Assembly: GCA_937127435.1 (NCBI GenBank)
Contig: CAKZLZ010000104.1
Coordinates: forward strand, 1 to 64,000
DNA: 64,000 nt
Source of the DNA: an uncultured Verrucomicrobiota bacterium
Lineage (GTDB): Bacteria > Verrucomicrobiota > Kiritimatiellia > SS1-B-03-39 > UBA6053
Direction: 5' to 3'
Of this stretch, positions 1 through 64,000 are shown in pieces. Under the pieces are notes generated by a model. It did not search any database and had not been told where the DNA came from. It worked only from the letters and a program-made list of their open reading frames with translations. The translations under genes and the position numbers were made by a program. Within the stretch, counting starts at the first letter, position 1; every line of letters begins with the position of its first letter.

Positions 1-487
1 GTGCGCAAATGAGGTGATACATCCAAGGACCGTCTTCGACGAAAAACGGGTCCCGCCAGTGACAGTGAACGGGATCCACCTCGCGCGGACCAAGATCATA
101 CCAAGGCAACACCGCTTCCGAAACTGGATTTTCGTCAAGCTTCCGCCAGTGGACCAAATCCTCGGACCAAGCCAAACCTGCTCTTTGCACGCCGAACCAC
201 CTCCGCCGATGCCCGGTGTAGGCCATCCAATACAAATCATTTCGTTTGATTACGCAACCTGTCGCCAGTTTCTGACCATCCCATGCGTCTCCCCATCCGC
301 GTTCAAGGGCAAGGCCCCGGTACTCCCAGGTCTTCAGATCGGAGCTCACCGCATAACCGACGTCCCAGTGCTTCCCACGTTCATTAGAGGGCAGGGATGT
401 GGGCTGGGTTAAGAACCACATGTGAGCGATATTGTTTTCAACGAAGAACCAGGGGTCGCCAATATGGTGTTGTTTAAGGGTGAACAT
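1..487 (-). CDS. Five-bladed beta-propeller glycosidase, GH43/GH32-like (3' part beyond window edge)
   Basis: The minus strand is open from an ATG at 487 to the left edge (162 codons, no stop), so the C-terminus lies outside the window. The N-terminus has GDPWFF (candidate catalytic Asp), then blade-like stretches DVGYAVSSDLKTWEYRG and GLAWSEDLVHWRKL, and HWRDPFF. The RDP tripeptide is the transition-state-stabilising motif of GH32/43/68 enzymes. An AGGAGA ribosome-binding site sits 6 bases before the start. There is no signal peptide, so a cytoplasmic enzyme trimming imported oligosaccharides is likely; the sugar specificity cannot be read. It lies downstream of the LacI gene on the same strand, with a LacI-type palindrome at 558-571 in between. 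GH130 or another furanosidase-superfamily assignment is possible. Confidence 0.8.
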   Translation of the reverse strand, partial: MFTLKQHHIGDPWFFVENNIAHMWFLTQPTSLPSNERGKHWDVGYAVSSDLKTWEYRGLALERGWGDAWDGQKLATGCVIKRNDLYWMAYTGHRRRWFGVQRAGLAWSEDLVHWRKLDENPVSEAVLPWYDLGPREVDPVHCHWRDPFFVEDGPWMYHLICA

Positions 488-557
488 TGTTATCTCCTGT
501 GATTCGAGTGTGAAAGTTGCTTAAATGATCATTCCCTTCATTCGAAGCTGAAAAAGT

Positions 558-571
558 TGCAACCGGATGCA
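558..571. promoter_or_regulatory. Candidate LacI-family operator, copy 1
   Basis: The sequence TGCAACCGGATGCA is a near-perfect palindrome (TGCAnCCGGnTGCA) with the central CG typical of LacI-family operators. It lies about 70 bases upstream of the glycosidase start. The same 14-mer occurs inverted at 1637-1650, just upstream of the LacI gene. Binding by the LacI protein encoded in between is inference. Confidence 0.6.
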
Positions 572-616
572 TGCAAATAGATAAAGCAGGAATTCTTTAG
601 AAGCGAAGGAATAAAA

Positions 617-1615
617 TTACGTCCTTTTAAGTGGCAGGCTCTCGCCATCCTGCCATCTGCTTTCCAACATGAGGGTCTGACGTTGTTGGGGTAAACCGTA
701 TGATCCATCGCGGTAAAGTCGGTCCAGAAATTCGACGCTGCTGCGGGCGCCTTCACGGGGATCTAAATACATCCCGGCCTCTTTATTCTTTTTGTGATCA
801 TCAATCTGCAGGCTGGCCCAAGGTTTTCCTCCCTGAATACTTTGGCTCAATTTTCGGGCTGTTTCCGGGTCGCTCCCGAGTATGGCATCAATATTGTGAA
901 AACTTTTGGGTGGGTTTTGCTCATCAAACACGGTCAGAGCCGGATGCTCGTTGCATACCAACAAAGTTGCCGCCTGCTCCCGCCAGAGTTCCCAGCTTAA
1001 CAAATGGTTGCTGCGCGCAAAATAAATATGAAAATATCCGCGGGCCACCATTTCCCGGAGCGCATCCATGGTGGCCATAAAAGAATTGTGCAGTACCCGA
1101 TAACCGGGGTGAGAATATTCGCCTTCGCCGAAAGAAACCCAGGCGCTGGTCTGCCAATGCACCGCGTCCCAGTCAAAGGAGGGGAAAGTCGAGGGGTCAT
1201 AGCCGATCGCATCGAGCACCACGCCCTGAATATTCATCGCTTTGAGTTTTCGGTTCAAGTTGCCGGGGGTGATCCCCTGATGTAGCGGCAGGGGCAGAAG
1301 GTTGTAGCCCAGGTTGCGCGCGCTTTGGTGTACACGTTGAAAGCGCAGGGATTTTGTGAGGGTCTGCTCTGAGGCTGCGACCCCCAAAAAACCGAGATTG
1401 ATATAACGAATCCGCTCTTGATGGTGCCAGCGCATTTCCGAAAATGCGGCCGCGGCGGGGTTGCGTTCATAGCCCAGTTTTTTTGCGGCGGCGACAACCT
1501 TTTCCACCGTCTCTGGACGGATACGCGGGTCATTGCGCAAGGCCCGGGTGACCGTGGATTTGTGTACACCCACTGCGGATGCAATATCCGCCATGGTTAC
1601 CGTAGATCTATTCAT
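617..1615 (-). CDS. LacI-family transcriptional regulator
   Basis: A 332-residue protein of usual LacI-family length. The N-terminal helix-turn-helix and hinge region are clear (TMADIASAVGVHKSTVTRAL, then a LGYERNP hinge), followed by a periplasmic-binding-protein-like sensor domain of about 270 residues. It should repress or activate sugar genes in response to a ligand. It lies between a minus-strand glycosidase gene downstream and a divergent PEP-CTERM gene. The palindrome TGCAnCCGGnTGCA occurs on both sides of the gene (558-571 and 1637-1650), which suggests autoregulation and control of both neighbours. No strong ribosome-binding site precedes the chosen ATG, but the HTH starts at the expected distance from it. 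The ligand is unknown. Confidence 0.9.
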   Translation of the reverse strand: MNRSTVTMADIASAVGVHKSTVTRALRNDPRIRPETVEKVVAAAKKLGYERNPAAAAFSEMRWHHQERIRYINLGFLGVAASEQTLTKSLRFQRVHQSARNLGYNLLPLPLHQGITPGNLNRKLKAMNIQGVVLDAIGYDPSTFPSFDWDAVHWQTSAWVSFGEGEYSHPGYRVLHNSFMATMDALREMVARGYFHIYFARSNHLLSWELWREQAATLLVCNEHPALTVFDEQNPPKSFHNIDAILGSDPETARKLSQSIQGGKPWASLQIDDHKKNKEAGMYLDPREGARSSVEFLDRLYRDGSYGLPQQRQTLMLESRWQDGESLPLKRT

Positions 1616-1636
1616 AATTTACAATAAAACATATGA

Positions 1637-1650
1637 TGCATCCGGTTGCA
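1637..1650. promoter_or_regulatory. Candidate LacI-family operator, copy 2
   Basis: TGCATCCGGTTGCA is the exact reverse complement of the 14-mer at 558-571. It lies 22 bases upstream of the LacI start codon and about 78 bases upstream of the divergent PEP-CTERM gene, where one site could control both. Confidence 0.6.
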
Positions 1651-1727
1651 AGGATTATGGGTTGTTCCATCCTTCTGGCGAATTATACTGTCGAAGTACT
1701 TAAATTATGACCTCATTGGGTGACCTT

Positions 1728-2489
1728 ATGAAAAAATATATTTACATCCTAAGCTCTTTTGTCCTGTTTCAATTTGGGCACGCTGCTTTTGCCGGAATCA
1801 TTTTATTTGATGATTTTGATGGAGATACGACAAATCTCAATGGGGCCGCTGCGGATATTGGGGGGAATTGGGTTGCAGAGGTTAACGGCGACTTTCAAAC
1901 GAACGGAGTTTTTGATGGGGGGAGAGGCAGTGCAACATTAGCTTTCACACCGGTGGATGGTTTTATTTATACTGCGGAAACGTGGATGACGGGTATTACG
2001 GGTACGAATCGTATTTCGTTTGGTTTTGTTGATGGACAAAGTAGCGGTACTGCAACTTCAATCCGTTTCCAGCAAAATGGTGATCCTGTAGGGCGAGCCT
2101 GGATGGATTATATTGGGAGTGGGGACCCTATCGACAACTTTGCGTACAATGATCTAACCGGTAGTGCTGCTTGGACCGATGCCACCTTGAGAGATCAATC
2201 AGGTGGAGATATTGGTATGCGAATCGTGTTAGATACCACTGCTGGTACGGGGAATTGGACCGCGACCTGGTATGCCAAAAGTACGGTGGGTACCTCATTT
2301 ACGGAAGTAAGAGCGACTGAAACTTTATTGGATGAAACCATCACGTCCGTTGGATATTCGCTCTATAATAATACAATCGATGGGACCATCGAAAGTTTTT
2401 CTGTGACGGCAGTTATTCCGGAGCCCTCTTCAATAGTGTTGTTGCTGGTTTCTTTGGCCGGTGGACTTTTGATTTTCCGTCGGCGTTAA
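1728..2489 (+). CDS. PEP-CTERM sorting-domain protein
   Basis: A secreted protein of about 253 residues. The start at 1728 gives a clean signal peptide (MKKYIYILSSFVLFQFG..) with a GGTGA ribosome-binding site; an upstream in-frame ATG at 1707 would spoil it. The mature part is a Gly/Thr/Asn-rich beta domain of LamG/concanavalin-like appearance. The C-terminus has IPEPSS, a hydrophobic helix and RRR, the PEP-CTERM sorting tripartite signal thought to be processed by an exosortase (none in this window). Only 24 bases separate it from the next secreted-protein gene, so the two are probably one operon. It is divergent from the LacI gene, one of three such regulator/PEP-CTERM pairs here. The molecular role is unknown. 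Confidence 0.85.
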   Translation: MKKYIYILSSFVLFQFGHAAFAGIILFDDFDGDTTNLNGAAADIGGNWVAEVNGDFQTNGVFDGGRGSATLAFTPVDGFIYTAETWMTGITGTNRISFGFVDGQSSGTATSIRFQQNGDPVGRAWMDYIGSGDPIDNFAYNDLTGSAAWTDATLRDQSGGDIGMRIVLDTTAGTGNWTATWYAKSTVGTSFTEVRATETLLDETITSVGYSLYNNTIDGTIESFSVTAVIPEPSSIVLLLVSLAGGLLIFRRR

Positions 2490-2513
2490 TCTTCCCTACA
2501 ATATGATGTATTT

Positions 2514-4136
2514 ATGATCTCAAAATATTTCCTGCTGGTTTCGTTTTTTTGCTGTTTCCTTTGTTCTGTTAAATCTGAAGAACAGATCTTAACCACTGGA
2601 GAGATGCAGCTTCGAATTGAAGGTCCTGCGCCAGGTCAATTTGGGAAATTTGCGGACGGGGGGTATTGGACCAGTGTCGATACCACCATCTTGGCCTGCT
2701 CACCTGCCGCTTCAAGTTTGAATGGAGAAACGGTTGATGGCTATGTCCTAAATCCGGAGCTCATGGGTTCACATGGTTTTGACAGTCGATATGACATGGG
2801 AAAACGCTTTGTGGAGCAGCCGGATTTCCCGATTCAGCTTCGTGAGATTGGGGACGTGTTTATCTCGATGCAATCCCAGCGCAAGTACCCTGATCATGAT
2901 GGGGGATCTTACTCCGAGGCACAGGCGATTATTCGCATGGCTTCGCCGCCAGCTCCGGGATCTTTCGCCCCGCCACTGGTCAACTGGAAAGGACGAACGA
3001 ACTGGGAACCGGTTCAAGTGGATGTGGCCAAGACCTTGGCTCGATTACCTGTCTTTTCTGCAAAGGGTTTGGAGGTCCCTCCGGCAAAAGCTATTTTGGA
3101 ACGGATCGATCATTTGAATTTATACATGATCGGTGCAGGGCCTGCCAAAAGGTACTACGGTAATTTTTTCCCTTTGGGGTTTGGCTCCTCGTCGGGGGAG
3201 CGGGGCAATTATGGAAAAAACCTCAGCCGAACGATCGGTACGGCTTTCCTGGCCTTGATCACAGATGCCTATACCCCGGCGGAACGGGAGGCGATACTGG
3301 TTCGCTTGCTTCACATGGGCATTCAGTGGTATGAACCTTTACAACACGGGGGAGACTCCAAGCCGAACGGAGGGATCAACCAGTTTCAGTTTTTGCCCAT
3401 TGCGCTCTATCTTTACGCATCCAATCGTTTGGAAGAGTTGGATGCCTTTTTGGAGAGGGCCCCATTAAATCAAAGCGGACATTTTTTCCGTTGGGATGCG
3501 GCCAAAATTGCAGAGCTCGAACCACATGAAGATTTGAATAAGCAGATGAGCAGCCGTTTGCGTCCTTTGTTAAAAGTGGAGGGGGAAATCCTGACTTTTG
3601 AAACGATCCGGCCGAAAGGACAGGGAAGCGGTGATCCCGGTAAATTTAATCTGAAAGAGAGTTGGATAACCCGGGCAAAAGACAGGGCTAAAGCGAAAAT
3701 TCTCTCGTCGGGAGCGGCGGTAAAGAAGGGAACGGGCTCGCTTTCCTGCAGAATTTCGTCTCAACCCACCCCCCCGTTTCAGGTTGGGGATCTGGTCTAT
3801 TTTGTCGCGGACCCGTCTTTGGAAGTGTCGGAGGGGCTGGCCGAATATTCGCTGGAAGCCCTCTACGCGCCGCAGGCGTGGCAACCCACCCCCTATGCTG
3901 CTTATCGGGCACAAATAGATATGACGGCGGATGCCATTGCCCATCAAGTGTTTGAGATCGGTAAGTATACTCAACGCCTGACCCCCATGCGTGATTACGT
4001 GAAGCGGGTCAATAATTCGGATGACAAAGTTTTACCCCCGGTTGGCGGACCCTATTTGGATTCCGACTCCGGAACCTCTTATGGGTTGGACCGCAGCTTT
4101 TGGCGGGCACATCATTCGGCACTGGGTCTTGATTGA
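2514..4136 (+). CDS. Secreted protein of unknown function
   Basis: A 540-residue protein that I do not recognise. Residues 1-21 form a signal peptide (hydrophobic core with FFCCFLCS, cleavage near VKS/EE). The rest is soluble, rich in Pro/Gly/Trp, with no internal membrane helix. The middle part (about residues 230-330) looks helical, with repeated acidic/aromatic segments reminiscent of alpha/alpha-barrel lyases or hydrolases, but no catalytic motif can be named. It starts 24 bases after the PEP-CTERM gene and is very likely co-transcribed with it under the divergent LacI regulator, so a role in extracellular polysaccharide handling is plausible. The ribosome-binding site is weak and nearby in-frame starts cannot be excluded. 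Confidence 0.75.
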   Translation: MISKYFLLVSFFCCFLCSVKSEEQILTTGEMQLRIEGPAPGQFGKFADGGYWTSVDTTILACSPAASSLNGETVDGYVLNPELMGSHGFDSRYDMGKRFVEQPDFPIQLREIGDVFISMQSQRKYPDHDGGSYSEAQAIIRMASPPAPGSFAPPLVNWKGRTNWEPVQVDVAKTLARLPVFSAKGLEVPPAKAILERIDHLNLYMIGAGPAKRYYGNFFPLGFGSSSGERGNYGKNLSRTIGTAFLALITDAYTPAEREAILVRLLHMGIQWYEPLQHGGDSKPNGGINQFQFLPIALYLYASNRLEELDAFLERAPLNQSGHFFRWDAAKIAELEPHEDLNKQMSSRLRPLLKVEGEILTFETIRPKGQGSGDPGKFNLKESWITRAKDRAKAKILSSGAAVKKGTGSLSCRISSQPTPPFQVGDLVYFVADPSLEVSEGLAEYSLEALYAPQAWQPTPYAAYRAQIDMTADAIAHQVFEIGKYTQRLTPMRDYVKRVNNSDDKVLPPVGGPYLDSDSGTSYGLDRSFWRAHHSALGLD

Positions 4137-4196
4137 CCTTTTTTCCCGAATGTTTGGGGCTTGGAGGCGATGTTTTGAAGTTTATGGAAAAGCACC

Positions 4197-4937
4197 TCAA
4201 GTGGCCGGCGGCAGATTTTTGGAGGCCCAGCTGGCTTGTCTGGCGAGCCCCATCATAATTTTGACGTCATTTTCAGTGAGGGAACCCCGGGTCAGCACTC
4301 TTCTCAGGCCCAGCATCATATGATCACGTTTTTCATCTTCACAGAAATGAATATCCTGCATGGCCTGATCCCAACAGTCGAACATGCGTTCCATAAAGCG
4401 GTGATCGGCGGGGGGCGTCTTTTCCTCTCCCAGGGAGAAATCTTCGCTGGCCTGATAGAGTTCGTGGAGCACGACCATCACAGCCTGGGAAAGATTTAAG
4501 CTGGAGTAGGCATGGTGACTGGGGATACGGATCAGGTGGGTGGCGAATTTTAGTTCTTCGGTACGCATGCCTTTGTCTTCGGAGCCGAAGACGATGGCGA
4601 CGGGTTTTTGATGGGCAATTTCCAAAAGCTCGGTTGCGGCTTGTCGCGGGGTGCTGGCGTGGTCACGGTAAAATCCATCCACTCCGCTGGTCATGGCCAC
4701 GGCGCCACAATCGGCGACGGCTTCTTCAAGCGAGTTGCATTCTTTCCTGTTTTTATACACCGGTAAAGCTTTCAGGGCCATTTTCCGTAATTCGACGGGA
4801 TCCATATCCGGACTGGGTTTCACCAGCACCAGTTGATCCAGTCCGCAATTTTGCATGGCCCGGCATATCGCGCCCATATTGCCGCCGAAGAGGGGGCGGA
4901 CGCAGACGACACGGATGTTTTCTTTATAATTTTGCAT
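4197..4937 (-). CDS. trmJ: tRNA (cytidine/uridine-2'-O-)-methyltransferase, TrmJ-like
   Basis: A 246-residue SPOUT (SpoU/TrmH superfamily) methyltransferase. TrmJ proteins are about the same length and begin with the same kind of segment (ENIRVVCVRPLFGGNMGAI here). The trefoil-knot SAM-binding motifs are present: VAIVFGSEDKGM (motif 2) and IRIPSHHAYSSLNLSQAV (motif 3, SLNLSxAV). TrmJ methylates the 2'-O of tRNA position 32. The gene is a lone housekeeping gene, converging with the preceding secreted-protein gene and divergent from the porin. A TrmH-family rRNA methyltransferase is the alternative; the N-terminus favours TrmJ. Confidence 0.8.
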   Translation of the reverse strand: MQNYKENIRVVCVRPLFGGNMGAICRAMQNCGLDQLVLVKPSPDMDPVELRKMALKALPVYKNRKECNSLEEAVADCGAVAMTSGVDGFYRDHASTPRQAATELLEIAHQKPVAIVFGSEDKGMRTEELKFATHLIRIPSHHAYSSLNLSQAVMVVLHELYQASEDFSLGEEKTPPADHRFMERMFDCWDQAMQDIHFCEDEKRDHMMLGLRRVLTRGSLTENDVKIMMGLARQASWASKNLPPAT

Positions 4938-5064
4938 GGGACGGCTATATCATGGAGTTGGAACGGAAACCAGCCCGGGAACTCCCACTTCCTGCATAAT
5001 TCAAGGGTGTGTGCCGTTTTTTAATGAAGTGCTAATAAAATCCCAACATTCAGAAGGTATCTTC

Positions 5065-5098
5065 TTTCACGTGAGTCACAGTACGACCTCACGGGAAA
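5065..5098. promoter_or_regulatory. Inverted repeat in the porin upstream region
   Basis: Arms of 11 bases (TTTCACGTGAG and CTCACGGGAAA) match in 10 of 11 positions and are separated by 12 bases. The element ends 48 bases before the porin start codon. It could be a dimeric-regulator operator or, if transcribed, a 5' UTR hairpin. It does not look like a PhoB box, which is a direct repeat. Confidence 0.5.
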
Positions 5099-5146
5099 TG
5101 GTGACTTACCAGACTTCCCTAAAATAACCCTTGGAGTAAACCTCAA

Positions 5147-6307
5147 ATGAATATGAAAAAGAAAATCGCAATTCTTTCCGCAATTGTTGCAAGTGGAACG
5201 ATGATGACCGCCCAAGCCGGTGGATATAAAATTACAAGTGAAGACGGAGAAAGCTACCTCAAAATCGGTGGCCGTATTCAGTTACAATACCATGCCGTAG
5301 AACCGAGCGAAGGTGAGTCTACCGACGAACTGTTTTTCCGCCGCCTGCGTCCTTACATTGAAGGTTCTCTCTATAAAGATTGGAAAGCAAAATTCCAGTT
5401 TGACATGGGTAAATCCAAAACCGAAATCAAAGACATGTACTTCCAGTACAAAGGATATGATTTCGGAAATGTGACCCTGGGTAACAAAACGTTCCCTTTC
5501 TCACGTGAACAGTTGACCTCCTCCAAAACACAGGGTGTGGTTGAGCGTACTTTCGTAGGGGATCACAACTATGGTTCTCCCGACCGTCAGGTGGGTATCT
5601 ATTTGGACGGTGGATCTGATATGCTTACATACGGTTTGGGTGTGGCCATGGGTGCAATTGACACCAGCAACTCCAAATTGGACTTCGACAGTGTTGCTTC
5701 CTTGAACAAAGGCGATGACTGGAATGAAGGCCCGATGTTTGGTGGACGGGTTGAAATCCATCCCATGGGTAAAATCAATTTCTCCCAGGGAGCTCTCAGT
5801 GGAAAAGAGGAATTCAAAGCTTCTTTCGGTATTGGTGCCTTCTCCTGGTCCAACGATGATGACATGTTCGCCATGAGTGAAGATGACGACGGGGTTGAAA
5901 GTATTGCGGATGACAATGTTGATTCTGTCACCGGTCTTGAAGTCAGCGGTGCCGTACGGGTTGCCGGACTTTCACTGGATGTTCAGTTCAACTCTTTCGA
6001 TTCAGAAACGACCGTAGCCGGTACCACCAGTGGTATCTACAAAGATGGATCCACCACCCTGGAGGCATTTGCGATCGAAGGCGGATACACGGTGGTTCCA
6101 GAACTATTGGAACTGGTTTTGGCCTTCTCCGCGCTGGACGCAGACGGATATGAAGAAACCTGGGCCCGTACCGAGTTGGGTTTGAACTATTACGTTCACA
6201 AGCACGATATAAAGTACCAGTTGACCTACCGGGTGAATGAAGACCAAGACGGCGAAGCCGGTAACGATGTGGACGAGCTCTTCGTACAAGCTCAGTTCGT
6301 ATTCTAA
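5147..6307 (+). CDS. Phosphate-selective porin O/P-type outer-membrane protein
   Basis: A 386-residue porin with a 24-residue signal peptide ending AQAGG. The mature N-terminus (SYLKIGGRIQLQYH), the segment FFRRLRPYIEGSLYKDWK, and alternating amphipathic strands ending in aromatic FVF match the OprP/OprO-type beta-barrel family. It forms a channel for anions or other small solutes in the outer membrane. The substrate cannot be inferred, since many family members are not phosphate-specific. A TTGGAG ribosome-binding site precedes the start; a second ATG two codons downstream is also possible. It is monocistronic, with an inverted repeat upstream and a strong terminator downstream. Confidence 0.88.
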   Translation: MNMKKKIAILSAIVASGTMMTAQAGGYKITSEDGESYLKIGGRIQLQYHAVEPSEGESTDELFFRRLRPYIEGSLYKDWKAKFQFDMGKSKTEIKDMYFQYKGYDFGNVTLGNKTFPFSREQLTSSKTQGVVERTFVGDHNYGSPDRQVGIYLDGGSDMLTYGLGVAMGAIDTSNSKLDFDSVASLNKGDDWNEGPMFGGRVEIHPMGKINFSQGALSGKEEFKASFGIGAFSWSNDDDMFAMSEDDDGVESIADDNVDSVTGLEVSGAVRVAGLSLDVQFNSFDSETTVAGTTSGIYKDGSTTLEAFAIEGGYTVVPELLELVLAFSALDADGYEETWARTELGLNYYVHKHDIKYQLTYRVNEDQDGEAGNDVDELFVQAQFVF

Positions 6308-6331
6308 TCAGATTTCATTCTGAATAAATAC

Positions 6332-6364
6332 AACCCGGCCGGATTTCCGGCCGGGTTTTCTTTT
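6332..6364 (+). terminator. Rho-independent terminator after the porin gene
   Basis: An 11-base perfect stem (AACCCGGCCGG / CCGGCCGGGTT) with an ATTT loop is followed by TTCTTTT. It begins 25 bases after the porin stop codon. Confidence 0.9.
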
Positions 6365-6398
6365 GACAAAATTCTCAAAGCACCCGAAAGACAGAGCT

Positions 6399-6764
6399 AT
6401 GAAACTTCCCCTTATTATCGCTTCGCTTTATGGATTGCTCTCCGTGGTATTCGGTGCCTTTGGCGCGCATGCTTTGAAAGACCGATTTTCGCCTGACCAG
6501 CTCACTTCGTGGGAAACCGGTGTTCGTTATCAGATGTTCCACGCGGTCGCGATGATCTTATTGCTGCTGCTGGCGGACAAAGGCTTCAATTTAAAACCTT
6601 CGGTATGGGCGTTTGGTTTGGGGACCCTGTTATTCAGTGGGTCGATTTATCTGTTGTGCCTCGGTATTGGCCCCAAAGCTTTGTGGGGACCGGTAACCCC
6701 ATTGGGAGGACTGGCATTGATTGTGGGGTGGGTTTGGCTGTTGGTGCAAGCGATCCGTGCGTGA
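6399..6764 (+). CDS. DUF423 / YgdD-family membrane protein
   Basis: A 121-residue integral membrane protein with four predicted helices. The N-terminal GLLSVVFGAFGAHALKDRF and the GVRYQMFHAVAMILL segment are the hallmark of the DUF423 (YgdD) family. The function is unknown. The ATG at 6399 fits the family N-terminus (MKLPLIIASLYG); the frame is open upstream only from a TTG at 6363 that falls inside the porin terminator. A 7-base tandem repeat follows, then a convergent methyltransferase gene. Confidence 0.85.
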   Translation: MKLPLIIASLYGLLSVVFGAFGAHALKDRFSPDQLTSWETGVRYQMFHAVAMILLLLLADKGFNLKPSVWAFGLGTLLFSGSIYLLCLGIGPKALWGPVTPLGGLALIVGWVWLLVQAIRA

Positions 6765-6817
6765 ACAAGGGCATCGCCACGGTCACATGTTATTCAACCG
6801 GGAGCCTTTACCCTGTC

Positions 6818-6852
6818 ATTGACCATTGACCATTGACCATTGACCATTGACC
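6818..6852. repeat. Five tandem copies of a 7-base unit
   Basis: ATTGACC is repeated five times without change, in the short gap between the convergent DUF423 and methyltransferase genes, ending one base before the stop codon of the latter. Confidence 0.9.
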
Positions 6853-7554
6853 TTACACGCAGACAATTTCTGCAAATTGCAGGAAACGGCCAAAGGAATG
6901 CACTTCGATATGTTGTTCTTTACGCCAGCGGTGGATCACGTGGCGTTCCAGACTGCGGTTGCTGTCATCCATGATAACCCGGCAGTGCGGATGTAGCCGG
7001 TCGCGCATGACGGGGAAGAGTCCGTAGCGGCCGCTATCGGTGAGATGTCGGGCGGGGCCGTCGCAGATAACCAGTTGGAAATTTTCGCTGTCGCAACAAG
7101 CAGGAATATCATACCAGTCAAAACGACCGTAAGAACGGATGGGGGCATGATGAACGGTGATGTTGGAAAGGCGATAGCGGTCAACCAGTTGAAGCAGCTT
7201 TTGGTGGCAACCTGTATCGTGTTCAAAAGTGTGTACGTGATGTCCTTGCCGGCCGGCGGTAACGGCGAGTAATAAACTGGAGAGACCGCTCCCGCACTCC
7301 AGGACATCCCCTCTACTGTTGACAGCTTTGGTTGCCATGTGTCTTAAATATCCCCGGCTGTTGGGGCGGAAGCCCAATACAGAACCAATCCATTGCAAAT
7401 CGCCGATCATGTAGGTGGGAGGCGTGCAGGCGGGGTCAACCACTTTCAATGCCGCGATGGCTTCGTCGAGTCGGTTTATAGGATCGGGGGAGTTGATCCG
7501 AAGTCGGGCAGGTACTTGTTTGATCCATTTGGTTCCGCGACAGTTTTTTGACAT
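6853..7554 (-). CDS. Class I SAM-dependent methyltransferase-like protein
   Basis: A 233-residue protein. Motif I is DVLECGSGLSSLLLA (glycine-rich SAM loop), followed by VHTFEHD (acidic residue binding the ribose) and FQLVICDGPA (motif IV region), in the order of a Rossmann-fold class I methyltransferase. The first 90 residues are a family-specific N-terminal part with no assignable domain. No signal peptide is present. The substrate is unknown; a FkbM-like or class I O-methyltransferase of small molecules or glycans is possible. It converges with the DUF423 gene, and no partner is visible. Confidence 0.72.
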   Translation of the reverse strand: MSKNCRGTKWIKQVPARLRINSPDPINRLDEAIAALKVVDPACTPPTYMIGDLQWIGSVLGFRPNSRGYLRHMATKAVNSRGDVLECGSGLSSLLLAVTAGRQGHHVHTFEHDTGCHQKLLQLVDRYRLSNITVHHAPIRSYGRFDWYDIPACCDSENFQLVICDGPARHLTDSGRYGLFPVMRDRLHPHCRVIMDDSNRSLERHVIHRWRKEQHIEVHSFGRFLQFAEIVCV

Positions 7555-7715
7555 GACCCGGGTTACCTTGGGAGTAAAATTTTGAAGGTTGGAAGAATAT
7601 ACATATGCAACTTTAAACAGTTTTTGTTGAAAAGGTTAAGCCTAGATTCGGTTAGAATTCGGTTACTGTCCAGAGAAGAATTTTGAATTCGTCAAAAAAA
7701 TTCAATGATTTTCTC

Positions 7716-7745
7716 TTGCACACTGTACCACATATAGTCTATATG
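7716..7745 (+). promoter_or_regulatory. Possible sigma70-type promoter of the tRNA gene
   Basis: TTGCAC and TATATG hexamers are spaced by 18 bases and lie 22 bases upstream of the mature tRNA 5' end. The -10 match is imperfect. Confidence 0.4.
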
Positions 7746-7767
7746 TACCGCTCGTCTGCAGACAACT

Positions 7768-7841
7768 GCGGGTGTTGCTTAGTGGTAAAGCCCCAGCCTT
7801 CCAAGCTGGTCACGCGGGTTCGATTCCCGCCACCCGCTCCA
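7768..7841 (+). tRNA. tRNA-Gly(UCC)
   Basis: A complete cloverleaf with acceptor stem GCGGGTG/CACCCGC, anticodon stem CCAGC/GCTGG and loop CTTCCAA (anticodon UCC, reading GGA/GGG). The T-arm has GGGTTCGATTCCC, the discriminator is T, and CCA is encoded (7839-7841). A terminator follows 8 bases later, so it is a single-gene unit. Confidence 0.97.
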
Positions 7842-7849
7842 CTTTTTAC

Positions 7850-7882
7850 GGGCCTTTTCTTAACCGAAAAGGCCCTTTTTTA
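7850..7882 (+). terminator. Rho-independent terminator after tRNA-Gly
   Basis: A 10-base perfect stem (GGGCCTTTTC / GAAAAGGCCC) with a TTAACC loop is followed by six T residues. Confidence 0.9.
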
Positions 7883-7929
7883 TTGTGTAAAACGTAACAG
7901 GCCCGTTTAACCCCGTCTCAACCCACACG

Positions 7930-8552
7930 ATGAATCACTATGAAAAAGTATGGTCAAAAGGGGACAAAGTGGGGGACACACGGATTATGCTGTCAGCGGG
8001 TGAGTTATCGGGTGGGGGGCCTGGGTGATTTTTCATAAGGATAGTCCGCGTCCGGATTTCGGGGTGGTGTTTGGTCATGGATACGGGGGGCGAGAAGCAC
8101 CGGAGGTTGAGATGGCCCGCAGGGATAGAATCCTGATTTTTACGGTGGCGCCCGGGTTTCATATCTCGGAGGACCCCCGTCTGCCGTTGAATGCCTGTTT
8201 ACGGTCACGTGGTATTTGGGATCGACTCCAAGGAGTCTTATGTGTTGGCAGCGGGGCGGCCATAAGGGAGCGTTGGCTGCAAGACCCGTCCATTGAAGAA
8301 ACCCTTCAATACTATGATACGGCATTTTCCACAAGATATCTTAAAATTCCTACACTGTTTGGGTGCTCCTGTTTTGACCCCTCGGTTCCTCCGCCGGGTC
8401 AATGGTCTGCAGTAAACAATCATCCCGGTCCCTTTAAAGCCACCCCATTTCCGGTGGGGCATTTTGACTATGTTCATCTTCAAGCGGCGGAGTCGGAACG
8501 CCTCCATGTCGAAAACCTTCAGGAAATTCTGAGGTTGAGCGCGACACGGTAG
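7930..8552 (+). pseudogene. Decayed acetylxylan-esterase (AXE1)-like gene
   Basis: A 175-codon frame (GTG at 8025 to 8552) resembles an AXE1/cephalosporin-C deacetylase. It has VVFGHGYGGR (oxyanion region), ETLQYYDTAFSTRYLKIP, then FDPSVPPPGQWSAVNNHPGP and VGHFDY, which carry the family's Asp and His of the triad. The segment between residues about 60 and 75 is too short and lacks the GxSxGG nucleophile elbow: GVLCVGSGAAIRERW stands where it should be. Upstream, an ATG at 7930 opens a different frame that ends at 8028 (MNHYEKVWSKGDKVGD..), consistent with a frameshift near 8000-8030. I infer a frameshifted, internally deleted esterase, probably inactive. A genuine short non-catalytic protein starting at 8025 is the alternative. 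Confidence 0.6.
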
Positions 8553-8633
8553 CCGGGGATCTTTCGCTTCTGCGGGGTGAACCCGCAGGGAACGTGGTAG
8601 AGGATGAAAGACCCCAGCCGGCTGTCCGGCCGG

Positions 8634-8672
8634 TGAATCAGACCGTAGGCTAAACAGGTTTATTTTCAGAGC
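8634..8672 (+). repeat. Leader repeat, copy 1 (upstream of amidotransferase gene)
   Basis: Positions 8650-8672 are identical over 23 bases to 13145-13167, and TGAATCAG at 8634-8641 also matches the second copy at similar spacing. The repeat contains TAAACAGGTTTA, an inverted repeat with 5-base arms. It ends 20 bases before the amidotransferase start, so a shared operator or leader element is likely. Confidence 0.75.
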
Positions 8673-8692
8673 TCTTTACAGCAGTTTTGTAG

Positions 8693-9376
8693 ATGCTAGA
8701 TTCAGGTATGACCCAGCCCCCTCTTATCTATGTGACAACGGTAAATGAAGAAGTGAGGCTGTCGCGTCCGGTTTATGAAGAAGACCGAATGGCTTTGGGA
8801 ATGTTGGCCGAGCGTCCCTGTCGGCTCATTCCCTATTCAAAGCTCACAGAAGCCCTGCCTGAGATAGCCGGGGGGGCGGTGGTGGTGCTGAGCGGGGGAC
8901 CTGCCGCTCCGGAGTTTCCTGAGGAGCCGGTGACCCGGGATCCGGGCTTTTTGGAATTATTGACCTTGCCGGTTCCGATGTTTGCGATTTGTCGGAGCTT
9001 TCAATTAATGGGGCATCTTCTCGGGATGCCGGTGGTGAAGATGCCCGCACGAGCCGGACTCGAACGGCGGGAGGAGGGCTGTTACGAAGCCGGGACCTGT
9101 CAGGTATCGGTTGATCCAACCGACCCGATGATGGAAGGGCTGCCACCCATTATTGAGGTGTGCCAGTGTCACCGAAATGAGTTAAGACGTTTACCTCCCG
9201 GATTTCTTCACACGGGATGGAACGGGGTTTGCACCTTACAGGCTTGGCGCGATCCGCTTTCCTGCCGTATGGGCACCCAGTTCCACCCCGAGCGGGAGGG
9301 ACATGCGTATGGCCACCGCATTCTCCGTAATTTTTTTAAAATGGCCGATCGCTATTTATCGGAGCGTTCAGCGTAA
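8693..9376 (+). CDS. Class I glutamine amidotransferase-like protein
   Basis: A 227-residue protein with the class I glutamine amidotransferase fold: VVLSGGPAAP (oxyanion-strand region), FAICRSFQLMGHLLG with the nucleophile at Cys100, and MGTQFHPE with His198 and Glu200 completing the Cys-His-Glu triad. Relatives include the stand-alone GMP-synthase-like and gamma-glutamyl-gamma-aminobutyrate hydrolase-like (PuuD) proteins. The nucleophile elbow reads CRSFQ rather than the common CLGHQ, as in the PuuD type. The ammonia acceptor or substrate is unknown. No strong ribosome-binding site decides between ATG 8693 and ATG 8708. Its end overlaps the convergent next gene by 9 bases, and a repeat shared with the GH105 leader lies upstream. 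Confidence 0.82.
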   Translation: MLDSGMTQPPLIYVTTVNEEVRLSRPVYEEDRMALGMLAERPCRLIPYSKLTEALPEIAGGAVVVLSGGPAAPEFPEEPVTRDPGFLELLTLPVPMFAICRSFQLMGHLLGMPVVKMPARAGLERREEGCYEAGTCQVSVDPTDPMMEGLPPIIEVCQCHRNELRRLPPGFLHTGWNGVCTLQAWRDPLSCRMGTQFHPEREGHAYGHRILRNFFKMADRYLSERSA

Positions 9377-10915
9377 TCCGGCGGCCCACTGTCTTACTGC
9401 GCGATATTTTACTGCGGTCTCCGCAGTTTGCCCCCAATGCTCGAAAAATCCCCATGAACCTGCGTTGGTGTAGCGTTGTCCGCTATTAAACAGGCAGATC
9501 AGTCCGCCTCCGGTTTTCGTCCAGTGGTTGAGATAGTCTACATACAGTTGACCCATTCGCGGATCCTGGTTCGCCCGCATCAGCAGTTCATTCAATTTAG
9601 AATTTCGGTTTGCATTACCCAGCGCGGTGAGATGTTGTCCGGCCTCGTAGGCGGTCAGACCCAATCCGTTTTTCTTGGCAAGGTCCATTTGTTGATCCAT
9701 CCAGCGGCTGCACTGCGGAAGCGAAATCTCTTGGAGATAAGTGAAGAGCCGGTCAAGGTCCCAGTTTTCCACTTCGGAGGCGATGGGCATATCGCGATTC
9801 CAGGACAGAGGGGATTCGGGCACGTTAAAGGTAAGATAAGGCGCGATGGCGAGTACGTCGGCCCCTTCCGCCACGCCATCAGCTTCCACCACAATTTTGG
9901 CATACCCGATGTTCGAGGCCTGCGTCGCCACGACTTTCCGAAGACGTATTTTCTGTGGGCCTGTGAAGACTTTGTCCAGGATCTCATACATCCGTACGCA
10001 ATCCCGGGCGTACTGCAGTGCACCCGCCCGCCAACCCTCTGAGGCCAGGCCGGCTTCCTGTCCCCGTTGATTCGATTCCCGGCTGGCCGGAAACATTCCG
10101 TTCCAGACCTCGTTTGAGAATTCAATGTAGACCCCGAGAGAGGGGTGAAGCTGATCCCGGAACATTTCAGCCGTCTTTTGGATAAACTCGTCATCCGCCC
10201 GGTGGGGAATGTTGATCCAGGCGTTTACTTTCAGTTCGTTACATAGATCGATCACTTCCTCCCAGGGAGCGCCACTGTGGCTGTAGGTGCGTTGATCCGG
10301 AATCGGACGTTCGTACCAGCTGGAAAGCTTCGAAGGATTGGTTCGGGTCCAATCCATAAAACGAATGGTGTCAACCTCCCGCCAGCGGTTTAGAAATTCA
10401 GGGGAGAAGCGCTGGGTTTCGAGAAGCTCTTCGCGGTCTTTACGCACGAAGCGCATGTTCCGAGGGTAATTTTCCGGATCGACCTCTGTGATAGTCAACT
10501 GGATGAATCCTTTGCCGGTTGGGGTAAATTCCACCACTTCCCGACCGCGCTTGCTGCTGAGATGTCGAGAGTTTCCCGCCCATCGAAACCCGCCCTCGCC
10601 TTCGTAAAGAAGCACATATTCGCCCGAAGGAAAATGTTCGGTCACTTCGGTGAGGAGCAGGGTGGTGGCCCACTGGCCCGGTTCCAGCTGAGTGACATAT
10701 CCGTTTTCATCCAGGGAGAGCCTATCTTTGCTGTCCCACACTCCCTGCCGCTGGGAAATCCACTTGCGGGCGGTTTTCATATGATTGAGAAAAGCCTGCT
10801 CGCGGCTCCAATCTTCCAACCCGGAAAGGTTGATGCCGAATTTTGCGTTTTCGGCGATAGAAGGGCTAACAGCGAGAACGCCACATACAAGGAGGAAAAA
10901 AGGTAAATGTTTCAT
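9368..10915 (-). CDS. Secreted glycosidase-like protein, GH-A-type barrel (family not assigned)
   Basis: A 515-residue protein with a 21-residue signal peptide (cleavage near SIAEN). Residues about 25-170 form a beta-rich N-terminal domain; the rest looks like a TIM barrel. RFMDWTRTN, VNAWINIPH and YIEFSNEVWN have the layout of clan GH-A enzymes, where an Asn-Glu pair at the end of strand 4 carries the acid/base. A later AYEAGQH offers a candidate nucleophile Glu. I infer a retaining polysaccharide hydrolase acting outside the cytoplasm; no family number or substrate can be supported. It lies downstream of a PEP-CTERM gene on the same strand, but a terminator separates them. Confidence 0.65.
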   Translation of the reverse strand: MKHLPFFLLVCGVLAVSPSIAENAKFGINLSGLEDWSREQAFLNHMKTARKWISQRQGVWDSKDRLSLDENGYVTQLEPGQWATTLLLTEVTEHFPSGEYVLLYEGEGGFRWAGNSRHLSSKRGREVVEFTPTGKGFIQLTITEVDPENYPRNMRFVRKDREELLETQRFSPEFLNRWREVDTIRFMDWTRTNPSKLSSWYERPIPDQRTYSHSGAPWEEVIDLCNELKVNAWINIPHRADDEFIQKTAEMFRDQLHPSLGVYIEFSNEVWNGMFPASRESNQRGQEAGLASEGWRAGALQYARDCVRMYEILDKVFTGPQKIRLRKVVATQASNIGYAKIVVEADGVAEGADVLAIAPYLTFNVPESPLSWNRDMPIASEVENWDLDRLFTYLQEISLPQCSRWMDQQMDLAKKNGLGLTAYEAGQHLTALGNANRNSKLNELLMRANQDPRMGQLYVDYLNHWTKTGGGLICLFNSGQRYTNAGSWGFFEHWGQTAETAVKYRAVRQWAAGLR

Positions 10916-11010
10916 ACAAGTTTTTACTCTGTTTGTACGAAAGAGGAAATACGAAGCCTGGCAGGAATCTTATGATTTTGCGAAAATTCCAGCGATCACG
11001 GGACAATTCA

Positions 11011-11031
11011 CCAAAAGCCTTACGGAAGGCT
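11011..11031 (-). terminator. Terminator after the PEP-CTERM gene
   Basis: On the minus strand, stem AGCCTT/AAGGCT with loop CCGT is followed by TTTTGG. It begins 27 bases after the PEP-CTERM stop codon and lies before the secreted glycosidase-like gene. Confidence 0.6.
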
Positions 11032-11057
11032 CTCTCTGGTAAAAAGAGTAAAAAGGT

Positions 11058-11822
11058 TTAACGGCGGGTACGGCGGCGTAGAACAATACCAATTAAGGAT
11101 AAGCCCAAGAGCGATAAGACGATGCTGGAGGGTTCGGGGACGGCGACGATTTGCATGCCGGTGAGAGTTACAACGCTGTCAGTAGCACCAGAGGCAATAG
11201 CTGAAATTGATAAAGTACTGGAAGTTGAACCGCTGAATTTAACGTAGTTCCCTAATACGCTACTACCAGCGCTTGTAGCCGTTCCTTGAATATAACTGCC
11301 TTGATAGGTCGCCTGCGCCTCACTTACATCAAGATAGAAAGTACCATTCCCATCGGTCACGGTTACCGTAGTAACCACATCGGTCCCGCTAACGTTGTCC
11401 CCTGATCCGAAATAAACATAAACATCATAACCATTCGAAGTGAAATCTGAAGATAAGTTACTAATCTGTACGTTATAAGGATTTGATACGTTCCCAGACC
11501 CCGAAGCACCAATTCCTAAACCACGATTAAACATCGAGTAATTACCATCAGTGGTGGCTGCGCCGATCGATGTAATATTGCCAGTACCATCCAAGAGAAT
11601 TGAGGCTCCTGACGCGGTACCACTTGCCAGATTAAGCGACGATGCCGTCGTAACATCAGGGTAACCGGCTTTCAGCTGCCATCCATTTGAGGCAACAACC
11701 CCTGCCGTTCCAGTTCCAACAGATGTGCCAGCACCTAAATCAATATTAATCATAGCAGCCGCAGAAGCAGCAGAGGCAAGTAGAATGCCGACGGCGGTTA
11801 AGATAGTTGTGAAAGTTTTCAT
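11058..11822 (-). CDS. PEP-CTERM sorting-domain protein
   Basis: A 254-residue secreted protein. The start at 11822 follows an AAGGAAAA site and gives a signal peptide MKTFTTILTAVGILLASAAS; the 14-codon upstream extension is unlikely. The mature protein is Gly/Ser/Thr-rich beta sheet beginning MINIDLGAGTSVG and ends VPEPSSIVLSLLGL..RRRTRR, a PEP-CTERM signal. It is clearly paralogous to the product of 17246-18001: both share the INxDLG start, GIxVASxGW-like and DGTGN.(T/Y).(S/A)IGAATTD segments, and a ..YVKFSG.TS. segment. It is divergent from a XylR-like regulator, probably under its control. The function is unknown; a surface glycan-binding role is a guess. Confidence 0.85.
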   Translation of the reverse strand: MKTFTTILTAVGILLASAASAAAMINIDLGAGTSVGTGTAGVVASNGWQLKAGYPDVTTASSLNLASGTASGASILLDGTGNITSIGAATTDGNYSMFNRGLGIGASGSGNVSNPYNVQISNLSSDFTSNGYDVYVYFGSGDNVSGTDVVTTVTVTDGNGTFYLDVSEAQATYQGSYIQGTATSAGSSVLGNYVKFSGSTSSTLSISAIASGATDSVVTLTGMQIVAVPEPSSIVLSLLGLSLIGIVLRRRTRR

Positions 11823-11901
11823 AGGGTTTTCCTTACATGTGAAATCAAATAGATCTGTTCTCAATCTTCATAAGATTGCCATAAGCTTTGATGTATGTCA
11901 T

Positions 11902-11936
11902 TGCGTATGTACGAAATAATATATCTTAAAAGCGAA
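11902..11936. promoter_or_regulatory. Candidate XylR-type operator between PEP-CTERM and regulator
   Basis: TTGCGTATGTACGAA and, 17 bases on, GCGAA align with the segment at 18072-18106 in the equivalent gap of the other XylR/PEP-CTERM pair (core TGCGTAnnTnCGAA). It lies 41 bases before the regulator start and 80 bases before the PEP-CTERM start. Confidence 0.45.
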
Positions 11937-11976
11937 TTTTTGTTGCGGAGATAATTTATGGGTAGTAGGGGTAGGT

Positions 11977-13131
11977 ATGGGGAAAAATCTACGAAATATT
12001 ATGGTGATGCAGAATTGGCAGAATCAGCTGTCCCATGAAATTTATCATGGTATTTTGGATTTTGTGTCGCATCACGCTCCGGATCAGTATCTTTGTCGGC
12101 GCCTACATTGGGGGCATTCTTTAGATTTGTCAGTTGTAGGAAACTGGAAGGTGGATGCCTTTATTTCTCCGGTGATTTTTACGGAACAATATGACAGAGT
12201 TCTTGCTTTGGGTTGGCGTTGTTTAAACACACACATCGGGATTGATACGCCTGGGATACCGCAGGTGGATACTGATCATTGGGCTACGGGGGAGATGGCC
12301 GCAAAATATTTCCTGACCTTAGGCGACCTGGATTTTGCCTATGTGGGCATTAACCGACTGGAGGCGCTCTGCAAACGTCGGGATGGTTTTGTACAGACGC
12401 TTGAGACCAGTGGCAGGCAGGTGACCCGATTCGAAGCACCGGTCACGCTTTCGGTTTCCGGAAAAGGAATGCCGGATATCGACGATTGGCTTCGTTCCTT
12501 GCCAAAACCGGTTGCGGTATATTGCTGCGATGACGATGTGGCCATGGAGGTGATTTCCCGTTGCCAAAATTTAACCATATCTGTACCGGATGAAGTGGCG
12601 GTTTTGGGTACGCAGAATGATCCTTTGCTTTGTAAAGAATGTCTTCCGGGATTGAGCAGTGTTCATCTTCCCTATCACCGGGTGGGTTATGAAAGTATGA
12701 GTTTGGTGGATCAGTGGTTGAATAGTGGCAAAATACCTGCCGGGAATGTTGCAATTCCTCCGTCACATGTGGAAGTGAGACCCAGCACAGATTTATTGGC
12801 GATTGACGATCCCCAGTTAATAAAAGCGGTTAGATATTTACGTCAGGAGTGCACCAGGATGCCCCGTATGGAGGACGTGGCGAGTCATGCGGGATTGTCC
12901 TTAAGGGTAATGCAAATCCGGTTTCAAAAACAACTAGGGCATTCACCCGGCGAAGAATTACGCAGGGCGCGTTTAGAGGTAGTAAAAAAGTTACTCCGGG
13001 AAACCTTGATGAGTTTAGAGGAGGTTGCGGAAAAAAGCGGATATGCGAATTCGAATACTTTGTGTGAGAAGTTTAAAAAAATGACGGGAATAACCCCGGG
13101 AAGTTACCGGAAATCTAAATCAGGTTCCTGA
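11977..13131 (+). CDS. XylR-like regulator (LacI-type sensor + AraC HTH)
   Basis: A 384-residue protein built like E. coli XylR: residues about 1-275 are a periplasmic-binding-protein-like sensor (KPVAVYCCDDDVAMEVISRC and VAVLGTQNDPLLC are typical of its second lobe), and residues about 285-384 are two AraC-type HTH units (MEDVASHAGLSLRVMQIRF and LEEVAEKSGYANSNTLCEKF, then TPGSYRK). Such proteins usually activate sugar-catabolic genes when a sugar binds. It is divergent from a PEP-CTERM gene and followed 56 bases later by a GH105-like gene, both likely targets. The start at 11977 follows a GGGGTAGG stretch. The N-terminus differs from the other two XylR-like proteins here, which are closer to each other. 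Confidence 0.9.
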   Translation: MGKNLRNIMVMQNWQNQLSHEIYHGILDFVSHHAPDQYLCRRLHWGHSLDLSVVGNWKVDAFISPVIFTEQYDRVLALGWRCLNTHIGIDTPGIPQVDTDHWATGEMAAKYFLTLGDLDFAYVGINRLEALCKRRDGFVQTLETSGRQVTRFEAPVTLSVSGKGMPDIDDWLRSLPKPVAVYCCDDDVAMEVISRCQNLTISVPDEVAVLGTQNDPLLCKECLPGLSSVHLPYHRVGYESMSLVDQWLNSGKIPAGNVAIPPSHVEVRPSTDLLAIDDPQLIKAVRYLRQECTRMPRMEDVASHAGLSLRVMQIRFQKQLGHSPGEELRRARLEVVKKLLRETLMSLEEVAEKSGYANSNTLCEKFKKMTGITPGSYRKSKSGS

Positions 13132-13167
13132 ATCAGCCCCGAGTCTAAACAGGTTTATTTTCAGAGC
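13129..13167 (+). repeat. Leader repeat, copy 2 (upstream of GH105-like gene)
   Basis: The 23 bases at 13145-13167 are identical to 8650-8672, including TAAACAGGTTTA. The preceding TGAATCAG, which here contains the stop codon of the XylR-like gene, also matches. It ends 20 bases before the GH105-like start, the same distance as copy 1 from its gene. Confidence 0.75.
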
Positions 13168-13187
13168 ACTTTTCATCCGGTTGGGGA

Positions 13188-14204
13188 ATGTTAGCCTGGG
13201 TTATGCCCGAAATACAAAAATCGATCACGCAGATCATTTGCCGAAATCATGACCATATCTTAAGTGATCCCACCTATCCATACCGTTTGTTTTGTCAGGA
13301 GTTATTGCAATTCCCCGTCGGATTGGTGGAGAAGGTCGATAGGGTGGTGGAGGAAATAATTGAGAGCGCATATGCAGGAAATCTACCTCTGGGAGGGGTT
13401 TTTCATTCACTCCCGTATTATTTATATTTACGTGCTCCGAGTCAGATGTTTCGTGAGGTTTTTGTCGAGACAGCCCGGAAAATTTCACACCTGCCCCGTT
13501 CTCTGGAGGGGGCTTGGTTGCATCCGCGCGGTCGCTTTGGAGGGGGCCATGCTCTTTTGTTAGACAGTTTTCAAGAGGAGGCTGCTCAGATTGCGATCCT
13601 ATCACGGCTCCCGGAATCTTCGGGCGCTGAGCCTGAAATCTGTGTGGAACAGTTCCGAATTGTTCGTCAGATTCTGCGTGATCCCTCCACCGGCCTTTGG
13701 CACAATGGTCGTGGCTGGATTGCGGAGGACCCGCAGGCGTTATCACCCGCCGCATGGTCCAGGGGTCATGGATGGGTGTTGCGCGGACTGATGACTTCGA
13801 TTTTAAACCTTTCTCCCGGTGCATCGCGGGATGAATTGATTTCTATGTTCCGGGAGTCAGCGGAAAATTTAGTCCCTGTTGTGGATACCAAAGGGATGTG
13901 GGCGGTGTTGCTTGACCAGCCTTCTGCACCGGAAGTCAGTGGGTCTGCGATGATCGCGGCTGTATTTTTATCTGCCGTGCGTCTTAATCTTTTACCGGAA
14001 CAACCTTATCGGCCACTGGCACTGAAAACAGCAGAGACCGTATTTACAGAATATGTGGATTCGGAAGGACGGATTTCCGGAGTCTGTCCTGGCCCCGGTC
14101 CGCTGATAGATCAGGAATCGTATTTGGTGGAAGAATTTTCCTGTGAGGATTCACACGGGCCTTTCGCGCTTTGCGCATTGGCTTCCGCTGTTTTGGATAC
14201 CTAA
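13188..14204 (+). CDS. GH105/GH88-like unsaturated glucuronyl/galacturonyl hydrolase
   Basis: A 338-residue alpha/alpha-barrel protein. The family signatures are GGVFHSLPYYLYL, FGGGHALLLDSFQEE, LRDPSTGLWHNGRGW, the W(S)RGHGWVLRGL motif after AEDP, and EVSGSAMIAA. GH105/88 enzymes hydrate the double bond left on oligosaccharides by pectate, rhamnogalacturonan, ulvan or related lyases; the conserved Asp in the RDP..GLWHNG region fits the family acid/base layout. There is no signal peptide, so it acts on imported disaccharides. A GGGGA ribosome-binding site precedes ATG 13188. It is slightly shorter than typical (about 370), with substitutions such as PYYLYL that may reflect a divergent subgroup. 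It is probably induced by the upstream XylR-like protein. Confidence 0.78.
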   Translation: MLAWVMPEIQKSITQIICRNHDHILSDPTYPYRLFCQELLQFPVGLVEKVDRVVEEIIESAYAGNLPLGGVFHSLPYYLYLRAPSQMFREVFVETARKISHLPRSLEGAWLHPRGRFGGGHALLLDSFQEEAAQIAILSRLPESSGAEPEICVEQFRIVRQILRDPSTGLWHNGRGWIAEDPQALSPAAWSRGHGWVLRGLMTSILNLSPGASRDELISMFRESAENLVPVVDTKGMWAVLLDQPSAPEVSGSAMIAAVFLSAVRLNLLPEQPYRPLALKTAETVFTEYVDSEGRISGVCPGPGPLIDQESYLVEEFSCEDSHGPFALCALASAVLDT

Positions 14205-14228
14205 CTGTATACCTGTATACCTGTATTC
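14205..14228. repeat. Three short tandem copies of an 8-base unit
   Basis: CTGTATAC occurs twice, then CTGTATTC, immediately after the GH105-like stop codon. Confidence 0.8.
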
Positions 14229-14332
14229 CTATTCGCTTAGCATATTGACAGAAGTTTATATCTATGGGATTGTTTATTGATAACAATTCTGAAATTTGTT
14301 CAATTGAACACCACTACTTTTTGGAGAGTTTG

Positions 14333-15022
14333 ATGAAAATATTCACACCCCTTTTAACCCTTATCATCTGCTCACTGGGCCTTAACCCTGTGGGGGCAGG
14401 AACGATTTTCAGTTTTAATTTTCAGGCCAAGAATGATACGGTTACCAGTGAAAGTACGTCTGGTTCATTTGGTACATTGGTTGACTCTAATGTACAAGAC
14501 GTGGTTGTTTCCTTGGGCGATCTAACTAAAGATACAGCTTATTCGAATGCGTTCGGTATGTCCCCAAAGGGCACTGCGGCTACAACAATTGGTGATGCTA
14601 TCACCAATAACTTATATCATACGTTTACTGTCACTCCCGTTTCAGGACAGCAGGTTACCTATGAAACTCTGAACTTTAATTACACCATTCAAAATGGTGG
14701 AACCATGGAAATTTACAGTAGCGTTGACAGTTTTGCTACTCCGTTATATTCTAATAACTCCATAGGTACTGGAGGGGCTGGTACTTCTGATTCATTAGAT
14801 CTTTCAAGTCTCGGTACTCAAAGTTCGGCTGTGGAATTCCGTTTCTATGCCGCAAGTGTAGGAAATTATGATCAACGCGGTATTGGGGTAGCATTTTCCA
14901 CGGGTAATGTTTCCGACGATCTTGTGCTAACAGGAATTACAACCGCTGTTCCTGAACCAGGAACTCTCACCTTGCTGGGGATTGCATTGGGATCGCTGGT
15001 ATTCTTTCGCCGTCGGCGCTAA
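14333..15022 (+). CDS. PEP-CTERM sorting-domain protein
   Basis: A 229-residue secreted protein. The GGAGAG site before ATG 14333 and the signal peptide MKIFTPLLTLIICSLGLNPVGA support this start. The mature part is Ser/Thr/Asn-rich beta sheet. The C-terminus is VPEPGTLTLLGIALGSLVFFRRRR, a PEP-CTERM signal quoted here in two parts: VPEPGT and the final RRRR after a hydrophobic helix. It follows the GH105-like gene on the same strand with a 128-base gap and is not closely similar to the paralogous pair at 11058 and 17246. The role is unknown, probably surface-associated. Confidence 0.85.
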   Translation: MKIFTPLLTLIICSLGLNPVGAGTIFSFNFQAKNDTVTSESTSGSFGTLVDSNVQDVVVSLGDLTKDTAYSNAFGMSPKGTAATTIGDAITNNLYHTFTVTPVSGQQVTYETLNFNYTIQNGGTMEIYSSVDSFATPLYSNNSIGTGGAGTSDSLDLSSLGTQSSAVEFRFYAASVGNYDQRGIGVAFSTGNVSDDLVLTGITTAVPEPGTLTLLGIALGSLVFFRRRR

Positions 15023-15075
15023 CCCAAATCGGAAACCATACTTTTTTGGACCGTCTTTATTTCAGTGGCGGCTGA

Positions 15076-15096
15076 AAACTCTCTTTAAGAGGGTTT
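15076..15096 (-). terminator. Terminator after the GH92 gene
   Basis: On the minus strand a 9-base stem (AAACCCTCT/AGAGAGTTT, one G-U) with a short loop is followed by T-rich sequence. It begins 6 bases past the GH92 stop codon and may also serve the converging PEP-CTERM gene. Confidence 0.6.
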
Positions 15097-15102
15097 GAAT
15101 TT

Positions 15103-17211
15103 TCAAAATGGTTCACGTTTGGGTGGCATACTTTCGTACCCCCAATGGGAAGCCGTGTAGGCGGTTTTTAGTTTAAGCGTGCCTCCCTTCACAAGGTCAT
15201 GATGATTTATCCATGAATGTGAATGGCGCATATCGTTCCAGTAAACCTGCGCAATCGTTCCGTCCGCCGGACCTTCACGAATAATGGTAAGGGTTTTTTG
15301 GTCCGGACCTACAGGGACTTGAATGTATTCAAAACGTGGAGGGACCAGCAGGTAGTACAACTGGCCCATCACGGGGTACAACCCCAGGGATGTGAGTAAC
15401 CAGAAGGCGGAATGGGATCCCATATCTTCGTTGTCCGGTATTCCGTCCGGTTGATTTTTATAGCGCTTCATTTGTCGGCGGACGGCTTTGGTACTTAAGT
15501 CGGGTCTTCCCGCGTAATGATAAAGAAAAGGACTGTGCAGGATGATTTCTTTCCAGGCAAATATCTCGCTTTCAAAAAAACGATCCAAACGCTCGATCCA
15601 TACCGACGGTCCTCCCATTCGCTGGATGATTTCCGGCAGGACGTGCACCGCACAAAAAATCCATTCTAATCCTGTACCCTCGAAGAAGTAAGGATCTGAG
15701 GAATAATGACCTTCTTCAGGGGGGCGGGAGGGTTTCCTGATATCAAAATCCGGCATCCACTGACCGTTTTGATCTTTAGGATAAAAACATCTTCGTTCGG
15801 GATGCCAGAGGTTCCAAATCTTTTCGGCCTCGCAGTCATAGTGTTCTGCAAGTTGGGTATGCCCGAGCTGCTCCGCCAAACGGGCGATCGACCAATCATG
15901 AAGGCTATATTCGATTTGCCTGGAAACGCATCCGGCGGTTTCATCCGGGGTTACGTATCCGATCTTTTGGTAATTCCCGCGGTATCGTCCGTAAAAATCA
16001 GGATCCGGTGAGTCAGATTCGGCATTTTTGCGCATGAAGTCGAGTGCTTGTGAAGCATCAAAACCGGTCACACCTTTGCGGAAGGCTTCGGAAAGAATAA
16101 GGTCGGCCGAACATCCTCCCTGCATGAATCCATGGTGTTGGGAAATCCAGGCGTCCGGTAACCAACCGGTATGTTTTGCAATGTCTAGCCAACACGCGGC
16201 AAATCGTCCGGAAAGTTTTGGCTTAAAAAGGTGAAAAAACGAATTGGCATTCCGGCAGCTATCCCAGAGGCAAAAGAAATCATCCAGCTGTGGGACTTCT
16301 GATGACCATCGTGGATTTTCCAGAGAAGACCCCAAGTCACTCGGCATTGCATACAGTCGGTGGAGCATTGTATCAAACATGGCAATATCCTCCGGTTCGC
16401 CTTCAAGTGCAAATCTGGATATCTCATCCTGCCATGCCTTTTCCGCCCGTTCCCGCAATACCGAAAAAGGGAAAAGGGCTTGTTGATGAACCGCCTGTTT
16501 CGCCCGGGTAATGCTTACCCTGGAAACCCCGATCCGAAGTTCCAGTGGGTTGTCTGTTTCGGAAAATTGCAGGCGGGCCTGCGGGCCTTCTGATGGATGA
16601 GATGCTTCATCAATGTTCAGAGCAGTCCAAGGTGCATTGCATTTTATATAGAAGAAAAAAGTATAGGGCTGGTCATGTCCCCATCCGCCCTTCAGCTGGA
16701 CACTTCCGGCAAGACAATCCTCACCGGCAGGCTGAAGATCTGCTTGAATACAATCTCCTCCCTTCAAAAGCCGAGTACTGGGATCGATAAATATTGTCGG
16801 GAGGCCGGATGTAAAATGGAAGCGGTATACTGCACAGTCATTGGTGGCGGTGATTTCAGTTTGGATAGTATCCGGACCAAGGCAAACTGAAAAATATCCG
16901 GGCTTGGCGACTGCTTCTTTCGGTTTGAGAGGAGTAGGGAATTTAGCGGTGGGATTCGCGGATGGCATGATGCCGATATTGCCGTAGCGTCCTCCACCTC
17001 CGGTTCCGCTCACATGGATTTGTGAAAAGTTACGAATAGGTTGATCGGAGCGGTATCCGTTCGTGGCTCCCCGTGCCGCTTCAAAGACAACATCCGGCCC
17101 CGGTCGTACAGCTCCAAAGGGAAGATAGGGTCCGCACAAACAATTTCCAGGTTCATCCGATCCTAAAAATGGATTGATGCCGGATATTCGTTGATTCGGG
17201 TCCATTTTCAT
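15103..17211 (-). CDS. GH92-family alpha-mannosidase
   Basis: A 702-residue protein with GH92 signatures along its length: GINPFLGSDEPGNCLCGPYLPFGAVRPGPD (N-terminal beta domain), IHVSGTGGGGRYGNI (the family's FSHTHLSGTG equivalent), a (alpha/alpha)6 barrel with FFCLWDSCRNANSF, and NEDMGSHSAFWLLTSLGLYP, matching the family's G-N-D-D-x-G-x-MSAW..LG-YP motif. GH92 enzymes are calcium-dependent exo-alpha-mannosidases. Unusually for the family there is no signal peptide, so a cytoplasmic role is likely. It starts 34 bases after the PEP-CTERM stop codon at 17246, so PEP-CTERM and GH92 form one transcript facing away from the XylR-like gene at 18129. Confidence 0.9.
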   Translation of the reverse strand: MKMDPNQRISGINPFLGSDEPGNCLCGPYLPFGAVRPGPDVVFEAARGATNGYRSDQPIRNFSQIHVSGTGGGGRYGNIGIMPSANPTAKFPTPLKPKEAVAKPGYFSVCLGPDTIQTEITATNDCAVYRFHFTSGLPTIFIDPSTRLLKGGDCIQADLQPAGEDCLAGSVQLKGGWGHDQPYTFFFYIKCNAPWTALNIDEASHPSEGPQARLQFSETDNPLELRIGVSRVSITRAKQAVHQQALFPFSVLRERAEKAWQDEISRFALEGEPEDIAMFDTMLHRLYAMPSDLGSSLENPRWSSEVPQLDDFFCLWDSCRNANSFFHLFKPKLSGRFAACWLDIAKHTGWLPDAWISQHHGFMQGGCSADLILSEAFRKGVTGFDASQALDFMRKNAESDSPDPDFYGRYRGNYQKIGYVTPDETAGCVSRQIEYSLHDWSIARLAEQLGHTQLAEHYDCEAEKIWNLWHPERRCFYPKDQNGQWMPDFDIRKPSRPPEEGHYSSDPYFFEGTGLEWIFCAVHVLPEIIQRMGGPSVWIERLDRFFESEIFAWKEIILHSPFLYHYAGRPDLSTKAVRRQMKRYKNQPDGIPDNEDMGSHSAFWLLTSLGLYPVMGQLYYLLVPPRFEYIQVPVGPDQKTLTIIREGPADGTIAQVYWNDMRHSHSWINHHDLVKGGTLKLKTAYTASHWGYESMPPKREPF

Positions 17212-17245
17212 ATGGTGTTGCTGCTCAGAACCCTGTTTAGAAAGG

Positions 17246-18001
17246 TTACGGTTCGCGGCGGCGAACTAAAGGAAGCAGCCCCATGAGGGCAAGAGAGAGA
17301 AGCATCACGCTGGAAGGTTCGGGAATCGCCACAATTTGCATCCCGGCAAAGCCCGCCGTTGCACCTGTAACATTATCCACGTTTCGGGCGGAAATCGTGA
17401 AGTCAGTGGAAGTGAGGCCGCTGAATTTTACATAATTCGCAATGGGCGTGTTCCCTGAGCTATAACTGGTGGTGGCCGCCTGCACGAAGCTGCCCTGATA
17501 GTTTGCGTTGTTCTCATCAACATCAGAATAGAACGTTGTGGTACCGTCAGAAAAGGAGAGGGTGTCCCTTACATTGGAACCACTTGAGTTTGAGAGTGTA
17601 CTGAAGTACACGTATACATCATAGCCCGCAGCGGTGAATGCAGAAGATAAGCCGGTGACATTCAAAGTGCTTAAGCCACTGTTTCCTTCAATACCTAGAA
17701 CCCGGTTATACATGGTATAATTCGGGTCCGTAGTGGCGGCTCCGATCGCGGTATAATTTCCAGTTCCGTCTGCGGTAAGTAATGCTCCAGAAGCGGAGCC
17801 GTCCGATAAATCAAGCGCCCGGTTGCTGAAATCCGGAGATGCCGACTCCTGATACCAGCCACTGGAAGCCACGACGCCGGCAATATCCGATACGCCAACG
17901 GCAGTGCTGTTGCCTAGATCAACGTTGATGAGGGCCGCAGCATTTACGGAGAAAAATGCGTAGGAAAAGGTTATGAGCATACAGGGGATTAAACGTTTCA
18001 T
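17246..18001 (-). CDS. PEP-CTERM sorting-domain protein (paralogue of 11058-11822)
   Basis: A 251-residue secreted protein with a GGAG site and signal peptide MKRLIPCMLITFSYAFFSVN. The mature N-terminus ALINVDLGNSTAVG and the segments DGTGNYTAIGAATTD, YVYFSTLSNSSGSN and IANYVKFSGLTS align with the PEP-CTERM protein at 11058. The C-terminus is IPEPSSVMLLSLALMGLL followed by RRR. It is the first gene of a probable operon with the GH92 mannosidase, and it is divergent from a XylR-like regulator, as its paralogue is. Co-expression with an exo-mannosidase suggests a part in handling a mannose-containing glycan. Confidence 0.87.
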   Translation of the reverse strand: MKRLIPCMLITFSYAFFSVNAAALINVDLGNSTAVGVSDIAGVVASSGWYQESASPDFSNRALDLSDGSASGALLTADGTGNYTAIGAATTDPNYTMYNRVLGIEGNSGLSTLNVTGLSSAFTAAGYDVYVYFSTLSNSSGSNVRDTLSFSDGTTTFYSDVDENNANYQGSFVQAATTSYSSGNTPIANYVKFSGLTSTDFTISARNVDNVTGATAGFAGMQIVAIPEPSSVMLLSLALMGLLPLVRRREP

Positions 18002-18071
18002 AGAGGTACTCCATCGGGGTTAAATATATTCGATATACAAACAAAATACTCTTCGTGCTTGAATACCACAA

Positions 18072-18106
18072 TGCGTAGATGCGAATATATTATTATGAAA
18101 TACGAA
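18072..18106. promoter_or_regulatory. Candidate XylR-type operator between PEP-CTERM and regulator
   Basis: TGCGTAGATGCGAA and a second CGAA about 18 bases on align with 11902-11936 (about 24 of 37 positions overall). It lies 23 bases before the regulator start and about 70 bases before the PEP-CTERM start. Confidence 0.45.
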
Positions 18107-18128
18107 ACTTTAAGTCGCTGATATACAT

Positions 18129-19301
18129 ATGAAGTATGAAGAAAAACAAAATGCGGGGAAACGGATTCAAGAGATTTTTCTCGTCCTGCCTCGGAGCCAC
18201 TTGAAAAATCAGGAACTCCTTCGGGGTATTTATGAGTACGCCTACCCGTCGAAATCCTGGGCAATGTTTTTTATTGCCCAGACTCCTGATTCGATTCGGG
18301 ATTTGCATCATACCACTTCCGCTGCCGGACTCATCGGGCGTCTCGGACGTGAGGATTTGGCCGAGGCTGCCGCAGAATTAAATATTCCAGTAGTGAATAT
18401 ACATGGGGGCCGGCGCTTTTCAGGTTTGGTTCAGATCGGCTGTGATATGGAGGCCTGCGGTCGCTTTGCGGCAAAGAATCTTCAGGACTGTGGCGTTCCC
18501 TTTTTTGGTTTTTACGGGTTGCCGGGTGAGGATTTTTCTGACCGACAGCAGGAAGGATTTACCTCTGAACTTCACAAGAAAGGTTTCAAGATTTATCCGT
18601 TTTCACCCCAAGAGTATTTACCGAAAATCGGGGAAAGCAGCCGCAAACATCCTGCCGTTTATTGGCTCCAGGAGTTGCCCAAACCAATCGCGATTTATTG
18701 TCCCACTGATGTGCTTTCCCATGAACTGGCGAACTATTGCCTGCAAGCCCGCTTGGATATTCCGCGGGAAGTGCTGATTTTGGGAGTGGATAACGACGAA
18801 ATTCTTTGCCATGGCAGCCAACCACCGCTTTCAAGTATTCGACAGCCCTACAGGATGGTTGGGCGAAAGGCTGCAGAACTGCTGGATTCCCTGATGGCGG
18901 GAGAGCCTCCACCTGAAATGCCATGTCTCATGGACAGCCCTGAAATCGTTGAACGTCAATCTACCCTCCATTTTCATACCGGGGATCCGATTGTTGAAAA
19001 GGCATTACAGTGGATGCGGGAAGAAATTGGAAGGGGGATTTCAGTTAAAGAAACAGCTAAAGCCATCGGAATATCCCCCCGGGTTCTGGAGCTCCGCTTC
19101 CGTAAAACTTTGGGGATGTCCCCTCAAAGAGAATTACAAAGGCTCCGGGTTGAATTGATTAAAACGCATTTGCGGAATGATGGAAATTCACTTGAACGTA
19201 TTGCGGAGGCCTGTGGGTTGTCGAGTGGAGTTTATATTAGCCAGTTTTTTCAACGAGAAACGGGTATGACTCCCGGTCAGTATCGTAAAATCTTTCAATA
19301 G
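18129..19301 (+). CDS. XylR-like regulator (LacI-type sensor + AraC HTH)
   Basis: A 390-residue protein. The sensor begins EIFLVLPRSHLKNQELLRGI, contains GLIGRLGREDLAEAA and the lobe-2 segment KPIAIYCPTDVLSHELANYC, and ends in SSIRQPYRMVGRKAAELL. The C-terminal 100 residues have two AraC-type HTH units (VKETAKAIGISPRVLELRF and LERIAEACGLSSGVYISQFF, then TPGQYRK). It is close in sequence to the product of 25623-26783, so the two are probably paralogues. Divergent from the PEP-CTERM/GH92 operon, it probably activates it in response to a sugar such as mannose (inference). No clear ribosome-binding site is visible before the ATG. Confidence 0.9.
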   Translation: MKYEEKQNAGKRIQEIFLVLPRSHLKNQELLRGIYEYAYPSKSWAMFFIAQTPDSIRDLHHTTSAAGLIGRLGREDLAEAAAELNIPVVNIHGGRRFSGLVQIGCDMEACGRFAAKNLQDCGVPFFGFYGLPGEDFSDRQQEGFTSELHKKGFKIYPFSPQEYLPKIGESSRKHPAVYWLQELPKPIAIYCPTDVLSHELANYCLQARLDIPREVLILGVDNDEILCHGSQPPLSSIRQPYRMVGRKAAELLDSLMAGEPPPEMPCLMDSPEIVERQSTLHFHTGDPIVEKALQWMREEIGRGISVKETAKAIGISPRVLELRFRKTLGMSPQRELQRLRVELIKTHLRNDGNSLERIAEACGLSSGVYISQFFQRETGMTPGQYRKIFQ

Positions 19302-19327
19302 AGAATCAACATCGGTACATGAGATAG

Positions 19328-19337
19328 AAACCGGTTT
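19328..19337. promoter_or_regulatory. Candidate LacI-family operator (possible autoregulation)
   Basis: AAACCGGTTT is a perfect 10-base palindrome with central CG, extended to GAAACCGGTTTTTC. It lies 39 bases upstream of the LacI start. The leader repeats at 8650 and 13145 carry AAACAGGTTT, one base different. Confidence 0.5.
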
Positions 19338-19376
19338 TTCATTGCGTGATCGTCGAAAAGGTTTCATGAATTTTTT

Positions 19377-20411
19377 GTGAATGAAAAAACATCAGAACCA
19401 GGGTCTCCAACCCTTCAGGATATCGCCAATCAAGTAGGGTTGGCCAAGTCCACGGTCAGTTTGGCCCTGCGGGACAAGGGCACATTGAGTAGTGCCACCC
19501 GTGAGCGGATCAAACGAACGGCCAAGGAGATGGGCTATCGACCCGACCCTCTGCTGGCGGCATTGGTCAGCCGCCGCAGCCGCAGCCCGGCGGATCAGTT
19601 ACCCGTCGCATTTTTGTCCGGAGAAGAATCTGCCGCCGCCAATGCCTATGCCGAGGCCTGCTTGCGGCGGGCAGGAGAATGGGGGTATAAGCTTGAATAC
19701 CGTTTCATTCGCCGTCCACGTGAACTTAAATCACAAATCCGGGAATTGTGGCATCGGGGGACGCGGGGGCTGGTCCTGTTTCATCTTCCTGTTGGTGACT
19801 GGTTGGATTCGGAATTTCTGAGGGATATGGCGCTGGTGCAATGCCGGTTACATCGGGACCCTCTGCCTCTTACCACTGTCCGGTCGGGTATCGTCCGCAA
19901 GACTCATGATACAGTGGAAAAAGTTATGGGTGCGGGGTATCGGCGGGTGGGGAACTTGGTATTGCTGGCGACCGAGGATGCTTCGCACCCGGAGGATCAG
20001 AGTCGGGTCGGTGCGGTACTGGGTGCGCAGGCGCGCTTTCGGCCTGCTTGCTTTTTTCCGGATCCGTTGATGATCGATATGACCCAATCGTCGGAAAATC
20101 ACTGGCGGAAGGTGGCGCAGAAATGGGTTGTGGACCAGCAATTGGACGCGGTGATTTGCACCACCGACGGGTTGGCGGAAATGCTCTTCAGCGACGGGTC
20201 AGAGCGTCCGGCCATTGCTTGTACGCTGTTGACGCATTGTTTGGATGGCACCTTTGCCGGTATGCGCGACAACACGGGGTTGATTGGAGAAAAATGTATG
20301 GAGCTTATCGATCAGTTTATCCGGGCCCGCCGCTTTGGTATTCCCGAACATCCGGTGGAAATGGTTATTCCCTCCGAATGGGTTGCTGGTACTTCACTCC
20401 CACCCGTTTGA
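19377..20411 (+). CDS. LacI-family transcriptional regulator
   Basis: A 344-residue protein. The N-terminal HTH is TLQDIANQVGLAKSTVSLAL with hinge MGYRPDPLLAALVSRR, followed by a periplasmic-binding-protein-like sensor. The start is GTG 19377, because the nearby ATG codons are out of frame. It follows a XylR-like gene by 75 bases and converges with the FGE/PQQ gene. A perfect CG-centred palindrome lies just upstream and may be its own operator; similar decamers occur in the leaders of the amidotransferase and GH105-like genes (8651, 13146), making these possible targets. The effector is unknown. Confidence 0.88.
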   Translation: MNEKTSEPGSPTLQDIANQVGLAKSTVSLALRDKGTLSSATRERIKRTAKEMGYRPDPLLAALVSRRSRSPADQLPVAFLSGEESAAANAYAEACLRRAGEWGYKLEYRFIRRPRELKSQIRELWHRGTRGLVLFHLPVGDWLDSEFLRDMALVQCRLHRDPLPLTTVRSGIVRKTHDTVEKVMGAGYRRVGNLVLLATEDASHPEDQSRVGAVLGAQARFRPACFFPDPLMIDMTQSSENHWRKVAQKWVVDQQLDAVICTTDGLAEMLFSDGSERPAIACTLLTHCLDGTFAGMRDNTGLIGEKCMELIDQFIRARRFGIPEHPVEMVIPSEWVAGTSLPPV

Positions 20412-20426
20412 GAATCCTTTGAAATA

Positions 20427-23400
20427 TTATTTCCAAGCGGAGACGGTTCCTTGATCTGATCCTACGACCACGACTCCTCCGTCCAGTGCGGGACTTGAAT
20501 GTATCGCGCCTCCCACGGGTACTGACCAGCGGATCTGACCGTCCGCTTTATCTAAAGCATACAGGTTTCCATTGTAACTGCCGACAAAGAGGAGGTCTGC
20601 GGTTCCTAATGCGGGAGAAGAGCGGTTGACGCCACCAGTGGAGGTTTTCCATACTTGTTGCCCGGTTTCCCGGTCCAGTGCATACACGTGCTTGTCCCGG
20701 TGTCCGAAATACACCCGGTTTGCATCCAGGGAGAGGGAAGAGATTCCCGGATGCTGGGTATCCCAGTCCGGGTTGTCTTTCGGCAGGAAGCGCCATTTTA
20801 GGTCATATTTTGAGTCATGGTTTCCTTTGATCCCCCGGTTATCTTCGAGGTTAAAGGCTACCACCCCACGGATATATGATACACATTCTCCATCCCGTGC
20901 TGCCGGGGTAAACACACCATTATCAATTCCACCGTCAATCTCATACACCTTCCGTTCGGTCATGGCGTCGACTAGTACGGTGGCCTGACTTCCGCGGAAA
21001 TACCCGATGAATCCCTGATGGAAAAATGCGGAGCAACCGAGACGTCCGGGGCCGTGTCCATCCCGGTATTGCCATACCTCGTCCCCACTTGTGACATCCA
21101 GTCCTAACATACCTTTCCATGGTACAGAAACAAAGATGATCCCGGCCAAGGTTTGGCCGTTTCGATGCGGAATGGGTCCGGGCAGTACCAAGGGGGAATC
21201 ATCCCAGTACCCCCCACGTTTGACCCACACTTCCTCTCCCGTTTCGGCGTTGAGAGCAAACACGCCTTTGCCGTTGCTGAAAAAGACGGCTCCATTCAGC
21301 ACCGCGGCTGAGGAGCGGATGGGAGATCCTGATTCATAGCTCCATTTAACCGCGCCTGTTTGCAGATCCACAGCGATCATACGTCCGTTGTCCGCGCCCA
21401 CAAATACGGTTCCTTCGACAATGACCGGTGAGGCCTTAACCGGAGCCCCCAGCTCCATCTTCCAAATTTGATTGGGCTGATTCAGAGGCCCTGGGGACGC
21501 GAATTCTCCGGTCCGTCCTGTGTTTCCCCTCCAGAGCTGTCCCGGCAATGCGGTGTTCTCCGGCAAGGCCGTCAACACCTTTTCAGGGACATAGGGTGGG
21601 GGCTCTGACGGGTGTGCTCCCGCTTCACAACGTATCACACGGAAACCAATTTCCGGATAGGCCTTGGCCAGTGGAATGTGAATAGGCACCCGGGGTGATC
21701 CGCCGAATCCGAGCATTAAAGACGTTTCTCTCTCATCTGTCCGGAAGGATCCACCCAGCGGGACAGGCAGTGCTTTCCCTCTGGGATTGTCGTTTAGATA
21801 ATAGGAGGCCCCGCCACCCATGGCCCATTCGAACACGTTCCCGGCCATATCGAAAAGGCCAAATGCATTTGCAGATTTTTGGCCAACCGGATGGCTGTGA
21901 TCTTCGCTGTTTGCTCCTATCCAGGCGTGATTCGTAACGACCGCATCCTTCCAAGGGAATCCCCGCGGACTGCGGTTGCCTGCTCGATAGGCGTATTCCC
22001 ACTCCCATTGTGTTGGCAAGCGGTATCCATTTCCTTCCCAGCGTATGTAGAAGGTTTGCGTCCCCTTGTTGTCTAATGTGTGATGTGAAATTTTCCGCGG
22101 ACTATTTTCAACTCTGAAGCGGCGTGCCCGGCGCATCACTTGAGTTTTTGATTCGTCGAGATAATATACGGGTGTTTTATCCTCCATTTCTGAAAGGGCA
22201 TTGCAAAACAGCATGGCGTCCAGATGCGAAATTTGCGTCACCGGCTGTGTCACAGTAAATTCGATTCCCGGTTCACTCCAATCCATACTGCCCAGATCCC
22301 CATCACGATCAAATTCGTATCCGTTCTTTACAGCCCAGGCATACACCCGTCTCCATTGATCGTACGTGGTCTCGGTTGCAGCCATGGCAAAGGGTGCAAT
22401 CCGAACCTCCGCTCCATCGTTTCTCGGATAACTGCCGCCCGGAAGTTGTCGCATTGCCATTTCGGGAGGGGTTACAGGATTCGGTAATTCCATTGGATGA
22501 AAAAACGATTGCCAGTGAGCCCATGCGTTATTGGCATTCGCGGGTGCTCTTCCGTTGGATCTGATAATTGTCAATTCTGCTGCATTTGCCGTTGCTTCGC
22601 CGGGCAAAACCGGACGATATCCCCCTGCGGTCCATTTGATAAAGATATCGGGACGTTGATCCCGTTTGTTTTCATCCTGACGGTCCAATACCACCCGGAA
22701 GACCTGTTTAAATTCCGGATCGAGGTAGAACATGGGTTCCACGCCTTGCGACTCGGAAAAGGCATTGCACCAGGCCAGGGCATCCAGAGCAGTTATGTCG
22801 GTCACGGGTAAACCGTCTTGCCAGGGACCGCGTCCACGGGCCATGTCGCCCATGTCCCCATCCCGGTCAAACACGTAGGGAGCAAACAAGCCCGTTTGAT
22901 TCCGGTTACCCCAGGCATAGGTCTTTCGCCATATACGGTAGCTGACGGTAAAAGGACCTGGAGGGGGAGCTTTTTCATCTACTACCGCTTTCATCGAAAA
23001 CGCATACCATTTCACCCAGAGGGAGGCAGGCCCCAGATCGGGTTTGGCAATCCACCATCCTGCAGCGGTCACGTTATCGAAATTCCGGGGTTGGAAATCT
23101 GCGGTCTGCGGATCGAAACTTATTTCATATGGCGCTTTAGGCTCATAGACCGCCCAACGGGTATCCAGCGGTTTCACACGAAATAAAGTGTGTAGTTCAC
23201 CCCCAAAGGAATTTTCGGAAATGTAAAAGTGATCGCCGTTGCGAACCACAAAACGTGCTTCTTTATAATCTTTCCAATAACGGGAAATATACACGGCCAA
23301 CTCACTGTCCCGGTCAAATGAAACCAGATGTACGTCTCCGCCATTTAGAAAATCTTCTTTTTGCCAAAGCCAAAGTCCGAAGGTTTTCAATCCGATTTCT

Positions 23401-23828
23401 CCTCCCTCGGTGGCATAGGAGTGGAGATTAAAATCATCACGCAGGTTATGGTCGATATTGATGCCGCCCTCACTCCAGCGGGGCCGCTTGTTGGCGAAGA
23501 AGGTGACCAACCCTCCATAAAAGCGGCTGTTAAGCCCCTTTTGGTTGTAAAACGACCCTTTAGGATTGAGCGGCTCTTGCAGCGAAAAAGGATAAAAACT
23601 GATGCCGTCATCTCCAGTATTCCCGTCCCCATCCACGTCTACAGGGTTGGGGCCATGTTTTGAGCCTTTGTACAATTCGGTCACTGGTTCCGCCCGGTAA
23701 ATGGGCAATCCTCTTACTCCTCCGTGCCAGGCGTAGTCATCCCCGAAATCAATGACGGGCACATTGCCAGCATGGAGGGAATTCATCACTGAACAAAACA
23801 AAGCCAAATAACAAAGAGAAATTTTCAT
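20427..23828 (-). CDS. Secreted FGE-fold/PQQ-propeller fusion protein, copy A
   Basis: A 1133-residue protein with a 20-residue signal peptide. Three parts can be seen. (1) Residues about 22-300: a domain I do not recognise, beginning VPVIDFGDDYAWHGG, with GSFYNQKGLNSRFYGG and GGINIDHNLRDDFNLHSYAT. (2) Residues about 300-760: two FGE-sulfatase (SUMF1-fold) units, the first degenerate, the second full (AMAATETTYDQW, YRLPTQWEWEYAYRAG, FGLFDMAGNVFEW, GGSFRT, YPEIGFRV). (3) Residues about 790-1133: a PQQ-type beta-propeller (repeated VKWSYESGSPIRSSAAV-like blades, YALDRETGQQVWK). The cysteine pair that true formylglycine-generating enzymes carry near GGS..GFR is absent, so sulfatase activation is unlikely. 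It is 116 bases from a divergent S15 hydrolase gene and paralogous to 52398-55901. Confidence 0.83.
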   Translation of the reverse strand: MKISLCYLALFCSVMNSLHAGNVPVIDFGDDYAWHGGVRGLPIYRAEPVTELYKGSKHGPNPVDVDGDGNTGDDGISFYPFSLQEPLNPKGSFYNQKGLNSRFYGGLVTFFANKRPRWSEGGINIDHNLRDDFNLHSYATEGGEIGLKTFGLWLWQKEDFLNGGDVHLVSFDRDSELAVYISRYWKDYKEARFVVRNGDHFYISENSFGGELHTLFRVKPLDTRWAVYEPKAPYEISFDPQTADFQPRNFDNVTAAGWWIAKPDLGPASLWVKWYAFSMKAVVDEKAPPPGPFTVSYRIWRKTYAWGNRNQTGLFAPYVFDRDGDMGDMARGRGPWQDGLPVTDITALDALAWCNAFSESQGVEPMFYLDPEFKQVFRVVLDRQDENKRDQRPDIFIKWTAGGYRPVLPGEATANAAELTIIRSNGRAPANANNAWAHWQSFFHPMELPNPVTPPEMAMRQLPGGSYPRNDGAEVRIAPFAMAATETTYDQWRRVYAWAVKNGYEFDRDGDLGSMDWSEPGIEFTVTQPVTQISHLDAMLFCNALSEMEDKTPVYYLDESKTQVMRRARRFRVENSPRKISHHTLDNKGTQTFYIRWEGNGYRLPTQWEWEYAYRAGNRSPRGFPWKDAVVTNHAWIGANSEDHSHPVGQKSANAFGLFDMAGNVFEWAMGGGASYYLNDNPRGKALPVPLGGSFRTDERETSLMLGFGGSPRVPIHIPLAKAYPEIGFRVIRCEAGAHPSEPPPYVPEKVLTALPENTALPGQLWRGNTGRTGEFASPGPLNQPNQIWKMELGAPVKASPVIVEGTVFVGADNGRMIAVDLQTGAVKWSYESGSPIRSSAAVLNGAVFFSNGKGVFALNAETGEEVWVKRGGYWDDSPLVLPGPIPHRNGQTLAGIIFVSVPWKGMLGLDVTSGDEVWQYRDGHGPGRLGCSAFFHQGFIGYFRGSQATVLVDAMTERKVYEIDGGIDNGVFTPAARDGECVSYIRGVVAFNLEDNRGIKGNHDSKYDLKWRFLPKDNPDWDTQHPGISSLSLDANRVYFGHRDKHVYALDRETGQQVWKTSTGGVNRSSPALGTADLLFVGSYNGNLYALDKADGQIRWSVPVGGAIHSSPALDGGVVVVGSDQGTVSAWK

Positions 23829-23845
23829 AAGGACATCCTGACTTT

Positions 23846-23860
23846 AAAGCGGTTTCGCTT
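23846..23860. promoter_or_regulatory. Inverted repeat in the FGE-PQQ/S15 divergent promoter region
   Basis: AAGCG-GTTT-CGCTT (23847-23860) is a perfect inverted repeat with 5-base arms, 18 bases before the FGE/PQQ start. It overlaps AAAGCGGTTT, one base away from the palindrome at 19328; such a match is expected about twice by chance in a window this size. Confidence 0.35.
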
Positions 23861-23944
23861 CAATAAGCCAAAAAATAAACATATTCATTTTTTTAGACTC
23901 TTCTCCCGCTTTTCGATCTGTGGGGACTTGGGTATAGTACTTTT

Positions 23945-25633
23945 ATGAAACTGCCACATACCTTTTATGTACTCATTGGATTGAGTTTCTTTTTGTCTAT
24001 CCTTCCTGCACAACAGGCAGGACGTGAATGGGAGGAGACGGGTTCGGATAAAGAGATTGGCCCCATACTGGAATCCTTTCCGGACGGAGCTATACATCGA
24101 TTCGAAATGCTTCCGGACCGGGACGGAACTCAGTTGGCCACTACGATTTTTTTGCCGCCGGGTGAGGGGCCTTGGCCAGTGGTGTTTTGCAAAGGATTCT
24201 ATGGGCGTTTCACGATGAAAGGTTATGCAAAATCCGCAGGCAAGGACGGACAGGTGGTTTTTGTGATGCAAGATGCGAGGGGAACCGGTGATTCTGAAGG
24301 GAAGGGCACATATGATTCTGAATCTTTCGCCATTCATCAGCAGGACCTGGATGATTCTTTAAAATGGGTTTCCAAACAGGCCTGGTGTAACGGCCGGATA
24401 GGGGTGCGGGGCGGCAGCGGGAACGGGGTGGCGGCATTTCAGGCTTTTCTATCCGGGAACCCCGCGTTGAAAGTGGCGGATGGAGGGAATTCAAGTGGCT
24501 TTTCCAGTTACTGGATGGAACAAAATCGCGTGCGCCGCGGATTATATGACTGGATGAAAAATAATGGATTGGATATTCAGAAAAACGAACTCCCGACCAG
24601 GGTGCCTGCGATGTATCCGGAGGTGTTGAACAGGTTGTCGGAGCAAAAACCCAACCCGGCCTCGACCATGATCGTGAATGCTGCCTGGCATGATATTGTG
24701 AGTGAAAGTGCGTTGGATTTGTTTGCGGCGCAGTCGGAGAATGCCCAAATTTATGTGACCGTTTCTCCGGGTTGGCATGGGGGGCAAACCCAGATTCAAA
24801 AGCAAGCGTGGCCCAATCTTTGGAACCGAGGCATTTCGGTTCCGAAATTTTCAGACCTGCTTAAGAAAGACCTGAAACCTGAGCCCTCATTTATCCGCTA
24901 TTATCTTATGGGAGATCCGACAGATCCGGATAGTTTAGGAAATGAATGGAAAATTACCCGGGAATGGCCGGTTCCGTATTCGCCCACATCGTTTTATCTG
25001 CATGGGGACGGCAGCCTGCAGCCCTCACCCTCCCAAAAGGAGGGCTTCCTTTCGTATGTGTATGATCCGGCAGATCCTGCGCCTGCTTATGGGGGGAACG
25101 GAAGCTATCGCATTCAGATGGGCCCTTTGGATCAGCGTCCTTTATCGGACCGAAAAGATGTCCTGCGGTTTGTAAGCGAACCACTGTCGCAGCCCTTGAC
25201 GTTGGTGGGAAAATTTTCTGCCGATCTTTATATGTCCACCGATGCACCGGATACAATGTTTGTGGTGAAGGTGATCGATATTCATCCGGATGGGACAGAA
25301 ACCTGGCTCAGAGAATCGGCGGCGATGGGGCGTTATGCGGAAGGCTTGGATGGAAAGACCTCTCTGAAACCGGATGGGGTTTATCATCTGAAACTGGATC
25401 TGTGGAGTACCGCGAAAGTGATAAATGCAGGTCATCGATTGGGGGTGTTGATCACCAGTTCCGCCGTACTCGATAAAGAGGGTCCGCGACCTCAGCCGGT
25501 ATTTGAAGTGCATCCCAATGTTTGGACGACTTCCCGTAAAAATCCTGAGATAAAAGCGGCGACGCAACGCATTTGGTTGAGTCCTGAATATCCCAGTTCC
25601 ATTACATTACCCGTGGTCATAGGTGGAAAATAA
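23945..25633 (+). CDS. CocE/NonD-type (peptidase S15) alpha/beta hydrolase, secreted, copy A
   Basis: A 562-residue protein with a signal peptide (about residues 1-22, ILPAQQ). The catalytic domain has the S15/CocE layout: FYGRFTMKGYAKS, VFVMQDARGTGDSEGK, the nucleophile elbow RGGSGNG with Ser158, and VSPGWHGG with a candidate His. The C-terminal jelly-roll domain of the family follows (LTLVGKFSADLYMSTDAPDT, FVVKVIDIHPDG, GHRLGVLITSS). Family members cleave esters or X-Pro amides; the substrate here is unknown, and esterified polysaccharide or its amide-linked substituents are possible. It is divergent from the FGE/PQQ gene and overlaps the next XylR-like gene by 11 bases, so the hydrolase and regulator are co-transcribed. 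Paralogue: 40805-42574. Confidence 0.85.
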   Translation: MKLPHTFYVLIGLSFFLSILPAQQAGREWEETGSDKEIGPILESFPDGAIHRFEMLPDRDGTQLATTIFLPPGEGPWPVVFCKGFYGRFTMKGYAKSAGKDGQVVFVMQDARGTGDSEGKGTYDSESFAIHQQDLDDSLKWVSKQAWCNGRIGVRGGSGNGVAAFQAFLSGNPALKVADGGNSSGFSSYWMEQNRVRRGLYDWMKNNGLDIQKNELPTRVPAMYPEVLNRLSEQKPNPASTMIVNAAWHDIVSESALDLFAAQSENAQIYVTVSPGWHGGQTQIQKQAWPNLWNRGISVPKFSDLLKKDLKPEPSFIRYYLMGDPTDPDSLGNEWKITREWPVPYSPTSFYLHGDGSLQPSPSQKEGFLSYVYDPADPAPAYGGNGSYRIQMGPLDQRPLSDRKDVLRFVSEPLSQPLTLVGKFSADLYMSTDAPDTMFVVKVIDIHPDGTETWLRESAAMGRYAEGLDGKTSLKPDGVYHLKLDLWSTAKVINAGHRLGVLITSSAVLDKEGPRPQPVFEVHPNVWTTSRKNPEIKAATQRIWLSPEYPSSITLPVVIGGK

Positions 25634-26783
25634 GTCTACAAGAGAGGTGTTTCTTATTCTGCCGAGCCATCAGGAGGCCAATCGGGAGATTATCCGGGGC
25701 ATTTATGAATACGCCTATCCTGAATTTCGCTGGGCCTTTTTCCATGTGAATCAGACGGTCCGGGCCATTGAACATATCAGTCAGTTAAAAACAGCTTCAG
25801 GAATCATCGGATTGTTGGGGCGGGAGGATTTAGCGGATGCGGCTGCGAAGAGTTCGTTGCCGGTGGTGAATATTCATGACGGGGAGGTGTATGCGGGACT
25901 GCCGCAGGTGGGGGAGGATGGCTATTTGATCGGGGCCTATGCTGCGGAGTGTTTGCAGGATACGGGAGCCGAACATGTGGGCTTTTATGGGCTGAAAGGG
26001 GCGAATTTTTCCGAAGTTCGTTGCCGCGGATTTTGTGATACGCTGAAGAAATTGGGGCGGAAGGATGTGAACGTATTTTTTCGGGATCCGGCGATGTTAC
26101 AATCGATGGAGCATTTTGGGGAGCGGAACCCGGCCCTGGAATGGCTTGAAGCCTGCCCCAAGCCTATCGCTATTTATTGTGCGAATGATACCTTTGCGAA
26201 TGAATTGTCTGTGGCCTGTTTTCAAGCCGATATCCGGATTCCTCAGGAGGTGATGTTGCTGGGAACGGATAATGACTCGATCTGGGCAAAGGTGGCTCAT
26301 CCGTCATTGTCTTCAATACAGTTACCGTATCGGGAAATCGGACGTCGGGCAGCGCAGATGTTGCAACAGTTGATTCAGGGTGATGCGATTGATGAAACGC
26401 TCTTGCGTATTCATCAGCCGGAAATCGTGGAACGTCAGTCGACTGCACGTGTACACGCGTCCGATCCTTTAGTGGAAAAAGCGTTGTTGTGGATGCAGGA
26501 AAGGGGACAGACGGGTGCAGGCATGCACGAAGTGGCAAAGGTGGCCGGATGCTCGACCCGGGCTCTGGAAATCCGGTTTCAAAAAGCCCTTGGCCGTTCA
26601 CCCGGATCGGAGTTAAAGCGCATTCGCCTGACTTTTGTAAAGCAACTGCTCCGGGAAGCAGATTGGACGATTGAGACGATTGCGGAGGACTGCAATTTCT
26701 CCAGTGGCGCATACCTTAGTCAGTTCTTTAAGCGCGAAACCGGGATGACTCCGGGGGCCTATCGGAAGACCTTTAGGCTTTGA
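25623..26783 (+). CDS. XylR-like regulator (LacI-type sensor + AraC HTH)
   Basis: A 386-residue protein, closely similar to the product of 18129: REVFLILPSHQEANREIIRG, GIIGLLGREDLADAAAKS, KPIAIYCANDTFANELSVAC, and two AraC HTH units (MHEVAKVAGCSTRALEIRF and IETIAEDCNFSSGAYLSQFF, then TPGAYRK). The GTG start at 25623 overlaps the end of the S15 gene and gives the same N-terminal spacing as its paralogue. Its place in the S15 operon, opposite the FGE/PQQ gene, suggests a sugar-type ligand controls that pair. This is the main hint that the FGE/PQQ and S15 proteins belong to carbohydrate metabolism. Confidence 0.9.
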   Translation: MENKSTREVFLILPSHQEANREIIRGIYEYAYPEFRWAFFHVNQTVRAIEHISQLKTASGIIGLLGREDLADAAAKSSLPVVNIHDGEVYAGLPQVGEDGYLIGAYAAECLQDTGAEHVGFYGLKGANFSEVRCRGFCDTLKKLGRKDVNVFFRDPAMLQSMEHFGERNPALEWLEACPKPIAIYCANDTFANELSVACFQADIRIPQEVMLLGTDNDSIWAKVAHPSLSSIQLPYREIGRRAAQMLQQLIQGDAIDETLLRIHQPEIVERQSTARVHASDPLVEKALLWMQERGQTGAGMHEVAKVAGCSTRALEIRFQKALGRSPGSELKRIRLTFVKQLLREADWTIETIAEDCNFSSGAYLSQFFKRETGMTPGAYRKTFRL

Positions 26784-26803
26784 TTTTATCTCAAAACCTT
26801 TAG

Positions 26804-26832
26804 TTGTAAATGTCGTGCTTTCGTGTTATCGT
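26804..26832 (+). promoter_or_regulatory. Possible promoter of the toxin-antitoxin pair (leaderless?)
   Basis: TTGTAA, 17 bases, then an extended -10 (TGtTATCGT) place transcription start at about 26839, the first base of the antitoxin ATG. No ribosome-binding site precedes that ATG, so the transcript may be leaderless. Confidence 0.4.
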
Positions 26833-26838
26833 GCAAAT

Positions 26839-27072
26839 ATGAATGTTACGGTAAAACTTGATGATGAATTGGTAAAAATGGCCCGGCATCGTGCGGTGGA
26901 CCGTGGCCTATCGTTGTCCAAATGGCTTGGAGAGTTGATTCGATCCGATTTAAAGGGACAAGCCCGCTCAAATCCATCCAACCTTCTTCAGGCAATCGGA
27001 AACGATGAGCTTGCGGATTTTGAGTTGGAAATACCAACGGATAAGGCAGCTATTCGGGATGTGGAGTGGTGA
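26839..27072 (+). CDS. VapB-type ribbon-helix-helix antitoxin
   Basis: A 77-residue protein. The N-terminus MNVTVKLDDELVKMARHRAV followed by GLSLSKWLGELIRSDL is a ribbon-helix-helix DNA-binding motif, as in many VapB/CopG antitoxins. The acidic C-terminus (DELADFELEIPTDKAAIRDVEW, in parts) would bind the toxin. Its TGA stop overlaps the toxin ATG (TGATG). It should neutralise the PIN-domain RNase and repress its own promoter. The upstream in-frame codons from 26815 are unlikely to be translated. Confidence 0.83.
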   Translation: MNVTVKLDDELVKMARHRAVDRGLSLSKWLGELIRSDLKGQARSNPSNLLQAIGNDELADFELEIPTDKAAIRDVEW

Positions 27073-27485
27073 TGGCCGGATTCTTGTTGGATACGAATGT
27101 CATTTCGGAAGTGCGGAAAGGTAAGAAGTGCGATCCACAGGTGGTGGCATGGGTTTCGTCGGTTCCCCTACATCAGATGTATGTGAGTGTGATTTCGTTG
27201 ATGGAAATCTCTTCCGGTATTTTTAAAGTACTTAAGCATCAGCCTGACTTTGGCATAAAATTGCAAGCCTGGTATCAGAATGAGTTAAAACCCGGATTTG
27301 AAGGGCGTGTTTTGTTGATAGATGAGGCAATTGCGGAGGAATGCGCGCGTTTAAATCATCTGCGAACCTTACCGTACCGTGATGGATTGATTGCGGCGAC
27401 GGCTTCCGGACAGGGTTTAACCTTGGTAAGCTGCAACCTTAAAGATTTTGCGGGTTTAGGTCTGGAATTGATGAACCCTTGGTAA
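27072..27485 (+). CDS. VapC-type PIN-domain ribonuclease toxin
   Basis: A 137-residue PIN-domain protein. Acidic catalytic residues are in place: FLLDTNVISEVRKG (Asp7, Glu13), VISLMEISSG (Glu) and LPYRDGLIAATA (Asp). VapC toxins cut tRNA or rRNA and stop translation; the antitoxin gene directly upstream overlaps it (TGATG). The start at 27072 is chosen for this overlap; two in-frame GTG codons precede it. The pair stands between a sugar regulator and the first giant secreted protein and could stabilise this accessory region. Alternatives such as another PIN nuclease are unlikely given the partner. Confidence 0.87.
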   Translation: MAGFLLDTNVISEVRKGKKCDPQVVAWVSSVPLHQMYVSVISLMEISSGIFKVLKHQPDFGIKLQAWYQNELKPGFEGRVLLIDEAIAEECARLNHLRTLPYRDGLIAATASGQGLTLVSCNLKDFAGLGLELMNPW

Positions 27486-27516
27486 TGCGGGTAAGCGGCC
27501 AAACTGCTTTTGGGAA

Positions 27517-30500
27517 TCACTGTGTAACTCTCAAGCGGCAGAAGCCCTTACCGGAAATGTCTATGGGAATAGATACCGTGACCGTGTTTCCCACATTTCC
27601 GGGGTTGATGCTGTACTCCGTCCAGGAGTCCGGGCTGAGATCCGGACTGGTTTCAATGGTATAGGTCAGTTCGCTTCTTTCACGGCGGAAGATGAAATTA
27701 AAGGTGCTACTTTCCATTCCCCCGGATGCGGAGGGCAATTCACTTGGATTGGCCATCGCATTACCCGGCATCCCAAGAGCGTATTTCATTAGGTTTGTGA
27801 CCCCGTCATTGAAAGGGATTGAAGAGGGAAGAGCATCATCGCCACTGAGGCTGGCCTCACCGGCCCATGTATCAAAAATGGTAGCGCCGGGGATTTCGGT
27901 GATACGGATTGCATTGAGCAAGGCCCATTCTGTTCCGTTGCCGGTGACGCTGATTTCTAAAACCTCTCCGGTTTGAAGTTGAATGTCGTTCCAACGGAGG
28001 ACTTGAGTTTGACGGCCAGCTGTTACGGCAAAATTTGCGCTGTCATAGGATACGGTCGTCGTCACAGTCGATCCGGAAATTCCGGCTTTGGCAGTGAGAT
28101 CGGCATAGGAGTAATAGGCGGTATCGGCGGCGATGTAGGTTTCGATATTATAGCTTCCGGCGGCGAGGTTATGAATTTTTATGGTATAGGTGCTGTCTCC
28201 GGTTTTGATACGGATGGCACTGTTGGAGGCGGCATCGGTTAACCAAGAGGCAGCATCGGGATCTTCATTGGTTTGGGTTGCGTAATTATTGGCCGTGAAG
28301 AGCCGGCTCTCGGTGCTGCCATAGCCGATGTCAGCGCTGAGTTGCATTTCAATGCCGGTGGCGTTGCTGCCGTCGTCGTAGATAAGGTTCGTCAGGGTGA
28401 GAGGGAGGGTCGTGAGATTTGTGCTGTGGCTCAGGTTATTCCAGTTGCCGCTCTCGCTGGAGCCAAAATTGAACAGCAGGTGTTTTTCGCCGCTGCTTAC
28501 TGTGGGGGTAGTGGTGAAAGTGATCCCATTAGAGAGTTCACTGAAATTTCCGGTGGCATCGCTGGACCGGATTGTGAGGTAATAGGTTGTTCCCGCGTTG
28601 AGATCGCTGAGGGTCAAGGTTTCGGTAGACCCGGCAACGGAGGGGGGTGGCGCATTATCGATAGCGGTGGCGTTATTGAAATCTGTTTCGTCTTGGATTG
28701 CGGTACTGCTGATGCGCAGGTCGTAGGAGGTGGCGGTTCCGACCACACCGTCGTCTCCGGGAGCGGTCCAGGCGAGGTCGACGCTGGTGGTTGTGATGTT
28801 ACCTGTGGTCAGGTCTACGATGGCGGCAGGCGGGGTGCTGTCGGCATTTTTGATGCTCACGGTGGCACTGGTTGAATGGGTGATCCCGAGATCGTCGCTC
28901 AGTTCGACCCAGTAAGTAGCGGCCACGGTTCGTGCAGGAGTGGTCAGGCTGGCGGAAGTGGCGCCGCTGAGCGGGTTGCTGCGGTCGCCACTGACCCCTT
29001 GATACCATTGGTAAGTCAGGCTCCCTGTGCTTTCGGCCAGGACCGAGAGGGTGGTGCTACTGTCAGCTGCGATGGTTATGGCTTGCGGATGCTGGAGCAC
29101 GCGTGGGCCGGTTAAGGGGATCAGATTGATGGTGTGCGAGTGGGCATGGCCGAATTCATTGCTGACTTTGACCCAGTAATTGACGGGTAGTCTGGGGGTT
29201 GTAACCACGAGTGTGGATGCGGTGGCCGCGCTGACGGGACTGCTTTCGTCGCAACTGAAGCCTTGATACCATTGGTAAGTGAGATTCGATCCCTCCGCCG
29301 TGACGGTCAGGGTCTGACTTTCTCCATAGGGAAAGCTGCTGTCCGGGGTTTGGCGGGTGATTACCGGGGCATGCAAACCGGGGGACTGCAAGGTGCTGCG
29401 GATATCTGATTCCGCAACGACCTGGCTGACCTGAGCATTTTTGATGATACGAATGCGATAGGCGTAGGGGGCGCCGGTCGTTGCATCCGTGTAGGTCGTG
29501 CTGCCGGCGGGCAGGGTGGCTAGGGTTTGCCAATCACCGGGGACTTGTTCTTTGACAAAGCGGAAGGCGTCGGCGCGAACTGCGTCGCCTGCGGTAGGGA
29601 ATTCGTTGGTGTAGCTCAGGCTGGCGCCGTCTTGTAGATTATAGCTGCCCATGTAGATCCACTCACCGGCCCGAGACTGGGTGTTGTGGATTTTGCGATA
29701 AGTGTGGTAGAGGTTGTGGGTGCCTCCGGAACCATCGGTCAGGGTCATTTCGAAATTAGACATAGAGCTGTTATCGGGACGACAGATGTAGAGGGCGTAG
29801 CGTCCGGCTTGCCCGGTGAGATCCGGGGTGTAGGTCACGGAAGCATCCGGGTTGGTTGTGACACTTGCCACTTCTTTGTAGTCGCCGTTATAACCATTGG
29901 AATCCGTCACGTCATTCCAGCTTCCGGTGTAGGCTGCGGCTTCTTCATCCAGAATCACATCGTAATCATCCGCTCCCGCGGGCAAAGTCTGCCGTTCGAT
30001 GCGGAAGCCGACGCTTGCGGAGGAGTGATCGATCCAGTTGAGCATGACGGATGTGGTATTGTCCGTTGCGTTGAAACCCGAAGGATGTTCTGTAGATTCA
30101 TCGATTGCCGTGAAACCTTGGCCTGCTACGATCACTTCCGCCAAGCTTTGGGCCAAGTTGGTAAGGGGTTGCCCATCAGCGAAGTCTGTGTCGCGCAAGG
30201 GGGCATAGACTTCCATACTGGCCTGTATCATGGACCCCTCGTATAGAGCCTGCGCTTCATCGGCATTAAGGGCTGCCCGCCAGATCATCATATCCTGATA
30301 ATCGGCCACCGTGGGGGGCGTTAAGCCACTGCCGCCCGGACCACCGAGGACAAATTTCAGCGGTTCGATTTTTTCGTTGATACTGCCCGCGGCTGAACCA
30401 TTGACAAATAGAAGCGTGCGTTCAGAAGCATAGTAATGGCTGAGAAGAATTTCGTGCCACTGTCCGTCGTTCAGAGCAATTCCTGTGCTGATGCTCACAT

Positions 30501-33500
30501 CACTTTGATATTCCAGCAGGCCGTTATTGATGACGAGTGAAGCGGATAGGGGCGCATCCGCATTGTTGGCATCCATGGCCTGAATGCTTGCGAGAACGCC
30601 GTCGGAATCTGTGCGTACCAGAAAACGAAGAGCAAAAGAGTGAATGGGTTGAGCGTAGACGGTATCGGCAGGGCGATAGAGCAGCGGGGAGATGTCGCTT
30701 GGGTTATTGATGTGAAGATAGCCCGGAGCGTTCTGACGGGTGGGTGTACTTTTCCCTTGTTCGAGAGCATCATAGACACTGGGAACATAAGCGTAGAACA
30801 ATTCGAGATGACCGGCGTCATTCGGATGCACCGCGGTACTTTCCGCACCGTATCCAGGGGGGTAGTGGCCGTTGCCATCGTCCAATGCGCCGAGGAAATT
30901 AACACTGGGAACATCCAATGAGTTGAGATGGCGGTTCATACGTTGCACGGCGGCATATTCATCAGGTCCGTATGCATCTTTCATGTAAACCAAGCCAACC
31001 AGTGGGCGGATGCTGTTTTGATAGGCCGTTTGGTTGATGCGCTGAATCCCGTAACGGAAATTTTCATGGGCCCAATAGGCGTCCGCCTCTGGAGCGAGGC
31101 CTTCGTTACCGAGAGTCAGTCCGGTGAAAACGTATCCGAAGTCCACATTATTACTGCCACCGGTGTTCAGAAGGTGGTTGTCTAAATTGTCGCCGGCCTG
31201 GATGGTGTTCCAACCGGGAATGCCGCGGTTGCGCAAGGTCCAACCGTTGTTTGCGAGGAGTTCCCGGGTCAGGTAGGAGTAGCCTTTCATCCATTGTTTG
31301 ATGTCGTCATCGTCGTCACCGGGAGCATAATTTCCCTGGTCATGGGGAGCGATGGCTGGTTCGTAATCGGCGGCATAACCGAAAATGGTGGAGGATCCGT
31401 AGTGTGCGATATTTTTATTTGGAAGGGGGCTGACTTGCAGATAAACTGTATCCGAATCCACACTGCCGTTCACATCTGTAACCTGCACCCAGTAGGAGTT
31501 GTTGCTGCTTAAGGCGCTGGTCGTAATTTCAGAAGAAGTGGCTCCGTTGATGGGTGAGGAGGTGTCGCCGCTGTCTCCGAGATACCATTGGTAGCTCAGG
31601 GAACCGGCATCACCGCTGGCGGAAATGGAAAGATTCGCACTTTGTCCGTTGACCAGTGTCTGACTCATCGGTTGGGTGGCGATCACGGGCGCTTCTCCGG
31701 TGGGGCTTCCATCTGTATCCAGCAGGAGACGGACATTGTCGATACCCAGGTAGGTGTAGGGGTTTGCGGGATCAAAGGTATTGACGTTTTGACCAAATCC
31801 TTCGCCGGAAATCGCAATTACCAAGCGGGTGTTACTGCCGTAATCCGTGTAGGTCCAGGTTTGGGTTGTACTGTGAGTCGTCCAGTCGGTTTCATCGCCG
31901 ATGTCAAATTCAGTATCAGAATAATTAAACGCAATATTCCCATCACCGGTGACGGTCATGGCGGTGCCGCTGATCAGTGAACCGGCTTGTGAGTAGGTGC
32001 CGTTGTTGTCTGCGAGGGCGCAGCGAATCATAGCTCCGCTATCGTAGGCGGCTGCAGGATCGGTGCGGTCGACTTTGTAATCGAACTGCAGTGAGTAGCT
32101 GGCACCCGGAGTGAGCCCCAGCGCTTGCGGGTCTATCCATGTTACAATGGTTTGGGCTGCCGTTTGACTGTAGTTTCGTGCAATTTGCAGATATCCGTCG
32201 TTGTTTCCGCCACTGGCGATTGAACGGACGTAGTTGCCACTGATGCCATTGGAGGGGTAGGCGTACCAATCGCTATTTGTAGATGCAAGGTTGATGGCAT
32301 GAGGTAGCGTGTTATCGCTTGCGACATCAAATTCTCCCAGGGTGTACAGGGTCGGCGGGGCTGCGGTTGTGACCGAGATTGAAGCGGACTGCAGGCTGTC
32401 GTTGCCTTCCACATCGCGGCTGCGAATCGAAAAATAGTAAGGCGTTGAAGCAGATAGTCCTGCAAAGGTATAAGACTCCGCACTGCCCGGTGCAGAGGGT
32501 GTTAGTAAACCTGCTGCAGGGGTGGCATTTTCGAAATCCCCGGCGGTGGTGATGGGGAAGGTACTGATGCGCAGGTCATAACTTGCCACGCCGGAATCGT
32601 CATCGGTAGGGGCTGTCCAGGTCAGTTCAATGGCGCTGTCACTCACACTGGTCGCAACCAAGTCGTTGATCGTTGCGGGTGGGGTGGTGTCGGGTACATC
32701 AATAAAGATACTGAAATCCGCGCTGGAACCGGAGCTGTCGCTGTCGTCTACTTGGGCGGTGAAGGAGAAGGTACCGTCTGCAGTAGGCGTTCCGCTGAGG
32801 GCTCCATCTTCAGCCAGTATAAGTCCGCCGGGTAAGGTTCCTGCGGTCAGGGTCCACGTGTAGGGCGGGATGCCCCCGGCGGCGATCAATTGTTCTGAAT
32901 AGGCAGTGCCGACCAGACCATCGGGGAGGGTCGCGTCTTCGGTGGTGAGCCCGGGTGGCGCGCTGACGCTGACATCGAAGCTGGTGCTGGCGGAGAGTCC
33001 TTGCTCATCCGTGACCGTGGCGGTGAGGGTGGCGGTTCCGGTTTGGTTAAAGGTGGGAGTCCATTGGACGTGGCGGTGTGCACCGACTTTGATTACGGTG
33101 ATTGCACTGTCGGGGATTAAGGTTTGATTGCTGGAGGCCACGCTCACTTCAAGTACAGTTTCGCCGGGTATCGTGGATTTATTGTCGGTATAAAGGTCGA
33201 AAACGCGCAGTTCCAACGGATCGCCGGGGGTGGCGAAATAGGAGTTTTGATCGGCGGGTTGGCTGATCACCGGCACTTTGTTGTCTTGCGCTTTGGGGCC
33301 GCAGTAAAAGCTTTTCGTGACGTTGGAGTTTCCGTCGCTCAGGTTGAGGGTGATGGTGGCGCCGCCGGTTACCGGTTTGACGCGGACATAGCGAAACTGT
33401 CCGGAGCCACCGAGAAATATATTTTCATCGGGAATAGCGGTGGTGTTGCTTGAGCTTGCTGTGAGTAAAAGGTCTCCGGGATCGGTGTCGTAGTCATAAA

Positions 33501-35298
33501 CACGGACAGAGATGCGGCCGGACCAGGATCCTTTGGAGAAGATAGCTCCGGGAAAAGTCGTTGCTTCATCGCCGACGAAGAAGGGGGCTTCGCTACCGTC
33601 TCCGCGTGATTCGATGGTCACAGCCGTGGTAGTGCTCATGCTGCCGTCGCTAACTTTTAACAGCCCCCAGATGATGCCCGCTGTCGGCGGCAAGTCGATG
33701 TCGAGGCTGCGGGTGGCTCCACTGCCGGTGGGAGTAACCGTGTAGGTGCCCGAACTGATACTCACCGTCCGGTTGACCTGTATCCAGGTCAAACTGAGGG
33801 TGTTGGCATCGCTGTCTGCATCACTGATACTCACCGGGATGGAAAGGCTGGAACCGGGGGCGCCGCTTAACGTGCCAATGGGAGCGATGGTCGGCGCGTG
33901 GTTGCCGGCCTCCTCATTTTCATAAACCTGCACGATGCGGCGTGGTCCGACGCATCGCTCACCGTTGCCGGCTACCGCCACAGGAAAGAGAGCGTAGACA
34001 CCCGCTTCGCCCGAATTAAAGCTGTAAGTATGTTCAAATGGAGCAGAGTTGTCGGTGGCGACTTTGACCCCATTTGCGTAGAAATCGACCGAAGTGACAG
34101 ATGAGAAATCGATCGGATCGACACTCATGCGGATACTTTGCCCGGTGACAAAATAGTTGGGGTACCAGGAATTAAATTTGGTCAGCACGTCCGTACCAAG
34201 ATCGTCATTGATCAGATCCGGGAACGTGACGAGTAGATCCTGATGGCCGAGGCTGAAGCCCGTTGCCCAAAAATAGGCAAGATCGGTATTGGCAATCCAG
34301 GAGTGGGTACCTTCGCTGCGGTCGAAGTCCGCGGCCGGACCGAAGTAGGGATCGGAACTTTGCCAATCCTTCAAGAAGTTCACATAGTTGTCATCGTCGT
34401 AGTCGAGTGGGTCGGGTCCATCTGTCTGTACAACCGCGAGTCCATGTTCCCCGCGCAATCCGGTGTTGGGATCAAGCGCGATCAGGTTTACGGGGCCCAG
34501 TTTGGGATCCTTTCCTGCGACCCCGGTCTGATAATCGTAACGGAGCGGAAGCATAAGGCTGAAAAACCCTATGGCTTCTTCGAAGGCGTGGCGTTTGGTG
34601 GCATGGGTTTGACGGGCTTCAACCGCACACATCCAAAGTGCACCCCGCTCAATCATGCTTCGAATGGAAGCTTCTCCATATGCATGATAGCCTTGGTCCC
34701 ATCGGTCTTTGTCCCATTCTCCCCAGCGAAAATAGCCTGGGACCGCTTTCACTGCAGCTGGATCAGACGCCTCATCGACATCCGAGAAAAAGCGGGTACT
34801 CTCCACTACGAACGAGATGACCCGGTCCGGTACATCGTAGGCCAGACTGAAGGCCGAGCTGCCTCCGGCGGATTCGCCGTATGTCAACAAGGGGACGTAT
34901 TCCAGCTCCGGATATATCAAGGAGCCGAGGGGTTGGGCCGCGTATTCAGCCAGTGCGTTGATCGTGGTAGTGCCGGCTGCATAGGTGTCGTTGGTGCCCA
35001 GATAGGCAAATCCGTTTTCATAGAGCCATTTTGACCAGCGGTCGTTGGCTGCATAGGCGGTATTCCCTCCCAGCCCCGGATAGGAGACCACTACGCCCCT
35101 GATGGCGTTTAGCGGGGTACCGTTGTGTGAAGGAATCGAAAGCACGTAGTCATTGGAACTGAATGAGTGGCTGTGGCTTTCAATGGCGTAACCTTCATTA
35201 AAGGTCTGTGCCGAACTGAGGGCCGGCAGCAGGCCTAACAACCAAAAAACAATAATTACAAACCGAAGCGGGAGAGAGGGCAGAGACGTGTTTTTCAT
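27517..35298 (-). CDS. Giant multidomain secreted protein with two esterase-like domains
   Basis: A 2593-residue protein with a signal peptide (residues about 1-30, LPALSSAQ). Approximate layout: alpha/beta-hydrolase (30-480) with nucleophile elbow YGESAGGSSAF; cadherin/Ig-like and putative-Ig domains (485-900); FN3 (905-1000); a beta-sandwich of carbohydrate-binding appearance (1010-1210); Ig-like; an SGNH/GDSL-like hydrolase (1310-1530; IAHYGSSTIFG, RNRGIPGWNT, AVHPNDAGHLE); LamG-like (1545-1740); a golvesin-type C-terminal domain (1830-1980; GRYALYICRPDN, VRADAFRFVK); two Ig-like repeats with YQWYQGxSxDxSxP; FN3; another beta-sandwich; and a C-terminal module (TWAGEASLSGDD..DGVTNLMKYALG) seen also in the divergent giant gene. 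It probably removes ester groups from a polysaccharide at the cell surface. Domain limits are by eye. Confidence 0.78.
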   Translation of the reverse strand: MKNTSLPSLPLRFVIIVFWLLGLLPALSSAQTFNEGYAIESHSHSFSSNDYVLSIPSHNGTPLNAIRGVVVSYPGLGGNTAYAANDRWSKWLYENGFAYLGTNDTYAAGTTTINALAEYAAQPLGSLIYPELEYVPLLTYGESAGGSSAFSLAYDVPDRVISFVVESTRFFSDVDEASDPAAVKAVPGYFRWGEWDKDRWDQGYHAYGEASIRSMIERGALWMCAVEARQTHATKRHAFEEAIGFFSLMLPLRYDYQTGVAGKDPKLGPVNLIALDPNTGLRGEHGLAVVQTDGPDPLDYDDDNYVNFLKDWQSSDPYFGPAADFDRSEGTHSWIANTDLAYFWATGFSLGHQDLLVTFPDLINDDLGTDVLTKFNSWYPNYFVTGQSIRMSVDPIDFSSVTSVDFYANGVKVATDNSAPFEHTYSFNSGEAGVYALFPVAVAGNGERCVGPRRIVQVYENEEAGNHAPTIAPIGTLSGAPGSSLSIPVSISDADSDANTLSLTWIQVNRTVSISSGTYTVTPTGSGATRSLDIDLPPTAGIIWGLLKVSDGSMSTTTAVTIESRGDGSEAPFFVGDEATTFPGAIFSKGSWSGRISVRVYDYDTDPGDLLLTASSSNTTAIPDENIFLGGSGQFRYVRVKPVTGGATITLNLSDGNSNVTKSFYCGPKAQDNKVPVISQPADQNSYFATPGDPLELRVFDLYTDNKSTIPGETVLEVSVASSNQTLIPDSAITVIKVGAHRHVQWTPTFNQTGTATLTATVTDEQGLSASTSFDVSVSAPPGLTTEDATLPDGLVGTAYSEQLIAAGGIPPYTWTLTAGTLPGGLILAEDGALSGTPTADGTFSFTAQVDDSDSSGSSADFSIFIDVPDTTPPATINDLVATSVSDSAIELTWTAPTDDDSGVASYDLRISTFPITTAGDFENATPAAGLLTPSAPGSAESYTFAGLSASTPYYFSIRSRDVEGNDSLQSASISVTTAAPPTLYTLGEFDVASDNTLPHAINLASTNSDWYAYPSNGISGNYVRSIASGGNNDGYLQIARNYSQTAAQTIVTWIDPQALGLTPGASYSLQFDYKVDRTDPAAAYDSGAMIRCALADNNGTYSQAGSLISGTAMTVTGDGNIAFNYSDTEFDIGDETDWTTHSTTQTWTYTDYGSNTRLVIAISGEGFGQNVNTFDPANPYTYLGIDNVRLLLDTDGSPTGEAPVIATQPMSQTLVNGQSANLSISASGDAGSLSYQWYLGDSGDTSSPINGATSSEITTSALSSNNSYWVQVTDVNGSVDSDTVYLQVSPLPNKNIAHYGSSTIFGYAADYEPAIAPHDQGNYAPGDDDDDIKQWMKGYSYLTRELLANNGWTLRNRGIPGWNTIQAGDNLDNHLLNTGGSNNVDFGYVFTGLTLGNEGLAPEADAYWAHENFRYGIQRINQTAYQNSIRPLVGLVYMKDAYGPDEYAAVQRMNRHLNSLDVPSVNFLGALDDGNGHYPPGYGAESTAVHPNDAGHLELFYAYVPSVYDALEQGKSTPTRQNAPGYLHINNPSDISPLLYRPADTVYAQPIHSFALRFLVRTDSDGVLASIQAMDANNADAPLSASLVINNGLLEYQSDVSISTGIALNDGQWHEILLSHYYASERTLLFVNGSAAGSINEKIEPLKFVLGGPGGSGLTPPTVADYQDMMIWRAALNADEAQALYEGSMIQASMEVYAPLRDTDFADGQPLTNLAQSLAEVIVAGQGFTAIDESTEHPSGFNATDNTTSVMLNWIDHSSASVGFRIERQTLPAGADDYDVILDEEAAAYTGSWNDVTDSNGYNGDYKEVASVTTNPDASVTYTPDLTGQAGRYALYICRPDNSSMSNFEMTLTDGSGGTHNLYHTYRKIHNTQSRAGEWIYMGSYNLQDGASLSYTNEFPTAGDAVRADAFRFVKEQVPGDWQTLATLPAGSTTYTDATTGAPYAYRIRIIKNAQVSQVVAESDIRSTLQSPGLHAPVITRQTPDSSFPYGESQTLTVTAEGSNLTYQWYQGFSCDESSPVSAATASTLVVTTPRLPVNYWVKVSNEFGHAHSHTINLIPLTGPRVLQHPQAITIAADSSTTLSVLAESTGSLTYQWYQGVSGDRSNPLSGATSASLTTPARTVAATYWVELSDDLGITHSTSATVSIKNADSTPPAAIVDLTTGNITTTSVDLAWTAPGDDGVVGTATSYDLRISSTAIQDETDFNNATAIDNAPPPSVAGSTETLTLSDLNAGTTYYLTIRSSDATGNFSELSNGITFTTTPTVSSGEKHLLFNFGSSESGNWNNLSHSTNLTTLPLTLTNLIYDDGSNATGIEMQLSADIGYGSTESRLFTANNYATQTNEDPDAASWLTDAASNSAIRIKTGDSTYTIKIHNLAAGSYNIETYIAADTAYYSYADLTAKAGISGSTVTTTVSYDSANFAVTAGRQTQVLRWNDIQLQTGEVLEISVTGNGTEWALLNAIRITEIPGATIFDTWAGEASLSGDDALPSSIPFNDGVTNLMKYALGMPGNAMANPSELPSASGGMESSTFNFIFRRERSELTYTIETSPDLSPDSWTEYSINPGNVGNTVTVSIPIDISGKGFCRLRVTQ

Positions 35299-35520
35299 GT
35301 CTCTATATCCTACAGCCTATAAAATTTTCGGACAATTCGTTCGGGCGTATGAATCCTGTGATTTAGCGAATTATTTTGAATTCAGGCCCTTGGCTTTCCC
35401 CGAGAGCGTTCCCGTTCAATTTTTAGCAGAAGATAAACAGGTTCACTTGTGGGTGGGTTGTGGCGAAGGCGCTGCAGATGGTATCCTGATTCCTGTAATG
35501 AGTACCCAAGGAAATTAGAG
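35299..35520. promoter_or_regulatory. Divergent promoter region of the two giant genes
   Basis: These 222 bases separate the start codons of the two divergent giant genes and must hold both promoters. No convincing -35/-10 pair or operator palindrome stands out. A plus-strand open frame (35288-35518) has a protein-like composition (QFLAEDKQVHLWVGCGEGAA) but no recognisable domain or ribosome-binding site. Confidence 0.4.
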
Positions 35521-38500
35521 ATGCTTGATGTCATAAGATATTGTTTCGGAGGATTGTTGGTTGGGCTGCTTCCGCTTTTCGGACAGTCGATCAATAGCGA
35601 ATTCGATGTCGACCGATATGACACCACGGCACCAAACGATGTTACCGGCGCCGAAATTCCCTACACTGTGTCGATTCCCACACGTAACGGTATTGCCGTT
35701 GATAAGGTCAAAGCCATCCTGATTGCTGCCCCGGGGATCAGCAGCACTTTTCCGCACGTTTCCTACACCGCCGACAGCCGTTGGCACAAATGGCTTCATG
35801 CCAATGAACTGGCCTACTTGGACATCGGTGATGAATACGAGCATTCGGACAGCATTATTCAGGCGCTTGATCAGATCGCCGCCAGTAGTGGGTATCCCGA
35901 GCTCGAACATGCGCCGATCATGATCTTCGGGGAATCCGCCGGCGGCAGCACCGCCTTTTACTTCGCCCGGGATGTCCCTGCGCGTGTCATCGCCTTTGCC
36001 ACCGAACACACGCGCTATTGGGACGACCACATCCCGGCAGAAACCTATCAGGTCCCTGCCTATTTCCGCTGGGGAGAATTTGATGACATGCGCTGGTCCG
36101 ACGGCTACTGGGATATCGATGGCGACAATATCAAAGACAAGCTCAACAGGGGAGCGCTTTGGATGACCGCCGGCGAGGACCGCCAGCAACATGCCACCAA
36201 GCGCTATGCGCTGGAAGAAGCTATCGGCTATTTCTCGCTGATCCTCCCCCTGCGCTACACTTATGAAGAAGGCGTGATGGGGAAAGACGCGAAACTCGGC
36301 CCCGTGACCTTGAATACCCTTGTCCGTGAAGACGGTTATCTGGGAGAAATCAATATGGGCGCCGTCCAGACGCCACGTTACGACATGAATTCCAATCTCC
36401 TGAAAGACTGGGAGTCGACCGATCCTTATTACGCCCCCTATGCCACGGCCGAACGCAGCGACAAGCTGGAGCACAATTGGATGCCGAACTCCAAAATCGC
36501 CGCCTTCTGGGCAACGAAGATCACCAACGGCGAGCACGACCTCGATGTTCGTTACTTAGACACCCTTGAAGATGACTACGGCCTGGATACCCAGGTGAAT
36601 CGCGGCAGCTACTTCCCCAATACCTTCACCACCGATCAGCAGGTGCGGATCGAGGTGATCGCGAGCGATTTCCCCAACATTTCGGAAATGCAGTTTTGGA
36701 GGAACGACCAGTTGGTGGCCACGGATGCGACGCCGCCATACACCCATGCCTACACCTTCACCGAGTGGGAGACCGGCGTGCATTTCATTTACCCGGTCGC
36801 GATTGACGAAAACGGGCAGCGTTGCGTGGGTCGCCGCCGCGTGATTCAGGTTTATTCCAATACCTACGCTAGCAACACCTCACCCACCGTCAGTGATATC
36901 GACCCCTTGCTCGGCGAACCGGGGACGACCCTCGAAATTCCCTTCACCATTGGCGATGCCGAGACCAGCGCGGACAGCCTCAGCCTAAGCTGGGTCAAGA
37001 TCAACAATACCGATGATTTTAGCTCATCGGATTACACCGCCAGCTTCAGCGGGTCGGGGGCGAACCGTGTCCTCAACCTGACGCTCCCTAACGCCAACGG
37101 CATTCTCTGGGGAATGGTTCAAGTCAGTGACGGTGATATGAGTGTGAACGAATACGTGCAGGTACAAATGGGTGCCAACGACGGATACGCCCCGCCTTTT
37201 TTTGTGGAAGGTGAAAAGCTCATCTACACCGGTCCAGTGTTTATGGGCGGGAGCTGGTCGAAGCGGATATCGCTGCATGTGTTTGATTACGATACGCCGG
37301 TCGAGGATTTAACCATTATCGCGACCTCCAGTAATCAGGGAGTGCTTCCGGATGAGAATATCATCGTGGGTGGTGTGGGGCGCTTCCGCTACATTCAAGT
37401 CAAACCGCTTTCCGGCGGATATTGCGCGGTAACGGTTGAAGTCAGCGACGGGCACACCAGCACGACGACCACCTTCGGCGTGCCGTCAAAAACACTCATC
37501 AATTACCCCCCTGTCATTTCTGACATTCCCGACCAAACGGTAAGCGCTGGCCGCAGCTCCGACCCGATTGAGGTACGGGCCTATGATCTACAGACTCCTG
37601 GAGAGGCGCTGATTGGCGGAGAAACAACGCTCAGCCTGACTGTGACTTCCGACGACCAGTCGCTCGTTGCCGATGGGGACATCAGCGTTGTGTCTGTAGG
37701 CGAGCGTCGCCGAATTAAGTTTCAGCCCTCATCGAGCAATACGGGCACCGCAACGCTGACGGCCACGATCTCCGACGAAGGCGGCTTGACGGCTACCGAT
37801 ACTTTTACCGTCACCGTGAATGCCGCGGCGCCTTTGTCCGTCGCGGGCGGAAACCTGGGACCTGCATTCTTAGGTCAGGATGTGGCGGAGATCCTCACCG
37901 CTACGGGCGGGATCGGGCCGCTGAGTTGGTCACTTGCAGGTGGCAGCCTGCCTACGGGTTTGACCCTGAATGCCGATGGTTCGTTCTCGGGGACGCCTCA
38001 ACAGACGGGAGATTTCACCTTCACCGCAAGCGTGAGCGATGCCAACAGCGATACGGATTCCGCGCCGTTTACCTTACACGTGGACGCCTGGCTACCCTTA
38101 CCTGGCAATATTACCCTGACCGCCGAAAATGATTCCACGGTTACGATGAGTTGGAGTGACGATGCCACAGGCGAAACCGGCTATGAAATCCAGCGGAGTC
38201 CGCGCAACCAGGTTGCCTGGAGCACCGTGACCACCACAGGCGCCGACGCCACCAGCTACAACGATGCGAGCGTTACTGCCGGGGAACAATACAACTACCG
38301 CATCCGCACCCTGGGCGACGGGCCAAGCCCCTACAGTGAGGTGTTTTTTGTTGAGGTGCAGTCCGCACCGAGCATCATCACCCAACCCCAAAGCACTGTC
38401 GCGGTCTATCTCACCACCCCCAGCATTGAAGTTACCGCATTGGGCGGGGCGCTCACTTTCCAATGGTATGAAGGACTGTCGGGAGACACCTCAACCCCCC

Positions 38501-40743
38501 TCAGCGGCGAAACCACCAAACGCCTAACCATCGACAATATTGAAAACACCCGCCACTTCTGGGTGCGCGTCAGCAATGGCGTCGGCTCCATCGATTCAGG
38601 CACCGCCACCCTCACCGTCAACAAGACCACTTGGCCGATTTACCTGGACTTTGGCAGTGTCGTCACCCCAAGCCCGGACGGGGAAGGGCGTCACTGGAAT
38701 ACTATGGATTCTCCTAATGGCACACGAGACGGGTTGATTGATTCCGCCGGGGATTCCACTTTGATCAGCTTCTCGTCCAGCGGTTTCTTCAAGGTCAGTA
38801 CCTACAGCGAGAATCCCGTGAGTCCGTTGTATCCTGACAGTGCAGTGGATGATGTGCTATGGGCTCACAACTCGAATGAAAACTCATCAACAAATCCGCT
38901 TGCGGCCATCACCATCAGTGGCCTGGAAGCCGGGGAGGACTATGATCTGAAAATTTTTGCTACAGCTGACAATGATAATGGTTATTACACCACGACCTAC
39001 ATCATTGATGGAGAGAGCCAAACCTTCGACCCGGGAGGCAACACTTCGACCTTCGTAGAGTTTACCAAGCTTATCGCGGATGCATCGGGTGAAATCCGCA
39101 TGGAAGTGGTCACCGGCGAATATAGCCCCGGCTTTATCAATGTGATGGAAATCCATAAATCGCTGGCACTGGAACTCTCCGAGACAGATGTGAGTGTGCC
39201 CGAGGGGTCGACTTCCACCTTCGATCTTCGCCTTAACCGCGCCCCGGATACCGATCAGACCGTCAATATTGCGCGTGCCTCCGGCGATGCAGACATCAGC
39301 CTTGGCAGTTCAGCCTCTCTGACCTTCTCTCCCGCAAACTGGGACCAGTGGCAAACCGTCACCCTGCAGGCCGCCGAAGACGCCGACACCGATGACGGAA
39401 CCGCCATTTTTGAATGCGCGGGGACGGGCGTCGACACGGTCACGGTTAACGCAACCGAAGCGGACAATGACTTGGCCATCGAAGTTGACCAAACCAGCCT
39501 GACCGTTGGTGAAGGCGGCAGCGCCAACATTCAGATCCGCCTCAATAGCGCTCCGCTGACCACCAGCACGGTCAACGTCTCCCGGTTGAGCGGGGATGCA
39601 GACATTTCGGTTGGGATCGAATCCGAACTCATTTTTACTCCCGAGAATTACTATAGCTGGCAGACCGTCTTTTTGCATGCCGCGCAGGATGTCGATAACG
39701 AGAATGGTTCCGCCACGATCCGTCTGAGCGCCACGGATGCAGCAGATGTCGATGTCGTGGTGACCGAGGTGGATGACGACTACGCTGTGGTCGCCGAGGG
39801 TTTGCTGGCTTCCTGGGAACTGGATGCCATCACCAACAGCCCTCTGGTGACCGAAGTGAACGCCGGATTTTTGGCGGACGGACTGAGTGCAGGTCTGCTC
39901 ACCCATAGTGATCCCGCCGAGATGCGAGGTGTGAACGATGCGCTGAGAGCGATCGATAATAATGAGCCCAATCTCGCCGCCTCTATCACCGCCGGAAATT
40001 ATTTCAAATGGACGTTGCAGGTGGATGCCGATCACGTGGTCCAGATATCAGATGTCGTCCTGCGCTCGAAAATTGATGGTTCAACGATGTCGCTGGCGCT
40101 GCTGTGTGATGCGATCGGTTTGACGGCCGGCGATGCGTTGGAAACCATTCCCCCCGGATTACAGATGTCGGACATCAGTATGACCATGGACCCGGTGTCC
40201 GGATCGGTGGAGTTCCGCGTCTATGGCTATGGAACAAGCAGTGCGTATGACGGGATGCTGATTGGCCATTCATACAAAACAGATGGGCTTAACGATATCG
40301 AGATCTATGGACAGGTCGTCTATTCGTCGCCACCCCCCACGACGTTCGCCGGATGGGCCGCGAGATACAGCCTGGCGGCCGATTCGACTCTAGACAGCGA
40401 CACCGACGGGGTGGTCAATTTAATGGAATATGCCTTACGGCTGAATCCAAATCTGAATCAGGGAATCGGGATGCCGACCGGCGGAGTGGTGGAGGAGGGA
40501 GGGCAACTGTACCAGACCTTCCGCTTTCGCCGCAACCTGGAGGCGACCGATTTAACCTATGTTCTCGAAGGAGCGGATGTCTTGGGTGATCCAAGTGCCT
40601 GGGAGCCTCTCACCATCGCCCCGGCGGATGAAACGGTGGTCGACCCGGATGTCGACGGCGACGGAAAGGTGGAACTGATAGAATTGAAAGTCAATATAAA
40701 CGATAAAACCCGGCATTTCCTTCGTTTGGAGGCTGTTAGGTAG
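35521..40743 (+). CDS. Giant multidomain secreted protein with N-terminal alpha/beta-hydrolase
   Basis: A 1740-residue protein; the start at 35521 gives a signal peptide (MLDVIRYCFGGLLVGLLPLFG) and drops a 24-residue extension without one. Residues about 20-470 match the first domain of the divergent giant: FGESAGGSTAF nucleophile elbow, PAYFRWGEFDDMRW, HATKRYALEEAIGYFSLILP. Then follow Ig/cadherin-like units, a putative-Ig domain (LGQDVAEILTATGGIGPLSW), FN3, an Ig-like unit with FQWYEGLSGDTSTPLSG, a beta-sandwich, two Calx-beta-like repeats (VSVPEGSTSTFDLRLNRAPD; LTVGEGGSANIQIRLNSAP) and the common C-terminal module (LDSDTDGVVNLMEYALRLNP). It lacks the SGNH domain of its neighbour. It is more GC-rich than neighbouring genes (36 of 60 bases at 36601-36660), suggesting a different history. 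Likely a surface esterase. Confidence 0.8.
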   Translation: MLDVIRYCFGGLLVGLLPLFGQSINSEFDVDRYDTTAPNDVTGAEIPYTVSIPTRNGIAVDKVKAILIAAPGISSTFPHVSYTADSRWHKWLHANELAYLDIGDEYEHSDSIIQALDQIAASSGYPELEHAPIMIFGESAGGSTAFYFARDVPARVIAFATEHTRYWDDHIPAETYQVPAYFRWGEFDDMRWSDGYWDIDGDNIKDKLNRGALWMTAGEDRQQHATKRYALEEAIGYFSLILPLRYTYEEGVMGKDAKLGPVTLNTLVREDGYLGEINMGAVQTPRYDMNSNLLKDWESTDPYYAPYATAERSDKLEHNWMPNSKIAAFWATKITNGEHDLDVRYLDTLEDDYGLDTQVNRGSYFPNTFTTDQQVRIEVIASDFPNISEMQFWRNDQLVATDATPPYTHAYTFTEWETGVHFIYPVAIDENGQRCVGRRRVIQVYSNTYASNTSPTVSDIDPLLGEPGTTLEIPFTIGDAETSADSLSLSWVKINNTDDFSSSDYTASFSGSGANRVLNLTLPNANGILWGMVQVSDGDMSVNEYVQVQMGANDGYAPPFFVEGEKLIYTGPVFMGGSWSKRISLHVFDYDTPVEDLTIIATSSNQGVLPDENIIVGGVGRFRYIQVKPLSGGYCAVTVEVSDGHTSTTTTFGVPSKTLINYPPVISDIPDQTVSAGRSSDPIEVRAYDLQTPGEALIGGETTLSLTVTSDDQSLVADGDISVVSVGERRRIKFQPSSSNTGTATLTATISDEGGLTATDTFTVTVNAAAPLSVAGGNLGPAFLGQDVAEILTATGGIGPLSWSLAGGSLPTGLTLNADGSFSGTPQQTGDFTFTASVSDANSDTDSAPFTLHVDAWLPLPGNITLTAENDSTVTMSWSDDATGETGYEIQRSPRNQVAWSTVTTTGADATSYNDASVTAGEQYNYRIRTLGDGPSPYSEVFFVEVQSAPSIITQPQSTVAVYLTTPSIEVTALGGALTFQWYEGLSGDTSTPLSGETTKRLTIDNIENTRHFWVRVSNGVGSIDSGTATLTVNKTTWPIYLDFGSVVTPSPDGEGRHWNTMDSPNGTRDGLIDSAGDSTLISFSSSGFFKVSTYSENPVSPLYPDSAVDDVLWAHNSNENSSTNPLAAITISGLEAGEDYDLKIFATADNDNGYYTTTYIIDGESQTFDPGGNTSTFVEFTKLIADASGEIRMEVVTGEYSPGFINVMEIHKSLALELSETDVSVPEGSTSTFDLRLNRAPDTDQTVNIARASGDADISLGSSASLTFSPANWDQWQTVTLQAAEDADTDDGTAIFECAGTGVDTVTVNATEADNDLAIEVDQTSLTVGEGGSANIQIRLNSAPLTTSTVNVSRLSGDADISVGIESELIFTPENYYSWQTVFLHAAQDVDNENGSATIRLSATDAADVDVVVTEVDDDYAVVAEGLLASWELDAITNSPLVTEVNAGFLADGLSAGLLTHSDPAEMRGVNDALRAIDNNEPNLAASITAGNYFKWTLQVDADHVVQISDVVLRSKIDGSTMSLALLCDAIGLTAGDALETIPPGLQMSDISMTMDPVSGSVEFRVYGYGTSSAYDGMLIGHSYKTDGLNDIEIYGQVVYSSPPPTTFAGWAARYSLAADSTLDSDTDGVVNLMEYALRLNPNLNQGIGMPTGGVVEEGGQLYQTFRFRRNLEATDLTYVLEGADVLGDPSAWEPLTIAPADETVVDPDVDGDGKVELIELKVNINDKTRHFLRLEAVR

Positions 40744-40804
40744 TCGTTTTTTACCAGAGTGAGCAGAGAGAGGCTACATAGAATTTAACCCAAGGAGGTA
40801 ACTT

Positions 40805-42574
40805 ATGAAACTGATATTCTATATACTAACAACACTTATTTTTATGGTGGCGAATGTTCGTGCCAATGAAACGCAGGAAACCTCGGAAACGAATCACGAG
40901 CTCAAGCGGTATCTGGAACAGCACCCTGAGTCCGACACCGACCGTGACGGTGTGCTTGGCTGGTGGGAAAAAGAGCAGCATCTCTCGGCGGATGCCCTGG
41001 AGGAATTAGTCGAGGGAACGGTTCATAAACATGTCCGCATTCCCATGCGTGATGGCTATGAACTCATGGCGGAGGTTTTTTTACCAGCGGATGACGGGAA
41101 ACCAACTCCTGTCGTGGTAACTCGTGCTGGATACGGACGTTGGCGTGCAGCCGGGTATGCAAAGTCCGCAAATAAAGATGGTATGGCTTTTGTGACCACA
41201 CAGGTGCGCAGGTATGACGGCGGAAAACATGAGAAATTTAAGGATTCGGAAAGTTCGTTCGTACAGATTGATGACATGTATGACATCTGTGAATGGCTGG
41301 CGGAGCAACCTTGGTGCAATGACAGAATTGGCACCATCGGTGGCTCTGGAAACGGTTTTGCTGGGAGTATGGGCTTCTGGTCGTTGCACCCTGCCTATAT
41401 TGCCTGCCGCGCCGGAAACACGGCAGGGAATGTTAAATATTATTGGGGCTATCAGAACAGCGTTGCCACCTACCAAATTCGCTGGGTTAACTCCACGATT
41501 GGAAACGTTCAAGGTAGCAAACGGCCAACGCTGCCCAAACATGGCTACGATTATGATTCCTGGATCAAATGGATAACCGAAAGGGCAAAAGACAGCGACA
41601 ATTACTATTTTAATGGTACCGGTTGGTATGACCCGTTGTTCCAAGCTGCCCTTGACGATTTTATGGCACTCCAGCATACCGGAAAGGCTTATGTCGACAT
41701 TGAGCCACGCGGTCATGGCGGCACAAGTGGTTTCGGCGAGAAAAGGAACTTCAAGTTCCCGATTCATAATGGCCCTGCTGGAAAGTGGGGTGTCGGTACT
41801 TTTCCAAGTTTCAAAGACCTGCTTAAGGGTAAAGAGCCCGAGAATCCGAAGTCTCTGATCCGGTATTTCCTGATGGGCGATGTCAGAGACAGTAGTGCGC
41901 CCGGGAATGAGTGGGTATCCGCAAACACCTGGCCTCCGGTATCAACCAAAACTAATTTATATTTTACCGAAGGCGGTAAGTTGTTGAGCTCGAAGCCAAC
42001 AGGCAATGCAAGAGTCAGTTATACCTATGACCCGAAGGATCCGACCCCGAGTTTCGGAGGGTATTACTCCTGGAATCCCAAACTTTCCGGTCCACACGAC
42101 CAGAGCGAATTGCGTAAGCGCGAGGATGTGCTTTACTTTGAAACGGACCCGCTTCAAGCACCTGTCAATGTGACTGGACGCATTTCCGCAAAACTTTTCA
42201 TCAGCAGTAGTGCAAAAGACACGCAGTTTATTGTGAAACTGGTGGATATTTATCCGGATGGTTATGAGGCAATCATGCGCGAAGCCCCGTTTATGGCGCG
42301 TTATGCAGAAGGCTATGATCAACCAGCCCCCCTGGAGGGCGGAAAGGTCTATGAACTCGATGTGGATATGTGGAGTACTGCAAATGTTTTCAATAAAGGG
42401 CACAAAATCGGGGTCATCGTGTGCAGCGCTGCCAAGGAATCATACGAAGTTCACCCCAACACCTATGAGCAGATTGATCTTGCTGATTGGGGCGAACAAT
42501 CGGTTGTCGCTGAAAATATAATTCATCTTTCAGCCAAGCACCCGTCGCACATCACCCTGCCGGTTGTGGAGTAG
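40805..42574 (+). CDS. CocE/NonD-type (peptidase S15) alpha/beta hydrolase, secreted, copy B
   Basis: A 589-residue protein with signal peptide (about residues 1-20, VANVRA) and an exceptionally good ribosome-binding site (AAGGAGGT). A short helical N-terminal insert contains ESDTDRDGVLGWWEKEQ, a D-x-D-x-D-G loop that may bind calcium. The S15 core follows: AGYGRWRAAGYAKSANKDG, nucleophile elbow IGGSGNGF with Ser181, candidate His in EPRGHGG, and a C-terminal jelly roll (VTGRISAKLFISSSAKDTQF, VKLVDIYPDG, GHKIGVIVCSA). It is paralogous to the product of 23945 but does not share its operon partners: here the creatininase-family gene follows 27 bases later, so the two are probably co-transcribed. 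The substrate is unknown. Confidence 0.85.
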   Translation: MKLIFYILTTLIFMVANVRANETQETSETNHELKRYLEQHPESDTDRDGVLGWWEKEQHLSADALEELVEGTVHKHVRIPMRDGYELMAEVFLPADDGKPTPVVVTRAGYGRWRAAGYAKSANKDGMAFVTTQVRRYDGGKHEKFKDSESSFVQIDDMYDICEWLAEQPWCNDRIGTIGGSGNGFAGSMGFWSLHPAYIACRAGNTAGNVKYYWGYQNSVATYQIRWVNSTIGNVQGSKRPTLPKHGYDYDSWIKWITERAKDSDNYYFNGTGWYDPLFQAALDDFMALQHTGKAYVDIEPRGHGGTSGFGEKRNFKFPIHNGPAGKWGVGTFPSFKDLLKGKEPENPKSLIRYFLMGDVRDSSAPGNEWVSANTWPPVSTKTNLYFTEGGKLLSSKPTGNARVSYTYDPKDPTPSFGGYYSWNPKLSGPHDQSELRKREDVLYFETDPLQAPVNVTGRISAKLFISSSAKDTQFIVKLVDIYPDGYEAIMREAPFMARYAEGYDQPAPLEGGKVYELDVDMWSTANVFNKGHKIGVIVCSAAKESYEVHPNTYEQIDLADWGEQSVVAENIIHLSAKHPSHITLPVVE

Positions 42575-42601
42575 TTCAAATAACATATCAAGTATCTGTG
42601 C

Positions 42602-43321
42602 ATGAAAACGAAGCACTGCTTGGAGCGTATGCGACCCGCACAAATTGATGCGGAAAAAGAAAATATGGCATCGATCTATGTTCCAATAGGAGCCATCGAA
42701 TGGCACGGGCGACATAACGTTGTCGGGCTCGATTCGCTTAAAGCGCACGCCCAACTCTGTCGCGTCGCCGAAGAAGCGGGTGGGGTGGTATATCCACCGA
42801 TCTATACCGGATGGCTCCCCGGGAACAACGATGACCACACCTATATGGTGAGCGCTGAAACCTTGTTTCAAATACTCATGGAGCTTCTCGTCGGCTTTGA
42901 GCGCGACGGATGGAAAAAAGCGATCCTGCTGGGCGGGCATTATCCGAACTACCACTTTGCGGCCAAACAGGTGGCGGAACAATGGGCCACCGAAGAACAT
43001 ACCCTGGAAATTCTTCCGATGGTCGAAAACCGCATCAAAGAAATAAGGGGGGATCATGCGGCTCTTGATGAAACCTCTATGATGCTTGACCTCTATCCCG
43101 AAACCGTTGATCTCGACCGCATCGGGGGACGCGAGGCCGCCGAAGGAACCGTGGATGATAAAAACGATTGGCTCGAAGCGCCGAAAGATCATCCCTGTCG
43201 CGGAATCATTGGCGTCGACCCGCGCCTGTCAACCGTCGAACATGGACGTGAAGTCAACGACACAATCGTCGCCGCCCTCGTTGGATGGGTTCAAACCGGC
43301 AGCATCGATCTTGAATGGTAG
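42602..43321 (+). CDS. Creatininase-family amidohydrolase, copy A
   Basis: A 239-residue protein. The metal-binding motifs of the creatininase family are present: GAIEWHGRHNVVGLD (Glu33, His35, Asp44), LGGHYPN (His113; the usual form is NGHGGN) and GDHAALDETSMM (His152, Glu157; the usual form is HAGxxETS). Family members hydrolyse cyclic or linear amides such as creatinine, or modify cofactor precursors (MftE). There is no signal peptide, so it is cytoplasmic. The replacement of GGN by YPN is shared with its paralogue at 55925 and marks a subfamily. It follows an S15 hydrolase gene closely. The substrate is unknown; an amide released from the polysaccharide is one possibility. Confidence 0.85.
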   Translation: MKTKHCLERMRPAQIDAEKENMASIYVPIGAIEWHGRHNVVGLDSLKAHAQLCRVAEEAGGVVYPPIYTGWLPGNNDDHTYMVSAETLFQILMELLVGFERDGWKKAILLGGHYPNYHFAAKQVAEQWATEEHTLEILPMVENRIKEIRGDHAALDETSMMLDLYPETVDLDRIGGREAAEGTVDDKNDWLEAPKDHPCRGIIGVDPRLSTVEHGREVNDTIVAALVGWVQTGSIDLEW

Positions 43322-43570
43322 CCGCCGCCATCCTGTCTAAAAACCCAGGAAGGGCTTGTGTGGCTGCATCCACTGTTTTCTCCGTTCTCGTCCGTTCAGA
43401 TTTTGGACAACTGTGTTCCATTGCGTGTCGGGATGGAGAGGGTCCAGTCTCCTCCCTCAGATGTGTGGAGAAAGTCGTATGCGTTTAAAATATAATAAAA
43501 TGTGCTGTCAGAGACGGAGCACCGGATTATTTTAGAACCGGTTTGCAGGAATTTTGAACCTTGCCTGTGC

Positions 43571-44344
43571 TTAGGGTTGGACGCGTTCAAAAACCCTGGC
43601 GTCACGTAATACCATTTCTGTTTTCGGACCGTCTTTGGTCTGAACGGTTCGTTCCACGGGGGCAAAAAAGATTCTCAAGCGCATGTTTTCAAAGGGAATT
43701 CTCAGGCGGGTTTCCGGGCTTACGTACAGGTCTCCGGAGGGTTGCACGGATCCATATCGAAAGGAGAATCGTTTGTCCTGGCTTACCTTTCCGGCTGTGC
43801 GCATTTCGCTTTTAGGTTTCAGCTCAATACTTTTGTCGTCGAGCATTGCAATAACCTTTAGAGAATCGGACAAGTTGATGAGCTGAATCTCCAGCGCACC
43901 GAAAGCCTCCGGCCCCGCTTCGAGAAAACGGTATTGCATTTTCCGGGTTTTGTCCTGATAAAAAACGAGGAGTAATGGGTCATCTCCGGAAAGTAGCTCC
44001 AGGCTCATAACAGGATTATAGGTCGGTTGTTCCGGCTCCATGCCTGGTTCAACTTCGGGCGGATCTATTTTTTTATACAGGATGAGAGGGCTGGATGGGG
44101 GAACCAAGTTGGTACCGCCGGTTCGTTGAAAGCCGATACGGAAAGGTTTGAACTCGCCGTCCATATCTTGAAAGAAAAATTCCGGTGGGCGTTTGTCGGA
44201 GATGATGAGGGATTCAACTTTACGGGGGGGCAGTTCTTCGTCTTGCTTTGTGTTTTGTGCGAAGACGGACGAGGGGGGGGGGCATAGAAAAAGTAGGGAA
44301 TATAGAAGTAGAGAAGTGGGTTTTTTCCAAGTTAGTTTTTGCAT
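43571..44344 (-). CDS. Secreted hypothetical protein, partner of Verru_Chthon-like gene
   Basis: A 257-residue protein. The start at 44344 is set by a GGAGGA site, placing it 2 bases after the stop codon of the gene before it. The N-terminus MQKLTWKKPTSLLLYSLLFL is a signal peptide ending near SVFAQ. The remainder is beta-rich, with repeated basic/acidic pairs (PPRKVESLIISDKRPPEFFF, LRIPFENMRLRIFFAP) and no recognisable motif. The tight spacing implies translation coupled to the large prepilin-like protein, so the two probably act together at the envelope. I do not recognise the family. Confidence 0.75.
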   Translation of the reverse strand: MQKLTWKKPTSLLLYSLLFLCPPPSSVFAQNTKQDEELPPRKVESLIISDKRPPEFFFQDMDGEFKPFRIGFQRTGGTNLVPPSSPLILYKKIDPPEVEPGMEPEQPTYNPVMSLELLSGDDPLLLVFYQDKTRKMQYRFLEAGPEAFGALEIQLINLSDSLKVIAMLDDKSIELKPKSEMRTAGKVSQDKRFSFRYGSVQPSGDLYVSPETRLRIPFENMRLRIFFAPVERTVQTKDGPKTEMVLRDARVFERVQP

Positions 44345-44346
44345 GA

Positions 44347-47300
44347 TTATACATCCTCCGGCAGGAGCCACTTTATGCGGACAATTCGGAATTGACGGCC
44401 AAAAGGAGTTCCCGGGGTTGGTTCGGTTGGGTTTCCCGCTTCAGGTTCAACTGGATCGGCTATCCGCTGTACTACGGCTTCAAGCCATGCCCGGGCGCTG
44501 GGTTCTGTTTGGCCGGGAGCAATGAAATCGCCATAGCAACGAATAAGAAAGGTGTCTCCTCGGGCTGTGAGGGCCGGACCGATCATGGCAAGAAGGTCGC
44601 CTTGGGTTACAAAACCCGGAGCGTGGGAAAGTAATTGCCCGCGTTCGCCGGCCGGGGTGCCCGCCAGATGTTCCATGTCCAGATAATGCCGTGATTCACT
44701 GAGAACCCTCATAGGTTCTCCAGTATCGGTCACTCGGAAAACACGATCGTTACTGTCGGGGTTGACAATGGGGGTAAGGTTATCGTCGAGATAATTCACG
44801 CCCCCATTGATGCCTGAAACATTAATGGCCCGTTGGAGTGTTCCGTTGAGACCGATCAGGCCCGGCAAGGGGTCGTAGGCGTTGTCAATGGTTCCCGCTG
44901 TGCTCGACGATAATGCCTGTGTTCGTGCCTCGCTCCAGTGGCCCCCTGTATCATCGGGGGCAACCAGGCGGCGGTTGACAAAATCCGCGACGGAATAAAA
45001 AGGACCTCGCAGACGGATCTCATCAACAATGCGTTCGGCAAGCTGTTCTATCATGGGATCTGTCAAATAACGAAAGCCGCTTAACACCCGGGAGTAATCC
45101 CGAGTGGAACTGGTTGCCCCGAAGGTGTTCCCGTCTTTGTCATCATAACTAAAGTCCACCCGGGCTGCCAGAGGGTTCAGGGAGCGGGAAATGGGAATGG
45201 TGTCCTCCGGGTTTTCTTCCCCGTCTCCGGATATTTCAAGGTCTCTAAAGGCACTAAACAGCGCTTTCCATGCGTCAACCGAAGTGGAATTGATATTTAG
45301 CGCGCCTCGATTCAGCAGATAGAAAGCGGACTGATCAAAATCACGGACATCGGAGGCATCAAAATTCGCCAGGGTGGAATCTTGGATGGAGCCCGTCGTA
45401 CGGAAAGCCATCCGGCCATTTGGCAGGGGATCCCCGTTGCTTACATCAACCGTCCCCGTGGAAGGAATTGAGGAGAGGTAATAGCGGTCCCAGAGAGATT
45501 CGTTGAGCAAATACGATAGATCTACATACTGATTTTGAGCATCGTTTGGAAAAGACCTAGGAGATCGGTCCTCAAAACTTCCAAAGGTCCCGTTAGCCGC
45601 CCCGATGACGCGGCCGATACCGGCGATCCGTTCCCGGTCGACGTAGGGGCTGGCCTCGGAGTTGCCAAGCGGGAATGCGGGTTGCCAGACATATGGGGAG
45701 AGATTAACCTGTTGGAAGCGTCCCAGCGAGAGCACTTCACTTTCCGAGCGTTTCACCAGTCGGGTAGAAAGTTGGGAAAGGCCCTTGTTTCCTAAGCTGT
45801 CTATATCCTGATGGGTGATGAGGACGAAGCCCCGGGCGTTTCCGTTACTGAAATCAACAATTTTTTCATCGGGCCCATCCCAGTCAATTGAATTGCTGGT
45901 GCTACCGCTCAGGACCCCCCCGCTGGTGAAATACATACGAGTGAACGCATCTGAGTTGTTGACCGAATTTTCGGCCCTCCCTCCGTCGAGATCGTGCGGG
46001 GCATCCAGTTGGGCGGCGTTTAGGTTAAAACTGGCAAACCCCCGGAAATATTTACTTAGACCTTCGTGTTGGCTCGCTAACCACGCTTTAAGAGCGAATG
46101 GCTTCAGGTAAGCTTCATGAAATGCAAAAATGGGGAATTCCTGCTCCTGAGGTTCGCCTGACTTCTGACGGGTCCGCCAATCTGCAAGATCATAGACCCT
46201 CCGCCAAGTGCTGGGGTCGTCCGTTTTTGCATAGGGCCCCGGCGTATATTGACTCCCGTACCTCGGGTTGGAATTCCAACCCTGAATGAGGCCGAACTCA
46301 TAATGTTTCCAGAGTTCTGTTCCATTGGCTGACAGCTCTGCAGCGTTTGTGGTTACAAAGTTGTCATTGGTATAGCCAAAAAACCGAACCGTATCCCCTG
46401 AAACCGGCAGGGTGGTTCCGCCCGGAGCCTCCACGAATTCGGCGACATCGAAATAAAAGCTGGCGGGGAAATCGGGTTCAAAGCCATTTGAAAGATTGAC
46501 GATTGGATTGGAAGCATCAACTTTCTGTTCTGTATCGACGGTAAAAATCCGGGCTTCTCCAGGGTCAAAGGAGGTTGTGAATTTAAAGGTGATCCATGTA
46601 GCGTTGGGATCGTCGATATTGCTTTTATACCAATTATCACGCCCGTCCCACGGTGATAACTGATATTGGGGGCGGTTATTGCCGGAATCCCAGATGGTAT
46701 TGAAACTTGAATGAGTGCTTGTAAATCCCGTGGATCTTAGACGGTGGACATAGTACCCGTTTCGTTCAAACCCATCACTGATGTTACCGGGTGTGGGGTC
46801 GACTTTCCCTGCGGTGGCGACTCCAAAACTCCAAAAATTCCAGTTGGTCCGGACTCGGAGGGTGTAAGCTGTATTCTGAAGTCCGGCATCGTATGGATTC
46901 CAGAGGGTGACGACGGGAAGCCAGTGAAGTTGAATTTTTCCCGCATTGTGGGTGACCGCAAGATGAAATCGAAGATGGGTGAGGATAGGTGCGGCTTCCG
47001 GGGTTACGGTCACGGTACCGCCAGTGGCACCGGTGGCTTCATTTTGGTACCACAACCGTAATTGGCCCCATTGGGGAAGGTTGGATGTGGTTGACGGGAA
47101 TCCGGAATTGCTTGCGCCGAAGCGCGGATCGCTTCCAGAGTACAGGGATGAATCCAGGATGGGATCCATGTTGTTCAATGCAGTGCCATTGTCGAGATAG
47201 CGGGTGAGATCTTTTCGCAATCCTCCGATGGCGGTGTCGGTCAGCAGACTGGCGGAGTGGGAGGTCAGTTCATGAAAGGTGCGTTTTATGAGGCTGTTCT

Positions 47301-48282
47301 CTGCGATCGGGTCATCAAATAAAGGATCCAGCAGACCGATTTGCGCAATACTTGACACTTTGGAGATGGCTTGATCATTGGGAGTAAGGGAGGTTGTTCC
47401 ATTGTCAAAAAGGGTCGAAAATCCACTGATGCGCTCCCAACCGACCCGTTGGGGGGACTGCAGGCGATTGCGGTATTCGCGGGTGTTCGAAGCAATTTCG
47501 TTGGGGTACCCACTAGTGGCCTGATCCTCGGTGAGGTCCCGAATACTGAAATTGGCTTTCACGCTTTCATCCGCAACCCAATAGGCATAGCGAACATTGT
47601 TTCCATTTGCTTCAGTGTATTCAGTTGTGGGGACTTTGACCCATCCTTCCAGACCGTCATTATTGAGGGTAGCATCCCGGAAGCTGCTCCCATCCCCGAC
47701 GAGCCAGACGGTCCCCGTACCGGTACCGGGATCGGGCAGGGGGGTGTCGGGAGTTACGGTACTGGCATCTCCGGGATTCTTACCCTCGTTCCCGCTGATC
47801 AGCCACATGGGTTCCTGATTTCGGTCAAATTCGCCATATTGATTCGAGCCGACATTGGGCGAAGCCCGCAGCGAACTGTCCCAGACTCCCATCCAACGTG
47901 GGTTTTTACCGCTCCACCAGTTTTTGATTCGTTGATCGAAAGTATTCTGTTCGGAGGGCGTGAGATAGGTATTGCGAACTGCGGTTCCCGCTTCAGCACG
48001 ATACCAGTTCACTAGATCGGTTTTCGAAGGGTATGCGACAGTTGCCGGGGCGGTGATGCGCTGATCGTCCCCGGCGAGGCGTTGTAATTCGGCTACCGCA
48101 ATCATGAGTCCCAGCTTAGCATTTTGCCTGGCCATGTTGAGATTTTGTTGGTTGGTGACTTCACGGAGCTGCATGCGCACAAACACTACAAAGCTCAACA
48201 CGATAACTAAAAGTAAAGATACAACTAGTAGTGTGAGCAAAAGGGCGGATCCGCGCCGTGAATGATGCCTGGTTTTATTCAT
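44347..48282 (-). CDS. Verru_Chthon cassette protein A-like large envelope protein
   Basis: A protein of about 1311 residues. The N-terminus RRGSALLLTLLVVSLLLVIV resembles a type IV prepilin-like leader and transmembrane helix, and the following helix (REVTNQQNLNMARQNAKLGL) has the pseudopilin pattern. A huge beta-rich domain and a segment near the C-terminus follow. Size and N-terminus fit the Verru_Chthon cassette protein A family described from Verrucomicrobium and Chthoniobacter, normally one of four cassette genes. Here only one small partner gene follows. The start is uncertain: ATG 48282 (chosen) has the leader at the right distance, but no strong ribosome-binding site; ATGs at 48333 and 48393 are alternatives. 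Proposed role: export or surface assembly, unproven. Confidence 0.7.
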   Translation of the reverse strand: MNKTRHHSRRGSALLLTLLVVSLLLVIVLSFVVFVRMQLREVTNQQNLNMARQNAKLGLMIAVAELQRLAGDDQRITAPATVAYPSKTDLVNWYRAEAGTAVRNTYLTPSEQNTFDQRIKNWWSGKNPRWMGVWDSSLRASPNVGSNQYGEFDRNQEPMWLISGNEGKNPGDASTVTPDTPLPDPGTGTGTVWLVGDGSSFRDATLNNDGLEGWVKVPTTEYTEANGNNVRYAYWVADESVKANFSIRDLTEDQATSGYPNEIASNTREYRNRLQSPQRVGWERISGFSTLFDNGTTSLTPNDQAISKVSSIAQIGLLDPLFDDPIAENSLIKRTFHELTSHSASLLTDTAIGGLRKDLTRYLDNGTALNNMDPILDSSLYSGSDPRFGASNSGFPSTTSNLPQWGQLRLWYQNEATGATGGTVTVTPEAAPILTHLRFHLAVTHNAGKIQLHWLPVVTLWNPYDAGLQNTAYTLRVRTNWNFWSFGVATAGKVDPTPGNISDGFERNGYYVHRLRSTGFTSTHSSFNTIWDSGNNRPQYQLSPWDGRDNWYKSNIDDPNATWITFKFTTSFDPGEARIFTVDTEQKVDASNPIVNLSNGFEPDFPASFYFDVAEFVEAPGGTTLPVSGDTVRFFGYTNDNFVTTNAAELSANGTELWKHYEFGLIQGWNSNPRYGSQYTPGPYAKTDDPSTWRRVYDLADWRTRQKSGEPQEQEFPIFAFHEAYLKPFALKAWLASQHEGLSKYFRGFASFNLNAAQLDAPHDLDGGRAENSVNNSDAFTRMYFTSGGVLSGSTSNSIDWDGPDEKIVDFSNGNARGFVLITHQDIDSLGNKGLSQLSTRLVKRSESEVLSLGRFQQVNLSPYVWQPAFPLGNSEASPYVDRERIAGIGRVIGAANGTFGSFEDRSPRSFPNDAQNQYVDLSYLLNESLWDRYYLSSIPSTGTVDVSNGDPLPNGRMAFRTTGSIQDSTLANFDASDVRDFDQSAFYLLNRGALNINSTSVDAWKALFSAFRDLEISGDGEENPEDTIPISRSLNPLAARVDFSYDDKDGNTFGATSSTRDYSRVLSGFRYLTDPMIEQLAERIVDEIRLRGPFYSVADFVNRRLVAPDDTGGHWSEARTQALSSSTAGTIDNAYDPLPGLIGLNGTLQRAINVSGINGGVNYLDDNLTPIVNPDSNDRVFRVTDTGEPMRVLSESRHYLDMEHLAGTPAGERGQLLSHAPGFVTQGDLLAMIGPALTARGDTFLIRCYGDFIAPGQTEPSARAWLEAVVQRIADPVEPEAGNPTEPTPGTPFGRQFRIVRIKWLLPEDV

Positions 48283-48400
48283 GGGTAGAGTGTACCCCAA
48301 GGGGTTAAAAAGATTAAACCTTCGGAAGCGCATATAGTTGCGTTGTTTGATTTTAATGATGGGATTGTTTAACAAATATAGATGGATAGGCATATTTATT

Positions 48401-49849
48401 TCAGGTACCTGACTTTTGAGTACGGGCAGACTTCAAAAAGAAAACGAGGCTAAGTGAAACGGCAACAATGATGCCGATGGGATAAGCGATGCGGGTTCCT
48501 AGTTTGAAGCCCTCTGGCGCGATTAAAATATAGGTCGTACAGACGGCGCTCATGAATATGGCAGGGAGGAAAGCAATCCAAAAGTTCTTGTGTTGATGTC
48601 GTAGATAGATCGCGGCAGTCCATAACACAAGGGTCGCGAGTAGTTGGTTGGAAAAACCGAAGTACCGCCAAATCGTACCAAATTCTAAACGAGTGACCCA
48701 CCAAGCAACGGCAAACAGTGGTAGGGTGATTACTAAACGAAGGCTGATTGCCTTCTGGTTGAGTTTTGTAACGTCTGCGATTATAAGGCGTGCGCTCCGA
48801 AATGCAGTATCTCCGGATGTAATAGGGCAGGCGACAACTCCCAGTATTGCAAGCGCCCCTCCTATTTTTCCGAGCCAGCTATTACAGATTATCTGGACAG
48901 CCCATGCAGCATTATTCCCGTTTTCTGCCATCGCGCTATTTAATGATTCGATACCGCCAAAGAAGCTCATCGCAGCTGCAGCCCAGATAAGCGCGACGGC
49001 ACCCTCGGTGATCATTGCACCAAAGAAAACCGGGCGCCCCTGACTTTCGTTGGTTAGGCAGCGTGCCATCATCGGAGATTGGGTGGAATGAAACCCCGAA
49101 ATGGCCCCACATGCGATGGTAATAAATAACATAGGATAGAGGAAGTGGTCCGGTTGGCTGTGTTGGTTGCGGATCGTGGTCGTGGTGAGTTCTGGAATAG
49201 GCGCACCGTAGGCAATCATTGCGAAAAATAGGCCGAGAGCCATAATGAGTAACACCGCTCCGAAGAGTGGATAAATTTTGCCAATAATTTTATCGATGGG
49301 TAAGATGGTAGCGGCAATATAATAAACGAAGATGAGTATTACCCAGAGATCAAAGGTATCGAGTGCTTTGAAGGAAGCAACATTACCACTGAGTCCAGTC
49401 AAAATCTTAGCGGGTCCGAGAACGAATACCACACCTACAAGTAAAAGGAGTATTACTGAAAATAATCGCATGAATTGACGAATTCCGTTCCCCATGTAGT
49501 GACCCACTACTTCTGGAATACTCGCCCCGCCATGGCGCAATGATAACATGCCGGAGAAATAGTCATGCACGGAACCAGCAAAAATACTTCCGAACACAAT
49601 CCATAGAAATGCAGATGGTCCATAGAGCGCTCCTAGTATGGCACCGAAAATTGGCCCGAGTCCTGCGATATTTAGAAACTGGATCATGAATATTCGCCAG
49701 GTCGGTAGCGGCATATAGTCCACTCCGTCGTTCTTGGTCAGAGCGGGCGTCTCTCGGGTGGTGTCGATGTCGAAAATTCGTTCGACAAGTCGTCCGTATA
49801 TAAAATATGCAACAAGTAGAGTGAGGAGTGATAATAGGAAGGTGATCAT
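48401..49849 (-). CDS. CstA-family carbon starvation transporter (short type)
   Basis: A 482-residue integral membrane protein with about 14 hydrophobic segments. The conserved CstA segments are present: YFIYGRLVERIFDID, YMPLPTWRIFMIQFLNIAGL, GPIFGAILGALYGPSAFLWI, GSVHDYFSGMLSLRHGG and GAISGFHSTQSPMMARCL. E. coli CstA (about 700 residues) is longer; this is the compact form. CstA-type proteins import peptides or pyruvate under carbon limitation. It begins 28 bases after the GH94 gene on the same strand, so the two may be co-transcribed, though no ribosome-binding site is obvious. A terminator between it and the next minus-strand gene was not found. Confidence 0.88.
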   Translation of the reverse strand: MITFLLSLLTLLVAYFIYGRLVERIFDIDTTRETPALTKNDGVDYMPLPTWRIFMIQFLNIAGLGPIFGAILGALYGPSAFLWIVFGSIFAGSVHDYFSGMLSLRHGGASIPEVVGHYMGNGIRQFMRLFSVILLLLVGVVFVLGPAKILTGLSGNVASFKALDTFDLWVILIFVYYIAATILPIDKIIGKIYPLFGAVLLIMALGLFFAMIAYGAPIPELTTTTIRNQHSQPDHFLYPMLFITIACGAISGFHSTQSPMMARCLTNESQGRPVFFGAMITEGAVALIWAAAAMSFFGGIESLNSAMAENGNNAAWAVQIICNSWLGKIGGALAILGVVACPITSGDTAFRSARLIIADVTKLNQKAISLRLVITLPLFAVAWWVTRLEFGTIWRYFGFSNQLLATLVLWTAAIYLRHQHKNFWIAFLPAIFMSAVCTTYILIAPEGFKLGTRIAYPIGIIVAVSLSLVFFLKSARTQKSGT

Positions 49850-49877
49850 GGTGAGAATGTAGGTGTGATTGTTCTAT

Positions 49878-52169
49878 CTAAAGATTGACCTCTATGTGAT
49901 TGACCCCACCTGTCAGAGGAAGTTTTTTACCAGAAAGAAGCTTATGGTTAAAAAGAATGGTTTGTACGCCTTTACCTCCCCCTTTTCGATTTCTGATGGT
50001 TATATGGTAGGTGTCTCCACGGAATTTGCGGGTGACACGGGCTTCGGAAAGGCTGGCGGGTAGGCAAGGGTCGATAAGGAGTCCGTCGTAACTACGGCGT
50101 GCACCCAAAATATATTCCACCAGCACCTGAGTGAACCAGCCGGCGGTACCTGTCCGCCAGGCGTAGCCGCTGGCGCCGTAAATCTGCGGCACGGAGGAGT
50201 AGCTGTTCACATAGCTGAAGGGTTCGGCGCCGGAGGTGGATATGGGATTTTCCGGCGAGTTGGGGGTGACCTTGGTGAAGGCCCTCCAAGCTTGTTCCGA
50301 GCGTCCAAGAAGGCAGTCGGCCACGGCTTTAAATCCAGCGGCGTGATTATAACAGCCTCCGTTTTCGGCCGCTCCGGGCATGCTGTTTGACATGCGTCCG
50401 ACACGGGGATCGAATTCGGCGTAAGGCGGGAAGCAGATACGATAGCCAATATCATCTTCTAGAAACTGATCGATTTTTGTCATAATAGACAGTGCACGTT
50501 CACCTTCGGCTACGCCGCTGAGCACGGCCCAAGATTGAGGGTTGAGGAAGATTTTTCCGTATTCACAGTCTTTGGAACCGATGCGATAGCCGTCTCCGCA
50601 GATCGTGCGCACATACCATTCTCCATCCCAGGCGACCTCGTTAAGGAGGGTTTTGAAATGGTTGTAAACTTGTTTCGCTTCGATGGCGAAATTGGTATCC
50701 CCGAACCTGGTGGCTAGTTCGGCCATTTCTCGGGCGCCAAGGCAGAGCTGCATGGTGACAAATATGCTTTCCCTCTCGCCACTTTCCTGGGTGGCTTCTA
50801 AACCATCATTCCAATCGGCATGGTGTTGACGGCAAAGTCCATGCTTACCTATATCATAACTTAGGTAGCGAAAGGCTCGTTTCGCATGATCCAGCACGGT
50901 GCTGACTTCAGTCGATTCAAAATAGGGAACTTGATATTCAAGCAGGTCGAAATTTCCAGATTCTTTGATCAGTGCTGGAAGTACTTGTAATATCCAAGCC
51001 GGTTTATCGGAATACTGCATGCGATTGAGCGGACGGAAGCCGTGGGGAACGGAGCCATTGGGATATTGACTGGCGAGGGCGCGAATGAAGTTCGCTTCGG
51101 CGGCTGGGTAGTCCGCCATAGCTAAGGCGATATCCGTTTGCAGGTTGTCACGGAACCCACTTTTATTGATCAGGTAGGTATAGAGCTGTTTTTTCAGGAA
51201 GATATTGAAAAGTCCGTTGTAGAGCGCGTGACCGACATCGACTTTGAAAGCGTTGGCACGGTCGGCTTCGATTTTACGGGCGGTTTCACACCATTCGTCA
51301 AGTTTTGCGGGGCAGAGGCTTTCGCGGAGGGTTTTGATTTCTTCGAGATTCGCAGTTTGACCCAGTACATAATCGGCGCGGGCAGTCTTGTGCGGAGGGA
51401 TAGACAGTTTTACCTGTACGATGCCCGCGCAATCCGGACCGAAACCCGGTCGCCCATCACAATTCCACCCCCAAAGAATTTTCGGGGCGCTGACGGAATA
51501 ATCGGCGCGCGTGAAATGGTCTCGGTATCCGTTGGCGTTGTGGAAATTTTCCAAGGCGATGAGATAGCCTTTGAAGCGGTCGGTAGGGACGTCGGTATTA
51601 CGGTTGACGACAAAGACGCCCCCTATTTCCGGATGTACTTCCGCAAAATTTGTTTTCCCGATGTTACGACCTTCCTTGTCGAGGCCGGTAAGTTGAAACA
51701 TGGCGTAACTAAAGACGGAAATTTCCCGTGTCTGGTCGGTCAGATTTTCGATCTCTATGGTGGTGCATTCGATGGGAAAGTGTTGTGGCACGAAAACGCG
51801 TTGGGTGGCGCGCAGGCCGATGCATTCCGACTGCATGACGGTTTTTTCGCGATGAAATTCCACGCGCAGATTGCTGACATCCAAGGGGGCGGGTTGACCG
51901 GCGGGACAGAAGACCTGATTGGTCTGATCATCCCGAATGTAATGGTACTTCTGATCGTAGGAAACCAGAGTGACGGTGGTGCCGTCCGCATCGCGAATCC
52001 AAGTGGGTCCGTCGTTGATGTGCGCAACTTCGGCGTACATCTCCGGTCCGTCGTTGTTGATGGCGCTGCAGTGGAGGTTCCACCATTTGCGTGGCGGTTC
52101 GGCGGTTAAAACAAAACAACCGCGGCTTTCGTTGAAGTGGCCATAGCTCTCAAAGGTAGTTGTTTCCAT
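49878..52169 (-). CDS. GH94-family phosphorylase (cellobiose-phosphorylase-like)
   Basis: A 763-residue protein. The start at 52169 (METTTFESYGHF) suits the family N-terminus; an earlier start at 52211 adds 14 residues. It has an N-terminal beta-sandwich domain (RVFVPQHFPIECTTIEIENL) and an (alpha/alpha)6 barrel: HADWNDGLE carries the catalytic Asp of GH94, with FRDNLQTDIALAMADYP and GAAENGGCYNHAAGFKAVAD as family segments. GH94 enzymes cleave beta-glycosides with phosphate to give sugar-1-phosphate, saving energy. No signal peptide, cytoplasmic. Specificity (cellobiose, chitobiose, laminaribiose or other) cannot be read. It is divergent from the FGE/PQQ copy B gene and followed by the CstA-type transporter gene. 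Confidence 0.9.
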   Translation of the reverse strand: METTTFESYGHFNESRGCFVLTAEPPRKWWNLHCSAINNDGPEMYAEVAHINDGPTWIRDADGTTVTLVSYDQKYHYIRDDQTNQVFCPAGQPAPLDVSNLRVEFHREKTVMQSECIGLRATQRVFVPQHFPIECTTIEIENLTDQTREISVFSYAMFQLTGLDKEGRNIGKTNFAEVHPEIGGVFVVNRNTDVPTDRFKGYLIALENFHNANGYRDHFTRADYSVSAPKILWGWNCDGRPGFGPDCAGIVQVKLSIPPHKTARADYVLGQTANLEEIKTLRESLCPAKLDEWCETARKIEADRANAFKVDVGHALYNGLFNIFLKKQLYTYLINKSGFRDNLQTDIALAMADYPAAEANFIRALASQYPNGSVPHGFRPLNRMQYSDKPAWILQVLPALIKESGNFDLLEYQVPYFESTEVSTVLDHAKRAFRYLSYDIGKHGLCRQHHADWNDGLEATQESGERESIFVTMQLCLGAREMAELATRFGDTNFAIEAKQVYNHFKTLLNEVAWDGEWYVRTICGDGYRIGSKDCEYGKIFLNPQSWAVLSGVAEGERALSIMTKIDQFLEDDIGYRICFPPYAEFDPRVGRMSNSMPGAAENGGCYNHAAGFKAVADCLLGRSEQAWRAFTKVTPNSPENPISTSGAEPFSYVNSYSSVPQIYGASGYAWRTGTAGWFTQVLVEYILGARRSYDGLLIDPCLPASLSEARVTRKFRGDTYHITIRNRKGGGKGVQTILFNHKLLSGKKLPLTGGVNHIEVNL

Positions 52170-52280
52170 AGCTTTGAATATGACGCATCGCGGTCGGAGC
52201 TGCGAGTTCAACGTTTCGCATTTGGTTGCACCCGTACCTCCGTGAGCAGAATTTAGACAACAATATGCATATAATCCCTT

Positions 52281-52309
52281 TTGACGGGATACTCCCTCCC
52301 TCCATAAAG
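52281..52309 (+). promoter_or_regulatory. Possible promoter upstream of FGE/PQQ copy B
   Basis: TTGACG with a 17-base spacer and ATAAAG (or 16 bases and CATAAA) would start transcription about 80 bases before the FGE/PQQ start. The -10 is weak. The same gap (52170-52397) must also hold the GH94 promoter. Confidence 0.3.
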
Positions 52310-52397
52310 CAATATCCTATCAGTCAGTCAGTCGCATAAACTCAGCAAAAATACTTTTCCAAAATAACACGCCAACCCAAGAAAATACCTCAAGGCT

Positions 52398-55300
52398 ATG
52401 AATCTACACTCAATACTCACCTCCCGCATTAGATTTGCATGGATTGCAACGCTCACAACCTTTGTCTTATCTTCAGCAACATCCTTTGCACAGCGCAACG
52501 TTCCCGTGATTGATTTTGGTGATGACCTATGTTGGCATGGCGGCACATGGGGCTTGCCTCACTATCGCAACGATTATGTCAAACAACTGTACAAAGGCTC
52601 TAAAGACGGTGACTGCACTACTGATGTTAGCGGCAATGGCAGCACGGAAAAAGACTCAATCGCTTATTATGAGTTTTCAATGGATGTGCCCTACAATCCT
52701 ATAGGCTCTTTCTACAACATACACGGTAATAACACTCGCTTCTACGGAGGCGCGGTAACCTACTGGGCGAATCGAAAACCCAACTGGCAAGAAGGCGGCA
52801 TCAATATCGACCACGAATTACGCGACGACTTCAACCTTCACTCTTACGCAACGGAAGGCGGAGACATTGCCCTGCGTACCTTTGGCGTATGGTTGTGGAA
52901 AAAAGAAGACTTCATGAATGAAGGAAACCAATTCAAAGTATCTTCCGACCGCAACAGCCGAATAGCCCTATACGTTTCTCGTTACTTTCAAGATTACGAA
53001 GAAATGCGTTTTATTGTTCAAGATGGCAATGAGTTCTTCATCTCAGAGAAACACCCCGATTCAGGTAAAGCCCATCACCTGTATGAAATGAGGCTATCCG
53101 ACACAAAGTGGGCACCCTACAATCCTCAAGCGCCTTACGACATTGAATTTGACCCATCCACTGCGAACTTTAGCTCACATCAATTTAAAGATATACAGTC
53201 CGCTGGATGGTATGTTGCCAAACCCACTTTAGGAAAAGCCGCACTATGGGTTAAATGGTATGCCTTTGGTTTAGACGCTGTAGTCAATCGCCCAGAATCT
53301 CCCAGTTACCTTGTGCCAATGAAAAGCCTATCGGGCGGTTCATTTATTAGCAAAGAGCCTGTCAGTTATGGACAATGGCGGACGATTTATCAGTGGACTA
53401 ACCGTAACCAATACGACATGCACGAAGGACACGTTTATGATCGCGATGGCGACATGGGCATGATGTCCCTTGATAATGCGACACACTCAAGCGCAGACCC
53501 CGTAACCGACATCACCGCGCTTGATGCGCTTTCTTGGGCAAACGCATTATCCGCTTATGAAGGTTTGGAGCCCTTGTTTTACACCGATGAAGGGTTTCAA
53601 AATGTTTTACGCAAAGTGATGGATCGCCAGCAACCCGGTAAGGAGAATTGGCGTCCTGAGGTTTTTGTCAAATGGAGTGCAAACGGCTTTCGCCCCGCAA
53701 CTGAGCAAGAACGTCCAGGAAGTGCAGATGGTTTTTACCTAGTACGCTCTAATAGCGTCCCTCCTAGCGATGCGTCCAGCGCGTTTGCAGATTGGGCAAA
53801 ACGCTATCAAGCCCTCGACGTCAAAGCCGTAGCCAGTAATCCGAACCTGAAACTTATTCCCGTTCAAGGCGGCTCCTACATCCGCAAAGATGGTGCGGAG
53901 ACCCAAATCAAATCTTTTTATCTAGCCGAAACGGAGACTACTTTTGAACAGTGGAAAAAAGTCTATGCTTGGGCAGTCAATAACGGCTATACCTTCGATC
54001 GTGATGGTGATCTTGGAAGTATGGACTGGAGTGAACGGGGCACTGTCTTCACTCAAGACGAACCGGTGACTCAAATCTCACACCTTGATGTTTTACTATG
54101 GTGCAATGCTCTGTCCGAAATGGAAGGCAAAACCCCTGCTTACTACACGGATAAGGCCATGACTGACGTGATAAAAAGCGTTCGACGTTTTCGAACCGAA
54201 AACACAGAAAAAGGCCCTGCATACTATAGGCTTCCTGATCAAGGGCAGATGACTTTTTATGTGCGCTGGGATGTAGATGGTTATCGCATCCCCAGTAATT
54301 GGGAATGGCAATATGCCTATCGCAGTGGCAACAATGCTCAAAACACTTACCCATGGGGATCAGAACCCATCGGTGACTATGCTTGGTATGGCGAAAATAG
54401 TTCGGATCGCACACACCCCGTTAAACAAAAGAAACCCAATCCATGGGGGTTCTATGACATGGCTGGAAACGTTTTTGAATGGACCATGGGCGGAGGAGAT
54501 TCCTACTACCTCGTAGATAATCCTCGCGGTAAGAATATGCCCGTAGCCATGGGTGGTTCTTTCCGCACTGAAGGCAGCAGAGAAATCGCCCGCATGATGG
54601 AATTAGGCGGCAAGCCTTCCGCTGCGATCAAATCTCCACTTGCTATTGCATACCCTGAGATCGGATTCCGCGTAGCACGCTACGATGCAGATATTCATCC
54701 AAGGGAAGCCCCCCCATACATCCCCGAAAAAGTTTTGCTATTTGATCCTGCGCAAGTACCTACAAACCCTACGCTTCAAGGTGAAGTTTGGCGTGGAAAC
54801 ATTGCTCGAACAGGTGAATTCAACGCCAAAGGCCCTTTACGAGAACCACGACTAAAATGGAAGTTTGATACAGGCAAATCTGTCAAAGCCTCTCCAGTAA
54901 TCGTCAACGGCATTGTCTATATCGGCAGTGATGATGGTAATTTCTATGCGATAGACCTTGCCTCAGGAGAAGAAAAATGGCGCGTTTCAACAGGATCAAA
55001 AATTCGCTCATCTGCTGCAGTCTACGCAGGAAAAGTATTCTTTTTTAATGGCAAAGGAGCTTTCGCTCTTGATGCCAACACAGGGCAAGAAATCTGGAGA
55101 AAAGGACGCGGATTATGGGATGACTCACCTCTGATTGTGCCAGGACCTATCCAGTATAAAAACGGGGAAACCCTCGATGGTATTGTTTTCTATAGTCAAC
55201 CTTGGAAAGGTCTAGTCGGTCTCAATATAGCCGACGGCACAGCGGTCTGGCACTACCGAGACCAACATGGTCCTGGAAAAGATGGTTGCTCCGCGCTTGT

Positions 55301-55901
55301 TCACCGCGGACACATCATTCATTTTCGCGGCAGTCAGGCAACCGAAGTGGTTAACCTACTCACTGAACGTCAAGCCTATGCCATCGACGGCGCGGTGGAT
55401 TTTGGATACTTTACTCCTGCTGCTCGCGACGGTGTTGCTTACTCTTTCATTCGAGGCGTCGCTGCTTTTGATATTATGGCTAACATTCCCAATGGCACAA
55501 AAGGAAGTCACATGAAGAATTACGACTTTAAGTGGCGTTTTTATCCTGGCAAAGAAAAAGGATGGAGCTACCAGAACCATGGGATTTCCTCCATCTCTGT
55601 TGATGCTACAACCGTTTACTTCGGACATAGCAATACCTCAGTTTATGCTTTAGACCGTGAGACAGGAGACATAAAATGGGAAATTCAAACCAATGGTATT
55701 AATCGCTCATCACCTGCCTTAGGCACAGGAAATCTTTTATTCATCGGCAGCTATGACAAGCATGTTTACGGGATTTCAAAATCCGACGGCAAGATTGTTT
55801 GGAAGTTTGCAACCAAAGGCGCAATCCACAGTTCCCCTGCGATCGAAGGCTCAACACTTGTTATTGGCTCTGATGATGGCAGCGTCTACGCCTTAGAATA
55901 A
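52398..55901 (+). CDS. Secreted FGE-fold/PQQ-propeller fusion protein, copy B
   Basis: A 1167-residue protein with the same three-part layout as the product of 20427. After the signal peptide (about 32 residues, SSATSFAQ) comes the unrecognised domain (VPVIDFGDDLCWHGG, GGINIDHELRDDFNLHSYAT); then FGE-sulfatase-fold units, the second complete (YLAETETTFEQW, YRIPSNWEWQYAYRSG, YDMAGNVFEW, GGSFRT, YPEIGFRV); then a PQQ-type propeller (ASPVIVNGIVYIGSDDGNFY, YALDRETGDIKWE). As in copy A, the FGE catalytic cysteine pair is missing. Copy B is AT-richer (26 and 29 G/C of 60 at 52681-52740 and 54301-54360, versus 34 of 60 at 21661-21720 in copy A). It is followed 23 bases later by creatininase copy B. 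Confidence 0.83.
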   Translation: MNLHSILTSRIRFAWIATLTTFVLSSATSFAQRNVPVIDFGDDLCWHGGTWGLPHYRNDYVKQLYKGSKDGDCTTDVSGNGSTEKDSIAYYEFSMDVPYNPIGSFYNIHGNNTRFYGGAVTYWANRKPNWQEGGINIDHELRDDFNLHSYATEGGDIALRTFGVWLWKKEDFMNEGNQFKVSSDRNSRIALYVSRYFQDYEEMRFIVQDGNEFFISEKHPDSGKAHHLYEMRLSDTKWAPYNPQAPYDIEFDPSTANFSSHQFKDIQSAGWYVAKPTLGKAALWVKWYAFGLDAVVNRPESPSYLVPMKSLSGGSFISKEPVSYGQWRTIYQWTNRNQYDMHEGHVYDRDGDMGMMSLDNATHSSADPVTDITALDALSWANALSAYEGLEPLFYTDEGFQNVLRKVMDRQQPGKENWRPEVFVKWSANGFRPATEQERPGSADGFYLVRSNSVPPSDASSAFADWAKRYQALDVKAVASNPNLKLIPVQGGSYIRKDGAETQIKSFYLAETETTFEQWKKVYAWAVNNGYTFDRDGDLGSMDWSERGTVFTQDEPVTQISHLDVLLWCNALSEMEGKTPAYYTDKAMTDVIKSVRRFRTENTEKGPAYYRLPDQGQMTFYVRWDVDGYRIPSNWEWQYAYRSGNNAQNTYPWGSEPIGDYAWYGENSSDRTHPVKQKKPNPWGFYDMAGNVFEWTMGGGDSYYLVDNPRGKNMPVAMGGSFRTEGSREIARMMELGGKPSAAIKSPLAIAYPEIGFRVARYDADIHPREAPPYIPEKVLLFDPAQVPTNPTLQGEVWRGNIARTGEFNAKGPLREPRLKWKFDTGKSVKASPVIVNGIVYIGSDDGNFYAIDLASGEEKWRVSTGSKIRSSAAVYAGKVFFFNGKGAFALDANTGQEIWRKGRGLWDDSPLIVPGPIQYKNGETLDGIVFYSQPWKGLVGLNIADGTAVWHYRDQHGPGKDGCSALVHRGHIIHFRGSQATEVVNLLTERQAYAIDGAVDFGYFTPAARDGVAYSFIRGVAAFDIMANIPNGTKGSHMKNYDFKWRFYPGKEKGWSYQNHGISSISVDATTVYFGHSNTSVYALDRETGDIKWEIQTNGINRSSPALGTGNLLFIGSYDKHVYGISKSDGKIVWKFATKGAIHSSPAIEGSTLVIGSDDGSVYALE

Positions 55902-55924
55902 GGTTGGAATAGAATGAGTAAATC

Positions 55925-56644
55925 ATGAAGCATCAACTAGAATTTCAATATCCTCATCAGCTCAAGACCATTCTTTCTCAAACTCCGTGGGTTTATATCC
56001 CTGTGGGTGCCATTGAGTGGCATGGGCATCATAATGTTGTTGGGCTCGATGGGGTGAAGGCTCATGGTCAATTGCTACGTGTCGCCGATGCCGTTGGTGG
56101 AGTCGTATACCCCCCCATTTACACAGGGCATTACACAGGAGACCGGAAGGCTCCATTCACTTACATGGTATCTCAATCATCGTTATACCAACTTTTGAAG
56201 GATGTTTTATGTGGACTGGAGAAAGATGGATTTCAAAAGGCGGTACTGTTAAACGGGCATTACCCTAATCATATCTTTATCGGTTACGAGTTGATGAGAG
56301 AATGGAAAAATGAAAATCACAGTATGGAATTACTCTCTATTCGTGAAAGTAATTTTGAAAGAATCAGCGGTGATCATGCAGGGAAAGACGAAACCTCAAT
56401 GATGCTAGATTTGAATCCTGAGTGTGTTGACTTAGGTATGATACAAACAGACGATGAAAACGCCGCTTTAGAAGAAAAAGGTAATTGGCTGGAAGAAGAT
56501 GACTCTCATCCTTTACGCGGGGTGGTGGGTGTTAATCCACGCTCATCCACATCCGAGTATGGGAGTGCATTAAACAAGCGATTAGTAAATGCGATCAGTG
56601 GTTGGATTAAAAATGGTGAAATTGCTTTGGAATATGAGAAATAG
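55925..56644 (+). CDS. Creatininase-family amidohydrolase, copy B
   Basis: A 239-residue protein, exactly the length of copy A. The same ligand set is present: GAIEWHGHHNVVGLD (Glu31, His33, Asp42), LNGHYPN (His112) and GDHAGKDETSMM (His151, Glu156). The YPN variant of the NGHGGN motif is again seen. It starts 23 bases after FGE/PQQ copy B, so they are very likely one operon; copy A instead follows an S15 hydrolase. No signal peptide. The composition follows its AT-rich neighbour rather than copy A. The substrate is unknown. Confidence 0.85.
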   Translation: MKHQLEFQYPHQLKTILSQTPWVYIPVGAIEWHGHHNVVGLDGVKAHGQLLRVADAVGGVVYPPIYTGHYTGDRKAPFTYMVSQSSLYQLLKDVLCGLEKDGFQKAVLLNGHYPNHIFIGYELMREWKNENHSMELLSIRESNFERISGDHAGKDETSMMLDLNPECVDLGMIQTDDENAALEEKGNWLEEDDSHPLRGVVGVNPRSSTSEYGSALNKRLVNAISGWIKNGEIALEYEK

Positions 56645-56765
56645 GGTAACGACTTACGCCTTGCTAAAAATGGATATGAAATCGACTTTCGCGTAAAAGG
56701 TACCCTTCGGATATACCCCCTTATCTTAAGAATAAATGTTTTGTAATTTTTAAATGGAGATCCTT

Positions 56766-59579
56766 ATGTATTTGCCTCTTTTGAACTATAGATTTTTGGT
56801 TGTAGTTATCTGTTGTTGTGGTTGGATCCTTCCTGCTGAAACGCCGTGGTCCGTTTTGTTGAACAATGGAACGACACAAGTGAATTCGCCGGAAGGCAAG
56901 GTGATCGAAGTAACGTCTTTCATTTTCGGACCAAAATTTTCTTGGTTGGGATTTTCAATGACCGACCCGGTGGCGAGTGAAAGCGGTGCGCGTTTTATCA
57001 AAACGGCGAAAACCCGCGCGACGCCTGCGACGGTGACGTGGATGGAGGAGGTTTCCGTAAAAGGGAAAGATCTTACGTGGACCGTACGGGCATCGTCCGA
57101 CCGGGATGTATCCTTAACCTATGCGGCGTTGGGCTTCAGTTTGGGAGAAGCCATGCGTGGGGGTACGGCAGAAGTGACGATGGCGGATGGGGCCACGAGA
57201 ATTTTTGATATCCCTTTAGGAAAATCGGATTTGAAGCAAGTGAAGCAGGTGGTGTTTCGCAAAGAGGGCGCGGTGGCGATGACGTTATCAGTGACGCCGG
57301 CGCTGGATGTGCATTTGGATGGTGGATTTCGTTTTAAGGTAGCGGGGGAGAGCTTGGCTGCGTCCGAACCCAAAGAGGTACGTTTTGTTTTGAGCGGAAA
57401 AGAAGCTCTTACGTTTTATGCTTCTCCTGAAGATTTACCCGATCCGGTAGATACCTCGAAATGGTTTTCTTTTACTCCGACAAACTCCTCAGAAAGAGGG
57501 GCCTTGGGCATGCAGGAATGGATGGAGATACCGAAAACGTTTCTCCAGCTCGATGGAGATCGGGTGTTGGCCGATGGCAAGCCCTTTAAAGTATGGGGAA
57601 CCAATGTGGAATATTCCGCGACCCATCCGGATGCCCGCCGTGCGGAACGACTTGCGGGATGGTTTGCGAAGTGGGGAGTGAATATGGTGCGTCAGCACAA
57701 GCTTACCAATCCGGGATGGGAGGGTTTGGGCAGCAGGCAGAGTGCCTCGGTGTACGATCCCGAAGCCTTGGCCCGTTTCGATTATTTTAACTACCAACTC
57801 CGGGAACACCGGGTGCTTTATGGTTTTTCGCCTATTTGGAATTTGAAGCTGTTTCCCGGTGATAAAGAAAAACTCATTGCCTACGACGAGTTGATGGGCC
57901 CGGGTGGAGATAAAGATACCACCGGTCTGGTGTGGTTCATGAAAGACGTGCAGGATCTGCATATCGAGACCATGCTCAATCTGCTCAACCACCGGAATCC
58001 GCACAGCGGCCTGCGCTACGCGGAAGATCCGGCGCTGGCTTTTGTGGAGATTCAGAACGAAGAGGACGCTTTTTTCTTCACCATTACCCCGGATATTACG
58101 CGCTACCCGACTTACAAGCGGCTGATTGCGGAACAATACAGTGATTGGTTGCAAAAGCGTTATAAAACGGAGGCAAACTTGGTCGCAGCTTGGGGCGCAG
58201 AGGGTCTGAACACCTTCTCAACCGAAGGGGGATATCCGGATGAGTCCCTGAGCGCACGTAACATCATGCCGATTTCAAGCCCTTGGTTGTTGGACAATCA
58301 CATGGGGGATCATCCCCGGGCTGCACGCTTACGTGATACTGCGGATTTTCTGCTGGAATCCCAAAATAATTATTACCAACGCATGACAGATGCAATTCGC
58401 GAGGCGGGATATCAAGGGCCGATTATTGGTTCGAACTGGCAGGCCGGGGAAAGGACGGGGCATTTTTTTAATTTGTATTCCGACGCAAAATTCGGGATCG
58501 TGGACCGTCATAACTACCTCGCCGGGGCCACCGGAAATCCTATGCACGAAATGCTCACGGGGCATCCCTTCCGAAACGCCACTACGTTGGATGATCCCGG
58601 AGGCGCGCTGCTCAGTACGGGGATGCAACAGGTCGCGAACCGTCCGTTTTCCCTGAGTGAGTGGCAGGCCATTCCTCCACACGAATGGATTGCAGCCGAG
58701 ACCGCGATTATTGCGCTCTACGGCATGGGGCTGCAAGGATGGGACATGAGTTATTTTTTCGCTTCCAACGGCGAGGGTTTTACTCCGACGCTGCAGTTTC
58801 CCGGAAATAAAAAGTTTAACAACCAGACCGCGCACGGGATAGGTATGTTTCCTTTGCTGGGTCGTATGATTCTGCGCGGAGATATTACCGAAGGTGCTGT
58901 CGTCGCCCGCCGCACACTCACCTTGGAGCAGGCGCTGAATCAAACCTACGACTTTGAACATAAGACCATTCAGGCGCATGACTTGAAATCCTTTGATGGG
59001 ACTCCCGGCCGTTCAGCGTTAGCCATTGGACGGGTGGTCGTGGATTTTGTTGATAGGCCCACTCCGAGTGAGCTGACATCCCTTGATCCTTATAAGCAAG
59101 GTGATACGTTAATCTCCACCACCGGTCAATTGCGTTGGACAGATCCTGGCGGAACGCAAGCGGGGTACATTACCGTTAATTCTCCTGGAACCCAGGGAGT
59201 ACTGGGATTTGCTCCTCAAGCTCGGGCAACATTTGGAGATGTTTCGATTGAACCAAAAAACAATTACAGTGTGATTATGGCAACAGCCATGGAGCCTGAC
59301 CGCACACTTGCCGATTGCGATGATGCCTTAGTCCTCACAATGGCGCGTGTACGCAACACCGGTATGAAGTTGGTGAGCGGTCTAATTGCAGATCGCGGAA
59401 CGGCTCCTACGATCATCGAACCCGTGCAGACCGTCCTTACGTTTAAACGGCAACCGAAAGAGGTGATTGCTCTGGATCAGGATGGAATGTTGACGGAGAT
59501 TCGCCTGCCGCTACAAGGCAAATCAGTGACCATTGACAGCGGTGAATACCATAGTTTTTACTACCTTGTGAGATTTTAA
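56766..59579 (+). CDS. Secreted GH-A-type glycosidase (family not assigned)
   Basis: A 937-residue protein. The start at 56766 follows a GGAG site; the signal peptide is about 25 residues (ICCCGWILPAET). Residues about 25-260 are beta-rich. A TIM barrel follows: FKVWGTNVEYSATHPD, WGVNMVRQHKL, FVEIQNEEDAFFF with the Asn-Glu acid/base pair, FGIVDRHNYL, and PFSLSEWQ with a candidate nucleophile Glu. A C-terminal beta domain ends with YHSFYYLVRF. The layout is that of clan GH-A enzymes (GH5/GH2-like, beta-specific and retaining). It follows creatininase copy B by 121 bases and converges with the sulfatase genes. The substrate is unknown, perhaps a sulfated beta-glycan given the neighbours. Confidence 0.75.
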   Translation: MYLPLLNYRFLVVVICCCGWILPAETPWSVLLNNGTTQVNSPEGKVIEVTSFIFGPKFSWLGFSMTDPVASESGARFIKTAKTRATPATVTWMEEVSVKGKDLTWTVRASSDRDVSLTYAALGFSLGEAMRGGTAEVTMADGATRIFDIPLGKSDLKQVKQVVFRKEGAVAMTLSVTPALDVHLDGGFRFKVAGESLAASEPKEVRFVLSGKEALTFYASPEDLPDPVDTSKWFSFTPTNSSERGALGMQEWMEIPKTFLQLDGDRVLADGKPFKVWGTNVEYSATHPDARRAERLAGWFAKWGVNMVRQHKLTNPGWEGLGSRQSASVYDPEALARFDYFNYQLREHRVLYGFSPIWNLKLFPGDKEKLIAYDELMGPGGDKDTTGLVWFMKDVQDLHIETMLNLLNHRNPHSGLRYAEDPALAFVEIQNEEDAFFFTITPDITRYPTYKRLIAEQYSDWLQKRYKTEANLVAAWGAEGLNTFSTEGGYPDESLSARNIMPISSPWLLDNHMGDHPRAARLRDTADFLLESQNNYYQRMTDAIREAGYQGPIIGSNWQAGERTGHFFNLYSDAKFGIVDRHNYLAGATGNPMHEMLTGHPFRNATTLDDPGGALLSTGMQQVANRPFSLSEWQAIPPHEWIAAETAIIALYGMGLQGWDMSYFFASNGEGFTPTLQFPGNKKFNNQTAHGIGMFPLLGRMILRGDITEGAVVARRTLTLEQALNQTYDFEHKTIQAHDLKSFDGTPGRSALAIGRVVVDFVDRPTPSELTSLDPYKQGDTLISTTGQLRWTDPGGTQAGYITVNSPGTQGVLGFAPQARATFGDVSIEPKNNYSVIMATAMEPDRTLADCDDALVLTMARVRNTGMKLVSGLIADRGTAPTIIEPVQTVLTFKRQPKEVIALDQDGMLTEIRLPLQGKSVTIDSGEYHSFYYLVRF

Positions 59580-59586
59580 TCTTTCG

Positions 59587-60921
59587 TTAGTCAAGCAGGG
59601 TTCTTGGAATAGGCGGAAAACTGCCACTGGGGAAGCAATCGTTGGTTTCTTCCATCCAGGTATCCAGTTTGGCTGAAAGTTCGGCTTTCACCTGTGCCAA
59701 GGCGGGGTCGTTTACGCGATTCTGCATTTCCATGGGGTCGAGATAGAGATCGTAAAGTGCTTCGGTGCCTTCGGGTTGATCATACCAGCCGAAAGATTCC
59801 AGTAGCGGAGTTGGTGGACCATCATGGCGCATTTGCCGCTGTATGGGTTCATGGAAGCGGAGATATTTGTAGCGTTCGGTTCGAACCGCGCGAATCGCCT
59901 CAAGTTGGCCATGATAATTTTGTTCGGTGAATACAGCTTCGTGCAAATAAGCACAGTCGCCGTGTACTAATGGCACAAGACTTTTTCCTTCGAGCCAATC
60001 GGGTTTAGGAATGTCGAGAACTTCGCAGAGCGTTGGATAGAGATCCAGATGGGTCACCATGGATTCGATGACCTTGCCGCCTTCGAAGCCGCTTCCACGG
60101 GGACCGCGAATAAGTAGCATGACTTCCGTGCCTTGGTCGGTGAGGGTTTTCTTGGCTCCGGGGAATTCGGTTCCATGGTCGCTGGTAATGATGACCAGAG
60201 TGTCCTCGTTGTATCCGCACTGCTCCAACGCAAACAAAACCCGGCCCATGTATTCGTCCATGATCTTTACGCCTTCGCGATACGCTTCCATATCCTGACG
60301 GATCTCAGGGAGATCGGGCAGCCAGGGTAGAGGAGCGGTGTAACGGGAATCGAGTTTTTCGGGATCGGTATAGCGGGTTTTGCTGAAGCGGTCGGATTTT
60401 CCATGCAAGTTCAGCTCGGGTCGGGCAAGGTTATCCCGGTGGGGTTCGTCGATGCCGATCGAGAGAAAAAAAGGTTTCGAATGATCGTAGGTGGAAAGAA
60501 AACGTTCCACCTTATCGATGGTTTCCGGATAGCATTCTCCGGCTTGTGGGCGGGCGGGTTCTTCCTGCTCCAGAATGCGCTGGTAGCCGATGGCGCTGAA
60601 ATCTTTGTGCGGGGCTTCGTGCTGAACTCCCGCCAGTACGGTGAGATAGTCGTGACGGTTGAAAAATTGCACCATATGCTTGTTGTAATCATCCATGAGC
60701 CACCCGTCGTTTCCGGGCAAACCGAACATGCCCATTTGGTGCGGATATTGTCCACTGGTCAGGGCGGCCCGGCTGGGTCCGCAGGTTGGCGCGGCGCAAA
60801 AAGCTTTACGGAACAGCACGCTTTGTTTGGCGAAGGCCATGAGATTGGGATTTTCGAAAGGGAATCCGTAAGGCTGAATATAGCGGCCGGCATCATGGGC
60901 GTGTAGATAAACAATATTCAT
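59587..60921 (-). CDS. Sulfatase, formylglycine-type (no signal peptide)
   Basis: A 444-residue arylsulfatase-superfamily (S1) protein. The sulfatase signature is TCGPSRAALTSG, with Cys47 in C-x-P-S-R as the residue to be converted to formylglycine. The N-terminal HAHDAGRY and the later ITSDHGTEF (Asp-His) supply metal ligands. A clear AGGAGA site precedes the start. There is no signal peptide, so the enzyme should act on imported sulfated oligosaccharides. It follows the second sulfatase and GH13 genes on the same strand with small gaps (operon). No maturation enzyme with an intact active site is seen in the window, so maturation would depend on a gene elsewhere. Confidence 0.92.
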   Translation of the reverse strand: MNIVYLHAHDAGRYIQPYGFPFENPNLMAFAKQSVLFRKAFCAAPTCGPSRAALTSGQYPHQMGMFGLPGNDGWLMDDYNKHMVQFFNRHDYLTVLAGVQHEAPHKDFSAIGYQRILEQEEPARPQAGECYPETIDKVERFLSTYDHSKPFFLSIGIDEPHRDNLARPELNLHGKSDRFSKTRYTDPEKLDSRYTAPLPWLPDLPEIRQDMEAYREGVKIMDEYMGRVLFALEQCGYNEDTLVIITSDHGTEFPGAKKTLTDQGTEVMLLIRGPRGSGFEGGKVIESMVTHLDLYPTLCEVLDIPKPDWLEGKSLVPLVHGDCAYLHEAVFTEQNYHGQLEAIRAVRTERYKYLRFHEPIQRQMRHDGPPTPLLESFGWYDQPEGTEALYDLYLDPMEMQNRVNDPALAQVKAELSAKLDTWMEETNDCFPSGSFPPIPRTLLD

Positions 60922-60957
60922 CGGAGAAATCTCCTGCTTGCGGATGTTGAGTTTGAT

Positions 60958-62364
60958 TTAGGCTTCACTGAATACTTCCTGGCTGATGCTGGGTAAATTT
61001 TTGAGTTCCACCGCGGTCCAGCGGTTGGCTAATCGGTCGCCTTGTGCGTTCATTTCGTCCCAGAGGCGGCCTTTGATGCGGGCGATGTCGTCGGTAAGGT
61101 CGGGGTCGTCGATGCGGTTGTTTCGTTCGCCGGGATCCCGGGTCAGGTCATAAAATTCGTGCATATCGCCTACCGGGTGGTAAACGAACTTGAAGCGGTC
61201 GTCCCGTATCATCCGCATAGAGTAGGCGCCGGACTCTGTTCCGTAGTACTGACTGGTGATCACCTTGCGGGGAGTTGCACCGTTGGCCATGCCGATAAGG
61301 TTTTCACCGACAAAACTTTCAGGAACGGGACAGTGGGCGGCCTCGAGCAGGGTGCGGGCGATATCGATTTCGTTTGAGGCGAAGGCTGAACAGGTTTTTC
61401 CGGCGGGAATCGTACCGGGCTGACGGAGGATCAGGGGGACGCGGGTAACGTCGTCGTACATATTAAAATGTTTGTCCATTTGACCGTGCCCACCGCAGTA
61501 GTCCCCATGGTCGGTGGAATAGATGACCAGGGTATCTTCGGCGAGGCCGAGGCCGTCGAGAGAGTTCAGCACGCGTCCGATATGATGGTCGAGTTCACTG
61601 ATGATACCGTAATAGAGACGAACAATCGGTTGCCAGTCCTCCCAAGACCACTCTTCCAGACCCCAGATCTTCTTCTGACGTTTCTGGGCCGCGGGTTTCC
61701 CTTCCTGGTCATCCGGAAAACTCTGCCAAGGGGGAATGTCTTCAGCTTTGTAGAGCCGGGAAAACTCGCTTACCGGATTGCAGGGAAGATGGGGTTCGGG
61801 TGGGTCCCAACGTAGGCAAAATGGTTGATCGGAATCATCATGGAGGAGATCGATCAAGCGGTCGGCTTGCCAGGCTAACGGGGAGAATTCGGAAGGGGTT
61901 ACTGTGTCTTCGTCGCCAAACAGACCGTGGGGTTTGGCGATGGGTGGAAGATCCCGCGCCTCGCGTTCTTTTGCGTAGTGCCAGAGCGGATGATAGACAT
62001 CCACACCTTCGGCCGGACCGGGTTCGTCACATTCCAATTCACGGTGATATTTGCCTACCCAGCCGGTGCGGTAGCCCTGATGTTTTAGTTCGTTGAAAAA
62101 AGTCGGCAATTCAGGCCGTGCGGCGCGGTTAAGTTCGGCAGTGGGGATACAGAAGGATCCGTGTTCATGCGGCCAGGCGCCGGTGAGCAGAGAGGCCCGG
62201 GCGGGTGTACAGATGGGAATGGTGGCGTAGGCCCGGGAAAAGGTCGTGCCCTCCGCACAGAGTCGATCCAGGTTGGGTGTCTGCAACTCCCTTATGCCAT
62301 GGGCACGGACGCAATCATATCGGTGTTGATCGGAATGGATAAGGAGGATGTTGGGTTTTTGCAT
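60958..62364 (-). CDS. Sulfatase, formylglycine-type (no signal peptide)
   Basis: A 468-residue protein starting MQKPNILLIHSDQHRYD, where the Asp pair region binds calcium. The signature ICTPARASLLTG has Cys52 in C-x-P-A-R. STDHGDYCGGHGQMDKH supplies the further metal ligands. ATG 62364 is chosen; the open frame continues upstream only to a TTG. It begins 8 bases after the GH13 stop codon and ends 36 bases before the other sulfatase gene, so all three are one operon. It is different in sequence from its neighbour, suggesting another position or sugar is desulfated. No signal peptide, cytoplasmic. Confidence 0.92.
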   Translation of the reverse strand: MQKPNILLIHSDQHRYDCVRAHGIRELQTPNLDRLCAEGTTFSRAYATIPICTPARASLLTGAWPHEHGSFCIPTAELNRAARPELPTFFNELKHQGYRTGWVGKYHRELECDEPGPAEGVDVYHPLWHYAKEREARDLPPIAKPHGLFGDEDTVTPSEFSPLAWQADRLIDLLHDDSDQPFCLRWDPPEPHLPCNPVSEFSRLYKAEDIPPWQSFPDDQEGKPAAQKRQKKIWGLEEWSWEDWQPIVRLYYGIISELDHHIGRVLNSLDGLGLAEDTLVIYSTDHGDYCGGHGQMDKHFNMYDDVTRVPLILRQPGTIPAGKTCSAFASNEIDIARTLLEAAHCPVPESFVGENLIGMANGATPRKVITSQYYGTESGAYSMRMIRDDRFKFVYHPVGDMHEFYDLTRDPGERNNRIDDPDLTDDIARIKGRLWDEMNAQGDRLANRWTAVELKNLPSISQEVFSEA

Positions 62365-62372
62365 GTCCGGGA

Positions 62373-63998
62373 TCAAGTTTGTTTAAAGAATGCCCAATGG
62401 GCTCCGTTTCCGGAGACGGTGATTTGACCGTTTTGGGAGTCGACGGAGATGCCACTCCCTGCGAGAGGCTCCCATTCTCCGGTAACATCCATTTTAAACG
62501 AGAAGGGTTTTGAACTTGGGGCAAACACGCAGAGGATAGATTCTCCTCCGGATTGCCGGATGAAGGCGAGGGGTTGACCGGGTGCACCTTCCTGGAGAAT
62601 TTCGACGTCGGCATCGGCCGCGAAGGCGGCTTGTTTGCGATGGAGGGTGTTGAGGTTCCGGACGCGTTGGAGGAGAGAGTCGGAAGTGTTTTCTTGCTCA
62701 GCCACAGTACTGCTGCCTGGATTCGGATCGACAGGCAGGTAAAGACGGGTCGGGGCGCAGGGCGAGAAACCGCAGTTTCCGGTGTTGTCCCAATGCATGG
62801 GGGTACGGGCACCGTTACGGGTGGGGTAATGGCCTTCGTGAATGGGGTTCTCACTCGACTGCTGACGCATGCCGAGTTCGTCTCCGTAGTAGATGAAGGG
62901 AATACCCGGCCAGGCGCATTGAAAGGCGAAGATCATTTCCAGTTCGTCGTCGGATTGTCCGACGGCGACACGGGAAAGGTCATGGTTGCCAACTGGAACG
63001 GTGATTACGCCTTTTCCTTGGGTCCGTGCGTATTCTTCCTGCCAGGTTTTAAGATACGGTCGAAAGTCGCCTTGGCCGGAAGGGCTGAAAAAGGCCTCGG
63101 TTTTCATTTTACCGAGTTCCTGATTGAAGGTTTCACCGCTACGGAAAATTTCCTGATAGCCGGGAGCCCAATGAAGGTAGACAGAATGGAAACCGGCACC
63201 GTCGAGGAGTTTGGAAGGATGACCTTCGGCGATCAGGAAGAGATCAGGAAAGTCAGCTTCAAGTTCGGTGCGGGTTTCACTCCAGAAGCGGCGGATTTCT
63301 TTTTTGTCCGGATCGTTACGGATTAGTGAGTCGGCCATGTCCACGCGGAAACCGTCGGCCCCTTGCTCCAGCCAGAAACGCATAATGCGTCGCATCTCTT
63401 TCCAAAGTGCCTGCACGTCTTCGTGGGTGGTGGGCAGTTGCCAGGGTTTGTCGGGTTCGGGTTGGGCGAAACCGAAGTTGAGTGCGGGTTGACTCCAGAA
63501 AAAATTGATAAGAAAATTTCCGTCGCGGTTGGAATAGCCATGGATCATTTTTTTGTTCCAGGGGTCGCCGCCATCGTTCCAGGCGGAGTCGGTCCAAATA
63601 TACCAATTGCGATAAGGGCGGACGGCGTTGGTGCAGGCGGATTGCCTGAACCAGGGGTGGTCGATGGAGGTATGCCCCGGCACGAAATCCAGAATTACCC
63701 GCATGCCGCGGTTGTGAATTTCCTCAAACAATCGGCGGGCATCGTCCAGTGTGCCGTAGCGGGGATCGACTTGGGTAAAGTCGGCCACGTCGTATCCGGC
63801 GTCACGCATGGGGGAAAGGTAGAAAGGATTGATCCAGAGCGCGGTTGCTCCCACGCTCTGAATGTAATCCAGCTTTCGGATGATTCCCTCTATGTCCCCA
63901 ATGCCATCCCCGTTCGTGTCGTAGAAGGATTGTGGATATACCTCATAAAATACGGCATTCCGGGTCCAATCGGGGAGGGTAGATTTTAGTGTGTTCAT
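62373..63998 (-). CDS. GH13-family alpha-glucosidase/glucanotransferase-like enzyme
   Basis: A 541-residue protein. The GH13 regions are seen in order: DFVPGHTSIDHPWF (region I), DGFRVDMADSL with the nucleophile Asp220 (region II), FLIAEGH with acid/base Glu258 (region III) and PVGNHDLSR with Asp340 (region IV). The N-terminus AVFYEVYPQSFYDTNGDGIG is typical of the oligo-1,6-glucosidase/sucrose-isomerase/trehalose-related group. No signal peptide. The ATG at 63998 lies 3 bases from the window edge, so a longer N-terminus is possible, though the start matches the family. It is the first gene visible of an operon with two sulfatases, which is unusual company for an alpha-glucan enzyme. Confidence 0.9.
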   Translation of the reverse strand: MNTLKSTLPDWTRNAVFYEVYPQSFYDTNGDGIGDIEGIIRKLDYIQSVGATALWINPFYLSPMRDAGYDVADFTQVDPRYGTLDDARRLFEEIHNRGMRVILDFVPGHTSIDHPWFRQSACTNAVRPYRNWYIWTDSAWNDGGDPWNKKMIHGYSNRDGNFLINFFWSQPALNFGFAQPEPDKPWQLPTTHEDVQALWKEMRRIMRFWLEQGADGFRVDMADSLIRNDPDKKEIRRFWSETRTELEADFPDLFLIAEGHPSKLLDGAGFHSVYLHWAPGYQEIFRSGETFNQELGKMKTEAFFSPSGQGDFRPYLKTWQEEYARTQGKGVITVPVGNHDLSRVAVGQSDDELEMIFAFQCAWPGIPFIYYGDELGMRQQSSENPIHEGHYPTRNGARTPMHWDNTGNCGFSPCAPTRLYLPVDPNPGSSTVAEQENTSDSLLQRVRNLNTLHRKQAAFAADADVEILQEGAPGQPLAFIRQSGGESILCVFAPSSKPFSFKMDVTGEWEPLAGSGISVDSQNGQITVSGNGAHWAFFKQT

Positions 63999-64000
63999 AG

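Follow-up and report, generated by a model that had tools for sequence, protein, structure and literature searches.

A predicted secreted Kiritimatiellia protein combining an unnamed all-beta domain, FGE-fold units without the catalytic cysteines and a BamB-like propeller

Proteins with an FGE-sulfatase domain (PF03781) are commonly annotated as sulfatase activators, Kiritimatiellota included. The catalytic and copper-binding cysteine pair of human FGE is Cys336/Cys341 (PMC4505483). For Pontiella, a member of the Kiritimatiellota, an annotation-based count gave five FGE genes and a single anaerobic maturing enzyme (PMC10880615). The FGE-type C-type lectin fold is also found in proteins of diversity-generating retroelements (DGRs), and the C-type lectin fold is a general ligand-binding fold (PMC6328139). 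The protein described here is encoded on a 64,000-nucleotide stretch of contig CAKZLZ010000104.1 from an uncultured Kiritimatiellia bacterium, which is referred to as the window. The folds of its FGE units and of its propeller are already known, while its N-terminal domain (N-domain) and the combination of these parts are unnamed in the libraries searched, and literature searches of open-licence papers returned no paper on this architecture. In our estimate there is about an even chance that the protein belongs to a polysaccharide-degradation locus, is induced by sugar and secreted, and binds carbohydrate or serves as a scaffold without catalysing a reaction itself, in partnership with a secreted acyl hydrolase.

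Architecture of the protein and its paralogue

The focal gene (20427..23828, minus strand) is an open reading frame that runs from 23828 to 20427 and encodes 1133 residues, comprising a signal peptide-like start, the N-domain, a truncated FGE-fold unit 1, FGE-fold unit 2 and a BamB-like propeller. Pfam assigns FGE-sulfatase to residues 474-732 (E = 1.4e-25; 90.8 bits against a PF03781 cut-off of 23.3) and PQQ/BamB repeats to about residue 780 to 1131. The first 450 residues have no Pfam match, and NCBIfam holds no family for the N-terminus. Reading of the frame and the Pfam assignments bear out the preliminary description, which had recognised FGE motifs (WEWEYAYRAG, MAGNVFEW, GGSFRT, EIGFRV) and a PQQ propeller in this frame. 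It had also placed a paralogue at 52398, and this gene (52398..55901, plus strand) is real, encoding 1167 residues with the parts in the same order and 55% identity to the focal protein over the full length. Its view of two FGE units stands for unit 2, which is complete, but not for the first (about residues 286-450), which is intact in neither window copy. The full-length model of the focal protein is of moderate confidence (pLDDT 75, pTM 0.60).

FGE-fold units, propeller and sulfatase activation

FGE-fold unit 2 (residues 456-735; 21624..22463, minus strand) resembles SUMF1/FGE in its fold motifs and its Pfam match, but the focal protein lacks equivalents of Cys336/Cys341, carries its units in tandem, and is predicted to be secreted together with the N-domain and the propeller. 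The place of FGE's two catalytic cysteines, the stretch from GGS to GFR (residues 691-731; 21636..21758, minus strand), is Cys-free; the only cysteines after the signal peptide are at 354, 542, 734, 932 and 982, and the paralogue is Cys-free between residues 569 and 964. Like the signal peptide-like start, this loss of the FGE site can be read directly from the sequence. Cysteines were also listed for 18 family proteins, homologues gathered through the N-domain, none of which has a Cys pair between GGS and GFR (0/18). The sole widely conserved cysteine of the family is in the helix motif WCNALS. The absence of the pair from both window copies had been noted at the outset, and comparison of the listing with the human Cys336/Cys341 extends it to all the family proteins listed. 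Nor does the FGE cysteine motif occur in any of the 10 PF03781 stretches detected in the genome to which the window belongs (~93% complete), so that the cysteine-less state is the norm for FGE-fold proteins of this genome and alone is not remarkable. The genome encodes further FGE-fold proteins that lack the cysteines (L093/L095, on G000:C120, L094 and L096), among them a 2202-aa open reading frame in which two or more FGE units are present, as well as two proteins that end in PEP-CTERM-like tails.

The Pfam match and the presence of sulfatases ~4 kb from the paralogue could suggest that the focal protein is a formylglycine-generating enzyme for secreted sulfatases. We regard this as extremely improbable and as already refuted at the sequence level, given that the family lacks the Cys pair, that neither window sulfatase (motifs CGPSR and CTPAR) has a visible signal peptide, whereas the focal protein does (all judged by eye), and that the genome encodes an anSME with a clear match (517 bits against a cut-off of 349). 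FGE activity of the focal protein was thus rejected on the missing cysteines and on this bona fide anSME, which gives firm support to the initial opinion that sulfatase activation was unlikely. Since an anSME is present and the FGE-fold genes found are all cysteine-less, the sulfatases of this genome appear to have another route of activation and an activator other than the focal family; a true FGE may sit in the missing part of the assembly. One genome in which the FGE-fold genes found all lack the catalytic cysteines, and in which an anSME is present, indicates that annotation of such genes as sulfatase activators can mislead.

By sequence, the solved structures closest to unit 2 are 5aoh (8.8e-19) and then the DGR variable protein TvpA (2y3c; 3e-15), whereas true FGEs score much worse (about 1e-4 to 5e-3); PvdO and PorK also rank behind these two. 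The best relative, 5aoh, was deposited as 'Spore coat protein CotH' and is presumably CarF, but it is a single-domain protein from another context. In TvpA the same fold is used for binding, but there it is C-terminal, whereas the unit of the focal protein is internal. The focal gene was rejected as a DGR target, as no reverse transcriptase match (PF00078) was found in the genome and positions 17000-27000 contain no repeats of at least 40 bases. Within unit 2 is a DRDGDxGSM loop, frequent in FGE units of the family, which looks like a calcium loop and may act as one.

Some other enzymatic activity of unit 2, such as that of an oxidoreductase or a ligase in the manner of EgtB or PvdO, is improbable. 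The fold hosts several chemistries, PvdO and EgtB models match unit 2 weakly, and polar residues are conserved in it; however, what is conserved consists of motifs shared by the fold in general (GYRLPTxxEWE, GNVxEW and GFR), and the DinB domain, where the iron ligands of EgtB lie, is absent here. The truncation of unit 1 (residues 286-450; 22479..22973, minus strand) also speaks against it. Both window copies, and the two relatives nearest to them, have lost the C-terminal half of this unit, from GNVxEW to GFR, whereas in most relatives outside the window's subclade unit 1 has a C-terminal half ending in GFR. The truncated state in the window's clade suits a structural role more than a catalytic one.

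The propeller (about residues 780-1133; 20430..21491, minus strand) shares its repeats (PF13360, PF13570) with BamB and other PQQ-repeat propellers, with a TMt of about 0.7-0.8 to BamB, but it is fused to FGE units, has no BAM context and falls well below the cut-off of the BamB equivalog TIGR03300 (105.9 bits against 285.2). Unlike PQQ dehydrogenases, it has no adjacent Cys-Cys pair, its only cysteines being C932 and C982, and a PQQ enzyme was rejected on this, the one PQQ feature examined. The propeller is fused in relatives from Armatimonadia (L043), a Bacteroidota MAG (L044) and L082/L116. It is a gene of its own, directly downstream, in a Planctomycetota MAG (L041) and in a MAG named Chthoniobacter (L042), where the separate propellers have their own signal peptide-like starts and are ~54% identical to the focal propeller. 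In L111 a propeller gene lies next door, and in L047-L052 the protein stops after FGE unit 2. A propeller that is fused in some genomes and encoded by an adjoining gene in others indicates joint action of the parts in a single compartment. A plasmid search gave propeller matches only, among the matches listed.

The N-terminal domain and the spread of the family

The N-domain spans ~265 residues (20-285; 22974..23771, minus strand), a refinement of the ~270 residues proposed initially, and its AF2 model is all-beta (pLDDT 87, pTM 0.88). Pfam gives no match to it, even with the threshold relaxed to E=10, PDB sequences give nothing significant (best E 1.2), and the model has no match at E<=0.001 among PDB folds and viral structures. 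Weak fold matches to NDUFAF1, FlaA1, a chondroitinase carbohydrate-binding domain, and ephrin-receptor and MAM domains suggest the jelly-roll class at most. A test for a carbohydrate-binding module found no CBM family in Pfam and no confident CBM fold in the PDB; with no PDB match at E<=0.001, structural comparison points to no carbohydrate-binding site in the domain. The earlier statement that the N-terminus matches nothing therefore holds for Pfam, NCBIfam and the PDB, but the domain does have homologues in PEP-CTERM proteins and in several phyla. In related genomes, profile searches identify the same all-beta domain standing alone in small PEP-CTERM surface proteins of ~270-310 aa (e.g. L003, L037, L038; E about 1e-11 to 1e-20), and in the window's own genome a 292-aa protein (C52:5118-5684) consists of the N-domain alone, with a PEP-CTERM-like tail by eye. 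Together with the T9SS sorting tail of one relative (L044), these stand-alone forms suggest that the family acts outside the cell. In a 1489-aa relative (L085:274-4740), the N-domain occurs a second time, in diverged form, after the FGE units and behind a BACON-like segment.

What distinguishes the FGE-fused family from the PEP-CTERM proteins, apart from the stand-alone state of the latter, is the signature EGxxNxNHELRDDxN (residues 120-134; 23427..23471, minus strand), which is absent from the stand-alone versions. In the FGE-fused family, E120 and N124 are conserved in 20/20 proteins and H127 and D132 in 19/20. Polar residues so strongly conserved might just as well form a site for catalysis or for a metal, and because of this signature the main rival explanation is that the N-domain is itself an enzyme (e.g. 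a metal-dependent glycan hydrolase or lyase) with E120, N124, H127, D131 and D132 in its active site, the FGE units and the propeller being accessory binding modules. We consider this unlikely, although it is the alternative to be taken most seriously. It would account for a short, invariant, charged and polar stretch that is confined to the FGE-fused version, is kept across several phyla and is placed by the model in a loop region. On the other hand, the domain has no similarity to an enzyme family in Pfam, NCBIfam or the PDB, all-beta sandwich-like folds bind more often than they catalyse, and calcium binding or stabilisation of the fold would be other possible functions of the motif. A small chance may also be given to the signature marking a new secreted class of glycan-active or glycan-sensing proteins, in which the beta domain would be the active site, the FGE units and the BamB-type propeller would recognise substrate, and an S15 partner and XylR-like control would complete the system.

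Judged by sequence, the N-domain is a protein family without a Pfam entry that is spread over several phyla. Its fusion to two FGE units is found in Kiritimatiellota, Verrucomicrobiota, Planctomycetota, Armatimonadota and one Bacteroidota MAG, bearing in mind that the named matches are MAGs or genomes of Planctomycetota, Armatimonadota, Bacteroidota, Kiritimatiellae and Verrucomicrobia and that taxon names of MAGs may be imprecise. With stand-alone versions counted, the N-domain profile was found in 21/388 genomes of the phylum at E<=1e-6 and in 26/288 genomes of the class at 1e-3. Horizontal exchange is suggested because the window copies are nearer to the proteins of L041 and L042 than to a protein of the same genus (genome G003). 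In trees, each window copy has as its partner a protein of a different phylum or class, and a topology holding both window copies together was rejected (p=0.010, for a group chosen after the tree had been seen); in a propeller-only tree the pairing of the copies is not resolved. A recent tandem duplication was tentatively set aside on these grounds, and the two copies are tentatively regarded as separate lineages. A phage origin was rejected, as the N-domain is not encoded on any viral contig and no viral structure matched it at E<=0.001.

Gene neighbourhood and proposed role

Divergent from the focal gene and ~116 bp away lies a gene for a secreted S15/PepX_C (CocE-type) hydrolase (23945..25633, plus strand). 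The second S15/PepX_C hydrolase of the genome is also in the window (40805..42574, plus strand), these being the only two S15 genes of the genome. S15 genes adjoin the family gene in 3 of about 19 loci (the window, L052 and L110), and the neighbour in L052 is the one S15 gene of its genome. The focal gene is adjoined by a LacI-type regulator gene (19377..20411, plus strand), whose product is similar to a Pfam LacI protein at 617-1615, and is flanked on both sides by XylR-like regulators with Peripla_BP_3 and AraC HTH domains (18129..19301 and 25623..26783, both plus strand). Such regulators occur within ~5 kb in 7 of the about 19 loci (two of the 7 being close relatives), and are found close to the homologues in L004, L049, L050, L051, L052 and L116. 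In the whole genome ~6 full-length XylR-like regulators were found, three of them within the window; linkage to S15 and XylR-like genes is argued here from the rarity of both gene types in the genomes, as distinct from formal statistics. Other neighbours in the window are GH92, GH94, an alpha-amylase and sulfatases, and those of the relatives are AXE1, SASA, GDSL, GH27, GH38, GH78, GH106 and GH130.

The protein could instead be a chaperone-like or assembly-like factor that folds or mounts secreted enzymes, such as the S15 hydrolase or the giant esterase-Ig proteins of the window, at the outer membrane, as do BamB and GldK/PorK. We hold this to be rather unlikely. The propeller is BamB-like, the FGE unit matches models and structures of GldK/PorK, which are FGE-fold T9SS proteins, and the gene is linked to secreted hydrolases; the gene stands, however, next to regulators and genes specific to a substrate, not next to secretion genes, and two copies in one locus and the patchy spread noted above (21 of 388 genomes) do not fit a housekeeping assembly factor.

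The structural or binding role favoured in the preliminary description fits the evidence best, although binding, the nature of what is bound and the S15 partnership are matters that we infer. It is hypothesized that, upon the appearance of a breakdown sugar, a regulator switches the focal gene on. The N-domain, via its E..N..H..DD signature, and FGE unit 2 would then hold a glycan, or a partner that is glycosylated, on the surface of the cell. The propeller would add another surface for binding protein or glycan and would thus position the acyl hydrolase on the substrate of that enzyme. The N-domain offers both a conserved site and a candidate hydrolase partner that can be tested.

Other genes of the window were also noted. 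Two adjacent, divergent genes (27517-35298, minus strand; 35449-40743, plus strand) encode giants of 2593 and 1764 aa that are 42% identical over about 900 residues; in the smaller, an N-terminal part that is alpha/beta hydrolase-like by eye precedes Ig/fn3 domains. Many gene families of the window have two or three members that have diverged, as though a gene set had been assembled repeatedly at this locus: regulators (11977-13131, 18129-19301, 25623-26783), S15 hydrolases (23945-25633, 40805-42574), creatininases (42602-43321, 55925-56644) and PEP-CTERM proteins (11058-11864, 17246-18001). Downstream of the paralogue and a creatininase, a gene at 56754-59579 (plus strand) encodes a secreted protein of 941 aa with no Pfam match that is glycoside hydrolase-like by eye.

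Follow-up and report, generated by a model that had tools for sequence, protein, structure and literature searches.

Two giant proteins encoded by divergent genes of an uncultured Verrucomicrobiota bacterium, here called A and B, are old, distant paralogues that each begin with a predicted alpha/beta-hydrolase and continue into a long arm of Ig-like and fn3-type domains. We consider it rather probable that both are serine esterases, secreted and encoded in a polysaccharide locus, which would remove ester-linked groups. The initial annotation had also proposed two different esterase-type folds within the single chain of A, and this is supported, with an alpha/beta-hydrolase fold predicted at the front end and an SGNH domain recognised by profile further along.

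A Divergent Pair of Giant Genes

The pair lies in a window of 64,000 nucleotides (the whole stretch of DNA analysed) carried by a 74-kb contig. The genome comprises 5.2 Mb in 236 contigs, and the two closest named relatives are metagenome assemblies from Verrucomicrobiota. Protein A (27517..35298, minus strand) is encoded by an uninterrupted reading frame of 2593 codons for amino acids, and protein B (35521..40743, plus strand) has 1740 residues when read from the ATG at 35521, or 1764 when read from an alternative upstream GTG at 35449. Both uninterrupted frames and their divergent orientation were thus correctly placed at the outset, and the secreted character assigned to both giants agrees with the signal-peptide-like N-termini seen on reading the sequences, which in A include a hydrophobic signal-like segment. 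In the 222-base stretch between the two starts, a single terminator-like site was seen, against a mean of 0.2 (sd 0.5) in shuffles; neither a sigma-70-like promoter nor an inverted repeat of at least 10 was found in it.

The motifs GESAGGS(S/T)AF, FRWGE and RQxHATKR..EEAIG(F/Y)FSL are each present in both proteins. The shared part had been put at about 450 residues, but in a BLASTP alignment of 916 columns, residues 51-960 of A match B at 42% identity, so that roughly 910 N-terminal residues are common to the two chains, about twice the extent first seen. The middle parts, said to be very different, are so only past about residue 950, and what had been taken for a 450-residue hydrolase divides into an alpha/beta core some 220 residues long, an element that follows this core, and an Ig-like domain of the Big_7 type. 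Behind the hydrolase and Big_7, the shared block contains further Ig-like, He_PIG and fn3-type domains (Pfam), the last of which begins before the block ends at residue 960 of A (rest of the block, 32419..33903, minus strand).

The Front-End Hydrolase

Scans of full A and B at E<=1 leave the front-end domain without any Pfam or NCBIfam match, and the five close family members scanned singly give only faint matches to Hydrolase_4 (0.15) and Abhydrolase_1 (0.061). In PDB sequence searches with the front end, the Big_7 part was the sole confident match and the hydrolase was unmatched. An AlphaFold model built from the five sequences has a mean pLDDT of 54, with residues 164-326, which include the acid and the His of the putative triad, below 50. 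Searches with this model returned the esterase 4ns4 as the top Foldseek match (E 1.8e-7) and the BT_4077 feruloyl esterase 7xrt as the top VIA-align match (Z 14.7, rmsd 3.4, 199 aligned), and XynY (1gkk) scored Z 13.5. The best Z-scores in the VIA-align list, in which the absence of a family does not exclude that family, belong to feruloyl esterases and dienelactone-hydrolase-type enzymes. The matches (Foldseek E 1.8e-7; VIA-align Z up to 14.7) span about residues 10-228 of this partly confident model, and the core, at about residues 37-255 of A (34534..35190, minus strand), is on this modelling an alpha/beta-hydrolase. The resemblance to CE1 lies in the predicted fold; the Pfam, NCBIfam and PDB sequence searches matched no characterised esterase.

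The predicted nucleophile of A is Ser143 in GESAGGS (34870..34872), the predicted catalytic acid is Asp196 in FRWGEWD (34711..34713) and the predicted catalytic His is His232 in RQTHATK (34603..34605), all on the minus strand; their aligned counterparts in B are Ser139 (35935..35937), Asp188 (36082-36084) and His224 (36190-36192), all on the plus strand. The three residues are invariant in all five close members. In a wider alignment of 21 rows, no row departs from Ser or His, and the acid position holds Asp in 17 rows and Glu in four; 16 of the 21 rows are distant and all were picked by profile match, so part of the motif conservation is built in, and for several of the local profile matches the acid and His lie beyond the match or close to its end. 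In the model, the three residues follow predicted strands 110-114, 161-165 and 195-199 in canonical order, and Ser and His each lead straight into a helix. Loss of the Asp or His had been named as evidence against an esterase, and at the sequence level both are kept in the first domain. The conserved residues and their order point to a putative Ser-Asp-His triad at the front end, with the model too uncertain at the acid and the His to fix its geometry.

Behind the core comes an element of the GWL...W(L/M)P type. Its strict pattern occurs in seven of the 21 rows, with looser forms seen by eye in most others. The Big_7 Ig-like domain lies directly behind the hydrolase module of A (33991..34149, minus strand; Pfam E 3.6e-6, above the cut-off).

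The SGNH Domain and Remaining Modules

Past the block shared with B, A continues (all features on the minus strand) with a module at residues 983-1196 (31711..32352), which has no Pfam match at E<=1 and recurs by BLASTP in both copies, a and b, of the giant protein in another genome, G180. An Ig_7-type domain (31423..31692; Pfam) precedes the SGNH/GDSL hydrolase domain at residues 1295-1517 (30748..31416). Protein A scores E 2.1e-6 and 28.8 bits against Lipase_GDSL_2, for which the cut-off is 32.9, and all six relatives pass; PDB profile matches include GDSL proteins, TesA and an acetyl xylan esterase. The domain holds Ser1303, Gly1362, Asn1398 and His1491. In the alignment with its relatives (A3), Ser, Gly and His are kept in all seven rows and Asn in six. 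The Block V Asp, three residues before the His, is absent from A, where Thr stands in its place, and is present in five of the six relatives, so this domain would have to act as a Ser-His dyad. The available portion of one source describes SGNH enzymes in which the Block V Asp is missing or displaced, and Ser-His dyads in CE2 and others (PMC9487903). Structure prediction domain by domain, suggested earlier as a check, gave a partly confident result for the front-end core and a poor one here, where folding from a single sequence reached a mean pLDDT of 33; the SGNH assignment rests on profiles.

The LamG-like and golvesin-type domains that had been read in A were likewise recovered. The LamG/ConA-like domain behind the SGNH domain (30127..30723) is borderline, with Laminin_G_3 at E 7.6e-6, slightly under the cut-off, and is also indicated by the same pairing in relatives. 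Golvesin_C (E 5.5e-12) exceeds its curated cut-off and forms an insert (~29545-29970) that splits an fn3 domain (29386..30087), a nesting that becomes apparent when four fn3 domains lacking any insert are aligned with it. A module at residues 2271-2469 (27892..28488) matches no family at E<=0.01.

The repeats of B that had been named Calx-beta are indeed tandem repeats (39160..39789, plus strand; 47% identical), but the name fails, as Pfam searches with whole B and with both repeats found no Calx-beta match at E<=1; comparison of the repeats with the PDB gave nothing useful. The C-terminal DGVxNLMxYAL module said to be common to both proteins (27520..27888, minus strand, in A; 40333..40740, plus strand, in B) is weakly similar between them by BLASTP (30% over 220 columns, E 2e-10). 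A search of the own genome found it at six places, A and B included, at E<=0.01, which makes it weak as proof of kinship between A and B; it looks like a general terminal module.

A Rare Family

The close family is very rare. The own genome holds two copies of the front end, and a family-level search detected relatives in four of 11 genomes at E<=0.001, with the own pair alone strong. A class search gave matches in seven of 345 genomes at E<=1e-8, and a phylum sample in 11 of 387 at E<=1e-5, where close relatives were confined to the own genome and G180. A pattern scan of genome contigs from 84,980 species returned two loci, L029, taken from its length and match to be the same contig as G180:C55, and L030, the genome of which (G601) has one copy. 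Together with the own two, the copies in G180 and at L030 bring the close family to five members, spread over three genomes of Verrucomicrobiota. No front-end relative was found in the viral contigs searched.

Protein B is 60% identical to the L030 protein over 1610 columns, tandem repeats included, and a tree joins the two at 100/100, the order of the remaining three members not being settled. A recent duplication was considered as the origin of the pair and rejected, because B is closer to the L030 protein than to A (42%) and the nearest relative of the A front end is a G180 copy.

The SGNH domain was found in six of 387 genomes in the phylum search. There was no SGNH relative in G180 among the matches listed at E<=1e-5, and the contig of copy a stops at residue 1250, ahead of the SGNH position. 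One further genome (G146) was matched by both the front-end and the SGNH searches, on different contigs, which leaves A as the only chain seen with both domains.

Genomic Neighbourhood

An S15/CocE-NonD family hydrolase (40805..42574, plus strand; Pfam Peptidase_S15 and PepX_C, NCBIfam CocE_NonD above cut-off) adjoins B on the same strand, in keeping with the S15 hydrolase first noted beside the pair, and is one of two such hydrolases in the window. Carbohydrate genes of the window comprise GH88, GH92, GH94, an alpha-amylase-type gene and two sulfatases, the latter about 19-20 kb from B, and the regulators are LacI- and AraC-type with sugar-binding-type domains. PEP-CTERM proteins and a CstA gene are also present. 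Two proteins that join FGE-sulfatase-type and PQQ/BamB-like beta-propeller parts in an unusual-looking fusion flank the pair (20427-23828, minus strand; 52398-55901, plus strand). Two creatininase-family genes (42602-43321 and 55925-56644, both plus strand) stand next to S15 and FGE-PQQ genes, and the region therefore seemingly holds partly duplicated gene sets. The pseudopilin-like gene of the window encodes a 1348-residue protein (44347-48393, minus strand) with a pseudopilin-like N-terminus, which matches GspK and Verru_Chthon cassette protein A far below cut-off. A secreted-looking protein of 941 residues (56754-59579, plus strand), matched weakly by Glyco_hydro_42 (E 0.011) and by no NCBIfam model, is possibly an unassigned glycoside hydrolase.

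Sulfatases accompany the family in three genomes, two of which are sulfatase-rich. In G180, giant copy b, a sulfatase and giant copy a follow one another on a single strand, separated by 15 and about 100-126 bases. The vicinity of L030 contains two sulfatases, an SSF symporter, a DHDPS-type gene, an L-rhamnose mutarotase-like (rhaM-like) gene and a LacI regulator. Sulfatases number 69 in the own genome, six in G180 (~4.1 Mb) and 77 in G601. By density, about 0.85 would be expected in the 64-kb window, where two were found, and about 0.02 per 12 kb in G180, where one lies between the copies, a comparison chosen post hoc. On these totals, the G180 arrangement alone is unlikely by simple density. 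On reading of its sequence, the G180 sulfatase shows no obvious signal peptide at its start, an awkward fit for joint extracellular action.

Proposed Function and Alternatives

We propose that A and B are very large predicted serine hydrolases, secreted or surface-bound, in which an alpha/beta-hydrolase with a Ser-Asp-His triad would come first and the long Ig/fn3-type arm would space and present this catalytic domain. In A, the same arm would also bear the SGNH-LamG part as a further esterase module, which might work with a Ser-His dyad in the manner of CE2 as described in the available part of the literature (PMC9487903). The dedicated de-esterification complex suggested at first found no support in these results as a physical assembly. 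Removal of acetyl or other acyl groups could then let the hydrolases and sulfatases of the region degrade the polysaccharide. The glycan targeted is probably both sulfated and acylated; heavy acylation is plausible in view of the neighbouring sulfatases, GH88, GH92 and GH94. More tentatively, the front end, with its GWL...W(L/M)P element and Big_7 domain, may found an unnamed verrucomicrobial esterase family, of which A and B could be a rare co-acting pair for one sulfated, acylated polysaccharide, with A combining two mechanistically unrelated esterases on an arm of more than 2500 residues.

The alpha/beta-hydrolase fold also fits peptidases and lipases, since the front-end model also drew matches to DPP4, FAP and lipase chains, as well as to acylaminoacyl-peptidase and a PHB-depolymerase-like protein. 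With two S15/CocE-NonD genes close by and no Pfam or NCBIfam family on the front end, this domain might be a serine peptidase or a lipase/polyester hydrolase that the Ig/fn3 arm anchors to particles or cells. We judge this unlikely, given that the top Z-scores go to feruloyl esterases and dienelactone-hydrolase-type enzymes, that the Pfam scan shows no DPP4-type propeller domain and that carbohydrate genes abound in the region. The bulk of each chain is of Ig, fn3, LamG or Golvesin type, and the Asp that most relatives retain is missing from the SGNH domain of A, as might be expected if the giants were mainly adhesins or carbohydrate-binding scaffolds in which the SGNH domain, and perhaps the front end, had turned into binding domains. 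Binding alone, however, makes no such demand on the front-end Ser and His, which are kept throughout the alignment despite great divergence, and dyads lacking the Block V Asp are known from CE2 and other SGNH enzymes in the portion of the source available (PMC9487903), so that we find a mainly binding role distinctly improbable.

It is harder still to credit that the sulfatases and glycoside hydrolases lie near the pair by chance and that its function is an unrelated one at the cell surface. Two sulfatases in 64 kb are near expectation for a genome with 69, and the window also contains the pseudopilin-like and CstA genes, but the sulfatase-poor G180 has one of its six in the gap that separates its copies, in the same orientation as both, the post hoc comparison given above.

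Comparison With Known Systems

CE6 enzymes are SGNH-type, and CE1 enzymes are alpha/beta-hydrolases. These folds are partly supported by the available portion of one source (PMC9487903). CE6-CE1 acetyl-feruloyl esterase fusions of Bacteroides ovatus and Flavobacterium johnsoniae act on xylan, and intramolecular synergy is reported for one of them in the part of the study accessible to us (PMC7110780). They resemble A, as far as that part describes them, in having two distinct esterase domains in one protein of a polysaccharide locus (PMC7110780). They differ in that their domains are recognised CE1 and CE6 domains directed at xylan, whereas the alpha/beta domain of A comes first and has no family model, its SGNH domain is a GDSL_2-type relative, and many Ig/fn3 modules are present.

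Relatives of the SGNH domain occur in six SGNH-LamG proteins of other Verrucomicrobiota (L031-L036), in which it is 30-38% identical to that of A and is followed by a LamG-like stretch. Their reading frames, inspected by eye, show no front-end hydrolase family. In two of them (L033 and L036), the LamG-like stretch appears by eye to be broken by an additional module, very roughly 200 residues in size and starting near VDFGP/IDFGP, which would be a further case of nesting. The front-end core shares its predicted alpha/beta-hydrolase fold with BT_4077 and XynY, which are filed under CE1, but identity in the structural alignments is 9-14% and there is no sequence-profile match.

A further parallel is the enzyme Fll4, which reportedly combines a CE6 with two CE1 domains, is said to be xylanolytic and comes from a phylum other than that of the host of A and B. 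Fll4, from the marine Flavimarina sp. Hel_I_48, has three CE domains and is, like A, a chain with several esterase domains, here in a marine polysaccharide degrader, according to the portion of the report available (PMC12247016). Titles and abstract openings of the literature on verrucomicrobial esterases and fucoidan deacetylation gave no plain description of the front-end family. As CE6-CE1 fusions and a three-CE enzyme are already known, the principle of fused esterases is not new; what is new is the front-end family, the size of the chains and their pairing. With a strongly conserved putative triad and no family model, the front-end family offers itself to the search for new enzymes with which Verrucomicrobiota degrade polysaccharides, and its fused and paired layout is a case in which unrelated esterase folds might act in synergy, comparable to that described for CE6-CE1 on xylan in the accessible part of that study (PMC7110780).
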